Source: Chiridota heheva | Taxonomy: Eukaryota; Echinodermata; Holothuroidea; Apodida; Chiridotidae | Length of the DNA: 64,000 bases | Direction of reading: 5' to 3' | Assembly: GCA_020152595.1 (NCBI GenBank) | Contig: JAIGNY010001641.1 | Coordinates: 477,001-541,000, forward strand | Shown here: piece after piece, positions 1-64,000 of the stretch | Layout of the letters: each line of letters opens with the position of its first letter | Position numbering within the stretch: the stretch's first letter is position 1 | Notes under the pieces: model-generated | What the model was told of the DNA's origin: nothing | The model's database searches: none | The model's input: the letters and a program-made list of their open reading frames with translations, nothing else | Position numbers and translations under genes: made by a program

Positions 1-86
1 CATGGTTGGTTAGATATGCACAAAGAGTACAAAATAAAATGGGGCTTACAGGATAAAGGAAAAACAACTTGCTGTGATTTACTTCA

Positions 87-328
<242 letters not shown>

Positions 329-329
<1 letters not shown>

Positions 330-1139
330 TGAGTATATTTAAAATATATAGATATTTTAAAAAGATAAAAAGAGATTTGTGCAATTTCTTTTTTGCTAAT
401 TCAAATCCGCCACATCCAATAACTTGTAAACAGATCAATATAAAGATTAGAAAGAAAAGGTGGTGCACTAGATCGACCATGGTGATTATTATTTGTGTAC
501 ATTTCATCTCTTGTCAGAAACTGGAAGCTATTGATTAGTTGCCAATCGTTTTCATGCAGGGGCTCAATTCCCCCTCCCAAAACAAATGGTCCAAAGGTGA
601 AACTCTCTTTGTAGAAAAATATTGGGCCTGTTCATGGATTAGCAGAACAAATTTCTATTCAGAGTATTCTTAAAAACAAATTCGTGGTGCTCTGTAAATT
701 GTCTGATATTTTAAAATATAAACATGGTGTAAAATTGCAGATGTTACTTTATCAAAGAGCTGTTTTGAAACACTGATCAGAATTTGAGAAATAGGAACAT
801 ATGTACTAACTAAAAACTTTTTATTGGAAATTTTAGGATGATAGAAAAATTGTAAGTTATCTGTGATATTTGGGGGAGGGGCACAGCAAATTTTTAGAGA
901 CAAATGTCCCACTAGACTGTTCCCTCTTTGTGAAGATTAAAATTGGTCACATCCCTTAGGGGTTAAGACAATATAAGTGTTTTCCATTTTACAATTTGCT
1001 GAAAATGCATTTTATTGATTAATCTTCTTGATGTGTAAACAAACTTCTCTGGCCTCTATCAACTCAAGATGATGCATTGTTGACATCAGTATTAATTTCA
1101 TCTCGTTAATTGAATTCACTTGAATATGACAGACATGAT
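329..1139. other. AT-rich DNA without recognised features
   Basis: I see no domain, splice-flanked open frame or clear repeat copy here. The short minus-strand frame around 670-912 has no recognisable motif. Confidence 0.5.
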
Positions 1140-1580
1140 GCCTCTAGTCTGTGTTTTATCTCTGGTCATGATCTTGCAGAAAAAACAATGCCTTGTGTCT
1201 CACTTGAGTACAAGCTTGCCATCAGATCCATTGTAGATGGTCTGATCATCAGAACCCGCAGTAGAAATTTATGTCAATAAAAAACCTGCAAAATGTAACA
1301 GAGCAGACTGTTGAATAATAAGCTATTAAAAGATATTGCGAAACCAACGTGATCGCAGGTCACTAATCTGCGTTCACACACATTTGTTGAGAATCTTGTT
1401 GGTGGATCTGATTGGCTGTTCCGGATGGTGATCCTAACCTCAAGTAGGATGAAGATTAAATGACTGCAATCAGATTTGGTGAGAGTTCTCAAAATGGGTG
1501 GGTCTGATCATGTGCAGTGGGTCTGATCGCGAGCTTCTATTCAATGAGAACGCACCTTCTGTAAAGGTTCATTGGCCAGC
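1140..1580 (+). repeat. Diverged dispersed repeat, related to 3270-3490
   Basis: Blocks such as TTTTATCTC, GTGTC..CTCACTTGAGT, GCAATCAGAT and GGGTCTGATCATG occur in the same order as at 3270-3490. The two stretches are therefore old copies of one element in direct orientation. No coding potential was recognised. Confidence 0.55.
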
Positions 1581-2052
1581 TCTGCCATAAGTGTTAGTCA
1601 TACAAAATCATTTTTTCATGCTTTCTTGACAAGCAATTTGAAATTTGCACAAGCCACTTGTAATGAAGAGCGTTCCTTTTAATATTGCTTTTTGATGTCT
1701 TGTTTGTAGAAAAATGTGTATGACAGGCAAATTACACAAGTCACTTTTATATTAAGACTTGACCACTGATTTGAATACATTCTATTCTTCAGTGGTTTGA
1801 AGAGAGTTTACCTTCCAAAGTTTGCTATCAAATCTTTAGAAATGATTCAATCAGTTGCGAGCTGACATATTCTTTAATATGTTAAGAAGTATTTTAATTG
1901 TTTTGTCAAAATTATGAGAATATTGAATCGTGTGACAGAAAATGCAATTGAGGAAGTAACCTGTTGATTTAAATGGCATTCATCTAATCTTGTTTATGTT
2001 TTTAGCTTGACCAAAATGCTATGTGTAATGCAGGCTAAAAAATTGTACAGAA

Positions 2053-2385
2053 ATTTAACTTTTTGGCCTTTTAATGGTTTAAACAACCTCTGGTCTTGAA
2101 ATTTTGGCTTATACAAGATGTTATCTTTAATTCTGAAGCTTGTATTTTGTTAGGTGTAAATCATTGTAATTTTGTTGTTATAGCTTTAAAAAAAGTTGTT
2201 ATTTTTCATGTTTTTAGAGATTTTTGGAGATGCTTCATGGTGTCATGTTTCAAATTTAAATTTCTCTTAGGTTTCCCAATTAGTAAACAAAGACTTCCCA
2301 CAGGCATTTTCTTTCATTATCAAACTGCCCATCATCAATGAATAGACATCAGGTAGTTAACTAGCAGACTAAACCATTTAGCCCT
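2053..2385 (+). repeat. Dispersed repeat, copy A (partner at 44715-44975)
   Basis: Shared landmarks in the same order in both copies include CTTTTTGGCCTTT, CCTCTGGTCTTGAAATTT, TTGTTAGGT and TTTCAGAGATTTT (TTTTAGAGATTTTT here). Both end in a block holding CCCATCAT and GAATAGAC. The short open frame inside (2096-2341) is incidental. In the partner, the distal end has become the start of a minisatellite. Confidence 0.75.
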
Positions 2386-3074
2386 TCAAGCTACAATCTG
2401 GACAAATACTTATTTTAAAACGGTGTGAAAATTTAAATTGTATACTGCTTTATGAGCATACTTTTCTATTATTTTATTTTTTTCTTATTTAACAATCAAA
2501 AATCATAAATGTTGGCAATTTTTCTTAGTTCTTCTTTAGTCCATATTCTGTCAGTTAATTTCAATTAATGTTTTTATTCTTAAGACATTTGCATAGTGTC
2601 GTATTGCTTTTATTTTTTAAAATTCGGATAAAACAACAAATTTAACAGTGGAAAGGAGAGAGGGGGTGGGGAGTCTAAAATCAAGAAGAAAATTGTCAAG
2701 ATTGATAACAATAATTAGCTCTTTGTGATGCTGAATTAATTATTCAAACAGTTTGTCAGAGATTGTATAGTTTTAATGTTGAAAAATAAGCCAAAATGTT
2801 GTGTACGTTTGACTTTTAGCTTCCATCTTAGGAAGGGGTCGAGGGGGGAAAAGGGTCAAACCTTACTTTGGAGCTTCATCAAATAAGTTTTAGACTAAAA
2901 TCTATTTGTCATGGATGCCTTAAAACAGCTTTTTGAGAACGGTATAATAACGAGTCCTTACACATGAAATGCATATAAACACATCAGCGGTGCCACCAAA
3001 AATTCTCGCATCACTGCCCCCACACTCCCTACATACAGTGTACAATTACGCATACACTGTACGTACGTTCATTA

Positions 3075-4080
3075 CGTACAGAGTTTATTTTGGGAATGGT
3101 TTAAGAATGATGCAGCATGTACACTATTTAGGAAATATTTAGTGAGGACAATGCAAGTAGCAATGCCTTAGATAGATGTCGGGGCACAATATTGGCATGT
3201 TAAAGATTTTCCCAAAAATACTTTAAGAGATCAAGCATGCATGTTTATGCCAAGCATGAATACATCATGGTCCCGTTGTCTTTTATCTCCGGGCCATGAT
3301 ACCCGGAGGATTGTAGAAACAACAATGTCATGTGTCGATCCTCACTTGAGTGCGAGCCAGCAATCCTATACCCTCGCCTAGGGTCAAGATCAGGTGATTG
3401 CGATCAGATTATATACATCTTTCTAATACCCTGCAGTGCATGGGTCTGATCATGCATTCTAATTAAGTGAAAATACACTCCATGTCACTTTTCTGCAAGT
3501 GAATTTTAAGATTGTTTAAGACCAGCCTAGTATTGTTGAGTACATGCTGAAAATCTGCCATCTTTGATACACTAACTTGCAAAGTTTAGAATAATTACAA
3601 ACGTTCGTAAATCAAACATAATGATTTTCATATATTTACAAAACTGAAAATTAATGCTCCATGATTAATCTATCAAAGTAGGAATCAGAAAGAAGTAAAA
3701 ACTTTAAAAAATACATAATGGGATTCTATTTAAAGTCTTTAGAATAACAATATGTGTTGGGCACTACAACTATAGAAAAAGGTGAACAATATGTGTTGTC
3801 AGGTTCCGGTTGTTTGCAATGAAATGTAATATGATGAATATTAAACTCATGGATTGACGTATACTTGAATGCATCAAAACAACAATATTAATATTAATTA
3901 TATTCTTTGTGATTGCATAGCCCTGATAAAACTGAAGGACTAGGAAGGAAGTGGATTAAATCTGAAGTAATGAGGACACTGTCAGAAATAAAATTGAATT
4001 TGCTTTTTTCCTTGTTTCAAGTGCCAAAACACTATTCATTTAGCCAAACCAAAATTGTTTGATTGTAAAATGGCAATGGA
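3075..4080 (+). repeat. Composite dispersed repeat (~1 kb)
   Basis: Three parts recur elsewhere in the window. About 3075-3205 matches 61745-61870 (AGTTTATTTTGGGAATGG and following). About 3270-3490 matches 1140-1580. About 3520-4080 matches 27460-27940 (CATCTTTGATACAC.AACTTG, ATGGGATT.TATTTAA, AAGGAAGTGGATTA). I infer an interspersed element of about 1 kb present as partial copies. No terminal repeats or proteins were recognised. Confidence 0.65.
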
Positions 4081-5097
4081 ATGACAAGAAATGAAGTTGC
4101 AGTTCTTTATGTGAATCTTTATTGAGACCTTACCAATAAGGCATCTTTATTCTAAAGTTTATGGTCATGACCAACCTTTTTGAAAGGGTTGTTGTGATCC
4201 AAAAATATTGCTCAAAACAAAGAATATTTCCTCATGAAGTTCTGTGTGCATGAGTGACACTGTCTGCTTCAAGCTTTCTCTATTGTATTATTAACACTGA
4301 TGAACTTTTTTTCTCTCTCCATATTTGAAAGTTTTCTCTCTAATTCACAGATGAATATATTAAAACAGTGCTTCATATGTTATTTAATTTGATTATGCAA
4401 TTTGATTACTTTCAAATTGCACTGATATGGCCTGTGCAGTCATGTACAAATGCTGAGAGTTGATAATTTTGCTCACATGATGAGCTTCCAAAGCTATTTA
4501 AAACTGGTCTTCAGACCCTTTCTCATGAAATCACAATTCAAAATGAACACCCATCAAATCCACTTAAATTTTAATAGCAAATCATTTACATGAATAGGCA
4601 TTATTCAGCACAATCTCATCCTCACATTGCTTGAGTGCACTTTTACACAAAAGCTCCATGTATGCAGTAGGGATAAGTTGATAAGTAGTCAATTCATATA
4701 ACACTGTGGCTTTGTGCATGGCCTGGCACTGGAGCAGTTGTGGTTTTGTGTTACTGATTTAAGAAAAGAATTTTGTATATCAGGGTTGGAAATATAATCT
4801 CCGGATTAAAATGTAGAAAACAGTCCGGACTTGTGGGGTAAAAGCAATAGCATGATAAGTTCGTAATGAGTATGGCTAATTCACTGGGTAAAGATTGCAT
4901 ATATTGTTGTGAATTGCATTGTACCCCTATTATTTATCTGCAAAACAACTGATGAGAATTGCATTAATGTGGTGGGAATATAGATGGTGGTGGGAACATA
5001 GATTCAACAGTAACGTAACCCGAAGAGTTTAATTTTTAATGCACATTATACATTTGTCACATATGTAATGAGGATCTTTCTTTATTCTTCTGTTTAG
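4081..5097. other. AT-rich DNA, probably intron upstream of the CUB exon
   Basis: No recognised repeat or coding segment. The stretch ends with a pyrimidine-rich tract (TTTCTTTATTCTTCTG) and the AG acceptor of the CUB exon. Confidence 0.4.
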
Positions 5098-5298
5098 ATG
5101 TAGACATCAACCCCTTATCCACTCTAGAAATTCGAGATGGACCAACCTCCACATCTCCCCTCATCTTTAGCACGGCATCAAATGTTTCTGTTCCACAGTT
5201 TGTCATGTCGGAGGAAGAATTTGTGCAGGTGAGGTGGTTTGGACCAACAGGGAACTTTAGCTTTCTAGACATCATTTACACCAGTATAACACCATTAG
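5098..5298 (+). CDS. CUB-domain exon (C-terminal half of the domain)
   Basis: This is an internal exon of 201 bp, phase 1 at both ends, with a pyrimidine-rich acceptor (TTCTTCTGTTTAG) and a consensus donor (G|GTGAGT). It is open only in the frame those sites imply. The product shows the second half of a CUB domain: LEIRDG at about residues 10-15, then SPLI, a hydrophobic V-P core, VQVRWFG, and a closing FSFLDIIYTS like the final strand of the fold. CUB domains are extracellular beta-sandwich modules of secreted or membrane proteins. The cysteine normally found just after the SPLI-like segment is absent, so this CUB would lack its second disulphide. The 1-1 phase fits a shuffled extracellular module. 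No neighbouring exon was recognised in the window, so the host gene is unknown; it presumably extends beyond the window or through long introns. Confidence 0.75.
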
Positions 5299-5345
5299 GT
5301 GAGTAGAACATTTTTTGTTTCAAATGTAAATGTGTGTCTATCTTT

Positions 5346-5450
5346 CAATTTAAAGAGGGAAAGACTTGTCCCAAGGAAATTGCTTGCCAGATCACTAGTT
5401 AATCTGATACATGCTATGTGTCATCACTATCATGGCAGTTATTGATTGGA
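5346..5450 (+). repeat. Dispersed repeat fragment related to 62464-62570
   Basis: TTTAAAGAGGGAA followed by CTTGTCcCAAGgAAATTGCTTG is matched at 62464 by TTTAAAGGGGGAA, CTCGTCTCAAG and AAATTGCTTG, and the ACT.GT.A block follows in both. The left edge resembles the TTAAAGAGG ends of the TIR elements at 14520 and 39097, so this may be one end of such an element. Confidence 0.5.
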
Positions 5451-5591
5451 TTTCTCAGTAAGTGGTTAAAAGTTTTCAACAATCAGAATTTTTGAATGGT
5501 ATTTTGTATTTATCTCCACTTAACACAATAGCTGTAACCTTTAATGGTTATCCAAAAGAGCCCTTAGTAATGAGTATCAAATACAATAGAC

Positions 5592-5746
5592 CAGTAGCAA
5601 AGCTAGGATTTCCATTTGGAAGGGGGAGGGGGCAGCAGGCAAGTAATGGAAGTGAACCGACAAGATGTGACGACATGTACAAATCTCAACACTGACGGAT
5701 TAGAATATGGGGAAGGGGGTTATCACCCCCTCTGGCTACGCCACTG
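5592..5746. mobile_element. Short hAT-like non-autonomous element
   Basis: The left end CAGTAGCAAAGCTAGG and the reverse complement of the right end (CAGTGGCGTAGCCAG) are inverted versions of the common hAT terminus CAGTGGCGTAGC. The 8-bp flanks (CAATAGAC and ACTTAGAC) agree at five positions, consistent with a decayed 8-bp target duplication. The 155-bp interior is G-rich and non-coding. Confidence 0.6.
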
Positions 5747-7875
5747 ACTTAGACCCCAGGGTAAAGAGCTCTCTTCGCTTATAACATAGGAATTTACCAG
5801 AGGTGATCCTCCACATAGGAGGGGGTCCTCAATAATTTCAATGGGGGCAGGAACCCCAATAATCATTTGTAATTTTCATATTTTTGGTATATTTTAAATC
5901 ACCCCCGAGATTTAATTCATTTGTTCTCTTTATATGATAGCCTCGATCATGCAGTCTACAATTACAATTTTCTTCAGTTAGACAAAATTCAAAGTTTTTG
6001 TAACACATTTTCTATAATGGCCTACCCCCTTCCCCTTCCCCTCCACCTCCACCTCTTTGACTAGAATGGAAAATGTCCAGTCATAATTACTTGCATTACA
6101 TCTGATCAATGACAACTCATCTCCTGGCCTGATTTTAATATGTTATAAGCTGGCTTTATTGGATGTTGGCACTACTGGCTATTGTCTATTGGCCATACCT
6201 GAAAGGGGATATATTTATTTTATAACATTTTAGATAGTTAGGTTGCTCACTTGCATCATAAAACATTGGTAAAATCATAAATGTATTAAGACCTTCAGCT
6301 GTTCTTTATAAATTAAAAGTTCCCGTTTCATTCTCTTAATTTTGCAGTAACATTCTGTGTTAAATAGCCTACATTAAACAGTAGACTTTTTGGAGAATAT
6401 TATGAGTGCATTATTTCTTGACTTTGAGAGGGGTTCATTTTTTTGTATAAAAGGGCACTTCATTCCTGCACCTCAGAATTTTTTAATGGGAACGCGGCGT
6501 TCTACATCACTTTTTTCCCCGAAAGAAGGCTATACATTCATCAAATGGTCAGAACCATTCCGGTACTCCAACAAGCTTTGAAATTCTAAGTGCTTTTTAT
6601 GTATTTTAATTTCAAAAAGCACTTTCTCCAAAAAGGTGTTTTTTAGAGAAAAGTATGAAAATGTAAAATATCTGTTAGTAATATATTAACACTTTGTGTG
6701 ATACAATGAAGTAAGCCACTGAGACATAGAAGGGGAGGGGGCGGGATATAGAACACGTTTGTTTTAAAAGTTGTAAATATGTACACATCTTTATAGTAAA
6801 TTATTGGAAGCTTATCAAACATTTTTCTTTTAGACCACAGATTTTTTAAAGAGTGACCATAGACCTATTATATCCATGAACAGAAACATATATTTCAACA
6901 TTATGCATTTTATGATTTAGTTTTTTGTATATTGTATATTATATGTCTCTTTGACATGAATTTTGATTTGTATAATATACTTTCTTCCTATGTGTTGTAA
7001 CAATCTTTTTTGCCCTTCAAATGTCAATTTTGTGAGAGAACTTCTACCAAAGATCCTTAAGCAGATCCCTGGATCCCATGCCGAAAAAAAACTTGTCACC
7101 TTAACGGATCAATTTTTAAATGGATTTATGCCTCTTCAGTTCCCCTCCCCAAAAAAGTTGTTTTCCTTCCACTGCTGCTGCTCCACAGAGTATGTATTAT
7201 ACTTTAAGTAAAAGTAAAGGTCAAGTACGATACCTGTGGAGCTGAACCATGGTCCCAGACCATATAAATTGGCTTGCTCACCACCGCTCTTATTGCAATT
7301 TGAGGCTTACTCTAAAGTACAAGTGATGCTTGATGTCAAAACGCATCAAATTCTGAGTACAACAGTCTTCAGATTTTGTTAAGAGCAATTATTCTGTGTC
7401 ACTCGAGAGCAAATTAATTCCTTAGGGTAGAGAAGCGGTTGTTTGGTGAAGCTTAAGTGGAAAGTCACTTCTTTAAATTAGTGTACAATTATGCATTGTT
7501 ATTAGTGGTGTATGTGAAGAGTACAGTATAAGGATATATTGCATGTCTGTAAAACAGTTTTCCCTGAAGATTGGTCATCAAATGTTCTCCTGTAAGTTGA
7601 GGGCAGTATAAACTGCTTATATGTGTAGGTAGAAACCAGGGGTACATACAACCCTCTCCCCTTTGTGAGAAATGACAATACCCCTCTCAGCTTGTACTAA
7701 GTTTTGTGTTTGCAAGGAAGGTTTAGGAATTAAAGGTACAAAAAGCCCAGTCTTCCATATTTTTAGTTCCAGATATGCAAGAAAAATACTAACGAACAAC
7801 ATGCTTTGCACTTGGTCAGGAAGATTAGTGTAAAAAATGATAATGTGGGGGTGAAGTCACACAACTGGAATTAAA
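5747..7875. other. AT-rich non-coding stretch
   Basis: I see no domain, convincing exon or tandem array. Several short open frames (for example 6390-6581 and 6963-7211) lack recognisable motifs. This may be intron of the CUB-containing gene. Confidence 0.4.
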
Positions 7876-7880
7876 GCATC

Positions 7881-8492
7881 GTGGATTGGATGCTCAGTTG
7901 TCATGATTACCGCCAGAGGTATGGCCATGGAAAAAAAACTCCTGCCACAGCCAAGCGCGCTGTGGCAACTGGAACCTTGGACCATGACAGTGCACGCTCT
8001 TGCACCAACACCCCACTCTGCACCAATTGTTATGGTACTCACCCAGCCAACCATCTCTTCTCAAAAGACTGTAACACCTGGCTTCAGGAAGAACAGATAA
8101 CTAAACTGAAAACCTGTAATCCCAGCACCACTTACCCAAAGGCCAGGAAGCAATTCTTGCCTTCCCTCCACACCAAACCTTCCTACTCGAGCAACCTTCC
8201 TACTCGAGCAGTCTCCTCAAACACCAATACCCCCTCCCAAACACAACTAAAAGCTAACTCACATGCCCAAACCACCTGGCTCTTCTTACCAAGTCCTAAC
8301 CCATCGCCTTTGCCAACAACCCAACCATTTTCTAAGACCCTCCCAACCCCAACCCCTTTCCCCTCCCACCCCCTTCTTCCCATCGAACATACTTCCCATC
8401 CAATTTTTAAAAGCAACCACATCCAAAGAAAGAGGCACAGATCCAAAGAAAAAACAAGCCAACCCAGACACAAAAGATCTTCCTCCACATAA
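7881..8492 (+). pseudogene. LINE ORF1 C-terminal fragment (zinc knuckles)
   Basis: A 203-residue open stretch includes CTNCYGTHPANHLFSKDC, a CxxC-x4-H-type knuckle followed by W-x-x-E-x-x-I-x-x-L-K. That arrangement is typical of the last of several CCHC knuckles in ORF1 proteins of I/jockey-type LINEs. Two earlier knuckles are visible only by changing frame (YGHG near 7935, then a CHSQARCGN segment near 7946-7985), so at least two indels have broken the frame. The rest is Pro/Ser/Thr-rich with a basic end (KRHRSKEK). ORF1 proteins bind the element's RNA in the retrotransposition particle. The N-terminal half is missing here; a fragment of an ORF1 N-terminus lies at 61310-61741. Confidence 0.8.
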
Positions 8493-8506
8493 CCCAGTCC
8501 CTCTTT

Positions 8507-8941
8507 ATGGCGCACAACAGAAACAATTACAATAACACTCACAACATTATACAATGGAACATCAGGAGCGTTAAGGCCAACTTAAACAAAATTGACCTTC
8601 TGGCCACCACCTTTAACCCGGTCGTCTTCTACCTTCAAAAAACCTTCTTAAAAACTACTGATCATTATTCCGTCAATTGCTTCTGTCTACCATAAACATC
8701 AAGAGGATGCCGACAGGGCCTGTGGGGGTGTCTCCATTTTTGTTAGACACGATATCCCACACAGTCCTATTCATGTGAACACTGACCTTCAGGCCATCTC
8801 TATCTCCCTCCACAGAACCTCCACTCTTTGCACTATCTATCTCCCCACACTAATGTTCAGCCAACCAGCCTTAACAACCTCATCTCTCAGCTCCTCCTTT
8901 TTCATCCTTCTTGGTGATTTCAACACCCAAAAACCCCTGTA
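8507..8941 (+). pseudogene. LINE ORF2 endonuclease domain (APE type), broken
   Basis: The domain opens with IIQWNIRSVKANLNKIDLL (from about 8546), the usual start of APE-like LINE endonucleases, which nick the target DNA. After a stop at about 8695 a second frame (about 8704-8941) continues with CGGVSIFVRHDIP and FFILLGDFN, the conserved GDFN motif that carries catalytic Asp and Asn, and then ends at a TAG. Later parts of the domain (about 8941-9200) are scattered over different frames. The expected catalytic Glu sits in LQET in intact relatives; here the text reads LQKT, so that residue is lost as well. Confidence 0.85.
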
Positions 8942-9199
8942 GGGCTCCAATACCACCACCCCCAGAGGCAAGCTTTTCAAAAACACTCTTCGACAGCACG
9001 GCCTCTCCTTGCTCAACACTAACTCCCCCAAGCTACATTCACCCTGCCACTGGCTACCTCACCTGTATTGACCTGTCTATCTGTTCCCCCAACCTCCTCC
9101 TTGATTTTAGCTGGAAGGTCACTGCTGACCTCTGTGAAAGTGACTTACCCTCTCCTTATTCACTCCAACTTTCAAACCCCCACAGACCACACCCCCAAC

Positions 9200-11110
9200 T
9201 GGAACTTTAAGAAAGCCAATTGGCCCCATTTTGAAACCCTCTGCAACTCTCACCTCTCTCCCCATCTCCTCGAGGGTGAGGATCCCATGTCAAACTTCAG
9301 TAACATTCTTATCAAGATCGCCACCTGCTGTATTCCCCAAACCCTCTAATCACCACTTCCCCCTTCCCCCTCCTCCATGACTGCAAAACCGCCATCAAGA
9401 ACAGGAAAAGGGCCTCAGGAACTTCAAAACTAGCCCGACCACCCACAACCTCGAGCCTCTTTCGCATCAGTTGTGTCAAGGCCAGGCGCACTATCAAGGA
9501 CAGTAAAACCAAAACTTGAAACAACTTCATCTCATCTCTCATCACCAACACCCCCACCAAGAAGATTTGGAGAATGGTTAAGAGCTTTCATGGCAGTGTG
9601 GGTAAATCTCCCATCTCTCCTGAAATGGTAATTTTCTCACTGGAAAAAAGGATATCGCTAACTGCCTCACAGCCTCTATCAGCAATATCTTGTCCTTGGC
9701 CAACTACCCCAATGGTTTTAAAGCCAGAAAAGCTCATGACGAAACCCGGAGTATTACCTTTCCCTCCGACAACACCAAGAGCTACAACACTCCTCTCACC
9801 CTATCTGAATTAAAGCAAGCCATCCACGATGCTGGCTGCACCTCCAAGGGCCCAGATAGCATCCCCTGTCAGTTCCTGAAACACCTTCGCAACAAGGCCA
9901 CCGCTACCCTCATCACCATCCTTAACCAAATTTGGTCCTCACACTCCTTTCCTTCTATCTGGAGAACAGCTATCATCACCCCCTTCCCCAAACCGGGAAA
10001 GGACAGCACCTACCCCTCCAACTACCGACCCATCACTCTCACCTGCTGTCTCTGAAAAATTATGGAAAGGATCATTAATCAGAAACTAAACTGGTTCCTT
10101 GACACCAACAGAATTTTCTCCCCTCACCAAAACGGCTTCCGGAAACATCGCAATACCCTGGATCAATTAATCTCGCTTGACACCACTATTTGGGAATCCT
10201 TTGCAAAAAAGGAACACCTCACTGCCATCTTTTTCGACTTCGAGAAAGCTTTAGAAACTTTTTGGAAATACTGCTTTACCCGCAAGGTTCACACTGTTAA
10301 TCGCAGAGGCACCTCCCCATCTTTATTCAAAACTTCCTCTCACCCGGGCAGTTCCAAGTTTGTATTGGCCACACTTTCTCTCTTACCCCTACCCTCAAGA
10401 AGAGGGCATCCCCCAAGGCAGCATCCTCTCCCCTACTCTCTTCAACCTGAGCATTACAAAAATCACAGACAACCTTGGCCCCAACATCAAATGTGCCCTC
10501 TATGTGGAGGACTTCACCATCTTCTACTCCTCCCCTAGAATTTCTCTTGTTAAAAATAGGCTCCAACTTAGCCTCAACTGACTACAAGACTGGTGCAACA
10601 ATAACAGTTTTATATCCTCCAAAGACAAGACAATCTGCATGCACTTTTGTCATTTCAACAACCTCCACCCCAACCCGAACCCCATGCTCAATGGCAATTG
10701 CATCTCTAAAATTGACCACACTAAGTTCCTTGGTCTGACCCGAGACCCCAAGCTCTCCTACAAGCAAGACATCACGAGCCTGAAACAGAAATGCAACAGC
10801 TCCCCCAACATTCTCCTCCTCCTCTCCAACACCACTTGGGGTGTTCACCCCCATGCTCTCCTCAAAATCTTCATGCTCACCATTCGTTCCAAGCTTGACT
10901 ATGGCAATATTGTCTACTGTGCCGCTCACAACTTTTACTTCAATCACATCAACACCATCCAAAATGAAGCCCTCTGGATTTGCCTGTGTGCCTACAGGAC
11001 CTCCCATATCACCAGCCTTCACATTGAAGCCAACGAACCCCCCCCCCCCTCTCCCTTCCTGCTAAAGTTTAGAAAGCTTAGCCTTTCCTATGCTTTAAAG
11101 CCTGCACCAA
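9200..11110 (+). pseudogene. LINE ORF2 reverse transcriptase, broken
   Basis: Recognisable RT blocks in order: a WNFKKANWPHF linker segment (about 9200); KGPDSIPCQFLKHL; IITPFPKPGKD and NYRPITLT (9850-10040); HQNGFRKHRNTLDQL and FFDFEKA, the motif A region (10125-10250); a GQFQVCIG segment in another frame (about 10350); EEGIPQGSILSP (motif B, 10396-10433); YVEDF (motif C, 10501-10515). The thumb-like region then shows KFLGL, SLKQKCN and RSKLDYGNIVY. Motif C has Glu in place of the first catalytic Asp, so the enzyme would be dead even if the frame were repaired. In-frame TGA codons at 10053 and 10579 sit where relatives usually have a residue such as Trp, consistent with G-to-A decay. At least two frameshifts fall between 10260 and 10390. 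Confidence 0.92.
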
Positions 11111-11369
11111 CACCCAAAACCCTGTTCATAACCTCACTAGGTACCCCAATTTCTCCACCATCTTTGAGTGGACTAAAACCCTATCCCATCCCTTCAGCTT
11201 TTGCATCAAACCCGATTTCCACCATCTCGGCATCAACCCCGCCCCTCTTGGCACCTTCTCCTGCTCCACTTTTCTTCCCTGGGCCAGCCCATCCCTTCCA
11301 TCCACCTGGGCTTTTCCACTCATCACAAAACTCAAACCCACCCCAACCTTTTCATCAACCCCCACAACC

Positions 11370-11760
11370 AAATCAAAGACCAACTCTCAAACTACACCAT
11401 CTATATTGATGGCTCTAAGGAAGGCAACAAGACAGCTGCTGCTGCCGTCATCCAAGACATCACCCTCAGTAGCAGGCTTCCCAACTACTCCTCCATCTTC
11501 TTGGCCGAGGCCAATTAGGCCATCCTACTTGCCCTCAACTACTCCCCGCTCAGCCACTTTGCCATCTTCTCAGACTCCAAGTCTGTCCTTACTTCTTTAC
11601 TCAATCTGAAGTGGGATAACCCCATGTCCCACCTCCATAAACTCCTCCCCTGCAGCCTGCAGGAAAAGTATTATTTTCTTCTAGATACTCATCCATGTTG
11701 ACATCCACGGCAATGACAGAGCTGATTCAGCCGCTGAGCTTGCCCTCAACCTCCCCCTAC
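11370..11760 (+). pseudogene. LINE ORF2 RNase H domain, broken
   Basis: The frame reads YTIYIDGSKEGNKTAAAAV, then SSIFLAEAN with an in-frame TAG at 11517, then FAIFSDSKSVL and, after a frame change, HGNDRADSAAELA. These give the D-E-D-D pattern of RNase H (Asp of IDGSK, Glu of LAEA, Asp of SDSKS, Asp of NDRAD). Presence of this domain separates the element from jockey/CR1/RTE types and supports an I/Nimb-like assignment. All four metal-binding positions remain recognisable although the frame is broken. Confidence 0.85.
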
Positions 11761-11869
11761 CCCCTTTTTAAAACCCTTTCTGACATCAAACCATTTTATT
11801 GCTTTTCTTGTTCGTGACTGCTGGCCAACCTCATGTGACTCCCACATTGATAACAAACTCAACGACATC

Positions 11870-12437
11870 CAACCCACCATTCCAACCACCCACCATTTAC
11901 AATTTCTCCCGTATCGACAACATCCACATTACCCGCCTTAGAATAGGTCACACCCACCTCACTCACTCCCACCTCCTTACTGGCTCCCCCACCTCCTTAC
12001 TGGCTCCCCCACATTCCGCAACAATTGCAACAACAACCTCCCCAGAGCTTCCTTCACCCCACACAACTCTATACCTGAGCTCTCCAAAAAAAAAACTACG
12101 GATAAAATTATCTCCCTCCTTCATCATGCCTCCCTTTACAACCATATCTAGTCCTCTTCCACCCTCTCCACCTACATTTACCTCTTTTTCAACACCCCTG
12201 CACTTCCTCTTTCAATCCCAGCTTCCTGGCTTAGTCCCCATACTTCTCTCAGACTCCACTTATTTTCATTTCTTACTACCTTTGGAATGATCTTGAACCT
12301 CTCAGGCACAATTTGACCCTCGCTGTCGTGGTGCGTGAATCCCTTATCAAACAAACAATGGATGCTCAACATGACACTGCATGTGTCCATTACCAAGACT
12401 TTAATCTATTTAGTTGTGAATATGTATACCAGCAATA
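11870..12437 (+). pseudogene. LINE ORF2 C-terminus and 3' region
   Basis: RIDNIHITRLRIGHTHLTHS (about 11912-11971) matches the RLRIGHT-x-LTH motif that follows RNase H in I-type elements. A 21-bp direct duplication around 11970-12012 (CTCCTTACTGGCTCCCCCAC repeated) has been added. The remaining stretch is degenerate and C-rich to about 12300, then fades into AT-rich 3' sequence. The end of the element is set at the hAT target duplication only as a practical limit. Confidence 0.65.
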
Positions 12438-12445
12438 CTGGGAAG
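12438..12445. repeat. 8-bp target-site duplication, left copy
   Basis: CTGGGAAG directly precedes the CAGTGGCGTG end of the hAT element and is identical to 13038-13045. Confidence 0.9.
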
Positions 12446-13037
12446 CAGTGGCGTGTTGGCAGGGGAGGGGGCAACAAATAAATATTTTGTAAATATTTTT
12501 TCTCAAAAGCTTTAATCTTACATCAGAAACATGAAAATTATTCCTAGATCCCAACTAAAGACACATATTGAAGTCAATGGGATCCTACATTTGAACATTA
12601 ATTCGTTCCAAAATAATATTCCTTTCAACTAACTTTTGCTTGGAAATGACACAATTTTGAGCAATTTTCTGCTACCAACATCACACCAAGAAACACTACT
12701 AGCTTATTGGGGCTTTACCACCTAGGACGTAGACTCTGGATCTGACACAATATTAAGCAATTTTCTGCTCTGAAAATCGTGAGAAATGCAGGGATTTCTA
12801 CGTGCAGCTTTGCCTAATAGATGTGATACAAAAACAGCACTTCCGAAGGCTTTGTTCCCCTGGATCCCTTCCAGGGCTTTGATGGTTCCTAGATCCGAAA
12901 CATTGATTTTAAGTAATTTCCTAAATGGTTCATGCCAATTTACTTCTATGTGCTTTACTCTTATGAGCTTTTTTTTTTTCGGAGGGGGTAAACAAAATTC
13001 CCTTGCCCCCAGTGAAACGTGGCCCACCATGCCACTG
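12446..13037. mobile_element. Non-autonomous hAT element (592 bp)
   Basis: It begins CAGTGGCGTGTTGG and ends CCACCATGCCACTG, imperfect terminal inverted repeats of the hAT type. It is flanked on both sides by CTGGGAAG, a perfect 8-bp target duplication as made by hAT transposases. Subterminal G-rich and C-rich runs (GGGGAGGGGGC near the left end, CCTTGCCCCCAG near the right) pair as well. No transposase is encoded; open frames crossing it on both strands are incidental. The intact duplication implies a comparatively recent insertion. Confidence 0.9.
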
Positions 13038-13045
13038 CTGGGAAG
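13038..13045. repeat. 8-bp target-site duplication, right copy
   Basis: CTGGGAAG directly follows the GCCACTG end of the hAT element and matches 12438-12445 exactly. Confidence 0.9.
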
Positions 13046-14517
13046 TAAACTTGCAATTGACTGCTGTTTGTTGTGAGGAGAGACTATAGAAATATAAGGG
13101 TTCACCTCTGAGTGGGAGAGGGGGGGAGAAGAACCAAAGAAGTTTTGCAGAAACAATTGCACCAGTAATTCATGTTTCCATGAAAGGTTTCTGTTTATTG
13201 AAATATTCAAGGGATCAACCATTTAATGAGTAAGATTCTCTTTAAGTAAGTTTTCAATTTTTTCCCAGCTTTAGTTTAACCATTCCCCAAGTTTACTTTT
13301 CTGTGAGGAATGCAATGCAACAAGGGTAAAATCCTCTCATAGGCAGTTTGTCCCCTCCCTCCATGCTTTCTATGCCTCTTGTAGAGACAATGAACTACAA
13401 TCTGCTCACACCTGGAAAATCAAGGATGAGCACGGGCCTCATGGCTTGATTGGAAAGGGATTTAAATTTGAAGTGTCAAAACCAATAGTCATTTGTAAGC
13501 TTTGCTATCATAGACAATATGAACAATCAAGTGCTGAAGGAGTTCATGAATCAACTTACAAGTGTCACAGTTCTTAGAATGAATGTGCGTCTATATGATG
13601 GTTTATTTTTTTGCAAGGTGGTGAGGTTTCAATTACTGCTCACACTTGAATGCTTGCTCCATGTACCCATTTTATTGTATGCTAAATGATTTAGCATATA
13701 GTATAGTCAAACATGTTTGTCTACAAACATTAAAAATACAAACAGAAATTGACCAATTTTATCAGTGGCATAACCATTGGGAGATGTACAGGTCCTACCC
13801 CCTTCTCTTCCCCCTCCATGCTCCTGTCTCTCCTCACACTTCAAAAATAATGTTATCAAGGTAATCATTGTTGAACCCAACTCTTTTTAGAGCTGGCTAG
13901 ATTTTAGTCACTGTTTTATTCAGGATCCAGCTACCAAGTTTGTTAAAAGTTTCCCAGTGGGTTTTCATTCACAAGTGTTTCACAATTTACCTGATTTATG
14001 AAACGGAAGTTGACATCTCTTATCTCTTAATGAGGCCTAAAAAAATTGTTATATAGGGAAAAAATGTAGGGAGGGGTGGATGAATTTTTTTCTCCACAGA
14101 TCACTGAAATGGAATATTTCCTGATGACACTTTTGAACAACACTGACTCACTCAGGGTTTAGTATCAAGAAGACCTAAAAAACATAATTAAAACACTTCA
14201 CTTCATTTCAGATTGTTGGTTCTTTTATTTTGCTCTAGTTTGACTGATGCTTCTTGTGTGACTTGGGATTTTCTTCCCCTTACCTGACACACTCGTTATA
14301 CAGACAGGCAGGACAACTTTGTATTTGTAAAATGCCCAATCTACCTACCAACTTCTTTGGATGTAACTTATGTAGAAAATCCTTGGTACAAAATTGATGT
14401 AGAACACTTGCAATATAATTGTACATTTTCCTTAATTGAAGATTAAATGTTTAACTGAATACAATTTTATTATTAAGAATTCTTCAATCATTCTTACTTC
14501 ACTGCAGTGTCTCTTGT
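13046..14517. other. AT-rich DNA without recognised features
   Basis: No domain, tandem array or paired repeat was recognised. Short open frames such as 13646-13864 have no motif. Confidence 0.4.
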
Positions 14518-14519
14518 TA

Positions 14520-15066
14520 GTTAAAGAGGGAGGCTCGTCTCAGTAAAATACGGTAAACATGGGGGATACTATATTTTGACGTCACTTTCGGTTGTGGGGG
14601 CAAGATCTGATCCTCTGTCTGTTTGTACCACACAGTACAGCCAGACACTAGCATGTACGTTGTGTGTGCAGAATTACATACACAGCGCATTACGTTAGTG
14701 ACGAGAAACATATTTGGGTTTTTTCAATACTTTTTTGTCAGAAAGCGAAAGTGAAATTTTAGTATTATAATACTACAATGATAGTCATTAAATGAAAATT
14801 ACTGTGAAAAAAAAAAGAAGATTAAAAGCAAAAGTCAAATTAAACGATTTTACCGGGGCTTGAACTCACGACATGATTTGAAAAAAACGTTACTTGCGAT
14901 CGCCGCAACCATCTGGGCTATCTTGTGTGGTGACCTTAAAGGCGTTTTGAATAACTATATACCTTGCAATACGAGAAAACGAATCGCGCAGCAAAATTTC
15001 AACCAATCAAAAAAATTGAAAGGATTTCTAAATATTGTGCACATATGACGATATCGCCTCTTTAAC
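14520..15066. mobile_element. TIR element (547 bp) with TA target duplication
   Basis: Both ends begin GTTAAAGAGG, followed after six diverged bases by CGTC, in inverted orientation, and both are flanked by TA. This fits a Tc1/mariner-type or similar MITE. The interior is more GC-rich than the flanks and holds a tRNA-like segment on the minus strand. Related ends occur at 39097-39418. Confidence 0.65.
14851..14927 (-). other. tRNA-like segment (pol III box A and box B)
   Basis: On the minus strand a box A match (TAGCCCAGATGG, about 14911-14922) is followed some 50 bp downstream by a box B match (AGTTCAAGCCCCGG, about 14853-14866), the spacing of a tRNA gene internal promoter. I could not fold a convincing acceptor or anticodon stem, so this is a degraded tRNA or a tRNA-derived SINE head and not a functional tRNA. 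It lies inside the TIR element at 14520-15066. Confidence 0.55.
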
Positions 15067-15826
15067 TACCAAACCTGAATGGTTGTAAATTGAAGGCAAA
15101 AAAAGTTTATTTTGGAATGCAAGGCTTTGGTCTCACTTCTATGCTGATGTCAGAGCTGTGATTTGGAGTGGAAGGGGATGAGGGAGGGACATGGCGAATT
15201 TTATCCAAAAAGTACTGAATTTGTTTTTAATTCTACTGAAAAGTGGGGAGGGGGACATGTTGCCCCTGTTCTCTTGGAATTACAGCCTTGGCTGATGCCA
15301 TTTACTTCCACAAAAGTCTAGCTGTTACAGCTTCAAGGCTTGAACATGCACCTCCTTAACAAAATGAAATAAAGGAATATACTTACTTCGCCATCATTCC
15401 TTTTATTGTCATCTATCAAGAAAGTGCTGAATGTGGTTGACCGTTAAATTTGTCCTTCAGAATACAATTGCAATTTGTGTGCATAGCTATTAAAGTATAG
15501 ATAGTGGAAAAAATGTATAGTTCTGTCATTTTGCCTTTTGGTAAGACAGTGGCCTCAAGTGCCTATAGCTTCTTAATTTCCCATTCAGGTTTGATCGAGT
15601 ACTGTGTAAGTTTATGACACCTTTGGAATGAGTTGAACCTGAAGCTTAGGTCAGTCACATTTCTTTCTTTTTTTCTCTTGAGTAACTTTATTTGTTTTTC
15701 ATTTGTTTGGCTTTTTACAACAAATATGATACATGTTGCAAAAGGATGTGCTTTAAAAAACCAAAAAACTCTGTCTTAACAGAAAGACATACTCCCATGC
15801 TTACAACAAGATGCTAATAAGATCAT
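15067..15826. other. AT-rich DNA without recognised features
   Basis: I see no coding segment, tandem repeat or copy of the window's repeat families. Confidence 0.4.
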
Positions 15827-16417
15827 CTTTAAAGTATTAGTTCAGAGGTCAAGCAAATTCATTGTATATGAAAGAGGACTTCAAAAGAACCAAATTGGTG
15901 AAGAAAGCATTTAAAAATCTTATTCTGTTAAGAAGATAATTTAAATTTAAATTTTGGTATCATTTGTGTAGAAATGACTGAAATCAGACTAGTTGTGGTG
16001 TCATAGCCTCAGATTCATCAAAGTCTAAATTGATGTATTCTATCACATTTTGTCTTGGGATTAGGTGGTTTAACAACCATTGGATATGTCAGGAAATTAG
16101 TCAAACTGAATCTAGCAAAGGTAATGATAATTAACCACCTAAGAAAGTCAGAGGAAAATACTTAAAATAGTAAAAACATCATTTAAATTTTCTTTAATAT
16201 ACATTAACAATTGTTAAGAATGTGAGGATGCAGATGCCAACTTTTCATAGGAGACTTACTTCACCAGTCATTTCTACACAGATAAGACAGAGCTTTAAAC
16301 TTTAATATCTCCTTAATGGAATAAGATAATAAAGTAGTTTCTTCACCATTTTGTTTCTTTTGAAATCCTCTTTCTAATGAAATAAACTTGCTGGACCACT
16401 GAACTAATGATTTAAAG
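15827..16417. mobile_element. MITE with long terminal inverted repeats, copy 1
   Basis: About 190 bp at each end are inverted copies: TTTAAA..ATTAGTTCAG, GAGGACTTCAAAAGAA, TGGTGAAGAAA, ATCTTATTC and GTGTAGAAATGACTG recur in order when the right end is reverse-complemented. No coding capacity is visible. Further copies or halves lie at 16764-17308, 19013-19190, 39605-39775 and 50720-50890. I found no clear target duplication. Confidence 0.8.
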
Positions 16418-16439
16418 AAACATATGTCATCCTACAGTA

Positions 16440-16740
16440 TGATTTCCTACCCAAAACCAGTCCAGAGTATTTCAACAACATACACCAAGATTGTTGAGGA
16501 ATATGATGATGTGACAAAACGTCTGACATCGATCATTTCTACAACAATCTGACAGAACTGTAAGCTTTCCCTCACGAAATTGTTGGGAGTCGATTTGGGC
16601 CATACATTAGCATAACATCGAGAACCCGATTCTGGGCTGAATAATTCTCAAATGTCGGGGCTTAATTCAACTCTGGCTAAATATTTAAATGAGCACGACA
16701 TTGGGGCATGACATGGGCCGACATTCAAACAAAACATTTA
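16440..16740 (-). repeat. Degenerate word-repeat segment (ATGTCGG/CATGCCC words)
   Basis: On the minus strand the words ATGTCGGCCC, ATGTCATGCCC, ATGTCGTGCTCAT and related forms recur. These words are shared with 24250-24720, suggesting two copies of one unusual element. Confidence 0.4.
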
Positions 16741-16763
16741 CAAAGTAATTAAGAAAAGAACAT

Positions 16764-17308
16764 CTGTTAAAGCATTAGTTCAGGGATCAAGTAAATCTAT
16801 CAAATATGAACGAGGACTTAAAAAGAAACAAAATGAAAAAGCATTTAAAAATAGTATTCGGTTAAGTTTAAATTCTGTATCATCAGCAAAAAGGAATGAA
16901 ATTATACTAGTTGCGATGCCACATTTTCAGATTCCTCAGCATTATGTATGTATTCTATTATATTTTGTTTTGTGATTTGGTGGCGTAAAAACCATTGGGG
17001 ATTGAGTAAAGTAGTGAAATAGAATCTATCAAGGGAAATAATATAATCTAACAGCTTTCTTAAGAAAGTTCAAGTAAAAACACTTCAACACTAAAAGAGT
17101 TAAGAAGAATGTGAAGGTGAGGGGCCAATCTTCCATAGTGGACTTACTACACAACTCATTTACAGATAAGAAAGGGCTTTAAACTTGAATGTCTCCTGAC
17201 AACAAAAAAGATATTGAATGATATAGTTTCTTCACACTTTGTTTCTATTAAAATCTATTTTCATATAAAACAATTTAAATAAACTTGTACGACCACAGCT
17301 AATTATAG
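16764..17308. mobile_element. MITE with long terminal inverted repeats, copy 2
   Basis: The left arm (GCATTAGTTCAGGGATCAAG, GAGGACTTAAAAAGAAAC) and the reverse complement of the right arm (TTAATAGAAACAAAGTGTG, TTTAAAGCCCTTTCTTATC) are diverged inverted copies of the family at 15827-16417. It lies in the same orientation, about 350 bp downstream. Confidence 0.7.
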
Positions 17309-17524
17309 GGGTTGGCCCTATAACAATCATTTTATTATATCAAAATTTCCAATCAAATTTTGACCAAGTGACAATAGCATGACTGCTAAAACAATTTAAA
17401 CTGGACAAAAATTAGATTTGATTCAATACCGCTGTGTTGTGGCACACAAACTTCAAGCTTTGCACATTGATGGATAAAACAATATCTCGCTATTGCTGAA
17501 TTCCTGTTGTACTCAATACCTTTG

Positions 17525-18208
17525 AATATGATATGGCAATAAGTGAAGGCTAGATTAAGCCCAAGGAATGTTACCTTTTAATATGACATGGCAATAAATG
17601 AAGGCTAGAACAAGCCTTAGAAATGCTACCTTTAAATATGACATGGCAATAAGTGAAGGCTAGAATAAGCCCAAGGAATGTTACCTTTAAATATGACATG
17701 GCAATAAGTGAAGGCTAGAATAAGCACAAAGAATGTTACAGTACCTTTGAATATGACATGGTAATGAGTGAAGGCTAGAATTAGCCCAAGGAATGTCACC
17801 TTTGAATATGACATGGTAATAAAAGAAGGCTAGAATAAGCCTAAGGAATGTTTCTAGTAAAGGCTTGAATAAGCCCAAGGACCAGTGAAGGCTAGAATAA
17901 GCTCAAGGAATGTTTCTAGTGAAGGCTTGAATAAGCCCAAGGACTAGTGAAGGCTAGAATAAGCCCAAGGAATGTTTCTAGTGAAGGCTTGAATAAGCCC
18001 AATGACTAGTGAAGGCTAGAATAAGCCCAAGGACCAGTGAAGGCTAGAATAAGCCCAAGGAATGTTTCTAGTGAAGGCTAGAATAAGCCCAAGGAATGTT
18101 TCTAGTGAAGGCTAGAATAAGCCCAAGGAATGTTTCTAGTGGAGGCTAGAATTAGCCCATGGAATGTTTCTAGTGAAGGCTAGAATAAGCCCAAGGAATG
18201 TTTCTGAA
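17525..18208 (+). repeat. Two-period minisatellite (55 bp then 34/28 bp)
   Basis: The array shares a core GAAGGCTAGAATAAGCCCAA. From about 17525 to 17830 the unit is about 55-60 bp and includes AATATGACATGGCAATAAGT. From about 17830 to 18208 the unit is about 34 bp (core plus GGAATGTTTCTAGT) with some 28-bp units. The second period looks like a deletion derivative of the first that then amplified on its own. Confidence 0.95.
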
Positions 18209-18619
18209 GGAAAATGTTGATAATCACATGATCTTCTCAATTCTTAAGTTCTTCATTTCATTATTTTTCATCAACTTGTTATGAGCCTGGGTTCGGTTTT
18301 ACAACTGTTTCGTATTCAAGAATATTAAAGAAAGATCGACAGAAAGGATTTGGGAAAAGGACAATTCTAATTGATGGATGTAATATTGTAGGCAGTATAC
18401 TCTTTAGTTTGTGGAGATCAGTGAATTAATTGGCTCTTCGTGAATAAAAGCATACAGAATTAAAACTGAGGTACTGTAACAGTAAAAGTTAAAAAGTTTA
18501 CGTGTTCTTACTTATAATCCTCAACAATTCTAGTCATAATTCAGAAACCTTTAGGCATGCCCTTACTTTCCAGCAATTCCATTTTCTCCATGTCAAGAGC
18601 TGGTCTTGGCATTTCAACA
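18209..18619. other. AT-rich DNA without recognised features
   Basis: Nothing recognised between the minisatellite and the tentative minus-strand exon. Confidence 0.4.
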
Positions 18620-18737
18620 TTATTGATTAATTGTGTGTTTGCCCAGGACACTGCTGATTTTCACGTCCTCAAATGAAAACAACAGGCTTGTCAATTTTTG
18701 GAGGGCTTCTATTGCTGATGTTCTACTCCAATTCGTC
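18620..18737 (-). CDS. Tentative terminal coding exon (unknown protein)
   Basis: On the minus strand a good acceptor (GGTATCTTCATTTCAG) opens a 38-codon frame ending in TAA. It includes RTSAIEALQKLTSLLF and FEDVKISSVLGKH, which looks like ordinary protein sequence, but I recognise no family. Its phase joins the upstream candidate exon at 18779-18842 exactly. Against it, the intron would be only 41 bp, below the usual minimum in animals other than nematodes. I treat it as a weak gene call. Confidence 0.25.
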
Positions 18738-18778
18738 CTGAAATGAAGATACCATTTATTAAAATACACGGTTCTTAC

Positions 18779-18842
18779 AGATAGTGAGCTTCTAAATTCC
18801 TCGACCCCAAGATGCACACACAAAGACAACCAGCATTAAACT
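18779..18842 (-). CDS. Tentative internal coding exon (unknown protein)
   Basis: A minus-strand 64-bp segment lies between a pyrimidine-rich acceptor (TTTGTCCTTGTTAGCACAG) and a consensus donor (CT|GTAAGAAC). Only one frame is open, giving FNAGCLCVCILGSRNLEAHY. It ends with two bases of a codon completed by the first base of the exon at 18620-18737. No further upstream exon was found; a transposon fragment begins at about 18958. Confidence 0.22.
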
Positions 18843-18957
18843 CTGTGCTAACAAGGACAAATGTCCAGAAAAAATTACAAGGAAAAATGCACACATGAAA
18901 TTTAATATTGTTCACAAAATTGTCTGAATTCCTAAATATCTTCCTGCAGAGAAAACA

Positions 18958-19012
18958 TAACCCTTACAATACAGAAAAACTAGCTTGCAGCAAGCTTGTG
19001 ACAAGCTTCATT
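18958..19012 (+). repeat. Fragment of TACCCTTACAG-type word element
   Basis: ACCCTTACAATACAGAAAAA is followed by TAGCTTGCAGCAAGCTTG, nearly the same as the end of the insertion at 54487-54623 read on its minus strand. It abuts a MITE half at 19013. Confidence 0.6.
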
Positions 19013-19190
19013 TTCAGACAGGAATTTGATGATGTGACATCAAAACTTGGCAATTTCAGTTCAAATTATACTAAACTTCATCTCCTTAATAGAATAAGAC
19101 TTGAATGCTTTCTTCACCATTTTGTTTCAGTTAGAGTCCTCTTCAACATAACTCCATACAAAGATGAAGCAAATGCTTTGACCACTGAAA
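19013..19190 (+). mobile_element. Half copy (right arm) of the long-TIR MITE
   Basis: ATCTCCTTAATAGAATAAG, TTCTTCACCATTTTGTTTC and ACCACTGAA occur in the order seen in the right arm of 15827-16417. The left arm is absent. Confidence 0.6.
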
Positions 19191-20384
19191 TAATTCCCGT
19201 AAAAAAAGCTGTCTTTTTTATTTAATGACTCACCTTTCCAAGTGGTAATACCACCAGGATTATCTTGAGGAGGAAACCTGCCCATTTCCTGCTTAATGCC
19301 TATGTCTTATTTCCTCTCTGTTCATTGTCATGTAACAGCCTGCCAGCATAGCAGGGTTATCCTTTTATCTGATGAAAAAAGTTCAAATATCTTAACACTA
19401 GGCTTCAGCCAAAACTCATTAAAAAACAGTAAAACTGCCCAAAAAATACTGTCAAAAATGTTGAACTTGCTATGCACACAAGAACTGACTGAAAAATTAC
19501 TTGTTGAGCAAAATTAATAGTGCCAAAAAAGGGGAACAAAGCAGAAAATAAAGTGAATAAAATGGTTCAACAAAGCAAAGTTCAGTGTAGTTATGACCCG
19601 ACTGTGGCCATTTCAAAGAGGCATGTGATGGCATACTTTAACAATTTCTTACAGTCAGAATAAAGCTCCAGTTCTGGCTTACGGCAAAATATGTTGGGAG
19701 AGGTGGGTCTAATCGTAATAAAAGCGTACCATTCCTAATGCTACTAGACAATGATTTTGTGCATTTTTACAAGAAAATAATCATACTGAAGAAATAAATT
19801 TACATGGTTTAGAAAACCAAACTAAAGCAGAACATCCGAGGGTCCATACACTTCATATACCTACCAGTTCCGCATTTTTTTTTTTTTTACCTACGGTTCT
19901 TTAAGTACATTTGAAATTAACCTCAAATAAACGCGCCACGTTTTGAAAATGTAACGCCCCAATTTTTGTTATTCTCCTTGATACCGAAACCACTTCATCT
20001 GATTATCGTAAGAGTACAGAAAATGTATTGTTTTGAAATATTTTCAGTGCATGAATTTATTGTTTAGGATATTCCATTGAAACCCAATAAAAAGTTTCAA
20101 GTATACAAGTCTTCACAGATATCACCCTGAAACATCCCCAACCCTCAATTTCTGCCCTTCCTCTGTAACAATAGGTCCCAAATTTTAATCTCTTCTTCCT
20201 AAAACAGCAACAAAACCACACAGCAAATCTAATCAAAATCCAATCATCAGTTATTAAGATATCTTGATGATAAACAAACAAACAGAAGTGAAAACATAAC
20301 CTCTGTACAACTTCATTGACAGAGGTATAATGTTATTCCAACGAAATGCAATGCAAAATTTAACAATATTTGACTTCTTACCTT
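19191..20384. other. AT-rich DNA without recognised features
   Basis: Short open frames (for example 19296-19517) show no motif. No repeat was recognised. Confidence 0.35.
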
Positions 20385-21060
20385 TAAGTGCCATGTCCAT
20401 CTTTCCCAAGACCTTTCATCATCCCTTACCAACCCACCAAGTAACCACTCAATTGCACAGTTTGCATTATTTGCATAACATGCGATAAACCACAGTTTAC
20501 CATTTTAAATCCATTATTTGACCTCTTTGACTTTTGACCTTTAGCGACATGTCACATCTTTTCCGAGACAACTTTATATTATCCTCCAACCACCAAGTAA
20601 CAACCCAATTGCACTTACGGTTTCTCTATAGCACTTGATCGACCAAAATTTACAATTTTAATATTTGACCTCTGTCCTTTTAAGTGACATGTCCCATTTT
20701 CTTTGGGACACAACCATATATCACCTTCCACCATCCCACCAAGTATCAACTTAATATCCCCCACAGTTTTCCCAGGGACCATAGCACAAAATTTGCTATT
20801 TATAATCAATTATTTGACCTTTAAGGTACATGACCCAACTTGTGCAGGACATCAGTTCACATGACCCTACACTTTCCCACCAAGTTCTAACTTAATAGCT
20901 TTTACAGTTTTCTTTGGATGCACAACACAATATTTACCATTTTCAATCAATTAATTGACCTTTGACCCGTAAGGAACATGACCCAATTTGTGCGACCCAT
21001 AAGTTCACCTCGCCCTCCCACCAAGTTTCAACATGATTGCTTGTAAGGTTTCTCCTTTAC
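20385..21060 (-). repeat. ~145-bp satellite, array 1 (inverted relative to array 2)
   Basis: About five diverged units. The block CCACCAAGT recurs at about 20435, 20590, 20737, 20877 and 21018, spaced 140-155 bp. Each unit also has ATTTGACCT and a variant of ACATGACCCA. The same blocks, reverse-complemented (TGGGTCATGT, AGGTCAAAT, GGTGGGATGG), make up array 2 at 22620-23570. Confidence 0.85.
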
Positions 21061-21497
21061 ACTTAGACTCATAATTGTGTACACTTGTACTTACACACAC
21101 ACCCAATAACTTTACACCTCCAGAAAATGTGTTCTAATTAAAACATATTGATCAAACTCTATTACCCTTAAATATTAATCCTAAATAAATACCCCAAGAA
21201 TTGAAAGAAATGGAAATAATTTTACTTACACATTTAGATTTTAGGCCATCTAATTTATTATGGAGGGATTTCATCACGTGACTCTTACTCATCTGGAAGC
21301 CATCTTGCCGGGCATGCGTTGTTGCGTTTCACGCGTCTTCACACAGCTTATAGTCACATCACACGTACAACAAACATACTGCCAGCTAACCTACCTACCA
21401 GTTCTGCGAATTTTATTGTTTTTGTTCGCCGCGGCAGCGATTTTGGGTATTTGGAGAGTAAATTTTACGTTATCTGATTGTTATGCGCAGACAAAGC
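21061..21497. other. Spacer between inverted satellite arrays, left part
   Basis: It includes a locally GC-richer stretch (about 21265-21480) with a CACGTG palindrome at 21275 and CCATCTTGCC nearby. These resemble E-box and YY1-like sites seen in promoters; this is a visual match only. A + strand open frame (21260-21514) has no recognised motif. Confidence 0.3.
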
Positions 21498-21505
21498 CTA
21501 CATAC

Positions 21506-21653
21506 CTGGTATAAAGTGCTCACTGCAAATCATACAGTAGAAACCCACCCACTTTGAACATCGCACAGGATCAGATGGAAATCGGGAAAATGTCTTTTTA
21601 TTCCCCAGCACACGTCTATTAGTGCAACCAACAGCACAGCAAGATTCCGACAT
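21506..21653 (-). pseudogene. THAP-type zinc-finger exon fragment
   Basis: On the minus strand the frame begins MSESCCAVGCTNRR and continues with TFSRFPSDP, RCSKW and MICSEHFIPG before a donor-like site (CCAG|GTATGT) at 21505/21506. Without splicing it stops two codons later. This is the THAP signature: C-x2-4-C with the AVGCTNR start, the FxRFP core, the invariant Trp and C-x2-H in CSEHF. THAP domains bind DNA and occur in host regulators and in transposases of P-element and other DNA transposons. The gap between the zinc cysteine pair and the final C-x2-H is about 32 residues, shorter than usual, with the segment after Trp cut to VGFY. An internal deletion is likely, so I call it a pseudogene or degenerate first exon. 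CACGTG palindromes lie about 120 bp upstream and 230 bp downstream. Confidence 0.65.
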
Positions 21654-21692
21654 AATTATATTACAACAATTATTGTATATAACAACATGCAA

Positions 21693-22619
21693 GCGTTTGT
21701 AAGTCTAAATAAGTGTACAGCAAACAATTGTTCTCGCCCGACAAAATGGTGATGTAAACAAAGTCACGTGACCTCATGACATCAGCTGAAAGACACAGGC
21801 AATAACATTTTCATTGATAAAGTCACTCTAAGCTATGTGACTTAACTTTGACTATGCTACCTCGTGTCATGATCAACTGAACTTCATATGGAAAGTGCAA
21901 TATAGCCCAACATACATGGAGGTTTTTGAAACCTTACTTTAAAACCTTACCTGTTAGGGTGTAATGTTATGCTTTAAATTCTCCCTGTATGGTCGGCAAA
22001 TCCTCCGCAGGCTATCCTACCAATCTTTCCATTTTCAACCCATAAAAAATGCCATAAATTATTAAACAATGGTATCATAAGATTTCAAAATCATGCAATT
22101 CTTGCCTAAATACTTCAAAATGATCACTCACACAAGACAAACAGGTCAATAAAATGGTTAGTAGAAGAAGAGAGATCGTTCGTTAGTCCTAGGCCTAGTG
22201 TTAACACACGGTAGGCCTATGTATGTACTTCACACCAGCTATATTGCAATATCAGGGCAAGTAAGGAAAACATTAAATTGCAACTTTTTTCCTTGAAGAA
22301 TTTTCTTTTATTCTTCAAAGCTATTGAACATAAACTTCCTTTGAAAAATTGTAAATTCAAGCAAAAGAAAAGGCTTAATATACATACCTATTTGGACAAC
22401 ATTCTCCAGGCACCAAGTTCAACTGCCTGACTGCAAGTTGCAAAAAGTTAGAATAATTCCAACGGCCTACTACTAGCTGACTAGCCTCCGCCACGTCAGC
22501 TAGCTGTATATGGTGAATCTTCTTTGTCTTCCATTGCAATATCAGCAGATGCATGTTGAAATAGTTAATTTTACATCTCTTTTTCTGTGCAAATTGTAAT
22601 TGATCAGGATTTAATATTT
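21693..22619. other. Spacer between inverted satellite arrays, right part
   Basis: It contains a second CACGTG palindrome at 21765 within AGTCACGTGACCTCATGACA, inverted relative to TCATCACGTGACT at 21271. The rest is AT-rich with no coding signal. Confidence 0.3.
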
Positions 22620-23570
22620 AGTTGGATGGTGGAGGGTGATGAGAAGTTTGTCCCCCTATAACTTTGGTCATGTACCTAAAGGTCAAAGGTCAAATAATTG
22701 ATTAAAAAGAGAAAAGTTTGCATCATTTGTAATATATGGTTGGATGGTGATGAGAAATTTGTCCCCCTAAAACTTTGGTCATGTGCCTAAAGGTCAAATA
22801 ATTGATTAAAAAGAGAAAAGTTTGCATCTCTTTTTATGGGAAAACCTAATTGATCTTGAGTTGCTATTTGGTGGGATGGTGGAAGGTGATGAGAAGTTTG
22901 TTCCCCTATAACTTGGGTCATGTACCAGAAGGTCAAAGGTCAAATAATTGATTAAAAAGAGAAACGTTTGCATCTCTTTTTATGGGAAAACTGCTCTTGA
23001 TCTTTGAGTTAATATTTGGTGGGATGGTGGAGGGTGATGAGAAGTTTGTCCCCCTATAACTTGGATCATGTACCTAAAGGTCAAAGATCAAATAATTGAT
23101 TAAAAAGATAAAAATTTGCATCTCTTTTTTTTGGGGGGAAACCGTAATTAATCTTGGTTAATATTTCATGGGATGGTATGGGATGATGAGAGTTTGTCCT
23201 CCTATAAATTGGGTGACATACCTAAAAGGTCAGAGGTCAAATGTTTTATTAAAGCGAAAAAATGTTGCATCTCTTTTCTTGGAAAACCGTAATTGATCTT
23301 TTTTATATTACATGGGATGATGAGAAGTTTGTCCCCTATAACTTGGGTCACGTACCTAAAAGGTCAGAAGTTAAATAATTGATAAGAGGGGAAATTGGGA
23401 TGGTGGGGGATGATGAGAAGTTTGTCCCTATAATTTGGGTCATGTACTTAAATAGAGAGGTCAAATAAGGAACATGATGCAAGTGTTTTGATGGGAAAAC
23501 CATAATTGATCTTGAGTTGATATTTGGTGGGATAGTGTGGGATGATGAGAAGTTTGTATACTTCCACAAT
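22620..23570 (+). repeat. ~145-bp satellite, array 2
   Basis: About eight units. GATGAGAAGTTTGTCC or a close variant recurs at about 22641, 22752, 22891, 23039, 23188, 23321, 23414 and 23547; spacing is mostly 133-149 bp, with shorter units from deletions. Each unit also carries AGGTCAAA..AATTGATTAA and TTTGCATCTCTTTT. The units are the inverted relatives of 20385-21060 but carry extra sequence, so the two arrays amplified separately. Confidence 0.9.
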
Positions 23571-24249
23571 TTCTTTAATTCTCCTTTGGCGCTATTTCAA
23601 GTGTTTAATCTCATATGGTACAAATGTTTCTTTTCAGCTAGGCACTTATATTAAATGAATAAGTAGTAGTATTCTGTTTTGACGTGTTGTAAATTGTTCA
23701 TCTGTTGACAAAAACCTACCATTTTGGCCCAGAATGTGTTCATGTGTAAGTGTTTATTACAAAATGAGAGGGTGGAGGAACAAGAGAAAACTTTGCTTTG
23801 TAGGACATAACCTATTATGTATCTTGATCTGAGGAGGCATGCAGTTTTTTGGTGAAACTTTATGTTGGTGAAGAATAACTACATTATTTTCTAGTCAGTT
23901 GGAATAAGGTTCAGTGCTTCATTCAATGTAACATTCTACAATTGTGTTTTTAAAAGTATGATAATTGTAACTTTTGCAACTTTTGATTTTCTTCATCATG
24001 TGTGATGTGCATGTAACTCTTTAATTATCATTGTGCTACTGAATACAATTACTTTCCTGGAAGACAAGTCTTATTCCTTTTTCTTTGTTGTTTTGACATT
24101 CATTTGAGATTCTTATTTGACTATGTTTAATTTGCTTGTTGCTGACTTAACAAGTAGTATAATGCTGATACCTTAACTTTACTTTTCCTATAAAAAAATA
24201 CATCATTGAGATCATAAGATAAAAATTCATCCTTAATTTTCTTTCAATG
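23571..24249. other. AT-rich DNA without recognised features
   Basis: Nothing recognised. Confidence 0.35.
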
Positions 24250-24720
24250 TTGAGAAAAAATTATGAGTCAGAATGTCATGCTAATATCAGCTCCTACTTA
24301 GAATGTGGTACTCGGGGAAAAATACTCTTAAGTCTAAAATGTTGTGTCCATGTCAGCCTCAGAAAAAACAAAGCTAAAATAAAATGTTGTGTCCGCCTCA
24401 GAAAAACAACAAAGGTGAAATGTTGTGTCCTTGTGAGTCTCAGAAAAAAAGTCAGTTACAATGTCATGCCTGTGTGGGCCTACTTGGCTGTCATGTTGAT
24501 GTTCTGTCAGGAAAAAAGATTAAGTTATAAATGTCATGCTTATGTCGTGCCCATGTTAGCTCTAGGAGGAAAAATAGTATAAAATGTTGTGCTCATGTCG
24601 GCCCCAACTTCTTTGTAGTGCTCATGTTGTGTCCACAACATTAAACAAAATTATGAATGTCAGTTCCAAATTTTAATGTCGGCCTCAATGTTGGGGCTTA
24701 GTTGTCTCCACCATGTCAGC
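24250..24720 (+). repeat. Degenerate word-repeat segment (AATGTTGTGTCC words)
   Basis: AATGTTGTGTCC, AATGTCATGC, ATGTCGGCC and CCTCAGAAAAA recur at irregular spacing. It is not a simple tandem repeat: varied filler separates the words. The words match those of 16440-16740 in inverted orientation. The open frame 24247-24582 is a by-product. Confidence 0.6.
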
Positions 24721-24739
24721 CTTGGTGGGGCTTAATATG

Positions 24740-25460
24740 ATTTTGCTGAAAAGAGCTTGCAAACACGATATCTAAAGAACGAGAAACTGGATTCAAGTCA
24801 TGTGGTACACAGATAGGTCATGGTCCATAGATGTTCCGTATTGTTTTTGTGGCAATGTCATGCATATTAATGAGTAAGCTGGAGCTTAATGTAAAAAATT
24901 TGAAATGCTCATATTATAACAACCACATGTATGTTTTGTTTCATATTTGGTACAGTTATGATGTTTGCTAATGTGTACATGTTCATGGTATCAAAACACT
25001 TAATTTCATCAATATGCATAGTGGGCAGAGCTTAATATGATTTGCTGAAAAAGGCTTGTAATCATGGTATCTTAAGAGATAATGTGAAACACAAATAGCC
25101 CATGGTCTGGATGTGCCTTATTGGTTTTGGTGGTGATACCATGCATATTAATGAGCAGGCGGGGCTTACCTAAAACTCTTCAAACATGATACCCCCGAGT
25201 AACCGTATGTCTGTTTTTCATCATACTTGCTATGATGTTGTTAAGTTATTGTGTCATGCTAGTGTTGTCAATAGGTATGTCTATTTTATTGATCTGCATC
25301 ATGCATGGTGGCCATGGCTTATAAATATATATATTCTGGAACAAATGTTTCATGATATTCAATGACACGACAGTTAATACAAAACTCGCAAATCAATCAG
25401 CATATGAAAAAAAAAAGCATCGGAATCACAAAGCCTTTTGGTTCTAGTTGAAATTCTACT
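24740..25460 (+). repeat. ~295-bp satellite, locus 1 (about two units)
   Basis: Units contain GGTACACAGATAG..CATGG, CATGCATATTAATGAG, GTGTACATGTTCATGGTATC and GTGGGCAGAGCTTAATATGA. The array ends with TTTCATGATAT, AATCAATCAGCATATG and CCTTTTGGTTCT, the same edge as at 55085-55195. No coding potential was recognised. Confidence 0.85.
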
Positions 25461-25847
25461 GAAAACGGGGCTTGACATTTTTTCCCCTTTCCCCATGGAA
25501 TTACTGTTCTGCTTTCACAGATGAACATCTTTGACCTCCAAAATTATCCTTTACAAAAAGTAACAAATCTTGAGAGCAGACGCTAGCCTGTACATCTTCT
25601 AATCACAGGGGAGCACCCTTTTATCATTTTGTCCTGAAGACTTTTACAATGGTGCCTCTTAGGTTTTAAGGTAAATTATGGGTTTGTGGGAATTAAGAAA
25701 AGAGAATGTGACATACCGTACCCGGGTGACATATTTCTAAGGTCGACTTGTAACTTCTATCTTATCTTAGTTCTTAGCAACTCTCTGCTTCTATTATGTT
25801 TTAAAGGCCTCTAAAGTCTGAAAAGTGATTTGCATGAATTTTTGCCC

Positions 25848-26080
25848 CATGTGAGACTTCAGCTATTTAGCTGATTTCAGCTATTTTCCAAGCTAATTTA
25901 ACCTATTTTCTGGATAATATACAATACTTAGCTATTTTGATGAGAAAATTGATCAATTTCAGCATGTGAGACTTCAACTATTTAGCTAACTGCAGCTATT
26001 TTCCAATCTAATTTTACCTATTTTCTGCATAATTGACAATACTTGGCTCTTTTGATGAGAAAATTGATCAATTTCAGCTA
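25848..26080 (+). repeat. 116-bp tandem duplication
   Basis: CATGTGAGACTTCA.CTATTTAGCT begins two adjacent copies, each ending GATGAGAAAATTGATCAATTTCAGC. Within each copy CAGCTATTT words also recur. Confidence 0.9.
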
Positions 26081-26582
26081 CTTTTATAAATCATCACTCA
26101 CATGTCGTCTGTAGCTATAGTATGTCCCTACAGATTAAAATGACTAAGGATCAGTGCAGTATATTTATGAGTGCATAATCAAAATATGCTCTTTATTTTG
26201 TTGTAAAAACAAATACTGCATCAGTGGGAATTTAAGTAAATGCAAGAATAATTGTTTTTTTGTATAACTTTTATACACACATGAATTCACAGTCAAATGT
26301 AAGAAGATAGTCGGAAGAAGTGAGGGTCCTACCCTCCTCTCCCCCTCTCAAGTTTTGGACATGGATATCAAAAGTACCCCTCCCCTATTTAGATACTCAG
26401 GGGTTATACATTATATTACATATGACATCATCAAATGAATGTTGTGTATGGGCTCATTTCGCAAAAAAGCAAGATGATTATTCTAATGAAGAAGACCATT
26501 GTTTGCTGTCATGTCTCCAGAATTTTTGTAGTTGTATTTATGTCTTTATCATTCAATGAACTTACATATATTGCAAAAAATC

Positions 26583-26999
26583 TAGTACTCAATGTTACTT
26601 TAGAATTTGTCATTTATTTATTTACTACATAAATCTAGTACTAAATGTTACTTTAGAATTTGTCATTTATTTATTTACTACATAAATCTAGTACTAAATG
26701 TTACTTTCGAATTTGTCATTTATTTATTGACTACATAAATCTAGTACTAAATGTTATTTTACAATTTGTCATTTATTTATTTACTACATAAATCTAGTAC
26801 TAAATGTTACTTTCGAATTTGTCATTTATTTATTTACTACATAAATCTAGTACTAAATGTTACTTTCGAATTTGTCATTTATTTATTGACTACATAAATC
26901 TAGTACTAAATGTTATTTTACAATTTGTCATTTATTTATTTACTACATAAATCTAGTACTAAATGTTACTTTACAATTTGTCATTTATTTGTTAACTAC
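26583..26999 (+). repeat. 53-bp satellite with trimeric higher-order units
   Basis: About 7.8 units of ACATAAATCTAGTACTAAAT plus TTTGTCATTTATTTATT. Variant bases follow a period of three: units ending ATTTACT, ATTGACT and then one with TTTTACAATTTG recur in order, so units 2-4 and 5-7 are copies of a 159-bp block. Confidence 0.95.
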
Positions 27000-27444
27000 A
27001 TATCTATATCAGAAGTAAAAGTCTCATCTTTAAAATATAGAGCCTTATTTTCTCTGAAAATCAATCCTAAAGGTATTTCTACTTCGAATTACAGCTAGTA
27101 TTTTCCTGGATACAAAATCTAAACATGATTCACAAAGTAAAGATAAACTGTTTGATTACATTCTTTCGGACTGAGCATCAAAATTTGTAAAGCCACCTGC
27201 TTATAATCCTTTAATTTGGTATTGTCTTTACATTTAAGTAGGACTGAATTAGTCAAGTCTAGATGTATTGCTAACTCTTTATCTTTCAAAACTTGCTATT
27301 TTACCTTTGAGAAAGAAAAAGAAAAAAAGGTGAAAATTTAACAGGAAATTGCTCTTGAAGAAATGTAAAAGCCTCTTGATATAAAGTACATAAAATGGTG
27401 TTTTTTTTTAAGGTATACATGTACAGTTTTTGGTCGTGGCTCTC
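27000..27444. other. AT-rich DNA without recognised features
   Basis: Nothing recognised. Confidence 0.35.
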
Positions 27445-27940
27445 GAGCAGTCTGGTATTGTTGAGCAAGTACATGCTGATCATTAGCCATCTTTGATACA
27501 CCAACTTGCAAAGTTTAGAGTAATTAGGATTATTTGTAAATCAAACTAATGATTTTGATATTATAAAAATACAAAAATTTATACTGCATGAATTTTCAAA
27601 GTAGAAGTGAAATCTGAAAAAAACCACAATGGGATTTTATTTAAGACCTAATTGCAATATGTGTTGGGCACTTACCATTATAGAAAAAGGTGAAAAAACG
27701 TGTTGTCTGCATGGTTCCAGTTGTTTGCATTGTAATATAATACGATGAACTGCAAATATCAAACTCCTGGATTGATGTATACTTGAATGTGTCAAAACAA
27801 TAATAAACCTGATAAAACTGAAGGACTGCATGGGAAGGAAGTGGATTAGATCTGAAGTAATGGGGACACTATCTGGAGTTAAATTGTATTCGCTTTTCGA
27901 GTGCTGAAACAAAGTTTATTTGGCCAAACCAAAATCGTGT
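27445..27940 (+). repeat. Dispersed repeat, partial copy of 3075-4080
   Basis: GTATTGTTGAG, CATCTTTGATACACCAACTT, CAATGGGATTTTATTTAA, ATTATAGAAAAAGGTGAA and AAGGAAGTGGATTAGATCTG follow the order of 3520-4080. A minus-strand open frame at 27637-27912 is incidental. Confidence 0.85.
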
Positions 27941-28264
27941 AAGGTTAAAATTCCCGACAAATTGTAGGCTATGTATGTTAGCTGGCGCCAGCGGCGTCCA
28001 GTGCGAGCGCATTACAGGACCCGCCCAGGGCCCCTAGTGGGGTATTTGGAGAGGTAAATTTTGATCAGAATTAGCATAGAATGTTTGTTCTTCAGTTATC
28101 TTTTTGGAAAGAGCTACCATATCTTCCACACAAGGAATCATTAAAATTCAACTGCATGTCAGCAGCATGGGAAGATATTTGACATTGCAGGATTTTATCA
28201 TTTGTACCAAAAAAACATATAAAAATATATGAGTCTCTTATCACTGTCCAAAAACATATTTGTA

Positions 28265-28490
28265 AAGAGGGAGGGGTCGTTTATTGAAAATTTGGCAACA
28301 TTTCCAGAAAATGAAGGAAACTTACTGAAATTAAAAAACATAATAATAAAGGAAATTTTAGGAAAATGGAAGGAAATTGCTTGAAAATTGATAGAAACCT
28401 TTCGATAATTGAAGAAAAATTCTTGAAAATGAAGGAAATTGCATGAAAATTAAGCAAATTTCATGAAATTAGGGTATGTATATAGCCCAT
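28265..28490 (+). repeat. Degenerate GAAAATT/AAGGAAATT short repeat
   Basis: GAAAATTGA, AAATGAAGGAAATT and similar words recur. The same kind of sequence is at 50405-50715 and, on the other strand, at 58260-58385, each next to a G-rich GGGAGGGG or GGGGTGGGG run. This suggests a dispersed element. Confidence 0.6.
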
Positions 28491-28506
28491 TATGCAAATA
28501 TCTTGT

Positions 28507-28533
28507 GTATATATATATATATATATATATATA
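28507..28533. repeat. (TA)n microsatellite
   Basis: Short pure TA tract directly before the word element at 28541. Confidence 0.9.
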
Positions 28534-28540
28534 GTATTGA

Positions 28541-29003
28541 TATACCCTTACAGAAATGGTGAGCTTGTCGCGAGCTCGTATTGAACCTCTTTGACGAGCT
28601 CGTGATGAGCTCATCAAAATGTTACAAACTAGCTCGCATCAAGCTCGCAAGTGAAACTTTAACGAGCTCATAACATTTCCTTGACGAGCTCGTTTTTGGC
28701 CAAAATGGCGAGCTAGTCAATATGGCTAGCTCTTTGAAATGGGGAACTCGTCAAACTAGCAAGCTTGTCACAGGATCCAGGAAAGAAAACAAGCTTATAT
28801 TGTATCCCTGACGACCGCGCCGCGAGCTCCTAATTGGAACCTTTACGAGCTCGTCATATAATGACAAGTTCGTCATGCTCATGACGAGCTGTGAACTCGT
28901 CAAAGTGGCGAGCTCATCAGAGCATCCAGGAAAAATGAGCTCGTCACGAGCTCGTCAGGGAAACAAGCTTGCCGCGAACTCATAAGGGAAATGAGCTTAC
29001 AAA
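28541..29003 (+). repeat. Word element: TACCCTTACAG end plus GAGCTCGTCA words
   Basis: It starts TACCCTTACAGAAATGG. GAGCTC, CGAGCTCGTCA, AAGCTTGTC and one-base variants recur about 25 times at irregular spacing, so the segment is dense in short palindromes. Filler such as TTGGAACCTTTACG is shared with the 54487-54623 insertion (CTATTTGGAACCTTTTTA on its minus strand), where the words are instead CAAGCTTGCG-like. No open frame. The right edge is approximate. Confidence 0.7.
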
Positions 29004-29430
29004 TTCGAAAGTATGAATATTGTATATTTCATGTTTAACATAAAAAAGTAAGTTTTTTCCAAATGGCAGAATGAATTGCATCCTTATTTGCAGAACGAGT
29101 TGGCACTGTCGTGCTGAAAAGGAAAACATCATCACTTCTTGTAACTGTTTAAAACATACTTTTGTTAAAAGTATATCTTTCCCAAATATCTTTTTTGAAT
29201 AGTTCTGCTCTGTAAGTTTTCACTGTGGAAAAAAAAGCACAAAGGAAATATACACACAAAACTCTTATAGGCTCAAAAATAAGGCCTTCTGTCTCACAAT
29301 ATTAAATAGGGTAGATACTAAATACAAAATAAGGTCAATAACAATCATGAGAAAATAATCATCTTTACCAGGAATGGTCCATCAATCATTCATGGGTTTT
29401 GCACAAATCCTCCCATGACGACGACGACGA
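29004..29430. other. AT-rich DNA without recognised features
   Basis: Ends with a short (GAC)n run at about 29417-29430; nothing else recognised. Confidence 0.35.
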
Positions 29431-29690
29431 GTGAACACACAATTACAATGACGGGGTCATCGCCTGCATATTCAGTTATGATAGTAACAATGCTGTCACG
29501 AATTGCTTAATACGACCCGGGCGAGAACACAGGTACGACGTACGGACAGATATAACTTCGACAACCAAGTCAATGTCCACGGCCTTTGATAACCAGTTGT
29601 GGTACACTGGCGTGTCTACCCAACCCAGGCTTGAACCCAGGGCCTCGTGGTCTGTAGACAGGTATAATAAACGCTACACCACAATAGGTA
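29431..29690 (-). mobile_element. tRNA-derived SINE, intact copy
   Basis: On the minus strand a tRNA-like head has a box A-like GTGGTGTAGCG (about 29672-29682) and a box B GGTTCAAGCCTGGG (29625-29638) at tRNA spacing. It is followed by about 190 bp of body ending near the (GAC)n run. A second copy with the same backbone lies at 45174-45520. Pol III transcription is inferred from the boxes only. Confidence 0.7.
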
Positions 29691-30334
29691 GATACAAAGT
29701 CCTCCCAAGCATATAATGTATATTTATATTTAGGATTAGTCAAGAACTTATCTGATCATAGAGCTTCCACACATGGAGAGTGGACAATCTAAAACGTTTA
29801 TATCAATGAGAGTAGCCGCCGTCGTAAAACTCCCTAAATCACTTATCAGAAGTCGTAAATAATCCCGGAAAAATCCTCATTAAATCAATTCACAACATGC
29901 GCTTTGACATCGCTCTCGTGGAGATGGCCCGCTTACGTAATAGGTGTACCAGCTTGTGTGTAACGCATCGTATATACACAGTACATTTATACTGAGTGTG
30001 TCCAGCTGTTTTAAACTCTGTACTGTTAGATAGGCCTACATTTCTTGGCAGTTTTAGTTACTAAAGTAAACAATATTCAGGCTTAAGAAAATGGCATACG
30101 GAAAAGAAAAGAAGCTTTTCTTCTGACTTACCATATCACATGTACCCAGGCAAATGTCTTCTACCACTTTTCAACAGAATTTCAAAAAAATTAGTACATT
30201 TTGGGGAAAATTTGCCTCCTGTCCCCACACTCTTTTTTTTTTTTTATAAGAGGCCTCCCCACCCCCTCCCTTCCACACACACTTTCCAAATGAAGCCCTA
30301 ATTGCCAAACATTATGTAGGCCTAACATTAGCTG
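29691..30334. other. AT-rich DNA with a diverged inverted repeat end
   Basis: GAGCTTCCACACATGG at about 29761 is the reverse complement of CCATGTGTGGAAGCTC at 37187, with partial similarity beyond. This suggests remnants of one family. Nothing else recognised. Confidence 0.35.
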
Positions 30335-30715
30335 TGAGTACTCATCACTCTGACATTGACAAATTCCAGCCAGACATTGGGGAATGTAGGCTGAAGGGCT
30401 TTTGTTAAACACAAGTGAGGACCAGGTACTCACCCTGTGTGTCATTTACCGACTACAATGAGTCACCTTATGTAACATTTACCCACTACAATGAGTACCC
30501 ACTCTGATATTGATCACTTCTAATCAGACTTGTTCACGGGGGTGGGGAATGAAGTGCAAAGGGCTTTTGTCAAACACAAGAGGCCAGGTACCCATCCTAT
30601 GTGTCATTTGCCCACTACAATGAGTCACCTTATGTAACATTTACCCACTGCGAGGAGTACCCACTCTGACATTGACCAATTCTGACTTGTTCATTGAGGT
30701 GAGGAATGAAGCATT
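30335..30715 (+). repeat. ~170-bp tandem repeat (about 2.3 units)
   Basis: CCACTACAATGAGTCACCTT, AACATTTACCCACT, CACTCTGA.ATTGA and GGGCTTTTGT recur in order. The sequence has no coding signal. Confidence 0.85.
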
Positions 30716-32259
30716 TGATGAACTCTAGAGAGGACCAGGCCAATGGGCGGGATACCTTTTGCTTTATCCCCTTCAAATTCAGTCTATAGGGGCCTTAGGC
30801 CCCTGAAAGCTCTATTTATTTGGTGGTCTTGGAAAGTGACTGTATGGAATTCAGGATTCTGTGAAAATTTTGCCTTAAAGGCCTTACCTCATAGCCTTAA
30901 AGGACAACAGGATATACCAGCTAGGTATAAATTTACAAGTCATCATCAATCCCCACCCCCTACCAACACCAAAAAGGACAATATAAAGCAAATTTAGGAG
31001 TCAAAACAAGATTTATTAAAATATGATCAACTTCTGCAAAAAATATGAAGATGATACTCAAGTATCAAGATTGATCTCCATAAATGCAAAATAAATGGTT
31101 ATGGATTTTGCAGCACCTCTTACCAGGTAAAATAGAAACTAATCATTCCAAAGGTATCCAATTATGATATGCATTTCACCCACAAACCAATCATGTTAAG
31201 TGTTACAAAGAAAGACTAAACATAAGCAGAGTAAAATGTGTTAATACATTTTCAAATACATTTTCAAATACATCATATAATTGACATACAACTAAATTCT
31301 CTTATAAATGAAACTGACATTTTCTCATAAGTAATATCTTTCCAATTCTGTACAGTGATCAGAAGAAAATAGGTTAAAGAAAAATTACTGTTGAACCTGT
31401 TAGCTGAATTTTTATATAATTTATTACTTATTTTCGTTGCATTGTATTGTCTTCACCATTTTGTTGTTATGTAAATATTATGAAAAGATGAAAAAATAGA
31501 TTGAAATTTGAAATTCTAAGTTGTTAAAGACCTTAAATACCTACTTCTTTCCTGGGATATAGTGCATGCAACTTGTACTCTACCTGACAAATAATTCAAA
31601 CAGTAAGTTGATGCCCACCTATAATACATCTCTTCCTGTCTCTCTTCGAAGCTTCTCAACCCTAACTTCATAATATCATACTTGAAACAATGGAAGTGTG
31701 GACTCTCATTTATTTATAGCATATAGCATTTATACAGTACTAGTTGCTCAACAAATGTCAATGAAACCTTTAGTGTTTACATTTCCAAAGGCACCTGCTA
31801 GCATCACCAACCAAATTAAATAAAGTTCTGTTGTGTGCCTTTGTTGTGTGTAATCGGATTTCCTTTTTGATTTACCTTGATTTTACCTGTAAATGTTTTT
31901 TTTTGTTTTTTTACATTACCATACCGATAACATTTGCTGTAAAATCTGAACAGCTTAAGACTAATAGCCAATTTAAATGTTTTATGTGAAATTGGTTGAA
32001 GTAAGTTTCCATAAAACCTCCCTATTAAATTAAGAACGAACAAGAATAAAGACCAAAACACTATTTACCTTTCTAAAATGGTGAAAGCCAATAAAGTTAT
32101 AAATAAACCTTATATGACACTCTTGCATTTATCATTTAACTTTCTTTTTTCTATAAAACAAGATACACATAAGTTAAATATTTATGTGCAGTAAATATTT
32201 AGCACAAGACACTGCATAATACTTAATAAAACTGCCTTACAACTGACAAAATAACATAA
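30716..32259. other. AT-rich DNA without recognised features
   Basis: Small local duplications only (for example ACATTTTCAAATAC at 31248-31271). Confidence 0.35.
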
Positions 32260-32310
32260 CCAAAAGCAAGAAAAGCATAAGCAAAAGCAAGAAAAGCATA
32301 AGCAAAAGCC
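32260..32310 (+). repeat. 20-bp tandem repeat
   Basis: AAAAGCAAGAAAAGCATAAGC-type units occur two to three times. Confidence 0.85.
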
Positions 32311-32458
32311 ATACCATCAATACGTAGTTTTTTTTTTGTTTTTTTTTGCTTGCCCATAGTCCAATTTTCTTTAATGCAATAATTCAACACTTTGATGATT
32401 TACATACAGAAATGTTGATGTTGTCTCATTTTGCTAACCCCAAAATATTTGCACATAC

Positions 32459-32801
32459 CGTATTTTCTCTAATAAACGCCCTCGGGCGTTGCATTTGGAA
32501 AACAGGGGGGCGTTTATCCGAGGATAAAGTATGAATAAAAAAATGTAACTTACAAAAAAACGGCAAATTCTTTTGGGCCTATGATATTAGTTTCTTTAAG
32601 CGATTTTTGTGTTTTTAGCATTATTGTGCATGGATTATTAATAGAATATACTCTTTGCATATTTTCCACTTGGTTACGTTCGACTTACAGCCTTTTCAAG
32701 TCACATTCGGCAAGTTAAACGTACGTTGTTACATCCTGAAAGTATGAAAAATAACGGGGGGGGCATTTATTATAGGGGGGGCGTTTATTAAAGAAAATAC
32801 G
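32459..32801. mobile_element. MITE with CGTATTTTCT TIRs (343 bp)
   Basis: The left end CGTATTTTCTCTAATAAACG and the reverse complement of the right end (CGTATTTTCTTTAATAAACG) match at 19 of 20 positions and run on into GCCC. The target duplication is not obvious. No coding capacity. Confidence 0.85.
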
Positions 32802-33440
32802 TTAGACTACTAATCCAATCAATAATGGCTGAGGAAGTGGTGTTATAAGTATGAAGCGCAATAAGCATCAGGATGTCAAGCAACTTTCTCAAAACCAGAT
32901 TCCCTGTAATTGTTGATAGCCTACTAGTATGATAACAAAATCAGTCAGATTTGTATAAATATCAGATCTATAATGATACTGAAAAATAATTTACAGAAGG
33001 GCTAATGCAGTTCATCTGATATTAGGCCTATCTGATATTTGATCACCTTTTCCTGTTAAGTTGTCAGAGGCTCATCACTTATTTCTGCCTCACTTGGTTG
33101 ACTGGCAGTTACATTGCCTTTAAATGTCCCAATTTCTACCTGCAACAACATTGGTTTAGCGTGTGATGTCCAAATTGCTCCATTGTTGGGTTGTCATGGG
33201 AACCATGACAACCTCTGGTTCCAAGCTTCAATGGGTTCCTGGTTGAACTTGTTGCTTAGCACATATGTCTTACCTTCAACTTGCAGCAATTCCTTTGTAA
33301 TTTCAACAAATGTGTTCACTGTGAAAGAAAAAGAGAACAACAACTGTTGTAACTTGGGTTTCTAATGCTGATTTCTTCAATAAACCTGTCTATCAAACCT
33401 GTGACATTGATGTGAAAAAAAGAATGAGTATTTTTTTAAT

Positions 33441-33449
<9 letters not shown>
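32802..33449. other. AT-rich DNA without recognised features
   Basis: A short open frame (33114-33365) has no recognised motif. Confidence 0.35.
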
Positions 33450-33742
<293 letters not shown>

Positions 33743-34010
33743 TTTTTAGGGGAAGGGGGAGGGGGGGGGAGGAGAAAGGAAGAATAGGATTTTCTCAAAT
33801 TTGAGTGATTTTTAATTTTCTTTATTTTCATACAACTCAACATTGTTAATGATGGAAAGATCCAAGTTAGTAAATTACTTGTGATCCAAGGTCGAAGGAG
33901 CAATCAGCTGTTGAATAGAACAGAACATGGTAGAGTGTGTGGTTCAGTGTATATCACACAGAGCTTTTTCTATGGCACTCTACAACTGAGGCATTATGCT
34001 TATCAAAGGT

Positions 34011-34525
34011 GTCCAAACAGCAGAAGGCATCCAAACAGCTGAAGACATCCAAACAGTAAAATGCATTTAAACAGCAGAAGGCATCCAAACAGCAGAAGGC
34101 ATCCAAACAGCAGAAGGCATCCAAACAGCAGAAGGCATCCAAACAGCATCAAACAACAGAAGGCATCCAAACAGCAGAAGGCATCCAAACAGCAGAAGGC
34201 ATCCAAACAGCAGAAGGCATCCAAACAGCAGAAGGCATCCAAACAGCAGAAGGCATCCAAACAGCAGAAGGCATCCAAACAGCAGAAGGCATCCAAACAG
34301 CAGAAGGCATCCAAACAGCAGAAGGCATCCAAACAGCAGAAGGCATCCAAACAGCAGAAGGCATCCAAACAGCTGAAGGCATCCAAACAGCAGAAGGCAT
34401 CCAAACAGCAGAAGGCATCCAAACAGCAGAATGCATCCAAACAGCAGAAGGCATCCAAACAGCAGAAGGCATCCAAACAGCAGAAGGCATCCAAACAGCA
34501 GAAGGCATCTAAACATCAGAAGGCA
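34011..34525 (+). repeat. 18-bp minisatellite (about 28 units)
   Basis: Unit CAGCAGAAGGCATCCAAA, very homogeneous from about 34070 to 34520. The unit length is a multiple of three and lacks stops in nearly all frames, so long open frames appear on both strands (KASKQQ repeats on +, and Cys/Leu/Phe-rich on -). I see no splice sites or flanking coding sequence, so I do not call a gene. Confidence 0.97.
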
Positions 34526-37500
34526 TCCCTTCTGAGACACAGTACCTTTGTTAGTTTCAAGAAAATGCATTTAAATTAAAGACTTCCAGGAATTGAAAAT
34601 CCCTTTTTAAGGAAAATATCAATTGTCCAAATAATGATATGCCACCAATCCTACAAAAAGTGTTAATACACTCAAGGGGTGATCTTTAAATCCCCTGCCC
34701 ATGCTGCAACCAACAAATGTCCTGAAAGCTGATGCTTGGATATCATTTTAGTAAACATACACATGAAAGTGAATATAAAGCTAAATTTTTTTTTTTTTAC
34801 CTCAAGCCTTCCAGGTTATGCTCTTTAAATTTTGTTCACAGAGATGACAAAGAGACCTCAAAATGAGATGATGCATTTCCATCTGAAATAAAGAAAATAA
34901 TGAGGCAAAATACTGAATGATTTATCATCTTTACAGTATGTACAAATTCTGTGCTCACAGAGTGGTAAGAGTTTAGTAATGGCCAGAAACTTAGCCTATT
35001 TATCATATGATTTACTAAAATGATAACTACTGCAATATGTTTTGTACAAATGATTACACAGATCAAATGATCACAAATGATTATAGAGTATCTCTGAACA
35101 AATGCTGTACATACATGTACATGAAAATTGATAACTTGTAAATGACTTCTGCAGTTAAAATGCATTGCTATTCTTACAGTAACGACAGTTGATATGGACA
35201 ATTTAAACACAATAAGATGGCAGGGATTCAAATGCGCAAGTTCACACAAGAGAGCCTTCCTTGGAATGATAAATCTGAAATGCGACTGCATTTTAATAAA
35301 GTGCATTTTGTTTATACAACTTTTTCTCCAATTCACCCCTATTTTTCCACTTTTTTATAAATATGATTAAGACCCACTTGATCAAATTGAAACAAATCAT
35401 CCTGGTGGGATAAATTAGGATGAACTTTAGAAGCAGGTTCACTCTCGAAAAATAATCAGATTCATGAACTTCCGAGGTGAAGGATGTAATCTTATCAATT
35501 ATTAAAGAATCTTTTGTGTAATCTTATGGCTCCCATGCAGTATCTTCGGCTACAGTAGCATTAAAGTTGCATGGTCGAGCATTGTACTAATCTTAATAAA
35601 AGAAAGATGCATATTTATGTTGGAAGAACTTATTATGTATGTCCAAACTATGATGGCATATCCCTGTTAGCTGGGCAGCAAAATTGCAAGGCCACCAGCT
35701 GTACTAAGATAGCTTAACTATAAAATGATGCATATTTTTTTGTATGTATTACATATCATGTACATCTGCTTAAAAATCATGCAGATATCCCCACTTTCCT
35801 CCTTGCTATGAAAACACATTTTTATACCAGCTACACTTATTGTTCAGAGATTAATTGGTTCTGTAAACAATTATCCACTCAATAATTATATTTATTGTGC
35901 ATTAGTGACATTAACGGTCAATGTTTGTCAATTGTTTGTTTTACTGAACTGCCGGAATTGGCCAAAAACGGCGATTGGGGAATAAATGAGATGTACACAA
36001 CATGCATAATAGAGTAAATGGAGTATGACACAAAAATTACAGCCTGAAACTATTTAACTACGCCTCTCTTTCATTTTAAACCTAAAGTTATTATTTTTAT
36101 GCCACGAAGTGCAGTAACACATCATAGAAAGATGATATGCAAATTCTTTCCTCAATTTTAAAATGAGAGCCAAAATATTGCATGCAAAAAAAAAAAGGGT
36201 AGGCCTACGCCTATTTCCCATTGTGTATTGAATCATTGTTTTGTAGGCTAAATGAAAATAAATTAAGGGAAATTTCTTTTGCCTTAGCCTGCACAAACTT
36301 CTGAGCCACATTACTACAGTGCATCACAACTGTAGTAATTTTTAAAAGAATCTTGCATACGATCACCATATGTACATGTACATGTAGCTTCAATTATTTT
36401 GACCTAGAATTGGTCCAAGTTTTTCTTTTCTTAGGCCCAAGGCCTATCCTGGCACACTATCTTGACGAAGTAAGCACTGCAATATTAACACCAGTAGGCC
36501 CTAGTATCAGTATCACTTTCTTGGCCTTCAATTTTTGATCTTATTCCTACTATTTTAAAACTCAGTTATTCAACAGCAAAAAGTAGTTGCCATGGAAACA
36601 ACCTGAAAATCTTACCAAAAAGTGCCCCAAAAAAGTGTGAGTTTCTTGATTAGACAACATTGCACACATACAAGCACTGTCTGTAGTGCATAAAGAAAGG
36701 TAAACAAGCCAACTTGACCCAGCGTCATTTGCAGGAACCTGCAGGAAATAATCCAAAAAACACAATTTAGGCAAGCTATTTTCCAAAATTTGCTGAAATT
36801 AGTAACTGAATGTCACCAATAATATTAAGATAACTTATCGTTAAAAAATGTGATCGATTTCAGGTTTTTTTTCAGTACTTTTGTAACGACTTGCTCTACA
36901 ACTGCACATGACTTTCATTGAGAAACTACAGTAAAATACACACTGCGCAGCCATATAACGTAAGGCACAGGTCACTTCAAAATGACCTGAGTATAGTAAT
37001 GACGTCATTTGCTGGCTTGCTCTAGCACTCTCAGCGGCTACACACATTGTTGGAAAGGGACTTTTATGGGGCCCATGGAATGTGGGTTTTGAGTGAATCT
37101 GCTGAGGATTAAGTTAGAGCCGTGTAGGGTTTTTTTTGTAGGTGTTTCCTTGCTGGAGGCTACGCTTTACGACCGTCAGCTCTCCCATGTGTGGAAGCTC
37201 TTTGATCTGATTCACAAAGATTTTATTAGTAGCAAGAAAGTTTCATAAATTATGTCAGAATGTCAAGCATATGGCTGTACAATTCATTCTTTTGGGAATT
37301 TTCTTCAGTCAGTATCCCCCATCGGTAACATTAGGCCTAAACTGATGAAAGCTTATACTATACCATATATGGTATGGGTATACAGTAAAAAACTAGCCTA
37401 ACGTAGGCCCTTACTAGTAGTGCTACTGTACTACGAACCAGTTACGGTACCGAAATAGAGACAAGAAAACAATTATATTATCCCCACCTAAAGAAAACTA

Positions 37501-38420
37501 ATCTTTAAAATAAAGCAAATAATCTTTCAAATCAAAATTTAATTGTGCCTCTAAAGCACGTGAAAACCGTGAAATCATTCGCACTTAAATCCTAATCGTC
37601 GTTGTTCAGTGTTGTCTTTCGTGAAATATTTCATGGCAACAGAAAAATAATGGAACTGATTCTAAAATGTCACTTCTGGACCTGAAAACTGGCAGTTTCA
37701 AATTATATCTAACAATATGGCAACCTCCATAGGGCCTCAAACTTTGAATAAAATCTGGAAACAGGTTGATTTTTTGAGGGAAAGGTATTGATTTTTGGAA
37801 TCTTCATACATTTTTATTCAAATAGCACCCATCTTATTCTGTGCGGTTTGTGTCTCCTTTGATAATAGTCCTTTCTGATAAAAAAACTGTGTTTTGATTA
37901 TGATGTTTTGTATGTTAATAATCTAGTTCATAATATTTTATTGCCTCAGTATCATGACTTTAGGCCTAATTCATTCACACAAGTGTTTTATATGTTGTAA
38001 GTTTTACAAGCACTGAGTTACCAAAGAAATTACCCCTATATTTAGAATATCTCCCAAAGATAACAAAATTTCCTGGTCGCTACACCCCTGGAAGTATAAG
38101 AGCCTTTTGATAAAGTACGCAGAATGATGACATTTTATTTGAAGCATAAGGAGAGTGTACGTTTTGTATGCCTTTTAGTCAGTTGTTTGCCACTGTGTCA
38201 GAGTGAAATATGAATAGGTTGAGTCATCAATGGTGTGTGACACATAATGCATATTTGTTTTGATAACTGAGAATAAATTTAGAGTGACACATTGTGAAAT
38301 ACATAAATGCATTACAGACTTTTGCATTATATAAATGTGTTATCATTAAATAGATTAATAGCTTTCACACATCAGATTTACTTCAGCCATCAGGGGTTGA
38401 ATTTCCCACTGTTCCACTGT
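34526..38420. other. AT-rich DNA; no supported gene
   Basis: The 166-codon minus-strand frame at 34836-35336 has no domain and is biased to residues expected from AT-rich codons. A good minus-strand acceptor (TTTTCTTTATTTCAG, about 34883-34897) lies in it, but no matching coding frame follows. A diverged short duplication occurs around 35570-35770 (AAGATGCATATTTAT and AATGATGCATATTTT). At about 37160-37215 is the inverted relative of 29757-29830. Confidence 0.3.
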
Positions 38421-38423
38421 CCC

Positions 38424-38521
38424 AAGAACAGTGAATTTCATACAGGAACAGTGATTTTCATACAGGAACAGTGAATCTCATACAGGAACAGTGAATTTCA
38501 CACAAGAACAATGAATTTTTA
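38424..38521 (+). repeat. 20-bp tandem repeat (about 5 units)
   Basis: Unit ACAGTGAATTTCATACAGGA, five diverged copies. Confidence 0.95.
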
Positions 38522-38961
38522 AACATCACTTTACAAGCATGTGGCATCAGTGATCAATAACTTGATTTCTGCATAATAAACAATAAATGCATGTTGTCAA
38601 ACAAGATTATCATAGAATAATTTCTTCCAGTAAGAAAAAAGTTTTTCCTGGCTGGCCTGCAATTGTCAGCACAAATTCATCATGAATATGCAAGGCTGCT
38701 GTAATACTCGATTACTGTACGAATGTTTGTAACTGGATGCTGCAAATAATTAAGCAGTTGTAAATTAAGCCCTTTTCGAAGAAATAATTTGTCCTGTTAT
38801 CAGTGAAAACATTGGAACAGTGAAATCTGATCTAGAACCGTATTATTTGAGGCAAACAATTTAAATTTCCACCCCTGTACATGCATACTTAAATGAAAAT
38901 GAAACTTTTGTTGTGCCATGTTTTATGAGCTCAGCAAAATATATATAGAGAGCAAATATAG

Positions 38962-39037
38962 CAGTGGTATAGAAACGAGGGGTAGGGGGGACTGGGGGAC
39001 TTAGTCCCCTAGCTCACAATTTAGCTGTACACCACTG
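38962..39037. mobile_element. Tiny hAT-like TIR element (76 bp)
   Basis: CAGTGGTATAGAAACG at the left and CAGTGGTGTACAGC as the reverse complement of the right end. Flanking 8-mers do not match. It is probably an internally deleted hAT MITE. Confidence 0.4.
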
Positions 39038-39096
39038 GAGTCAAGTTATGATTCCAACTACAAATATGTTGTTTACACAGAACTAATGCTGTTTGG

Positions 39097-39418
39097 AATT
39101 TAAAGAGGCAATTTCGTCGCAAAACAAATCATAGATAGTGGTGTCATACATTGCAGGAGCTGTCCTTGGCGAAATCAATTTGTTGCCAAATAGCTTCTAT
39201 ACTCACAATAAAAATGCAGAAAAATTTAGAATAAAACTAAAAATGATAATTAATGTATTTTAATGGTAATTAGTTGATATATTGCATCTGTTAAGCATTT
39301 CAATGAGACTAAATTAACGTTGGCAATTTGTGTGTATTTAAAAAGTGTAAGATCCTAGAATTTTAGTTTTGTACTGTGTATTTGTAGTTGATGGTGATAT
39401 TGCTCGGTCCTTTAAATT
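39097..39418. mobile_element. TIR element (about 322 bp), TTTAAAG ends
   Basis: The left end AATTTAAAGAGGC and the reverse complement of the right end (AATTTAAAGGACC) are inverted. The left subterminal AATTTCGTC parallels the CGTC of the element at 14520. No coding. Confidence 0.5.
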
Positions 39419-39604
39419 AGGCTCTTTATAGGTGACCATAATACAGCTAGGATCGGTTAGTGCACAAACTATAATAGCGAACTTTGAAGATATTTTATGG
39501 ATTTAATTGTTTGCTAGACACACAAAAAGAATGAGGGATTGAAAATACATGTGTTTGTTTCATAGAAATATAAACATAAGTACTTTGAGAAATGTGGGGA
39601 TGTG

Positions 39605-39775
39605 ACATCACTGCTAGGCTGATTTCAGTCATTTCTACACAAATGAGACTACTATAAACTTGAATATCTCTTTTATTAACAGAATGAGATATTGAAATGC
39701 TTCCATCGCCATGTTGTTTCTTTTGAAGTCATTCTTTTATATAAGATGAACTGGCTCATCCAGTAAATTAAAGTT
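39605..39775 (+). mobile_element. Half copy (right arm) of the long-TIR MITE
   Basis: GATTTCAGTCATTTCTACAC, ACTTGAATATCTC, AGAATGAGATATTGAAATGC and TTGTTTCTTTTGAAGTC follow the right-arm order of 15827-16417. Confidence 0.6.
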
Positions 39776-40713
39776 TTAAGTTTAGTTTAGCGCCTTGTAT
39801 GTACCATAAAGAATAGGAAAGTAAGTTATCCACTAGAAGCAAGAAGTATTAATAGCACAAAATATAATTATGTTTGAACTAATATGGTTATATACAGTAG
39901 TCATCTATTCTTGATTCGCATGAGTGAGGGAGACTTTGGTGCCATTGTCAGCAAGAGATACTTTTAACCATCATAAAATTCTATACTTCTCATTCCTCCT
40001 TGAAATAAAAACAGGTCACATATGTGACATACAGTAATTATTCCATCTTCTTCACTCTTTGATCAATACACTCATCCCGCCTAGCTCTTCTATTTTCTCA
40101 GCTAGTACTCCTGAATGCATCAATTTGTGACAATCAAGCAGGCACCGCTTTCCATTAAAACACTTCACGAACATTTTTCATATTTTGTTGTTGAAAATTT
40201 CAACAGAAGGAGATACGATGCAGTGAAAGTGAAGAAGTAAATCCATACCAGCTTTTCACGACAAAGTTCCAGCCTGAAATGTAATCATGATCTGCTTTGA
40301 TCCAATTAAAGCCATTGGTCGCTTGCTATTTTGTTTCTGAAATTAAATCCTGTAACCACTATGCAAGAAACCTGTAAATGTCAGTAAAAAAATATACGAG
40401 CAGTTAATTGGAGTACATGTACATATTGGTAGAAAATAGTCCTAAAAATGACAAATTTTAACATTGATTTTATTATAGCGTGGTATATGAAATGATCAGT
40501 ACTTTTGTTTTCGATCTTCACTCTGAAAAAGAATTTTGATTAAGTTTTATCGCTTGCAGTAGTGTGAATGAATGTGTGTGTGTGTGTGTTGCTTACTGCG
40601 CAGCAACAGTTTGCTAAGTGGTTCAAGTTTCCAGATTTGTCCAATAAATTGATCAGCTGCTCGGATGATTAACACAATCGGCTTGTCAAACATGCCCGGG
40701 ATAAAACTGGCAA
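39776..40713. other. AT-rich DNA; short (TG)n at about 40574
   Basis: A brief GTGTGTGTGTGTGTG run; otherwise nothing recognised. Confidence 0.4.
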
Positions 40714-40719
40714 ATGGCG
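40714..40719 (+). CDS. Tentative first coding bases before a strong donor
   Basis: ATGGCG is followed directly by GTGAGTAAG, an almost ideal splice donor, in a locally GC-richer stretch. Read as a start exon (Met-Ala) in phase 0, it joins the candidate exon at 40972-41038 across a 252-bp intron. The evidence is only the two splice-like sites and the shared phase. Confidence 0.2.
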
Positions 40720-40971
40720 GTGAGTAAGAGCAACGTATCCTCTTTTTGCTTCTGTTTTTTTAAAAGAGCTGCTTGAAGAATAACGACCAGTTTCAGATGA
40801 TTCGTCATCGTGACAAATGTTTTCATTGCCCTTGCATTTTATTATACCTGCCAGGTTTTTTGCATACATCATTGAAAGTGAATAAATTGATGAGAATTTA
40901 AAGAGGATTAATCATACCGTATATTGATTGTGTTTCGACTTTTGATGATGGGAATAAGAGACTTGTTACAG

Positions 40972-41038
40972 ACTTCTGGAGGAGATAGAAAACATGTTCC
41001 TAATTTCAATGTTGAAAGGAAACTCCGGGATCTAAGAG
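40972..41038 (+). CDS. Tentative small coding exon (unknown protein)
   Basis: The 67-bp segment lies between an AG (CTTGTTACAG) and a donor (G|GTAATTTT). It is open in the frame set by the upstream candidate, giving TSGGDRKHVPNFNVERKLRD and two more residues. Charged, protein-like composition is unusual for this AT-rich region. An alternative is a start at ATGATGGG (40946), in the same frame. No downstream exon was recognised and no family is known to me. Confidence 0.22.
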
Positions 41039-41159
41039 GTAATTTTTTCTTGCTCTAGTCGTTCTGCGCACCATTGGAATAATTATGTATTCATTGTATT
41101 GTTTAGTTGTGATTTTGAATCATGTAAATTGTCAAATACATCTTTTTATGCTGAGTTAA

Positions 41160-42140
41160 ATTTCTGCGTTAGAGAGTCTTCTGTGTTGAAAAGTCTTCTG
41201 CGTTGGAAATTCTTCTGCACTAGAAAAATCTTTAAATCTGCGTTAGAAAGTCTTCTGTGTTAGAAAGTCTTCTGTGTTAAAAATTCTTCTGCCTAAATTA
41301 ATCGAAATTCTTTTGCTTTGGAAATTCTTCTGCCTAAATTAATACAAATTCTTTTGCATTAGAAATTCTTCTGAGCTAGAAAGTCTTTTGCATTATAGAA
41401 AGTCTGCATTATAGAAAGTCTTCCGTGTTGAAAAGTCTTCTGTTGTTAGAGATTCTTCTGCTAGAAAAATCTTATGTGTTGGAAAGTCTTCTGTGCTAAA
41501 AAAGTCTTAATTCTGCGTTAGAAAAGTCTTAATTCTGCGCTAGAAAAGTCTTAATTTTGCATTAGAAATTCTTTTGTGTTAGAAAGTCTTAAATCTGCAC
41601 TAGAAAAAGTCTTAATTCTGTGTTGCGTTTGAAAAGTTTAATTCTTCTGTCTTAGAAATGTCTTAATTCTGTGTTAGAAAAGTCTTAATGTTTGGAAGTC
41701 TTTTGTTTGAAAGTCATTTGTGTTAGAAAGTATTCTGTGTTTGAAAGTCTTCTGTGTATGAAAGTATTTTGTGTTTAAAAGAAAGTCTGTGTTTAATTCT
41801 ACATTAGAAAGCCTTCTGTGTTAGAAAGTTTGATGTGTTTAAAAGTCGTCTTCTGTCTTAAAAAGTTTGATGTGTTTGAGAGTCTTCTGTGTTTGAAAGT
41901 ATTTTATGTTTGAAAGTCTGTGTTTGAAAGTCTTCTGTTTAAAAGTCTGTGTTTAAAAGTTTCTGCATTTGAAAGTCTTCTGTGTTTGAAAGTCTTCTGT
42001 GTTTGAAAGTCTTCTGTGTTTGAAAGTCTTCTGTGTTTAAAAGTATTTTGTGTTTGAAAGTCTTTTATGTTTAAAAGTCTTTTGTGTTTGAAAGTCTTCT
42101 GTGTTTGAAAGTCTTCTGTATTTGAAAGTCTTCTGCTAAT
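41160..42140 (+). repeat. Degenerate ~16-17-bp minisatellite
   Basis: GAAAGTCTTCTGTGTTT units are irregular in the first two thirds (extra AAATCTGCGTTA and AATTCTTCTGCC fillers) and nearly regular from about 41880 to 42135. The minus-strand frame (Lys/Thr/Phe repeats) is an artefact. Confidence 0.95.
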
Positions 42141-43454
42141 GTAATGGAGGCCACCCACCATGTACTTATACTGCACCCACACATGCCATAAACTTTTACT
42201 GTAAAGGCGAACTTCAAAAGGTCAAAGAAAATTTGTTAGGCATTTAAAATATTTTTAGATATGGTACACATCACAAAACTATGCAAAAAGCCACGGGTAT
42301 CAGAAAAGTGTTCCATTCTTGCTTTTGAGAAAATAGGGGATTGAATGTCAAAATCTCTCTTCTGGCCTACAGACTTGTGCACTTAACTAACCTTTTATCC
42401 ATGCATGTAACCATTATTTTAGATAGATGTTTTCCTGTAATTACTTTATGAAAGCATTGAAGACTTTATTAGAGGTATTCCACGACGATGTCATTGTTTT
42501 GTTTTGGCCAGCAAATCATGACAAATTAACATGCAGATGAATAGCAAAAAGACTAAAATTTCACGGCAATTTTATTTTTTTAAGAATGGGAAAACATTTT
42601 CATGTCATCACACAAAAATGATACAGGATAATTATAAGTTTGTTAAAAATAGCCAAAAGTATAAATACTCGACTGATTATAAAGAAAACAAGGATAGTTT
42701 TTCGAAATACCGATAAACATCGGAGCAGAAATTCACAAAAAACTGCCCTTCATTAAAGATGGCATCATCAACAGATTGCTTGTAGTAATTCCAACTTATA
42801 AAATCTTTGGGACAAATTTTACTTGTTATCAATATCTTGATAAAGTATGTATCATATTTTGAAATAATTGTGATCATGGTTTTGAATATATTCATGTAAA
42901 GCTTTTTACAACTCATGCATTTCACAATACTTAATTTCCCAAATTGAGAAACAATTAGGTCCTTTAATTTGGAGCTTTTTAATGGATTTTTCGCTGGTGG
43001 GCAACAATGGTAATTATTAGAAAGCTATTCCCTGTGTAGCAGGAGTGGCACCACCGGTTTGTGGGGGATGGATTAGGGAAAAACAGATCCTCCACCCTTT
43101 TATTTTGAATAAGAATATGATGACAAAGAATCAATAAAAGTACCCCATGCAAGATATTTTTTCTCTCCAAATCATATGAAAATTGCTAATGAACTATTTT
43201 CTTTTTGCTTGTCAGGCCTTCATGGAAAGTATGTAGGTTGGGCCACCAGTACCACAATTTTAAACAAATGGTGGGGCATATATAATGATTGGTGGGTCAA
43301 ATGGCCTGTACCAGACTGGTCTTTTGATACATTAGAGTTATCATCCTTTGTCACCAGGCTCCAGCATGCTTCCTAATCGGAGGAACTAGGCTAATTAGTT
43401 TGATAAATCGTTAGCAGTTCAAAAGGCATAGTGACATGTATCAGTTTTCAGCCC
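42141..43454. other. AT-rich DNA; one splice-flanked open frame of doubt
   Basis: The + strand frame 43176-43376 includes TTGCTTGTCAG as a possible acceptor and a Trp-rich product (NKWWGIYNDWWVKW). I recognise no domain and do not call it. Nothing else seen. Confidence 0.3.
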
Positions 43455-44710
43455 AACCAATAGTGTTGGGTTGAGGCTCTGTGTTGGGTTAAGGCTCTTG
43501 TGTTTGGTTGAGGTTCTGTATTGGCTTGAGGCTCTGTGTTTGGTTGAGGCTCTGTTGGGTTGAGGCTCTGTGTGGGGTTGAGGCTCTGTGTTTGGTTGAG
43601 GCTCTGTATTGGCTTGAGCTTCTGTGTTGGGTTGAGGCCCTGTGTTGGGTTGAGGCTCTTTTGGGTTGAGGCTCTGTGTTGGGTTGAGGCTCTGTGTTTG
43701 GTTGAGGCTCTGTGTTGGGTTGAGGCTCTGTGTTGGGTTGAAGCTCTGTGTTTGGTTGAGGCTCTGTGTTGGGTTTAGGCTCTGTGTTGGGTTGAGGCTC
43801 TGTGTTTGGTTGAGGCTCTGTATTGGCTTGAGCTTCTGTGTTGGGTTGAGGCTCTGTGTTGGGTTGAGGCTCTTTTGGATTGAGCTCTGTGTTGGGTTGA
43901 GGCTCTGTGTTTGGATTGAGGCTCTGTTTGGGTTGAGGCTCTGTGTTGGGTTGAAGCTCTGTGTTGGGTTGAGGCTCTTGTGTTTGGTTAAGGCTCTGTT
44001 GGATTGAGGCTCTGTGTTGGGTTGAGGCTCTATGTTGGGTTGAGGCCCTGTGTTTGGTTGAGGCTCTGTTGGGTTGAGGCTCTGTGTTGGGTTGAGGCTC
44101 TGTGTTGGGTTGAGGCTCTGTGTTGGGTTGAGGCTCTGTGTTGGGTTGGGGCTCTGTGTTGGATTGAGGCTCTGTATTGGGTTGAGGCTTTGTGCTGGAT
44201 TGGGCCTCTGTGTTTGGTTGAGGCTCTGTGTTGGGTTGATGCTCTGTGTTGATTTGAGGTTTTGTGTTGGGTTGAAGCTCTGTTGGATAGGGCCTCTGTG
44301 TTTGGTTGAGGCTCTGTGTTGGGTTGAGGCTCTGTGTTGATTTGAGGCTTTGTGTTGAGTTGAGGCTCTGTGTTGGATTAAGGTTCTGTATTGGGTTAAG
44401 GCTCTGTGTTGGGTTAAGGCTCTGTGTTGGATTGGGCCTCTGTGTTTGGTTGAGGCTCTGTGTTGGGTTAAGGCTCTGTGTTGGGTTGAGACTCTGTGCT
44501 GGATTGAGGCTTTGTGTTGGGTTGAGGCTCTGTATTGGATTGGGCCTCTGTGTTTGGTTGAGGCTCTGTGTTTGGTTGAGGCTCTGTGTTGGGTTGGAAG
44601 TTCTGTATTGGGTTGAGGCTCTGTGTTGGGTTGAGGTTCTGTGTTGGTTTGAGGCTCTGTGTTGAGTTGAGGCTCTGTGTTGAGTTGAGGCTCTGTGTTG
44701 GGTTGAGGTT
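43455..44710 (+). repeat. 18-bp minisatellite (about 70 units)
   Basis: Unit TGTTGGGTTGAGGCTCTG with variants (TTTGGTTGAGG, TTGGATTGGGCC). Larger blocks repeat too, for example the run ending TATTGGCTTGAGCTTCTG at about 43610 and 43825. Open frames (RLCVGL repeats) are artefacts of the 18-bp period. Confidence 0.97.
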
Positions 44711-44714
44711 ATAA

Positions 44715-44975
44715 ACTCACTTTTTGGCCTTTAAAATGTTTAAACATTTTGTTTTAACACCTCTGGTCTTGAAATTTGGCTCATAGAAGATGTTGTTTTC
44801 AGTTATAATCCTTTTATTTTGTTAGGTCATTGTAATTTTGTAGCTATAGTGAAAAAGATGCAAATTGTTTATGTTTTCAGAGATTTTTAGTAGATACTCC
44901 ATAGTGTCATGTTACACCTTCAGTAAGCACAAGCTCCATTTTCTTTCACGATCAAACTACCCATCATGCATGAAT
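44715..44975 (+). repeat. Dispersed repeat, copy B (partner at 2053-2385)
   Basis: Same ordered landmarks as copy A. It lies directly after the 18-bp minisatellite and runs into the 14-bp minisatellite at its GAATAGACCAGCAGACC end. Confidence 0.75.
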
Positions 44976-44982
44976 AGACCAG

Positions 44983-45170
44983 CAGACCACAACATGCAGA
45001 CCACTACATGCAGACCACTGCATGCAGACCACTGCATGCAGACCACTACATGCAGACCATTGCTTGCAGACCACTACATGCAGACCACTGCTTGCAGACC
45101 ACTACATGTAAACCACTACATGCAGACTACTACATGCAGACCACTGCATGCAGACCATTGCTTTGACCGA
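44983..45170 (+). repeat. 14-bp minisatellite (GCAGACCACTACAT)
   Basis: About 13 units of GCAGACCACT with ACAT, GCAT or GCTT endings. It seems to have grown from AGCAGACCA in the dispersed repeat just upstream. The same motif is scattered through the SINE copy that follows. Confidence 0.95.
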
Positions 45171-45173
45171 AAG

Positions 45174-45562
45174 GTGAACACACAATTACAATGACGCTTG
45201 CAGGTGCAGACGCGTTTCGCCCACGTTGCTTGCAGGCGTTCTTGCAGGCGGTTATGATAGTACAAATGCTATCAGACATTGCTTGCAGACATTGCTTGCA
45301 GACATTGCTTGCAGACATTGCTTGCAGAGAACACAGGCACATTGGCAGACATTGCGGACAGACATAACATCGACAACCAAGTCAATGTCCACGGCAGACA
45401 TTTTGATAACCAGTTGTGGTGCACTTGGACATTGCCTACCCACCCCAGGCTTGAACATTGCTTGCAGGGCATTGCGTGGTCTGTAGACAGGTATAATAAC
45501 CATTGCTACAGACCACAGTAGACCATTGCTAGTAGACCATTGCTTACAGACCATTGCTTGTT
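45174..45562 (-). mobile_element. SINE copy interrupted by a minisatellite motif
   Basis: The backbone follows 29431-29690: GTGAACACACAATTACAATG, GGTTATGATAGTA, AGAACACAGG, ACAACCAAGTCAATGTCCAC, TTGATAACCAGTTGTGGT, CCAGGCTTGAAC, GTGGTCTGTAGACAGG. Between these blocks CATTGCTTGCAGA or parts of it (AGACATT, ACATTGC) are inserted or substituted at roughly eight places, including a four-unit tandem at about 45274-45328 and one copy inside box B. The tRNA-like head is therefore destroyed. The motif continues to about 45562. Confidence 0.8.
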
Positions 45563-48363
45563 TTTATTTGAAACAGAAAATCCTTATCTCAATAGATATT
45601 GTTTCCAGTAATGGTACATATTCTTATTCCAATTGCAAGTGCAACTTTGTGGAAAATTAATTATCTTTATGGATGGGTAGCTTGAGCTTAATTTGACTTG
45701 AGCTGTACCGGAAGAAAATATGCTACAAAAAATGAAAATAGTCAATATTTTTATCAAAATCAGTGAAAAATTGACCAATTTACATCATTTTGAATGTTTA
45801 GGCCTTGCTGTAATAATGGAAATTTTATATAAATTTTGTGAAATATTAAATAACAACCATAAAACCTATCAATCTCCTTATGTCAAGTTCTTAAGTAAAA
45901 TAGTAAAAAAAATCATCAATATTAGTGAAAAATTGACCAGGTTACCACATTTCTAATTTTTATGCCTTGCTTTTTAATTTTCATGCCTTGCTGTAAAAAC
46001 AATGGACATTATATATAAATTTTGTGACATAACAACCATAAAACCTATCAGTCTCCTGATATTAAGTTGTTTACCTAACTTTCAAATCTTCACTAATGTT
46101 ATTTGAATGGGAGCAGTTGAATATGACAAAGAAGTTTTGAACTTGATCTCCATCATATATCCTAGCACAATTAAAATATTCCAGAAAAACTGGTCAATTT
46201 GATGATATTCAGTGACTGTAATTTAGGACAGAAATATAAAGAATTGTATTAAAAGCTCTCAACTGCAAACAATCAATATCTTCTCAATAAACACATGTCA
46301 CATTATTTCAAAGGACTGGGACTTGACATCAATAACCTTTATCATGCCATCTATATTTTATTGACAACAATTTATCTCCACCGCAGGCTGGACACTCTAA
46401 AACTTTACTCAAATTTTAATGGGTTGAGCGTCTGCATGATGCTCTGGTTAGATATGTGTGAAACAACATTACATTCAGCGGTGTTGGAAGGAACGGGGCA
46501 AGGGGTAGAAAATCAAGTGAGGACACTTTTTATTCTTCTTTTTTTAATATATTGAGAAGCCCTTTTCATTTTCAAAAAAGGGAACTTTTGTAAGCTTTCA
46601 AAAAAGTGGGGCACATGCCCCCTGGCCCAGTTTCTACTTATATGGTTTGAGCATAGGCATGATTTGGAGGGAGCAAGGAACACATGTCCCACCCACTTTT
46701 TTTCAAATGTATACTTTTTATGTTTATTTTTTATCTTAGCATGTTTTTCCCCCACCTCCCCCTTTTGACAGGACCAATGTCGGCAATTGTCCATCAGGTA
46801 AATAGTTAAAAGGCCTTCTTTTGAAAATTATTGGGGTGATGTCTCTGTCCAACACGGCCCTCAGTGTTGGGCCCTTGGTAAATGACATGCTTTAATTGTG
46901 TCAAATAAATACTAAATGTATGTTATAACTTCTATGTATTATGTAGGATTTGCAAGTGATTGGATATTTATTTGTTTCAAGCTTTAAAAATCACCCATCA
47001 TTTCACATAACTTCCAAAATGGCACCTCCTGCCCCGGTCCGCCCTCAACTTTCAAAAAGGTGCCTCCGCCCCCAACTTTCAAAACAGCACCTCCTGTTGC
47101 CCTCGTTGTTCCGACACTGCTGATATCATTCTGAGTAAAATGTATAATAAAAAGTTTCAAAATACTCAAATGGAATCAGATGTTGACCTTCAAAATATTT
47201 TTAAAGAGCATAAAAAAGCAAAGGATTTACATAAACTATGGAAGTTGTGTTCACCTGCCATAGCACAAATTATTGCACAATGAGCCCCAAAAATTGATAA
47301 TGCTGTAAAATGGTCAGCTTTTAACCGATTTTGATGGGTTTTTTTGCTGTATTAATGAACAATTTTACAGTTTGAAGCATTAAAGCTCAAGTTGCCTCAA
47401 TAGTTCTTTAAAGTCGTTTAGATAACAACATGTGTTCATCACTGCTAATGTTACAACGTTATATATTCATTACTTTTAAGTGCCTTTTTCATCAGTTTGA
47501 AATGACAAGTAGTATGTGCCTTCATCCTTTATGACCATTAAGTCAGAAATAATTCTCAAAGCTAATTTAGAAATGCTTTTAGTAAAAACATTTGGGAAAC
47601 ATAAATGCCTAACAACAAGATCCAAATTTATATCATCGCATATCTCAAGATTTTCTGTAAATTTTTGCACATGTTGAAAAGTGTGCAGTAAAATTTAAAA
47701 TGTGAAGTAAATTGTAAAATTAGCACACAAAAACTTTAAATTGCATAGTGCTGTTTAAATATGCAGTGAAATGATGATTTAAATATCCATATTTCAGTGT
47801 CTGATGTAAAACCTGGAGCCGTAGCTTAATAGTTTCCCGAACACCTAAATGTAATAGTTATAATTTATCGAATGAACACTTAATGAATGTTGACATTCAT
47901 GCAGTGTGGGATATTCTTCCATTAAGGATCTTCTAATTGATAACCCAGATCTATTCCCTCGATCCGGCGTATACAAACAAAACTGTCTTGTTAAACTTCT
48001 AATCAACTTGGAAGCTCTAATCTTCCAAGGCATGCACCCATTATTGGTTTATCCTGGCTTTGCTCCCAAAATGTCTGTCATCAGAAATTTACAGGAATTA
48101 AGAGACAGCTTGTTTAACTTCTCTTTAAATTATATGTTTGAAGTAACTGACACTATGCAAACACATGCAAAATTCACTGTCTCTGTAACAGATCTGTTGT
48201 ACTTTCAGTTTGTTTCATGTTGACCACACAAATATATCTTGATTTCCACAAGGCTTTATAATACCCTCCAATAAAAATGTATTTTATAAAGAGGAGTTGA
48301 GGAGTTCTAACATGTTTTCCTTTGATTCATTTTGTGGCATTTTACTGCAAGCAGATGATTATT
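45563..48363. other. AT-rich DNA; one open frame of doubt
   Basis: A local diverged duplication lies at about 45760-45850 and 45920-46020 (AGTGAAAAATTGACCA, TGCCTTGCTGTAA). The + strand frame 47906-48223 follows a possible acceptor (TTCATGCAG) and encodes about 105 residues (NPDLFPRSGVYKQN and so on) in locally GC-richer DNA. I recognise no family. Its last part (from about 48140) resembles 48900-49200, so it may be repeat-derived. Confidence 0.3.
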
Positions 48364-48711
48364 ACTGTATCCGACGTACTAAGCAAACCTGCTCTAAGCG
48401 CCCACCCAAACATTTTTGAGTGATGTGATAACAAAATTTATTTGATTAATTTGAAGAATTAAAAAAATGTTGCCAGTTACATTTTTTGCTTATTTTGCAT
48501 CTGATGCTTACGAAGTTTCGATGTTTTTTTTTTTTTTTTGTGGTGGTAATTGTGTGACTTGTATAGAACCAGTTTACACAATGCAATTTGAATACCATGC
48601 AGTACGCGCTGCCCTGGAGCATGGGTACTAATCAGGAAGAAACTTTGGCCTAAAAAGTGGTGCAATTCTATTTGTTTAGGCACCTCGCAAGATTATCACA
48701 TCTAATACGGT
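48364..48711. mobile_element. MITE-like TIR element (348 bp), ATT flanks
   Basis: The left end ACTGTATCCGACGTACTAAG and the reverse complement of the right end (ACCGTATTAGATGTGATAAT) are imperfect inverted repeats. Both sides are flanked by ATT, a possible 3-bp duplication. The interior includes a poly-T run; non-coding. Confidence 0.5.
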
Positions 48712-50404
48712 ATTCCTTTTGAAAATAAATTCTTTTACAGATTGCAAAATATGCCTCACTTGTATTTATACATGTCTTTTCAAAGGAATTTTTTTTCTAT
48801 TTTTGTGGTTCATTTATTTTAAAACTTGAAAAGAAAAGCATGTGTGTTGATAAACAAAAGCAAAAGAACATTATTGCTTCAAAGTAATTAGTTCTTATAT
48901 TAAATGCATATATGCAAAATTTACTTTATCTGTAACAGATCAATAATCAGTGACGGCACAAATTCCCCCCCCTCCCCCTCCCCACTTAATTTCTCCTTAG
49001 AAAATATTGTAAAGTGACATATTTTGTCCGATTTATAGTATTTTCTTAAAACAATTTTCCCCTCGCTTCCCCATTCCCATAATTTTGTTTCATATTGAGC
49101 ACCACAACATTAAAATATATCTTTTGAGTTCCACAGACGTATACCCTCCAATAAAATTGTATGTAATTAAAAGTTGGTCATAAAATGAGAGGTTCTAACA
49201 TTATTTCTTTGCAGATATTTATTATTCCTCTTGGAATTCATGACTTGTCCTTCTTTTTAAAAATTTGTTCAATCAAATAGTAACCACAAACTTACTGTAG
49301 CAAATAATGAGACCACATATCTTAATTTAAATAAGCACTCAACCACACAATAAGGACTACATCAAATGCTAGATTGATACTCAACAACAACTCAGGACCA
49401 ACAGGAGAACAAGTACAATAGAGCCATTGATAAAGGGAAATTTAATCTTAATCACTTGTAGTTTTTAAAATAAAGAGGAAAAGTCTGACCCGACCTGCTT
49501 ATATATCAGGTCTGGTCTGACTGTTTAAGAGCACAACAACTAATGTAATTTCAAATCGCATTGGATTGCCTCAAATTTCTTTTTTGGGGGAAATAAATTT
49601 AATTTGAAAAAGGATGTTGTACATAAATAAAGAGGGGCCTTCAAAGAATGTGTATGCGGGCTGTCCCCTCTTGTTTCGCATTTGTTCGTATTTAAATATT
49701 TTATATCGACCGTGAAAAACTGCGTCTCAAAATGTAAGTTTGTCAAATACAAACAGTTTACGAATTAATGTATTAACGAGGTCATCAAATATATGTTACC
49801 ATTTATTTAGATCATAATTATGCTATTTTAAACCTGCCGGTTATTAATAATTCAATCAATATTTATTCTTGTCGCATTTTGAATGTGGATGTTTCGATTC
49901 TCAGCAGTATGATTTCATGATCACATAATTGCAGTCTTTAATAGCCAACGGCAGACATATGACTAACGCAAGAGAATGCTGCAAATGTTTGTCAGGAAAT
50001 TAGAGTTTGCAATTACAGCAAAATATTAGTTGATGTTGTGCTCTGCAAAAAACTTGTAAATGTCAAGGATGAATTTAAATTATCAGCCAAGTGAACTTTT
50101 GCCACTTGGACATCAAGCATCATGCACTTTAAAAAATAGGCCTAATACTGATCCTATATGGTCATCTTAAGGTCTGCTAGCTGTTCCAGCTATTTAAGAA
50201 TTTCTTCCTGCATGATTGGATTTAGATTGCTTGTTATGAGTATATGAGATAATGCTTCTCCTTGCAGGAATGTCATCACATGTATAATATGCAAGAAATT
50301 ATGCTCTATTTTGAAAAATGTCACTACTTTTATGGGGATACTGTTATAGATGCAATAGAAATGTTTGTGACAATTAAAGGGCTTCCCTGGGTGTTACATT
50401 TTTA
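48712..50404. other. AT-rich DNA with a diverged repeat copy
   Basis: About 48905-49200 repeats blocks of 48160-48310 (TGCAAAATT.ACT, TCTGTAACAGATC, TACCCTCCAATAAAA, GAGG.GTTCTAACAT). Nothing else recognised. Confidence 0.4.
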
Positions 50405-50715
50405 AGAAAGGGAGGGGATTATTTAAGGTTAAATTTCAAATGTACTTACTGTGTGCATATAGCAAGCTCAACAATTGGTAAAATGGAAGGAAAATTGAAG
50501 GAAAACAAATTTTCCAAAAATTTAAGGAAAACAAATTTTCCAAAAATTTAAGGAAAACAAATTTTCCAAAAATTGAAGAAAGTTGACAAAAATTTCCTCA
50601 AAATCGAAGGCATTTGCCTAAATCAAAATAATGGAATTTCCCCATTTAAAAAAAAAAAAAAATTCAATGCCAAATATCAACGAAATTTCCGAAATTTGAC
50701 AAACCATTCACCAAA
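50405..50715 (+). repeat. GGAAAACAAATTTTCC short repeats
   Basis: AAGGAAAACAAATTTTCCAA is repeated three times in tandem (about 50495-50575), within a longer GAAATT/AAATTTCC-rich stretch like 28265-28490. Each unit contains the palindrome GGAAAACAAATTTTCC. Confidence 0.8.
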
Positions 50716-50719
50716 ATTT

Positions 50720-50890
50720 TAAAGGATTAGTCAGTGGTCAAGCATGTCCATCTTATATGAAAGAAGACTATAAAAGAAACAAAATGGTGAAGAAAGCATT
50801 CAAAAATCTTATTCCATTAAGGAGATATTTAAGTTTTAAGTTTGGTATCATTTGTGTAGAAACGACTAAAATCAGGCTAGTTCACAGAGT
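50720..50890 (+). mobile_element. Half copy (left arm) of the long-TIR MITE
   Basis: GATTAGTCAGTGGTCAAGCA, AAAAGAAACAAAATGGTGAA, CTTATTCCATTAAGGAGATA and GTATCATTTGTGTAGAAACG follow the left-arm order of 15827-16417. Confidence 0.7.
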
Positions 50891-51944
50891 TCATTACGGA
50901 AACTAGAAATACATAAGATCGATGAGCTGTTTTCAATTTTGGGAAATGAATCTGAGGGCGCATCAATGTTTTTAAAGTGGAGTGTTATCAGATGTAAGCA
51001 CAGGAATTGGCATACTGCCACCCCCATTATATATTTTTACAGCTTGTACATCTGTGGTCATTCTTTCTTGGATTGCAAAACATGACTTGTGCTCCATGAG
51101 TCTATTCATCAAAGTTTTTATGGGTCATTTCCCAAGTTTGTGTCCCTAATTCAAAAACATTTTTTTTTTTACTTTTAAAGTTATTTTTCAGATAAAATTG
51201 GTACTATGAGATGTTGAAAAGTTTATGAAACAGCAAACGTGTTTGATTAATGCCATGCCCATTACTTTTATCATATATTTATCTGTATTCATTCTTTTAA
51301 GGATTACTCGAAGTTTCTGTTGTTTACTTCAGCTGCTTTAAAGGGTACTGCTTTGAAAAGATAAACATCTATGAACAAAATACAATATTGCTTTTAGTAA
51401 GTACATATGTTGTATATATCATGCAATATAAGTATGACTTGAACTTTTTTGAAGAAGTACATTTGATTCCCATCTACATTATATATCCCAAAGTAGATCT
51501 TTGCAAACATGATTAGAATTTCTAATATGTTCGTTCAAAATTGCTTATGAGCTCTCTAGGCCTTGAAGAGGTGGATTATTAAACGGAAATGTTGCTATAG
51601 AATTACTTTTGCAAGTACAATTAAGGTTCTTCTTACATCAGGTATTCAGTATTTATCAGTACTAAATCTAAAACAAGATTTATTTTAAGTGCAAATAAAA
51701 TTTTGCAAGCTCAGCATCCAAGCTTATTCAAGATGTATTCAGATAATTGTCATCCAAACTCACTTTAGTATTTACCATTATTACAAGGTGGCATGCTACG
51801 AAAGGTGATTTGCCATCCCATAAAAAATATCAGATGTATATATACTTAAAAATCATTTCAAAGCAAACATGTTCTTCAGTTGCAGTTCAATCTTCCAGTC
51901 CCTTCCTGTTTTAAACTTTAGAACTTGTAAAGAAAAACATTGGT
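50891..51944. other. AT-rich DNA without recognised features
   Basis: Nothing recognised. Confidence 0.35.
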
Positions 51945-52855
51945 GTGATGTATGAATATGAATGAATTATGATACATGAAAGTGAATTATATATTGTCAT
52001 GATGTATGAATATGAATGATGTATGATATATGAGTGAATGATATATGAATGATGTATGAATATGATTGATGTATGTTATATGAAAGTGAATGATATATTG
52101 TCATAATATATGAATAATGTATGAATATGAATGATTTATGATATAAAGTGAATAATATATTGTCATGATATATGAATGTGTATGAATATGAATGGTATAT
52201 GGTATATGAAAGTGAATGATTAATGAATGATAGATGAATATGATTGATGTATGTTATATGAAAGTGAATGATATATTGTCATGATATATGAATGATGTAT
52301 GAATATGAATGATTTATGATATATTAAAGTAAATGATATTTAAATGATGTATGAATATGAATGATGTATGATATATGAAAGTGAGTGATATATTGTCATG
52401 ATATATGAATGATGAATATGAATAATGTATGCTATGTGAAAGTTAATGATATATTGTCATAAAATATGAATGATGTATGAACATGAATAATGTATGATAT
52501 ATGAAAGTGAATGATATATTGTCATGATATATGAATGATGTATGAACATGAATACTGTATGATATATGAAAGTGAATGATATATTGTCATGATATTTTAA
52601 TGATGTATGAATATGAATGATATATGAATATGAATGATGACTGAATATGAATGATATATAATATATGAATATGCATGATGTATGAATGATATATGACCCA
52701 TCATATATGAATGATGTATGAATATGAATGATGTATGAATATGAATGATGTATGAATATGAATGATGTATGAATATGAATGATGTATGAATGATATATGA
52801 CCCATGATATATGAATGATGTATGAATATGAATGATGTATGAATGATTTTGAATA
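51945..52855 (+). repeat. AT-rich minisatellite (ATGAATGATGTATGAATATG)
   Basis: Complex array of TGAATGATGTATGAATATGA units mixed with GTGAATGATATATTGTCATGA blocks of about 60-80 bp. The long minus-strand frame (His/Ile/Ser repeats) is an artefact. Confidence 0.95.
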
Positions 52856-53759
52856 AAAAGACATACTGTACAAGCTAAAATACTATCTAAATCATTGGAA
52901 TGTGTTACATTAAGATGTTGATTGCATATACAGTCTTCACTAGTCTATTTTGTCAGAATCATCTGCAACGCTTTAAAAGATTAAACAAGAAAGCACAAAG
53001 TTTGATGGTATTTATTATTTTTTCATAATTTTAGTGACTCTAACTAGCAGTAAAAGTAATGTTGCTTCTTATCAATAACCTAGCTTTTCCGATACTGTTT
53101 TCTTCTTCAAAATTCATTGCCAAGGATGAGAAAAGGATTAGATATTTTACAGTGGGCAAACCAAGCTATCTGCACCTTTTTTTTTATAAGATGTCAAATT
53201 AATGGTGTTTGGTCCTTTTACATCCATGCCAGTTCCGATAGTAATGTGATTTATGTTGTGAATTTATATTATCCTTTCTGATATTCTATATTTTAAACAA
53301 ATGGAATAATTGCTTAGGGACATATATTTCTTCTTTATTTCTTAATCTGGAACTTAAATTCTCTTGTTAAAATGCGATAAAATACTTACGACAATGTACA
53401 TATTGATCTAAAAGTAGATCAAATAATCAGACTTCCTCACACTAACCATGCATAACTTGCATGCGTCATGGGCAATTATCTATTTGGATAGATCTGTAGG
53501 ATTCAGTAGTGAGTTTATTCAATTGCCTCATCAAGCGTTGTCCAGACTAATTTTCGTCATCACTCTTTAGCATGCTTAAATTTCAGATTAAATCTTTGCT
53601 TTTCAAAAGTTATCTATATCTTGTTTTACGAGTAAGAAACAAAATTCATTGTTTTCGTTTTAAAGTGTAAATAATTAAACACATTTGTTACGGCGCACCA
53701 AATATATTTTTTGGTTTCGATGCGATAGCAATAGGAACCTATGTGCTCATGATGATGTG
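52856..53759. other. AT-rich DNA without recognised features
   Basis: Nothing recognised. Confidence 0.35.
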
Positions 53760-55200
53760 TGTGTTTGTGATGGCCAGCTCGTAAACGCTATATCTTAAGA
53801 ACTGTATAACTGGATTCATGTCATATGTGGTACACAGATAGCCCATGATCCATAGATATGCCCTATTGTTTTTGACGGTGATGCCATGCATATAATGAGT
53901 AGGCGGGGCCTAATGTAAAAATCTGGAAATGTTGATATTTTAACAATCACATGTCTGTTTTGTTTCATAATTAATACAATTATGATGTTAGCTGGTGTGT
54001 ACATGTTCATTGTGTAAAAACATTGAATTTCATTAATATGAGTAGTGGGTGGGGCTCAATATGATTTTGCTGTTAAGAGCTTGTTAGCACGGTATCTTAA
54101 GAACGGTAAACTAGATTTATATCATATTTGGTACACAGATGGCCCATATGGTCCATAGATGTGCCTTATTGTTTTTGGTGGTGTAATGCATATTAATGAT
54201 TAGGCTAGCGTAATGTACAAATCTGGAAATGCTCATATTCTTAAAAACACGTTTTGTTTCATATATGGTATGATAATGATGTTAGCTAGTATGTACATGT
54301 TCATGGTATAAAATTGATGACTATTTTTAATATGCACACTGGGCGGTACTTAATATGATTTTGTAAACAAAAAGCTTGTAAACATGATATTTCAAGAACT
54401 ATGCACTGGATTCACATCATATTTAATGCACAGATAAACCATGGTTTATAGATGAACCGTTTTGTTTTTAGTGGTGATGCCATGCAAAGCTTGCGCAAGC
54501 TTAAAAAGGTTCCAAATAGTAGCTTGCAGCACGCTTTGCGCAAGCTTGCACACGCTTTGAATTGTTAGCTTAAAATGTTAGCCCTCCGCAAGCTTGCTGC
54601 AAGCTAAAATTTCTGTAAGGGTATTATTAAGTGGACGGGGCTTAAAGTGAAAATTTGAAATAATTGATAAGTGAGCAACTGTATGTCCGTTTTGTATCAT
54701 ACTGGGCATGATAATATAGTTGGTTATTGTGTACATGCCTATGCTATCAACAGATGTTAATAATATGCATAGTGGGCATGGCTATGTGAAAGTGCAAAAT
54801 GATATAAACACCATATTTCATGAAGTGTATATTGGATTTATGCCAAATGTGGTACACAGATGGGTTTTGGTCTGTACATATGTTCTGATGGTAATGTAGT
54901 GATGTCATGAATATTAATGAGTAGGCTAGGCTTACTGAAAAGTTTTTGAAATAGGATAAATGAGCAACCATTTTTTGCATCATACTTGCTATTATGTTGT
55001 TAGTTATTGTGCAAATGCTAATGTTGTCAATCTTTTTATTAATCTGCATGGTGGGTGTGGCTTATGAATGAATATTATGGAACAAATATTTCATGATATG
55101 CAGTGACATGACAGTTGGTACAAAACTTACAAATCAATCAGCATATGGAAAAAGCATTGGAACCACAAAACCTTTTGGTTCTGGTTATGAGGTTGTAGAG
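53760..55200 (+). repeat. ~295-bp satellite, locus 2 (about 4.5 units)
   Basis: TGGTACACAGAT or its variant recurs at about 53829, 54130, 54426 and 54851. The last interval is 425 bp because a 137-bp element is inserted; without it the period is 288 bp. Other shared blocks are TGCCATGCATAT, GTGTACATGTTCAT and GTGGG.G.GGCT. The array closes with the same TTTCATGATAT..AATCAATCAGCATATG edge as locus 1. Confidence 0.9.
54487..54623 (-). mobile_element. 137-bp word element inserted in a satellite unit
   Basis: It interrupts the satellite text CATGCA|TATTAATGAG. Read on the minus strand it begins TACCCTTACAGAAATTTTAG and then holds many AAGCTTGC/GCAAGCTT and GCAAAGCGTG words with filler including CTATTTGGAACCTTTTTA. 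It shares the TACCCTTACAGAAAT end and the TTGGAACCTTT filler with 28541-29003. The opposite end has no TACCCT, so it is not a simple TIR element, or it is truncated. Confidence 0.75.
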
Positions 55201-56135
55201 TTGTGGCATGGAATATGCCTGCAGCCATTCAAAATATTAATCTTTAAGGAGAACAAAATCAAAGATATCCGAGCTCAATTTTTTCTTCTTCCTTCTTATT
55301 CTCACCAATGTGAAAAAATCCTCTTGCCTCACTAATGACTTTGTTTGTCATATTTTCCACGTCCATGCTCCCAATCAGGAGATCTCCTGATTGCAGATCG
55401 AGGCATATGAGCAGTGACCATAATTTAAACTGTTGTTAATAAGTTAAACCGTTAAAAATGTTTTGCTTTTCAAATTCTGTAATTCTAAAGTTGCATATTT
55501 TACAAATGTTATTGAAAATAATATTTCTGTAAAATGTTAAAAATCTGCTCTTTCAGAAGTAATTCAAATTATTTTGAAACATTACTCTTAAAACTCCCTG
55601 GTGAAAGTCAAATATCAATAAAAATTTAATATTTTGCATGTGTTTTTTCTACCTTTGGCCCAAACTTATTTTACCATTATGTATTTTTTTAGAGAGATTT
55701 GAATTTGGAAAGATGCATTGTGGGTCATAATGACAATCAATCTCACATTTGGGTGCAAAATTGGACTAAACTGATCTATTAAGATGGGATGACAGCTAGT
55801 GGTACCAAGCTGGGGGGAAATCCCCCTAGAATTCTGCACAGATTATGTTTACTGCTTTATGATATATCAGTCAAGCTCTTTTGCATTTACAATACATTTT
55901 GTACTTTCTTTTTGAGATATTGAGCCTGCTCTTACAGTTATCATTGTGTTGTATTGGTGTTTTAAGTTTTTTCTTGAAATAAATAAATATGAATAAAACT
56001 GAAATCTGCACTCCCTGTAATTGCCACTGTTATCAAGTATAGATTGTGTAAGAAATTATTGTCTTTATAGTTGCATTTCATTACACATTTCCCATTCAGC
56101 TGTCTTCTCTTGTATGCCATTTTTACCCCTTATAA
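55201..56135. other. AT-rich DNA without recognised features
   Basis: Nothing recognised. Confidence 0.35.
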
Positions 56136-57062
56136 TAACCCTTTCTATTCAAAATAACCCTTCTCATTTAACCCTCCCATTCAAAATAACCCTCCCATTC
56201 AAAATAACCCTCCCATTCAAAATAATCCTTCCCATTCAAAAATAACCTTTCCCATTCAAAATAACCCTTCCCATTCAAAAATAACCTTTCCCATTCAAAA
56301 TAACCCTTCCCATTTAAAAAACCCCTTTCCATTTAAAATAACCCTTCCCATTCAAAATTACCCTTCCCATTCAAAATAAGCCTTCCCATTTCAAATATCC
56401 CTTTCCATTTAAAATAACCCTTACCATTCAAAATAATCCTTCCCATTTGAAATAACCCTTTCCATTCAAAATTACCCTTCCCATTCAAAATAACCTTTCA
56501 AATTCAAAATAACCCTTTCCATTCAAAATAACCCTTTCCATTCAAAATATTCCTTCCTATTCAAAATAATCCTTTTCTACTCAAAATTACCCTTCCCATT
56601 TAGAATAACCCTTCCCATTCAAAACAATCCTTCCCATTCAAAAATAACCCTTCCCATTTAAAATAACCCTTCCCATTCAAAATAACCCTTCCCGTTCAGG
56701 ATGACCTTCCCATTCAAAATAACCCTTCCCATTCAAAATAACCCTTGACATTTAAAATAATCCCTGCCATTCAAAATAATCCTTGCCATTCAAAATAACC
56801 ATTCCCATTCAAAATAACCATTCCCATTCAAAATTACCCTTCCCATTGAAAATAACCCTTTCCATTCGAAATAACCCTCCCATTCAAAATAACCCTTCCC
56901 ATTCAAAATAACCCTTCCCATTCAAAATAACCCTTCCTATTCAAAATAACCCCTGCATTCATAATAACTCTTGCCATTCAAAATGACCCCTCCCATTCAA
57001 ATAATCCTTCCTATTTAAAATAACCCTTCCCATTCAAAATGGCCCTTCCCATTCAAAATGCC
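56136..57062 (+). repeat. 19-bp minisatellite (about 48 units)
   Basis: Unit CCCTTCCCATTCAAAATAA with point variants throughout. Confidence 0.98.
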
Positions 57063-57487
57063 TCTCAACCAACCTTCCCCATCTTCCTCACTGTCACAAA
57101 TACACACATAATGAAACCATACTGGCCAGCATCCTTGAGCGCTACAATTCAACTTAAAATCAAATGTAACTTAGTACTTTGGATGCTGCCTTCATAGTAT
57201 GCTATCGTCATGGTAATTAACATCTTGTCAGGTAAGTCAATCAGTATCTACTATTCATATGTTGCAAAATTACCTCTGTCCTTCTTGACAGGTAGGGACA
57301 AGTGGGCACTTCATCCGAAATGAGAAGTTCATGATGTCGTGTCATGTGATTTGCTTGTGAACATTATGTGGAGGTGGAAAGTGGGAATTTTACTAGTAGA
57401 CAAGATATTGGTCATACTAGATGTGGTATGGATATAAGGTATAGATATAGAAATACAATCTGCATTATTTTATACAAAACAGTTCTA
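57063..57487. other. Non-repetitive DNA without recognised features
   Basis: Nothing recognised. Confidence 0.35.
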
Positions 57488-57703
57488 TTTTCAAAATGGA
57501 TTTCTATTTTCAAAATGGACTGGAATAAAGCCTTCTTCACATTTACTCTTTTTTTGTACTTAATAAACTTTGTACCAGAATAGCTAACAAAAATTTTGTT
57601 TGTTATTCTGGTACAGAATTTATTAAGCACCCAAAAAGAGTATAATGGTAAATGTGAAGGCTTTATTCCAGTCCATTTGAAAATAGAAATCCATTTTGAA
57701 AAT
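57488..57703. repeat. 216-bp near-perfect palindrome (long hairpin)
   Basis: Two ~100-bp arms are inverted copies with few differences: TTTTCAAAATGGATTTCTAT, GGACTGGAATAAAGCCTT, TTCACATTTAC, TTAATAAA and GTACCAGAATA on the left are all mirrored on the right. Only about 15 bp (AACAAAAATTTTGTTT) separates the arms near 57586-57600. It is probably a fold-back MITE; a transcript would form a long hairpin. Confidence 0.92.
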
Positions 57704-58259
57704 AAGCTGTTACAATATCTCTTCTGAAAATAAAGTTGAAAGTTTTCTTCTTTTTATATATATATTATTTAGTAAAAAGGGCAAAAAAATGGCAAAAAGA
57801 TTTTCTATCAATAATAATTTCCAAATTGTTCTATGATTTTGGTTAACTTGATTATAACTTACCGTAGTCTGCTTGCACATAGTAATAACAATTTGCTTTG
57901 TTTAAATATTTGTAGGTATTTTCTGACTATAACATCAGGAGTGACTCTGATTTTTCATCCAAAAAAATTTTGAAAAAATAATTCCAATAAAAGTAAAAAA
58001 GTACAAATATTTTCTCAATAAAATATCCTGAAGATTGTTAAGAAAATGAGTGTGTGACATTAGTTTTCTACAGAAAAACCAAATTCATTTTTCTACAAAT
58101 TTGTTACAACTTCAAATTCAATTGAACTCCAAACTTATTAAAAGATGCCAGATTCGTTTTTTGGGAACACACCTAAAAATGTATAGGAACCTCTTATATC
58201 CCAAAACTATTTGATATGTTTGGGGTGGAGAGGTGGTAGGAAGACAATTTTGTATTGGA
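57704..58259. other. AT-rich DNA without recognised features
   Basis: Nothing recognised. Confidence 0.35.
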
Positions 58260-58490
58260 AATTTTGGTAAAAATTGACATCAGAAACCTTTCTGAAAATG
58301 GAAGAAATCTTTGAAAATGAAGAAAATTTCTCAAAATTTGTAGGATATTTCTCGAAATTTAAAGGAATTTTCCTGACAATTTTCTCTTTGGAATAAGAAG
58401 AGATGTGAAGGGAATCTGACTCTTGTTTTTTTGTCAGACCATTATTATTATTAATTTTTTTTTTTTTTTTTGGGGGTGGGGATGGTACTT
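58260..58490 (-). repeat. GAAAATT-type degenerate repeat with G-rich end
   Basis: GAAATTTTGG, GAAAATGGAAGAAAT, GAAAATTTCTC and AATTTAAAGGAATTTT resemble 28265-28490 and 50405-50715. It is followed by (ATT)n, poly-T and GGGGGTGGGG. Confidence 0.5.
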
Positions 58491-58829
58491 GACCCCTATA
58501 CAAAATATTGGGAGCCTTGCCTCCCCATCCAACACCCCATTCATAAGCCCTTGATACTTGATACAAGGTAGACATGTGTGACCACAAAGCTGAGATTGGC
58601 ATTTTGGGTGGAAAATACAGAAGGCAATCTGTCTGCCTCTTGTATTAATTGATCAAAAATAAATGTTCATCCAGTTTGGATGACCTTTGTTTGTTTAGTG
58701 ATGAAACAATTTGCCTGAAAGTAAAGCGAACAACTTTACTTTTACATTGGCATGTGTTTTAGGTGGGAGGGGAATGGGGTAAGGTATGTTAAATGTACTG
58801 AGCTGTAATTTCATAAGTATGTTCTGTGA

Positions 58830-59080
58830 ATTCCAAACTAATCTGATTTCCGAATTATTCTATGAATTCCAAGTTAGGCCTATTCTGTGATTTTCAAATT
58901 ATTCTGTGAAATCTAAATTAGGCCTATTCTGTGATTTTCAAATTATTCTGTGATTTCTAATTATTCTGTGATTTTTAATTATCCTGTGATTTCTAGTTAT
59001 TCTGTGACTCCAAATTATTTTGGGAATTATTCTGTGATTTCCAACTTCTGTGATTTCCAACTTCTGTGATTTGCACCTAT
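58830..59080 (+). repeat. Degenerate 15-19-bp repeat (ATTCTGTGATTTCTAA)
   Basis: About 13 irregular units of TTATTCTGTGATTT plus short variable linkers, including the dimer TTAGGCCTATTCTGTGA twice. Confidence 0.9.
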
Positions 59081-59781
59081 GATTTTCAAATTGGAATCTG
59101 CTATTTTTGGATTGCTGAAAATCAAGTTCTACAGTAGATGCCAGTTTCTGATTTAATTCTTCGAAATTCCTTTGCATGGCAAATATTTCTCCTGCCTCTT
59201 AGCTAAAATGCACTTACATTGTTTTGGTATCAAATGGGTGAAGGATAGGTTAAGATCAAAAGAAACAGTTGAGAGGTTTGGGGTTATTGCTTGTACCTTT
59301 CCCACTCTTAAAGAATGCATTTCATCATCAGTCCGGGAAAGGTCATAATATAAGGAACCAAAAGGTTCCTTAAATTACTTTCGTGACATGTACATCGCCA
59401 TTTTGTGAAATTTCTCAAAATTCTTTGCTATACTAACATTAAAGCATCATGTAGTGTTATCATTTTCAAATTTTAAATACCTGCGCGAAAATTTCTGGGC
59501 ACAGCGAAAGTTGACTGATGAACCTTCATTGTTTTCATATTATCCACTCCCATTTCAATGATTACCACACCGTTTTTGAAATATCTTACGAAAAATCAGG
59601 ACGAAAGCTAGGCTTTTAGGTACAAAACAGTCATCTTAAAAGCCAAATGTTTTATAATTGTATATTTTGTCGTTAAGATGGCAGAATTAAACTAAGGAAT
59701 AGAATTACACATCACAAAATCTTACAATCTATTTAACAAAATGGTGTCTGACTTAATCGATCTTTTTGTACATTTTTTTCG
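59081..59781. other. AT-rich DNA without recognised features
   Basis: Nothing recognised. Confidence 0.35.
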
Positions 59782-60280
59782 CAAAATATGAACAAAACGG
59801 CTGCGGAATATAAAATGACTCTTTGAAAGGATTCGCTGCAGTCCTTATAAAGATATTCTTAATTTGATTTGAAGATTTTCTGAATGAATGCATAATATAC
59901 ACAGTGTATTTAAGTGTAACAAACTTGTCATGTGTTTCTTTTACAAGAGTAATTTCGAGGTCTTTGTATTGCAAAATAATTTTTTGAATAAGCTTCAGTT
60001 TCATGTATTTGTTTTTTATGTCAAGCATATGGTACATACAGCTCTAGATGTGAATTTTAAAAGTGTTAAAAGTACAGCAAACCACTGCTATTGAATTAGA
60101 AAACAAGAATTTCAATATAATTCACTCACAAGATTTAATAAAAGTTTATTTGTACTGTATGTTTTTTATTAGATTTAATATTTACGCAATACAAGTCATT
60201 GTTACAGGATGCAAAATGTTTACAAAATTATTTTTTTCTTTGCAAAATATGAACAAAACGGCTGCTGGACGTCTATAAGC
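59782..60280 (+). repeat. Segmental duplication, copy 1
   Basis: TTTGAAAGGATTCGCTGCAG, CACAGTGTATTTAAGTGTAA, GGTACATAC.GCTCTAGATG and AACAAGAATTTCAATATAAT recur in copy 2 about 850 bp downstream. GCAAAATATGAACAAAACGG also occurs twice, at about 59781 and 60241, on either side of this copy. Confidence 0.9.
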
Positions 60281-60654
60281 TCAGGTATTTTACAGGTTCC
60301 ATAAAATTGGACCTCTCCTGGACTGATTAGAGCTAGCTTAGATATTAGAAAATAGAGAGTGTATATAGTTACACTACAGTATAAAAATGCAATTTTGACA
60401 ACTTAGAATAAGAAGCAATTAAGAAAAAGGAATGTGTTTACCACCTAAATGTAAGCTATAGGGAGCGAATATAGATAAAACAGACAGGAATGCCACGCAA
60501 TCCTATACAACAAACTCCTTATTGCTAGTCTGATACCATCGTCAGCTAATTTTGTAGACTGTTCTAAAGATCAAGGATGTTCTCAGCTGCCCGTGATGTT
60601 ACCTGTTGAGATCTTGTTAACCTAATTCTGAAATTGGTTTATTGGAATATAAAT

Positions 60655-61070
60655 TGACTATTTTGAAAGGATTCGCTGCAGTCCTTCCTTATAAAGATAT
60701 CTTTAATTTGATTTAAAGATTATCTGATTGAATGCATAATATACACACAGTGTATTTAAGTGTAACAGACTTGTCATGTGTTTCTTTACAAGAGTAATTT
60801 TGAGGTCTGTGTATTGCGAAATGTTTTTAAAATAAGCTTCAGTTTTAAGTATTTGTTATTTTTTATGTCAAGCATATGGTACATACGGCTCTAGATGTGA
60901 ATTTTAAAAGTGTTAAAAGTACAGCAAACCAATGTTGTTGAATTAGAAAACAAGAATTTCAATATAATTCATTCACAAGATTTAATAAAAGTTTATTTGT
61001 ATATTTTTATTAAATTTAAGATTTACACAATACAAGTCATGTTACAGGATGCAAAAATGTTTACAAAATT
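60655..61070 (+). repeat. Segmental duplication, copy 2
   Basis: Same order of blocks as 59813-60240, about 90% similar by eye, with small indels (an extra TTCC after CAGTCC, and a 10-bp deletion near the TTTATTTGTA block). Confidence 0.9.
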
Positions 61071-61309
61071 GCTTCTCAAATATGAGAAAGAACTTTCACT
61101 GTATCAAGTCAGTTACATATCTGTCTTTATATATTGTAAGAAAGTTACTAACAGAGTAAACAAATCTTGATTTTAAGACGTGTTGAGAGAAACTTCACTT
61201 CTATTATATTCTCTCCAACTTTTCATTCCAATTCACTTTTCCTTGCACTTTTCACCTAAATGTTGTTTTGTATCTTCATTTTCCTGGATTCTCTCTCTGT
61301 GGATAAGTA

Positions 61310-61741
61310 TCCGCTTTCGGTGAGATCGTTCTCTTGTTTTTCTTCCCTCCCGTTCTGACCAGACTTTCGCGCCTTATCGTTACCTGTACAGCGGTTCTCC
61401 TATATTAGTTCCGTGATTTGTTTCTAGTTGCCTAGGGTCTCTCGGCTCTTGGTTTTTTTCCCATCATGACGAAACGCCTCTGCCTTAACCTTAGCCTTAC
61501 CTCCCCATGACCCACCTGCTACCTCTATTGACCATTTTACAGCCCCAGTCCTCAAAATTATAATAATACAGGCCACCAATAAACCGGAAGCTTTTAAAAG
61601 AGTTTCCCATTTTTCATACACAAGGCGCTCCAAGGCCTTGTCTGTACCCTCCCCAAGGTCTCTACCCTCAGATCTGGCGATCTCCTGGTGCACCAAGGAC
61701 ACTCAAGCTGTGCACCCTCCTCACAACCAAAACCATATGTT
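61310..61741 (+). pseudogene. 5' fragment of a LINE: 5' region and ORF1 N-terminus
   Basis: A C-rich stretch contrasts with AT-rich flanks. After ATGACGAAACGC (61465) a frame with one TGA reads VLKIIIIQATNKPEAFKRVS. After a +2 frame change it continues PFFIHKALQGLVCTLPKV and STLRSGDLLV. The pair KALQG...LRSGDLLV is the conserved ORF1 block of I/jockey-type LINEs (usually I-x-KA-I/L-QG, then LRSGDLLVE). The fragment ends abruptly at about 61741 against a copy of the dispersed repeat of 3075. It could be from the same family as 7876-12437, which lacks exactly this part of ORF1, but no overlap exists to test that. The minus-strand frame 61424-61702 is a shadow. Confidence 0.72.
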
Positions 61742-61744
61742 ACA

Positions 61745-61870
61745 TACAACAGAGTTTATTTTGGGAATGGTTAAAGCATGACACAGCGTGTACATTATTT
61801 AAGAAATATTTAGTTAGGGCGCTGTGAGTAGCAATGTCATAGATGTTTAGGCACAATATTGGTATGCATG
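61745..61870 (+). repeat. Dispersed repeat, partial copy of 3075-3205
   Basis: AGAGTTTATTTTGGGAATGG, ATTT..GAAATATTTAGT.AG and GGCACAATATTGG.ATG follow the order of 3080-3200. Confidence 0.85.
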
Positions 61871-64000
61871 ACTAGTTGATTAGAAGTAGATTAGATCCAG
61901 CAGTCATTATTATTAAAAGCAATTAGTTCAAGCACTAATAGTATAGTATAAAACAACATAATTCAAGTCTTATTCTTACAGTATAAGCAGTGAGGTGAAA
62001 GATACTACAGTAGAAGCACTTGCAGAAATAAAGGGTGTAAACTTATCAGATCTTTGTCATTGTCCTCTCCTTGATGTTGTCCGTACACTGTAGTTTATCA
62101 GCAGTACGCCTTTACATTACATTGTTTAGCAAGATATACATCAAACTTTCTCATTTTAGTACTGCATATTTTTTTGTTTAAACCCTTTTTCTTTTATTAC
62201 ATTAATTGAAATTGACAAATTGAAATGAAAATTTAGAATGAAATTTTTAAATAAAAAATAATGAGGATCTTTTTACGCCTTGACACTTCCACATTCCTTT
62301 CAAATTATATACACATGTTTTCTAGGGAGTGAAGGTTTATTATTTGTTCCCTTTCAGTTGATTTTCCAAGCAATTTTAGAATCAAGATCACAAACTAATA
62401 CAGAGGTTGGTGATATGCTATTGGTGATGTACTGTCCTTGAATTTTGAAATTGTCACATGTCATTTAAAGGGGGAATCTCGTCTCAAGAAAATTGCTTGA
62501 CACCCACTGGTAATTGTTTTACAAACTAATAATCTTACTTCTGCAGCAGTTATTATCAGTCTATGTGCAAATATTTAAACTAATCAAAAGCGTTCAATTG
62601 TATTGGATAATTCCGTCCACTTTAACACGATAACTTGCCTTTAAACATTCTGAATGCTAACTCTGGCTCTTTTGTATACTAACGTACAGACATGTATGCA
62701 AATTGTTACAACACTACATCCAAGTCGGTTGTAGGCCGACCACCTAACCTAGCAAATGCTTGCGTAGGTCATCAAACGGTATCTACAACGAGATGTTATT
62801 TCAGCAAGTTCCACGTTCTAATCGTAGCGATGGAATGTAAATGTCAATTGTTTTTTTGGTTTTGACAAGGTGGAAAGATATGTAATGGTTAACGACTACA
62901 GCAGTATATTTCAACATGCTTTGGTCATGTACAACTAGCGAAACTTAATTTTATGAATTAAAGGAATATTCCCATGCATTTTCATTTTTGCATATATGAT
63001 AGAGAAAAATGTTACAATGTGGTGAAAAAACTATGTTAATATTTTGTTTAGAAGTTACAAACTTTTAAAGAATTTTTGAATTTGGACAAAAGTAACAGAT
63101 TGGCAACATCTGTGAGATGTTTTTAACAAACAATAGAGACAATTTTAACAAAACATCTTTTGTATTTCCTTTAAAATGATATTGATTTTTTGTCATTGAA
63201 AATGTGATGTACACCAAGAAAGTAAAAGATGTTTTCTTGTAAATTATATATTCCACTCTATTTCTATAATGAAGCAGAAGTGTCGTTCGATAATGTAAAA
63301 AAAGTGTGATTAAATTGATAAGAAATACATAAGAACTACTGTGCTGGAATTGCCTTAGTTATATTCCCAAACTGAAGGACATAAGCTGTACAACGATTTT
63401 AAGGACATTTTTCTACTCTTTAAATTATTATAACTTCTAAACGGAATAAGATATTAACATAGTTTTTTCACAACTGTTTTTTACAAATATTCTCTACCAT
63501 AAATGACGGAAAAAAATCCATTGGAATATTTCTTTAATGTGAGGGTAACGTTGAGATAATCCAATCATTGGTAATATGTATGGAAACAACTTCTTGTGAG
63601 CTATTTTTAAAGGAAACTTGAACAATTAACGCATCTTTACGAATGGAAAATCTTCTCCAGATTGTGCTTGAAAATCTGATTATCTGATTAGATTATAGAT
63701 TTTCCATGTATGATACTTTTTATGAATATCTTAGTCATATTTATTTGAATACTTATGATTTTCCTCAGTATTAGCCATATCTATGAGACTTGTACCATAA
63801 TGTTTGCCCTACAGGGAGGGTCGACGGCAGCAAACCGAAAAAAATATTGGGGGACTGAAATGGCCAATTAATTTTGCTGAAGCTGAAGACTAATTAATTA
63901 AGCGGTGAGTGTGTAGCACAAAGCGTAAAGGGGCCATGGGCTCCAGGACCTGCCTAAGGGTTGTTACTGAGGTCCAGATGTAAAATCATGCCTAAACATT
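61871..64000. other. AT-rich DNA; one dispersed repeat fragment
   Basis: At 62464-62570 is a relative of 5346-5450. AATCTGATTATCTGATTAG at about 63674 is a tiny tandem. No gene was recognised up to the window end. Confidence 0.35.

Follow-up and report, generated by a model that had tools for sequence, protein, structure and literature searches.

Three copies of unequal size in the window, by which we mean the whole 64,000-nucleotide stretch of DNA that was analysed, are best read as diverged members of one non-autonomous interspersed element whose short palindromic words came to differ through parallel CpG decay, a reading to which we give a probability of roughly 0.56. The words of the copies seem to differ mostly through mutation of the same CG letters, and the pattern appears to be an ordinary one. 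All comparisons below concern these three copies in this one window, and their coordinates and those of the neighboring repeats are collected in Table 1.

Table 1. Positions of the three copies, their internal blocks and the surrounding repeats in the window
Feature	Position	Strand	Remarks
Copy 1, long copy	28541..28998	+	head, then about 24 irregularly spaced words; right end inferred from last AGCTT word
Copy 1 head, common to copies 2 and 3	28541..28583	+	
Copy 1 first internal unit	28663..28784	+	directly duplicated at 28823-28933
Copy 1 filler block	28816..28852	+	homologous to copy 2 54497-54533 (minus)
Copy 1 second internal unit	28823..28933	+	
Copy 2, 137-138 bp insert	54487..54624	-	words of form GCAAGCTTGC
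Copy 2 filler block	54497..54533	-	homologous to copy 1 28816-28852
Copy 3	18958..19008	+	head and three AGCT words (18982, 18993, 19004); right end inferred
Host repeat array holding copy 2, tandem-like, units roughly 300 bp	53776..55186	.	three units without copy 2 give the empty site
Second array of copy 2's host repeat	24721..25449	.	two units with empty site CATTAATATGCATG
Dispersed repeat members	15865-15953, 16296-16372, 16807-16935, 19021-19151, 39591-39744, 50753-50826	both	

Judged by sequence, the three copies appear to form one family with a common backbone, a kinship that is supported and that rests on the head. This head is about 40 bases long and reads ATACCCTTACAGAAAT and then AGCTTGYnGCRAGCTYG; in copy 3 it is degenerate and carries a 5-base insertion. 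An earlier note on this DNA had reported that position 28541 and the minus strand of 54487-54623 begin alike, and they do: TACCCTTACAGAAAT is exact in copy 1 at 28543-28557 (plus strand) and in copy 2 on the minus strand from 54623, and with the words masked the heads of copies 1 and 2 still match 15/15 (0/400 filler shuffles as good; 88/400 on the opposite strand). Two further claims, that both copies contain the same filler and that a third fragment lies at 18958, are likewise borne out, the one by a colinear block that includes the TTGGAACCTTT filler (36 bp, 78%, E 0.003 to 0.012, words included) and the other by held-out profile searches, in which any two copies recover the third (E = 0.0077 for copy 1, 8.6e-6 for copy 2 and 1.9e-4 for copy 3 with its degenerate head). 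When copy 1 was the one held out, a further word region within copy 2 was the sole better match besides the two training heads. Pairwise same-strand scores exceed the maximum of 300 shuffles for copies 1 and 2 (22.5 vs 17) and for copies 2 and 3 (27.5 vs 18); copies 1 and 3 score 17.5, no better than shuffles (maximum 18 in 300). Opposite-strand alignments of copies 1 and 2 (18.5 vs 17) and of copies 2 and 3 (20.0 vs 17.5) also beat shuffles, because the words are palindromic. We also read a region of TGTACA words around 34851 and saw no head there.

Copy 2 interrupts a repeat of its host. Since five paralogous units provide the empty site (two with CATTAATATGCATG and three with a single change from it), copy 2 can be delimited as an insert of 137-138 bp without visible target duplication. 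It lies between TTAATA and TGCATG, and no target-site duplication was seen there. A terminal inverted repeat is also absent from this copy, whose ends, TACCCTTACAG... and ...AAGCTT, do not form an inverted pair; its 3′ end is a 16-bp palindrome, AAGCTTGCGCAAGCTT. Next to copy 3 stands one member of a dispersed repeat that occurs on both strands and has a conserved stretch near CTTTCTTCACCATTTTGTTTC. To the right of the copy, the alignment of this repeat starts at 19008, 19012, 19020 or 19022 for four of the five members that were compared and at 18976 for the remaining one; to the left, the neighboring dispersed family does not align across the border.

The words of copy 1 are much denser than chance would give, with 10 exact GAGCTC (mean 0.31 and maximum 3 in 2000 shuffles) and 20 AGCT cores (mean 3.64 and maximum 10 in 2000 shuffles). 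Four near-words besides these cores bring the number of degenerate words to about 24, and their consensus is TGACGAGCTCGTCA, with a CpG on either side of AGCT. The earlier count of about 25 GAGCTC words stands if degenerate words are included and falls to 10 for the exact hexamer, and the uniform word that had been proposed for each copy gives way in copy 1 to a mixture, as AAGCTT occurs three times (28761, 28791 and 28965) alongside GAGCTC. Among the 40 flanks of the 20 AGCT cores, CG occurs 18 times, TG or CA 14 times and other dinucleotides 8 times, with TG and CA equally frequent on either side (TG 4 and CA 4 on the left; TG 3 and CA 3 on the right). At the other 209 AGCT sites of the window, CG stands on the left three times and on the right once, and three other AGCT clusters (25750-26100, 38950-39300 and 60200-60520) are without CG-flanked words.

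If the copies derive from one element, how did so many of their words come to differ together? In methylated repeats, CpG decay changes CG to TG or CA at fixed sites in one copy after another. The loss of methylated CpGs through mutation is described in the abstract of PMC8857923. The three copies resemble such repeats in the change from CG to TG/CA at fixed positions and differ from the usual case in the setting of the decaying CpG pairs, which sit within a repeated palindrome, so that their decay looks like a word switch. The source element would have borne many palindromic CpG-bearing words, with a core of CGAGCTCG and, in the best-preserved copy, the consensus given above. After insertion these CpGs would have been methylated, as CpG depletion suggests, and would then have decayed to TG or CA; since the CpGs of every word occupy one and the same pair of symmetric positions, such decay would convert GAGCTC to AAGCTT all along a copy, without homogenisation. 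As CGAGCTCG with both CpGs decayed inward is CAAGCTTG, a conversion that CpG deamination brings about, we infer that parallel decay, with methylation as its cause, accounts for much of the word switch. The earlier argument that ordinary divergence could not change many words in concert fails on this point, since all words share CpGs at the same two positions.

The composition of the window and the alignment of copies 1 and 2 are consistent with CpG decay. Across the window, the observed-to-expected ratio of CpG is 0.355, with TG at 1.33 and CA at 1.22. Over 75 aligned columns, copies 1 and 2 differ at 9 of the 18 CpG columns of copy 1 (8 transitions) and at 8 of the 57 other columns (3 transitions; Fisher p=0.003), a contrast inflated by the fact that the two aligned blocks contain the words that first drew attention. 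Where copy 1 has an aligned CpG (nine cases), copy 2 reads TG four times, CA twice and CG, TA and AG once each. Within copy 1, the first internal unit has CAAGCTTG where the second has CGAGCTCA, in an otherwise much alike stretch (7 differences in 41 bases), and we read this difference too as parallel decay. Methylation decay can mimic concerted evolution where a repeated motif has CpGs at fixed symmetric positions, which is a trap for reading word switches as homogenisation. CpG-rich stretches of this CpG-poor window are found at 28501-29200 and 29201-30000 and also near 14601, 21201 and 32401, and the 15 richest 400-bp intervals have 15-24 CpGs each, vs a median of 4.

Several observations fit decay poorly. 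The 20 word flanks of copies 2 and 3 comprise 12 TG/CA, 8 others and no CG, and all 12 of the TG/CA flanks run CA-left/TG-right, none outward. As decay should give TG-left/CA-right as often as CA-left/TG-right, these one-way flanks count against it (one-sided p ~0.002 for nine sites, with three possibly shared by descent dropped). Copy 2 also keeps five CpGs outside the word flanks (p=0.13, a rough count). The base just outside the CpG is T 11 and C 3 on the right side in copy 1 vs T 1 and C 5 in copies 2 and 3 (p=0.018), and on the left A 11, G 6 and T 1 vs A 1 and G 5 (p=0.069 without the T); since this outer base is not a CpG site, its difference is unexplained by decay. Within copy 1, the two internal units form a direct duplication (64% over 126 columns, E 4e-6 with words), a symmetry weakly supported once the words are masked (11/400 shuffles as good). 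At CpGs unique to one unit in a 105-column alignment, the other unit reads CA twice, AG once and CT once, so that just half fit CpG decay.

Together, the one-way flanks, the retained CpGs, the outer base and the half-fitting units make a subfamily with its own master word the main rival to decay. There would then be two subfamilies, each with its own master, a CGAGCTCGTC lineage represented by copy 1 and a GCAAGCTTGC lineage represented by copies 2 and 3, and the difference between them may go back to CpG decay in a master that was later fixed, or may reflect a change in a word-binding protein. Such lineages would account for flanks that all point one way with no CG left, for the CpGs that copy 2 retains elsewhere and for an outer base shifted in the same sense on both sides, and copies 2 and 3 have the exact run TAGCTTGCAGCAAGCTTG in common. 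We nevertheless hold this explanation to be unlikely, if a serious one, as AAGCTT words and both outer variants are present in copy 1 itself, copy 2 reads TG or CA at six of nine homologous CpGs of copy 1, and copies 2 and 3 together have only 10 AGCT words, some of them shared by descent. It is conceivable, and in our judgment improbable, that whole word arrays were replaced between source lineages (CGAGCTCG to CAAGCTTG, the outer base too) in interspersed elements that lack both terminal inverted repeats and target duplication, a change that CpG decay in a methylated master would have started and that the binding protein would then have followed. If the one-way bias of copies 2 and 3 held genome-wide, it would be a sign of real word switching in source elements.

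The earlier note had instead proposed, as one option, that a copy homogenises its own words, for which gene conversion or slippage would be the mechanism. The duplication inside copy 1 indicates that local copying has occurred, but the words of that copy are mixed and grade from CpG to TG/CA, one word differs between the duplicated units though nearby filler is kept, and there is no covariation within words, the left and right halves of one word matching at 0.417 vs 0.431 for different words; we find homogenisation very hard to credit. We think equally little of a foldback or hairpin element, be it a DNA hairpin or a structured RNA, in which selection would have favored pairing of the entire strand with itself. 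As single-stranded DNA, copy 1 folds far better than shuffles (z -8.46; 0/100 as good) and has inverted similarity within it (64% over 131 columns, E 6e-4, words included), and the ends of copy 2 are paired in predicted minimum-energy folds. However, the z scores are -1.80 for copy 2 (10/200 shuffles) and -1.12 for copy 3 (18958-19006; 25/200), Rfam has no match in the window at gathering scores, and the filler is not inverted once the words are masked (302/400 shuffles as good in copy 1, 237/400 in copy 2). On these masked comparisons we rejected a foldback element with long inverted repeats that contain the filler, and since the masked filler lacks inverted symmetry, the fold of copy 1 is most simply a by-product of its palindromic words.

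What kind of element carries these words? It is likely a non-autonomous interspersed element with the words as putative protein-binding sites; the word arrays would most likely serve a putative mobility protein. The plant elements Ac/Ds and En/Spm combine terminal inverted repeats and target duplications with subterminal arrays of words to which the transposase binds. The present element is like them in repeating one short word many times at irregular intervals and unlike them in that copy 2 is without terminal inverted repeats or target duplication, and for want of both features copy 2 does not match a DNA transposon with terminal inverted repeats, or a MITE. Canonical Helitrons have 5′ TC and 3′ CTRR ends and insert between A and T. 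Copy 2 does not match this class either, as its ends are not TC/CTRR in either orientation, although the A/T target fits.

Excerpts of a study of HINE, DINE-1 and Helentron elements describe subterminal repeats that are palindromic (in HINEs), a palindrome close to the 3′ end, copies of which some have internal repeats, and empty sites without target-site modification (PMC4067079). In the same excerpts, the 12-15 bp palindromic subTIRs of HINEs lie some 2-4 nt from the 5′ end, and HINE insertions have two or more Ts on either side (PMC4067079). Measured against these excerpts, the element is similar in its palindromic repeats, the palindrome at its 3′ end, its internal repeats and, for copy 2 with its five empty units, the lack of target-site modification. 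It differs in that the flanks of copy 2, TTAATA and TGCATG, are without two Ts on each side, in that the first AGCT lies 18 nt (copy 2) or 19 nt (copy 1) from the first T of TACCCTTACAG, and in the number of words in copy 1, about 24.

The pattern ACCCTTACAGAAA N{2,8} AGCTTG matched 3 viral-contig and 11 prokaryotic-genome stretches, which we take as chance, since 14/14 are without a word array and have 1-4 AGCT in 320 bases. AGCTTGCNGCAAGCTTGCNGCAAGC gave 0 matches in viral contigs, and the paired GACGAGCTCGT pattern matched five viral contigs, as a pattern match alone. Among titles and abstract starts from a literature search by topic, which are no proof of absence from print, none of those listed describes this family; of six sequences sought in print, one was matched, in one unrelated paper.

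Elsewhere in the window, 7875-12290 (plus strand) is a stretch of retrotransposon-like ORFs of the non-LTR type. Two of its six ORF pieces match Pfam RVT_1 (10056-10581), one with E 1.7e-5, below the curated cut-off, and one with E 7.3e-9, above it; 10 other ORFs have no Pfam match. Together with the simple repeats and the CpG depletion, this non-LTR retrotransposon suggests a eukaryotic, animal-like host. An 18-bp minisatellite of about 70 copies at 43463-44708 has long open stretches in more than one frame, and arrays of 18- and 19-bp units are present at 34012-34528 and 56134-57059. Finally, 29431-29687 and 45174-45521 are related (73% over 233 columns), with an exact 23-base run at 29431 and 45174, and the latter stretch overlaps or adjoins 13-14 bp tandem arrays.
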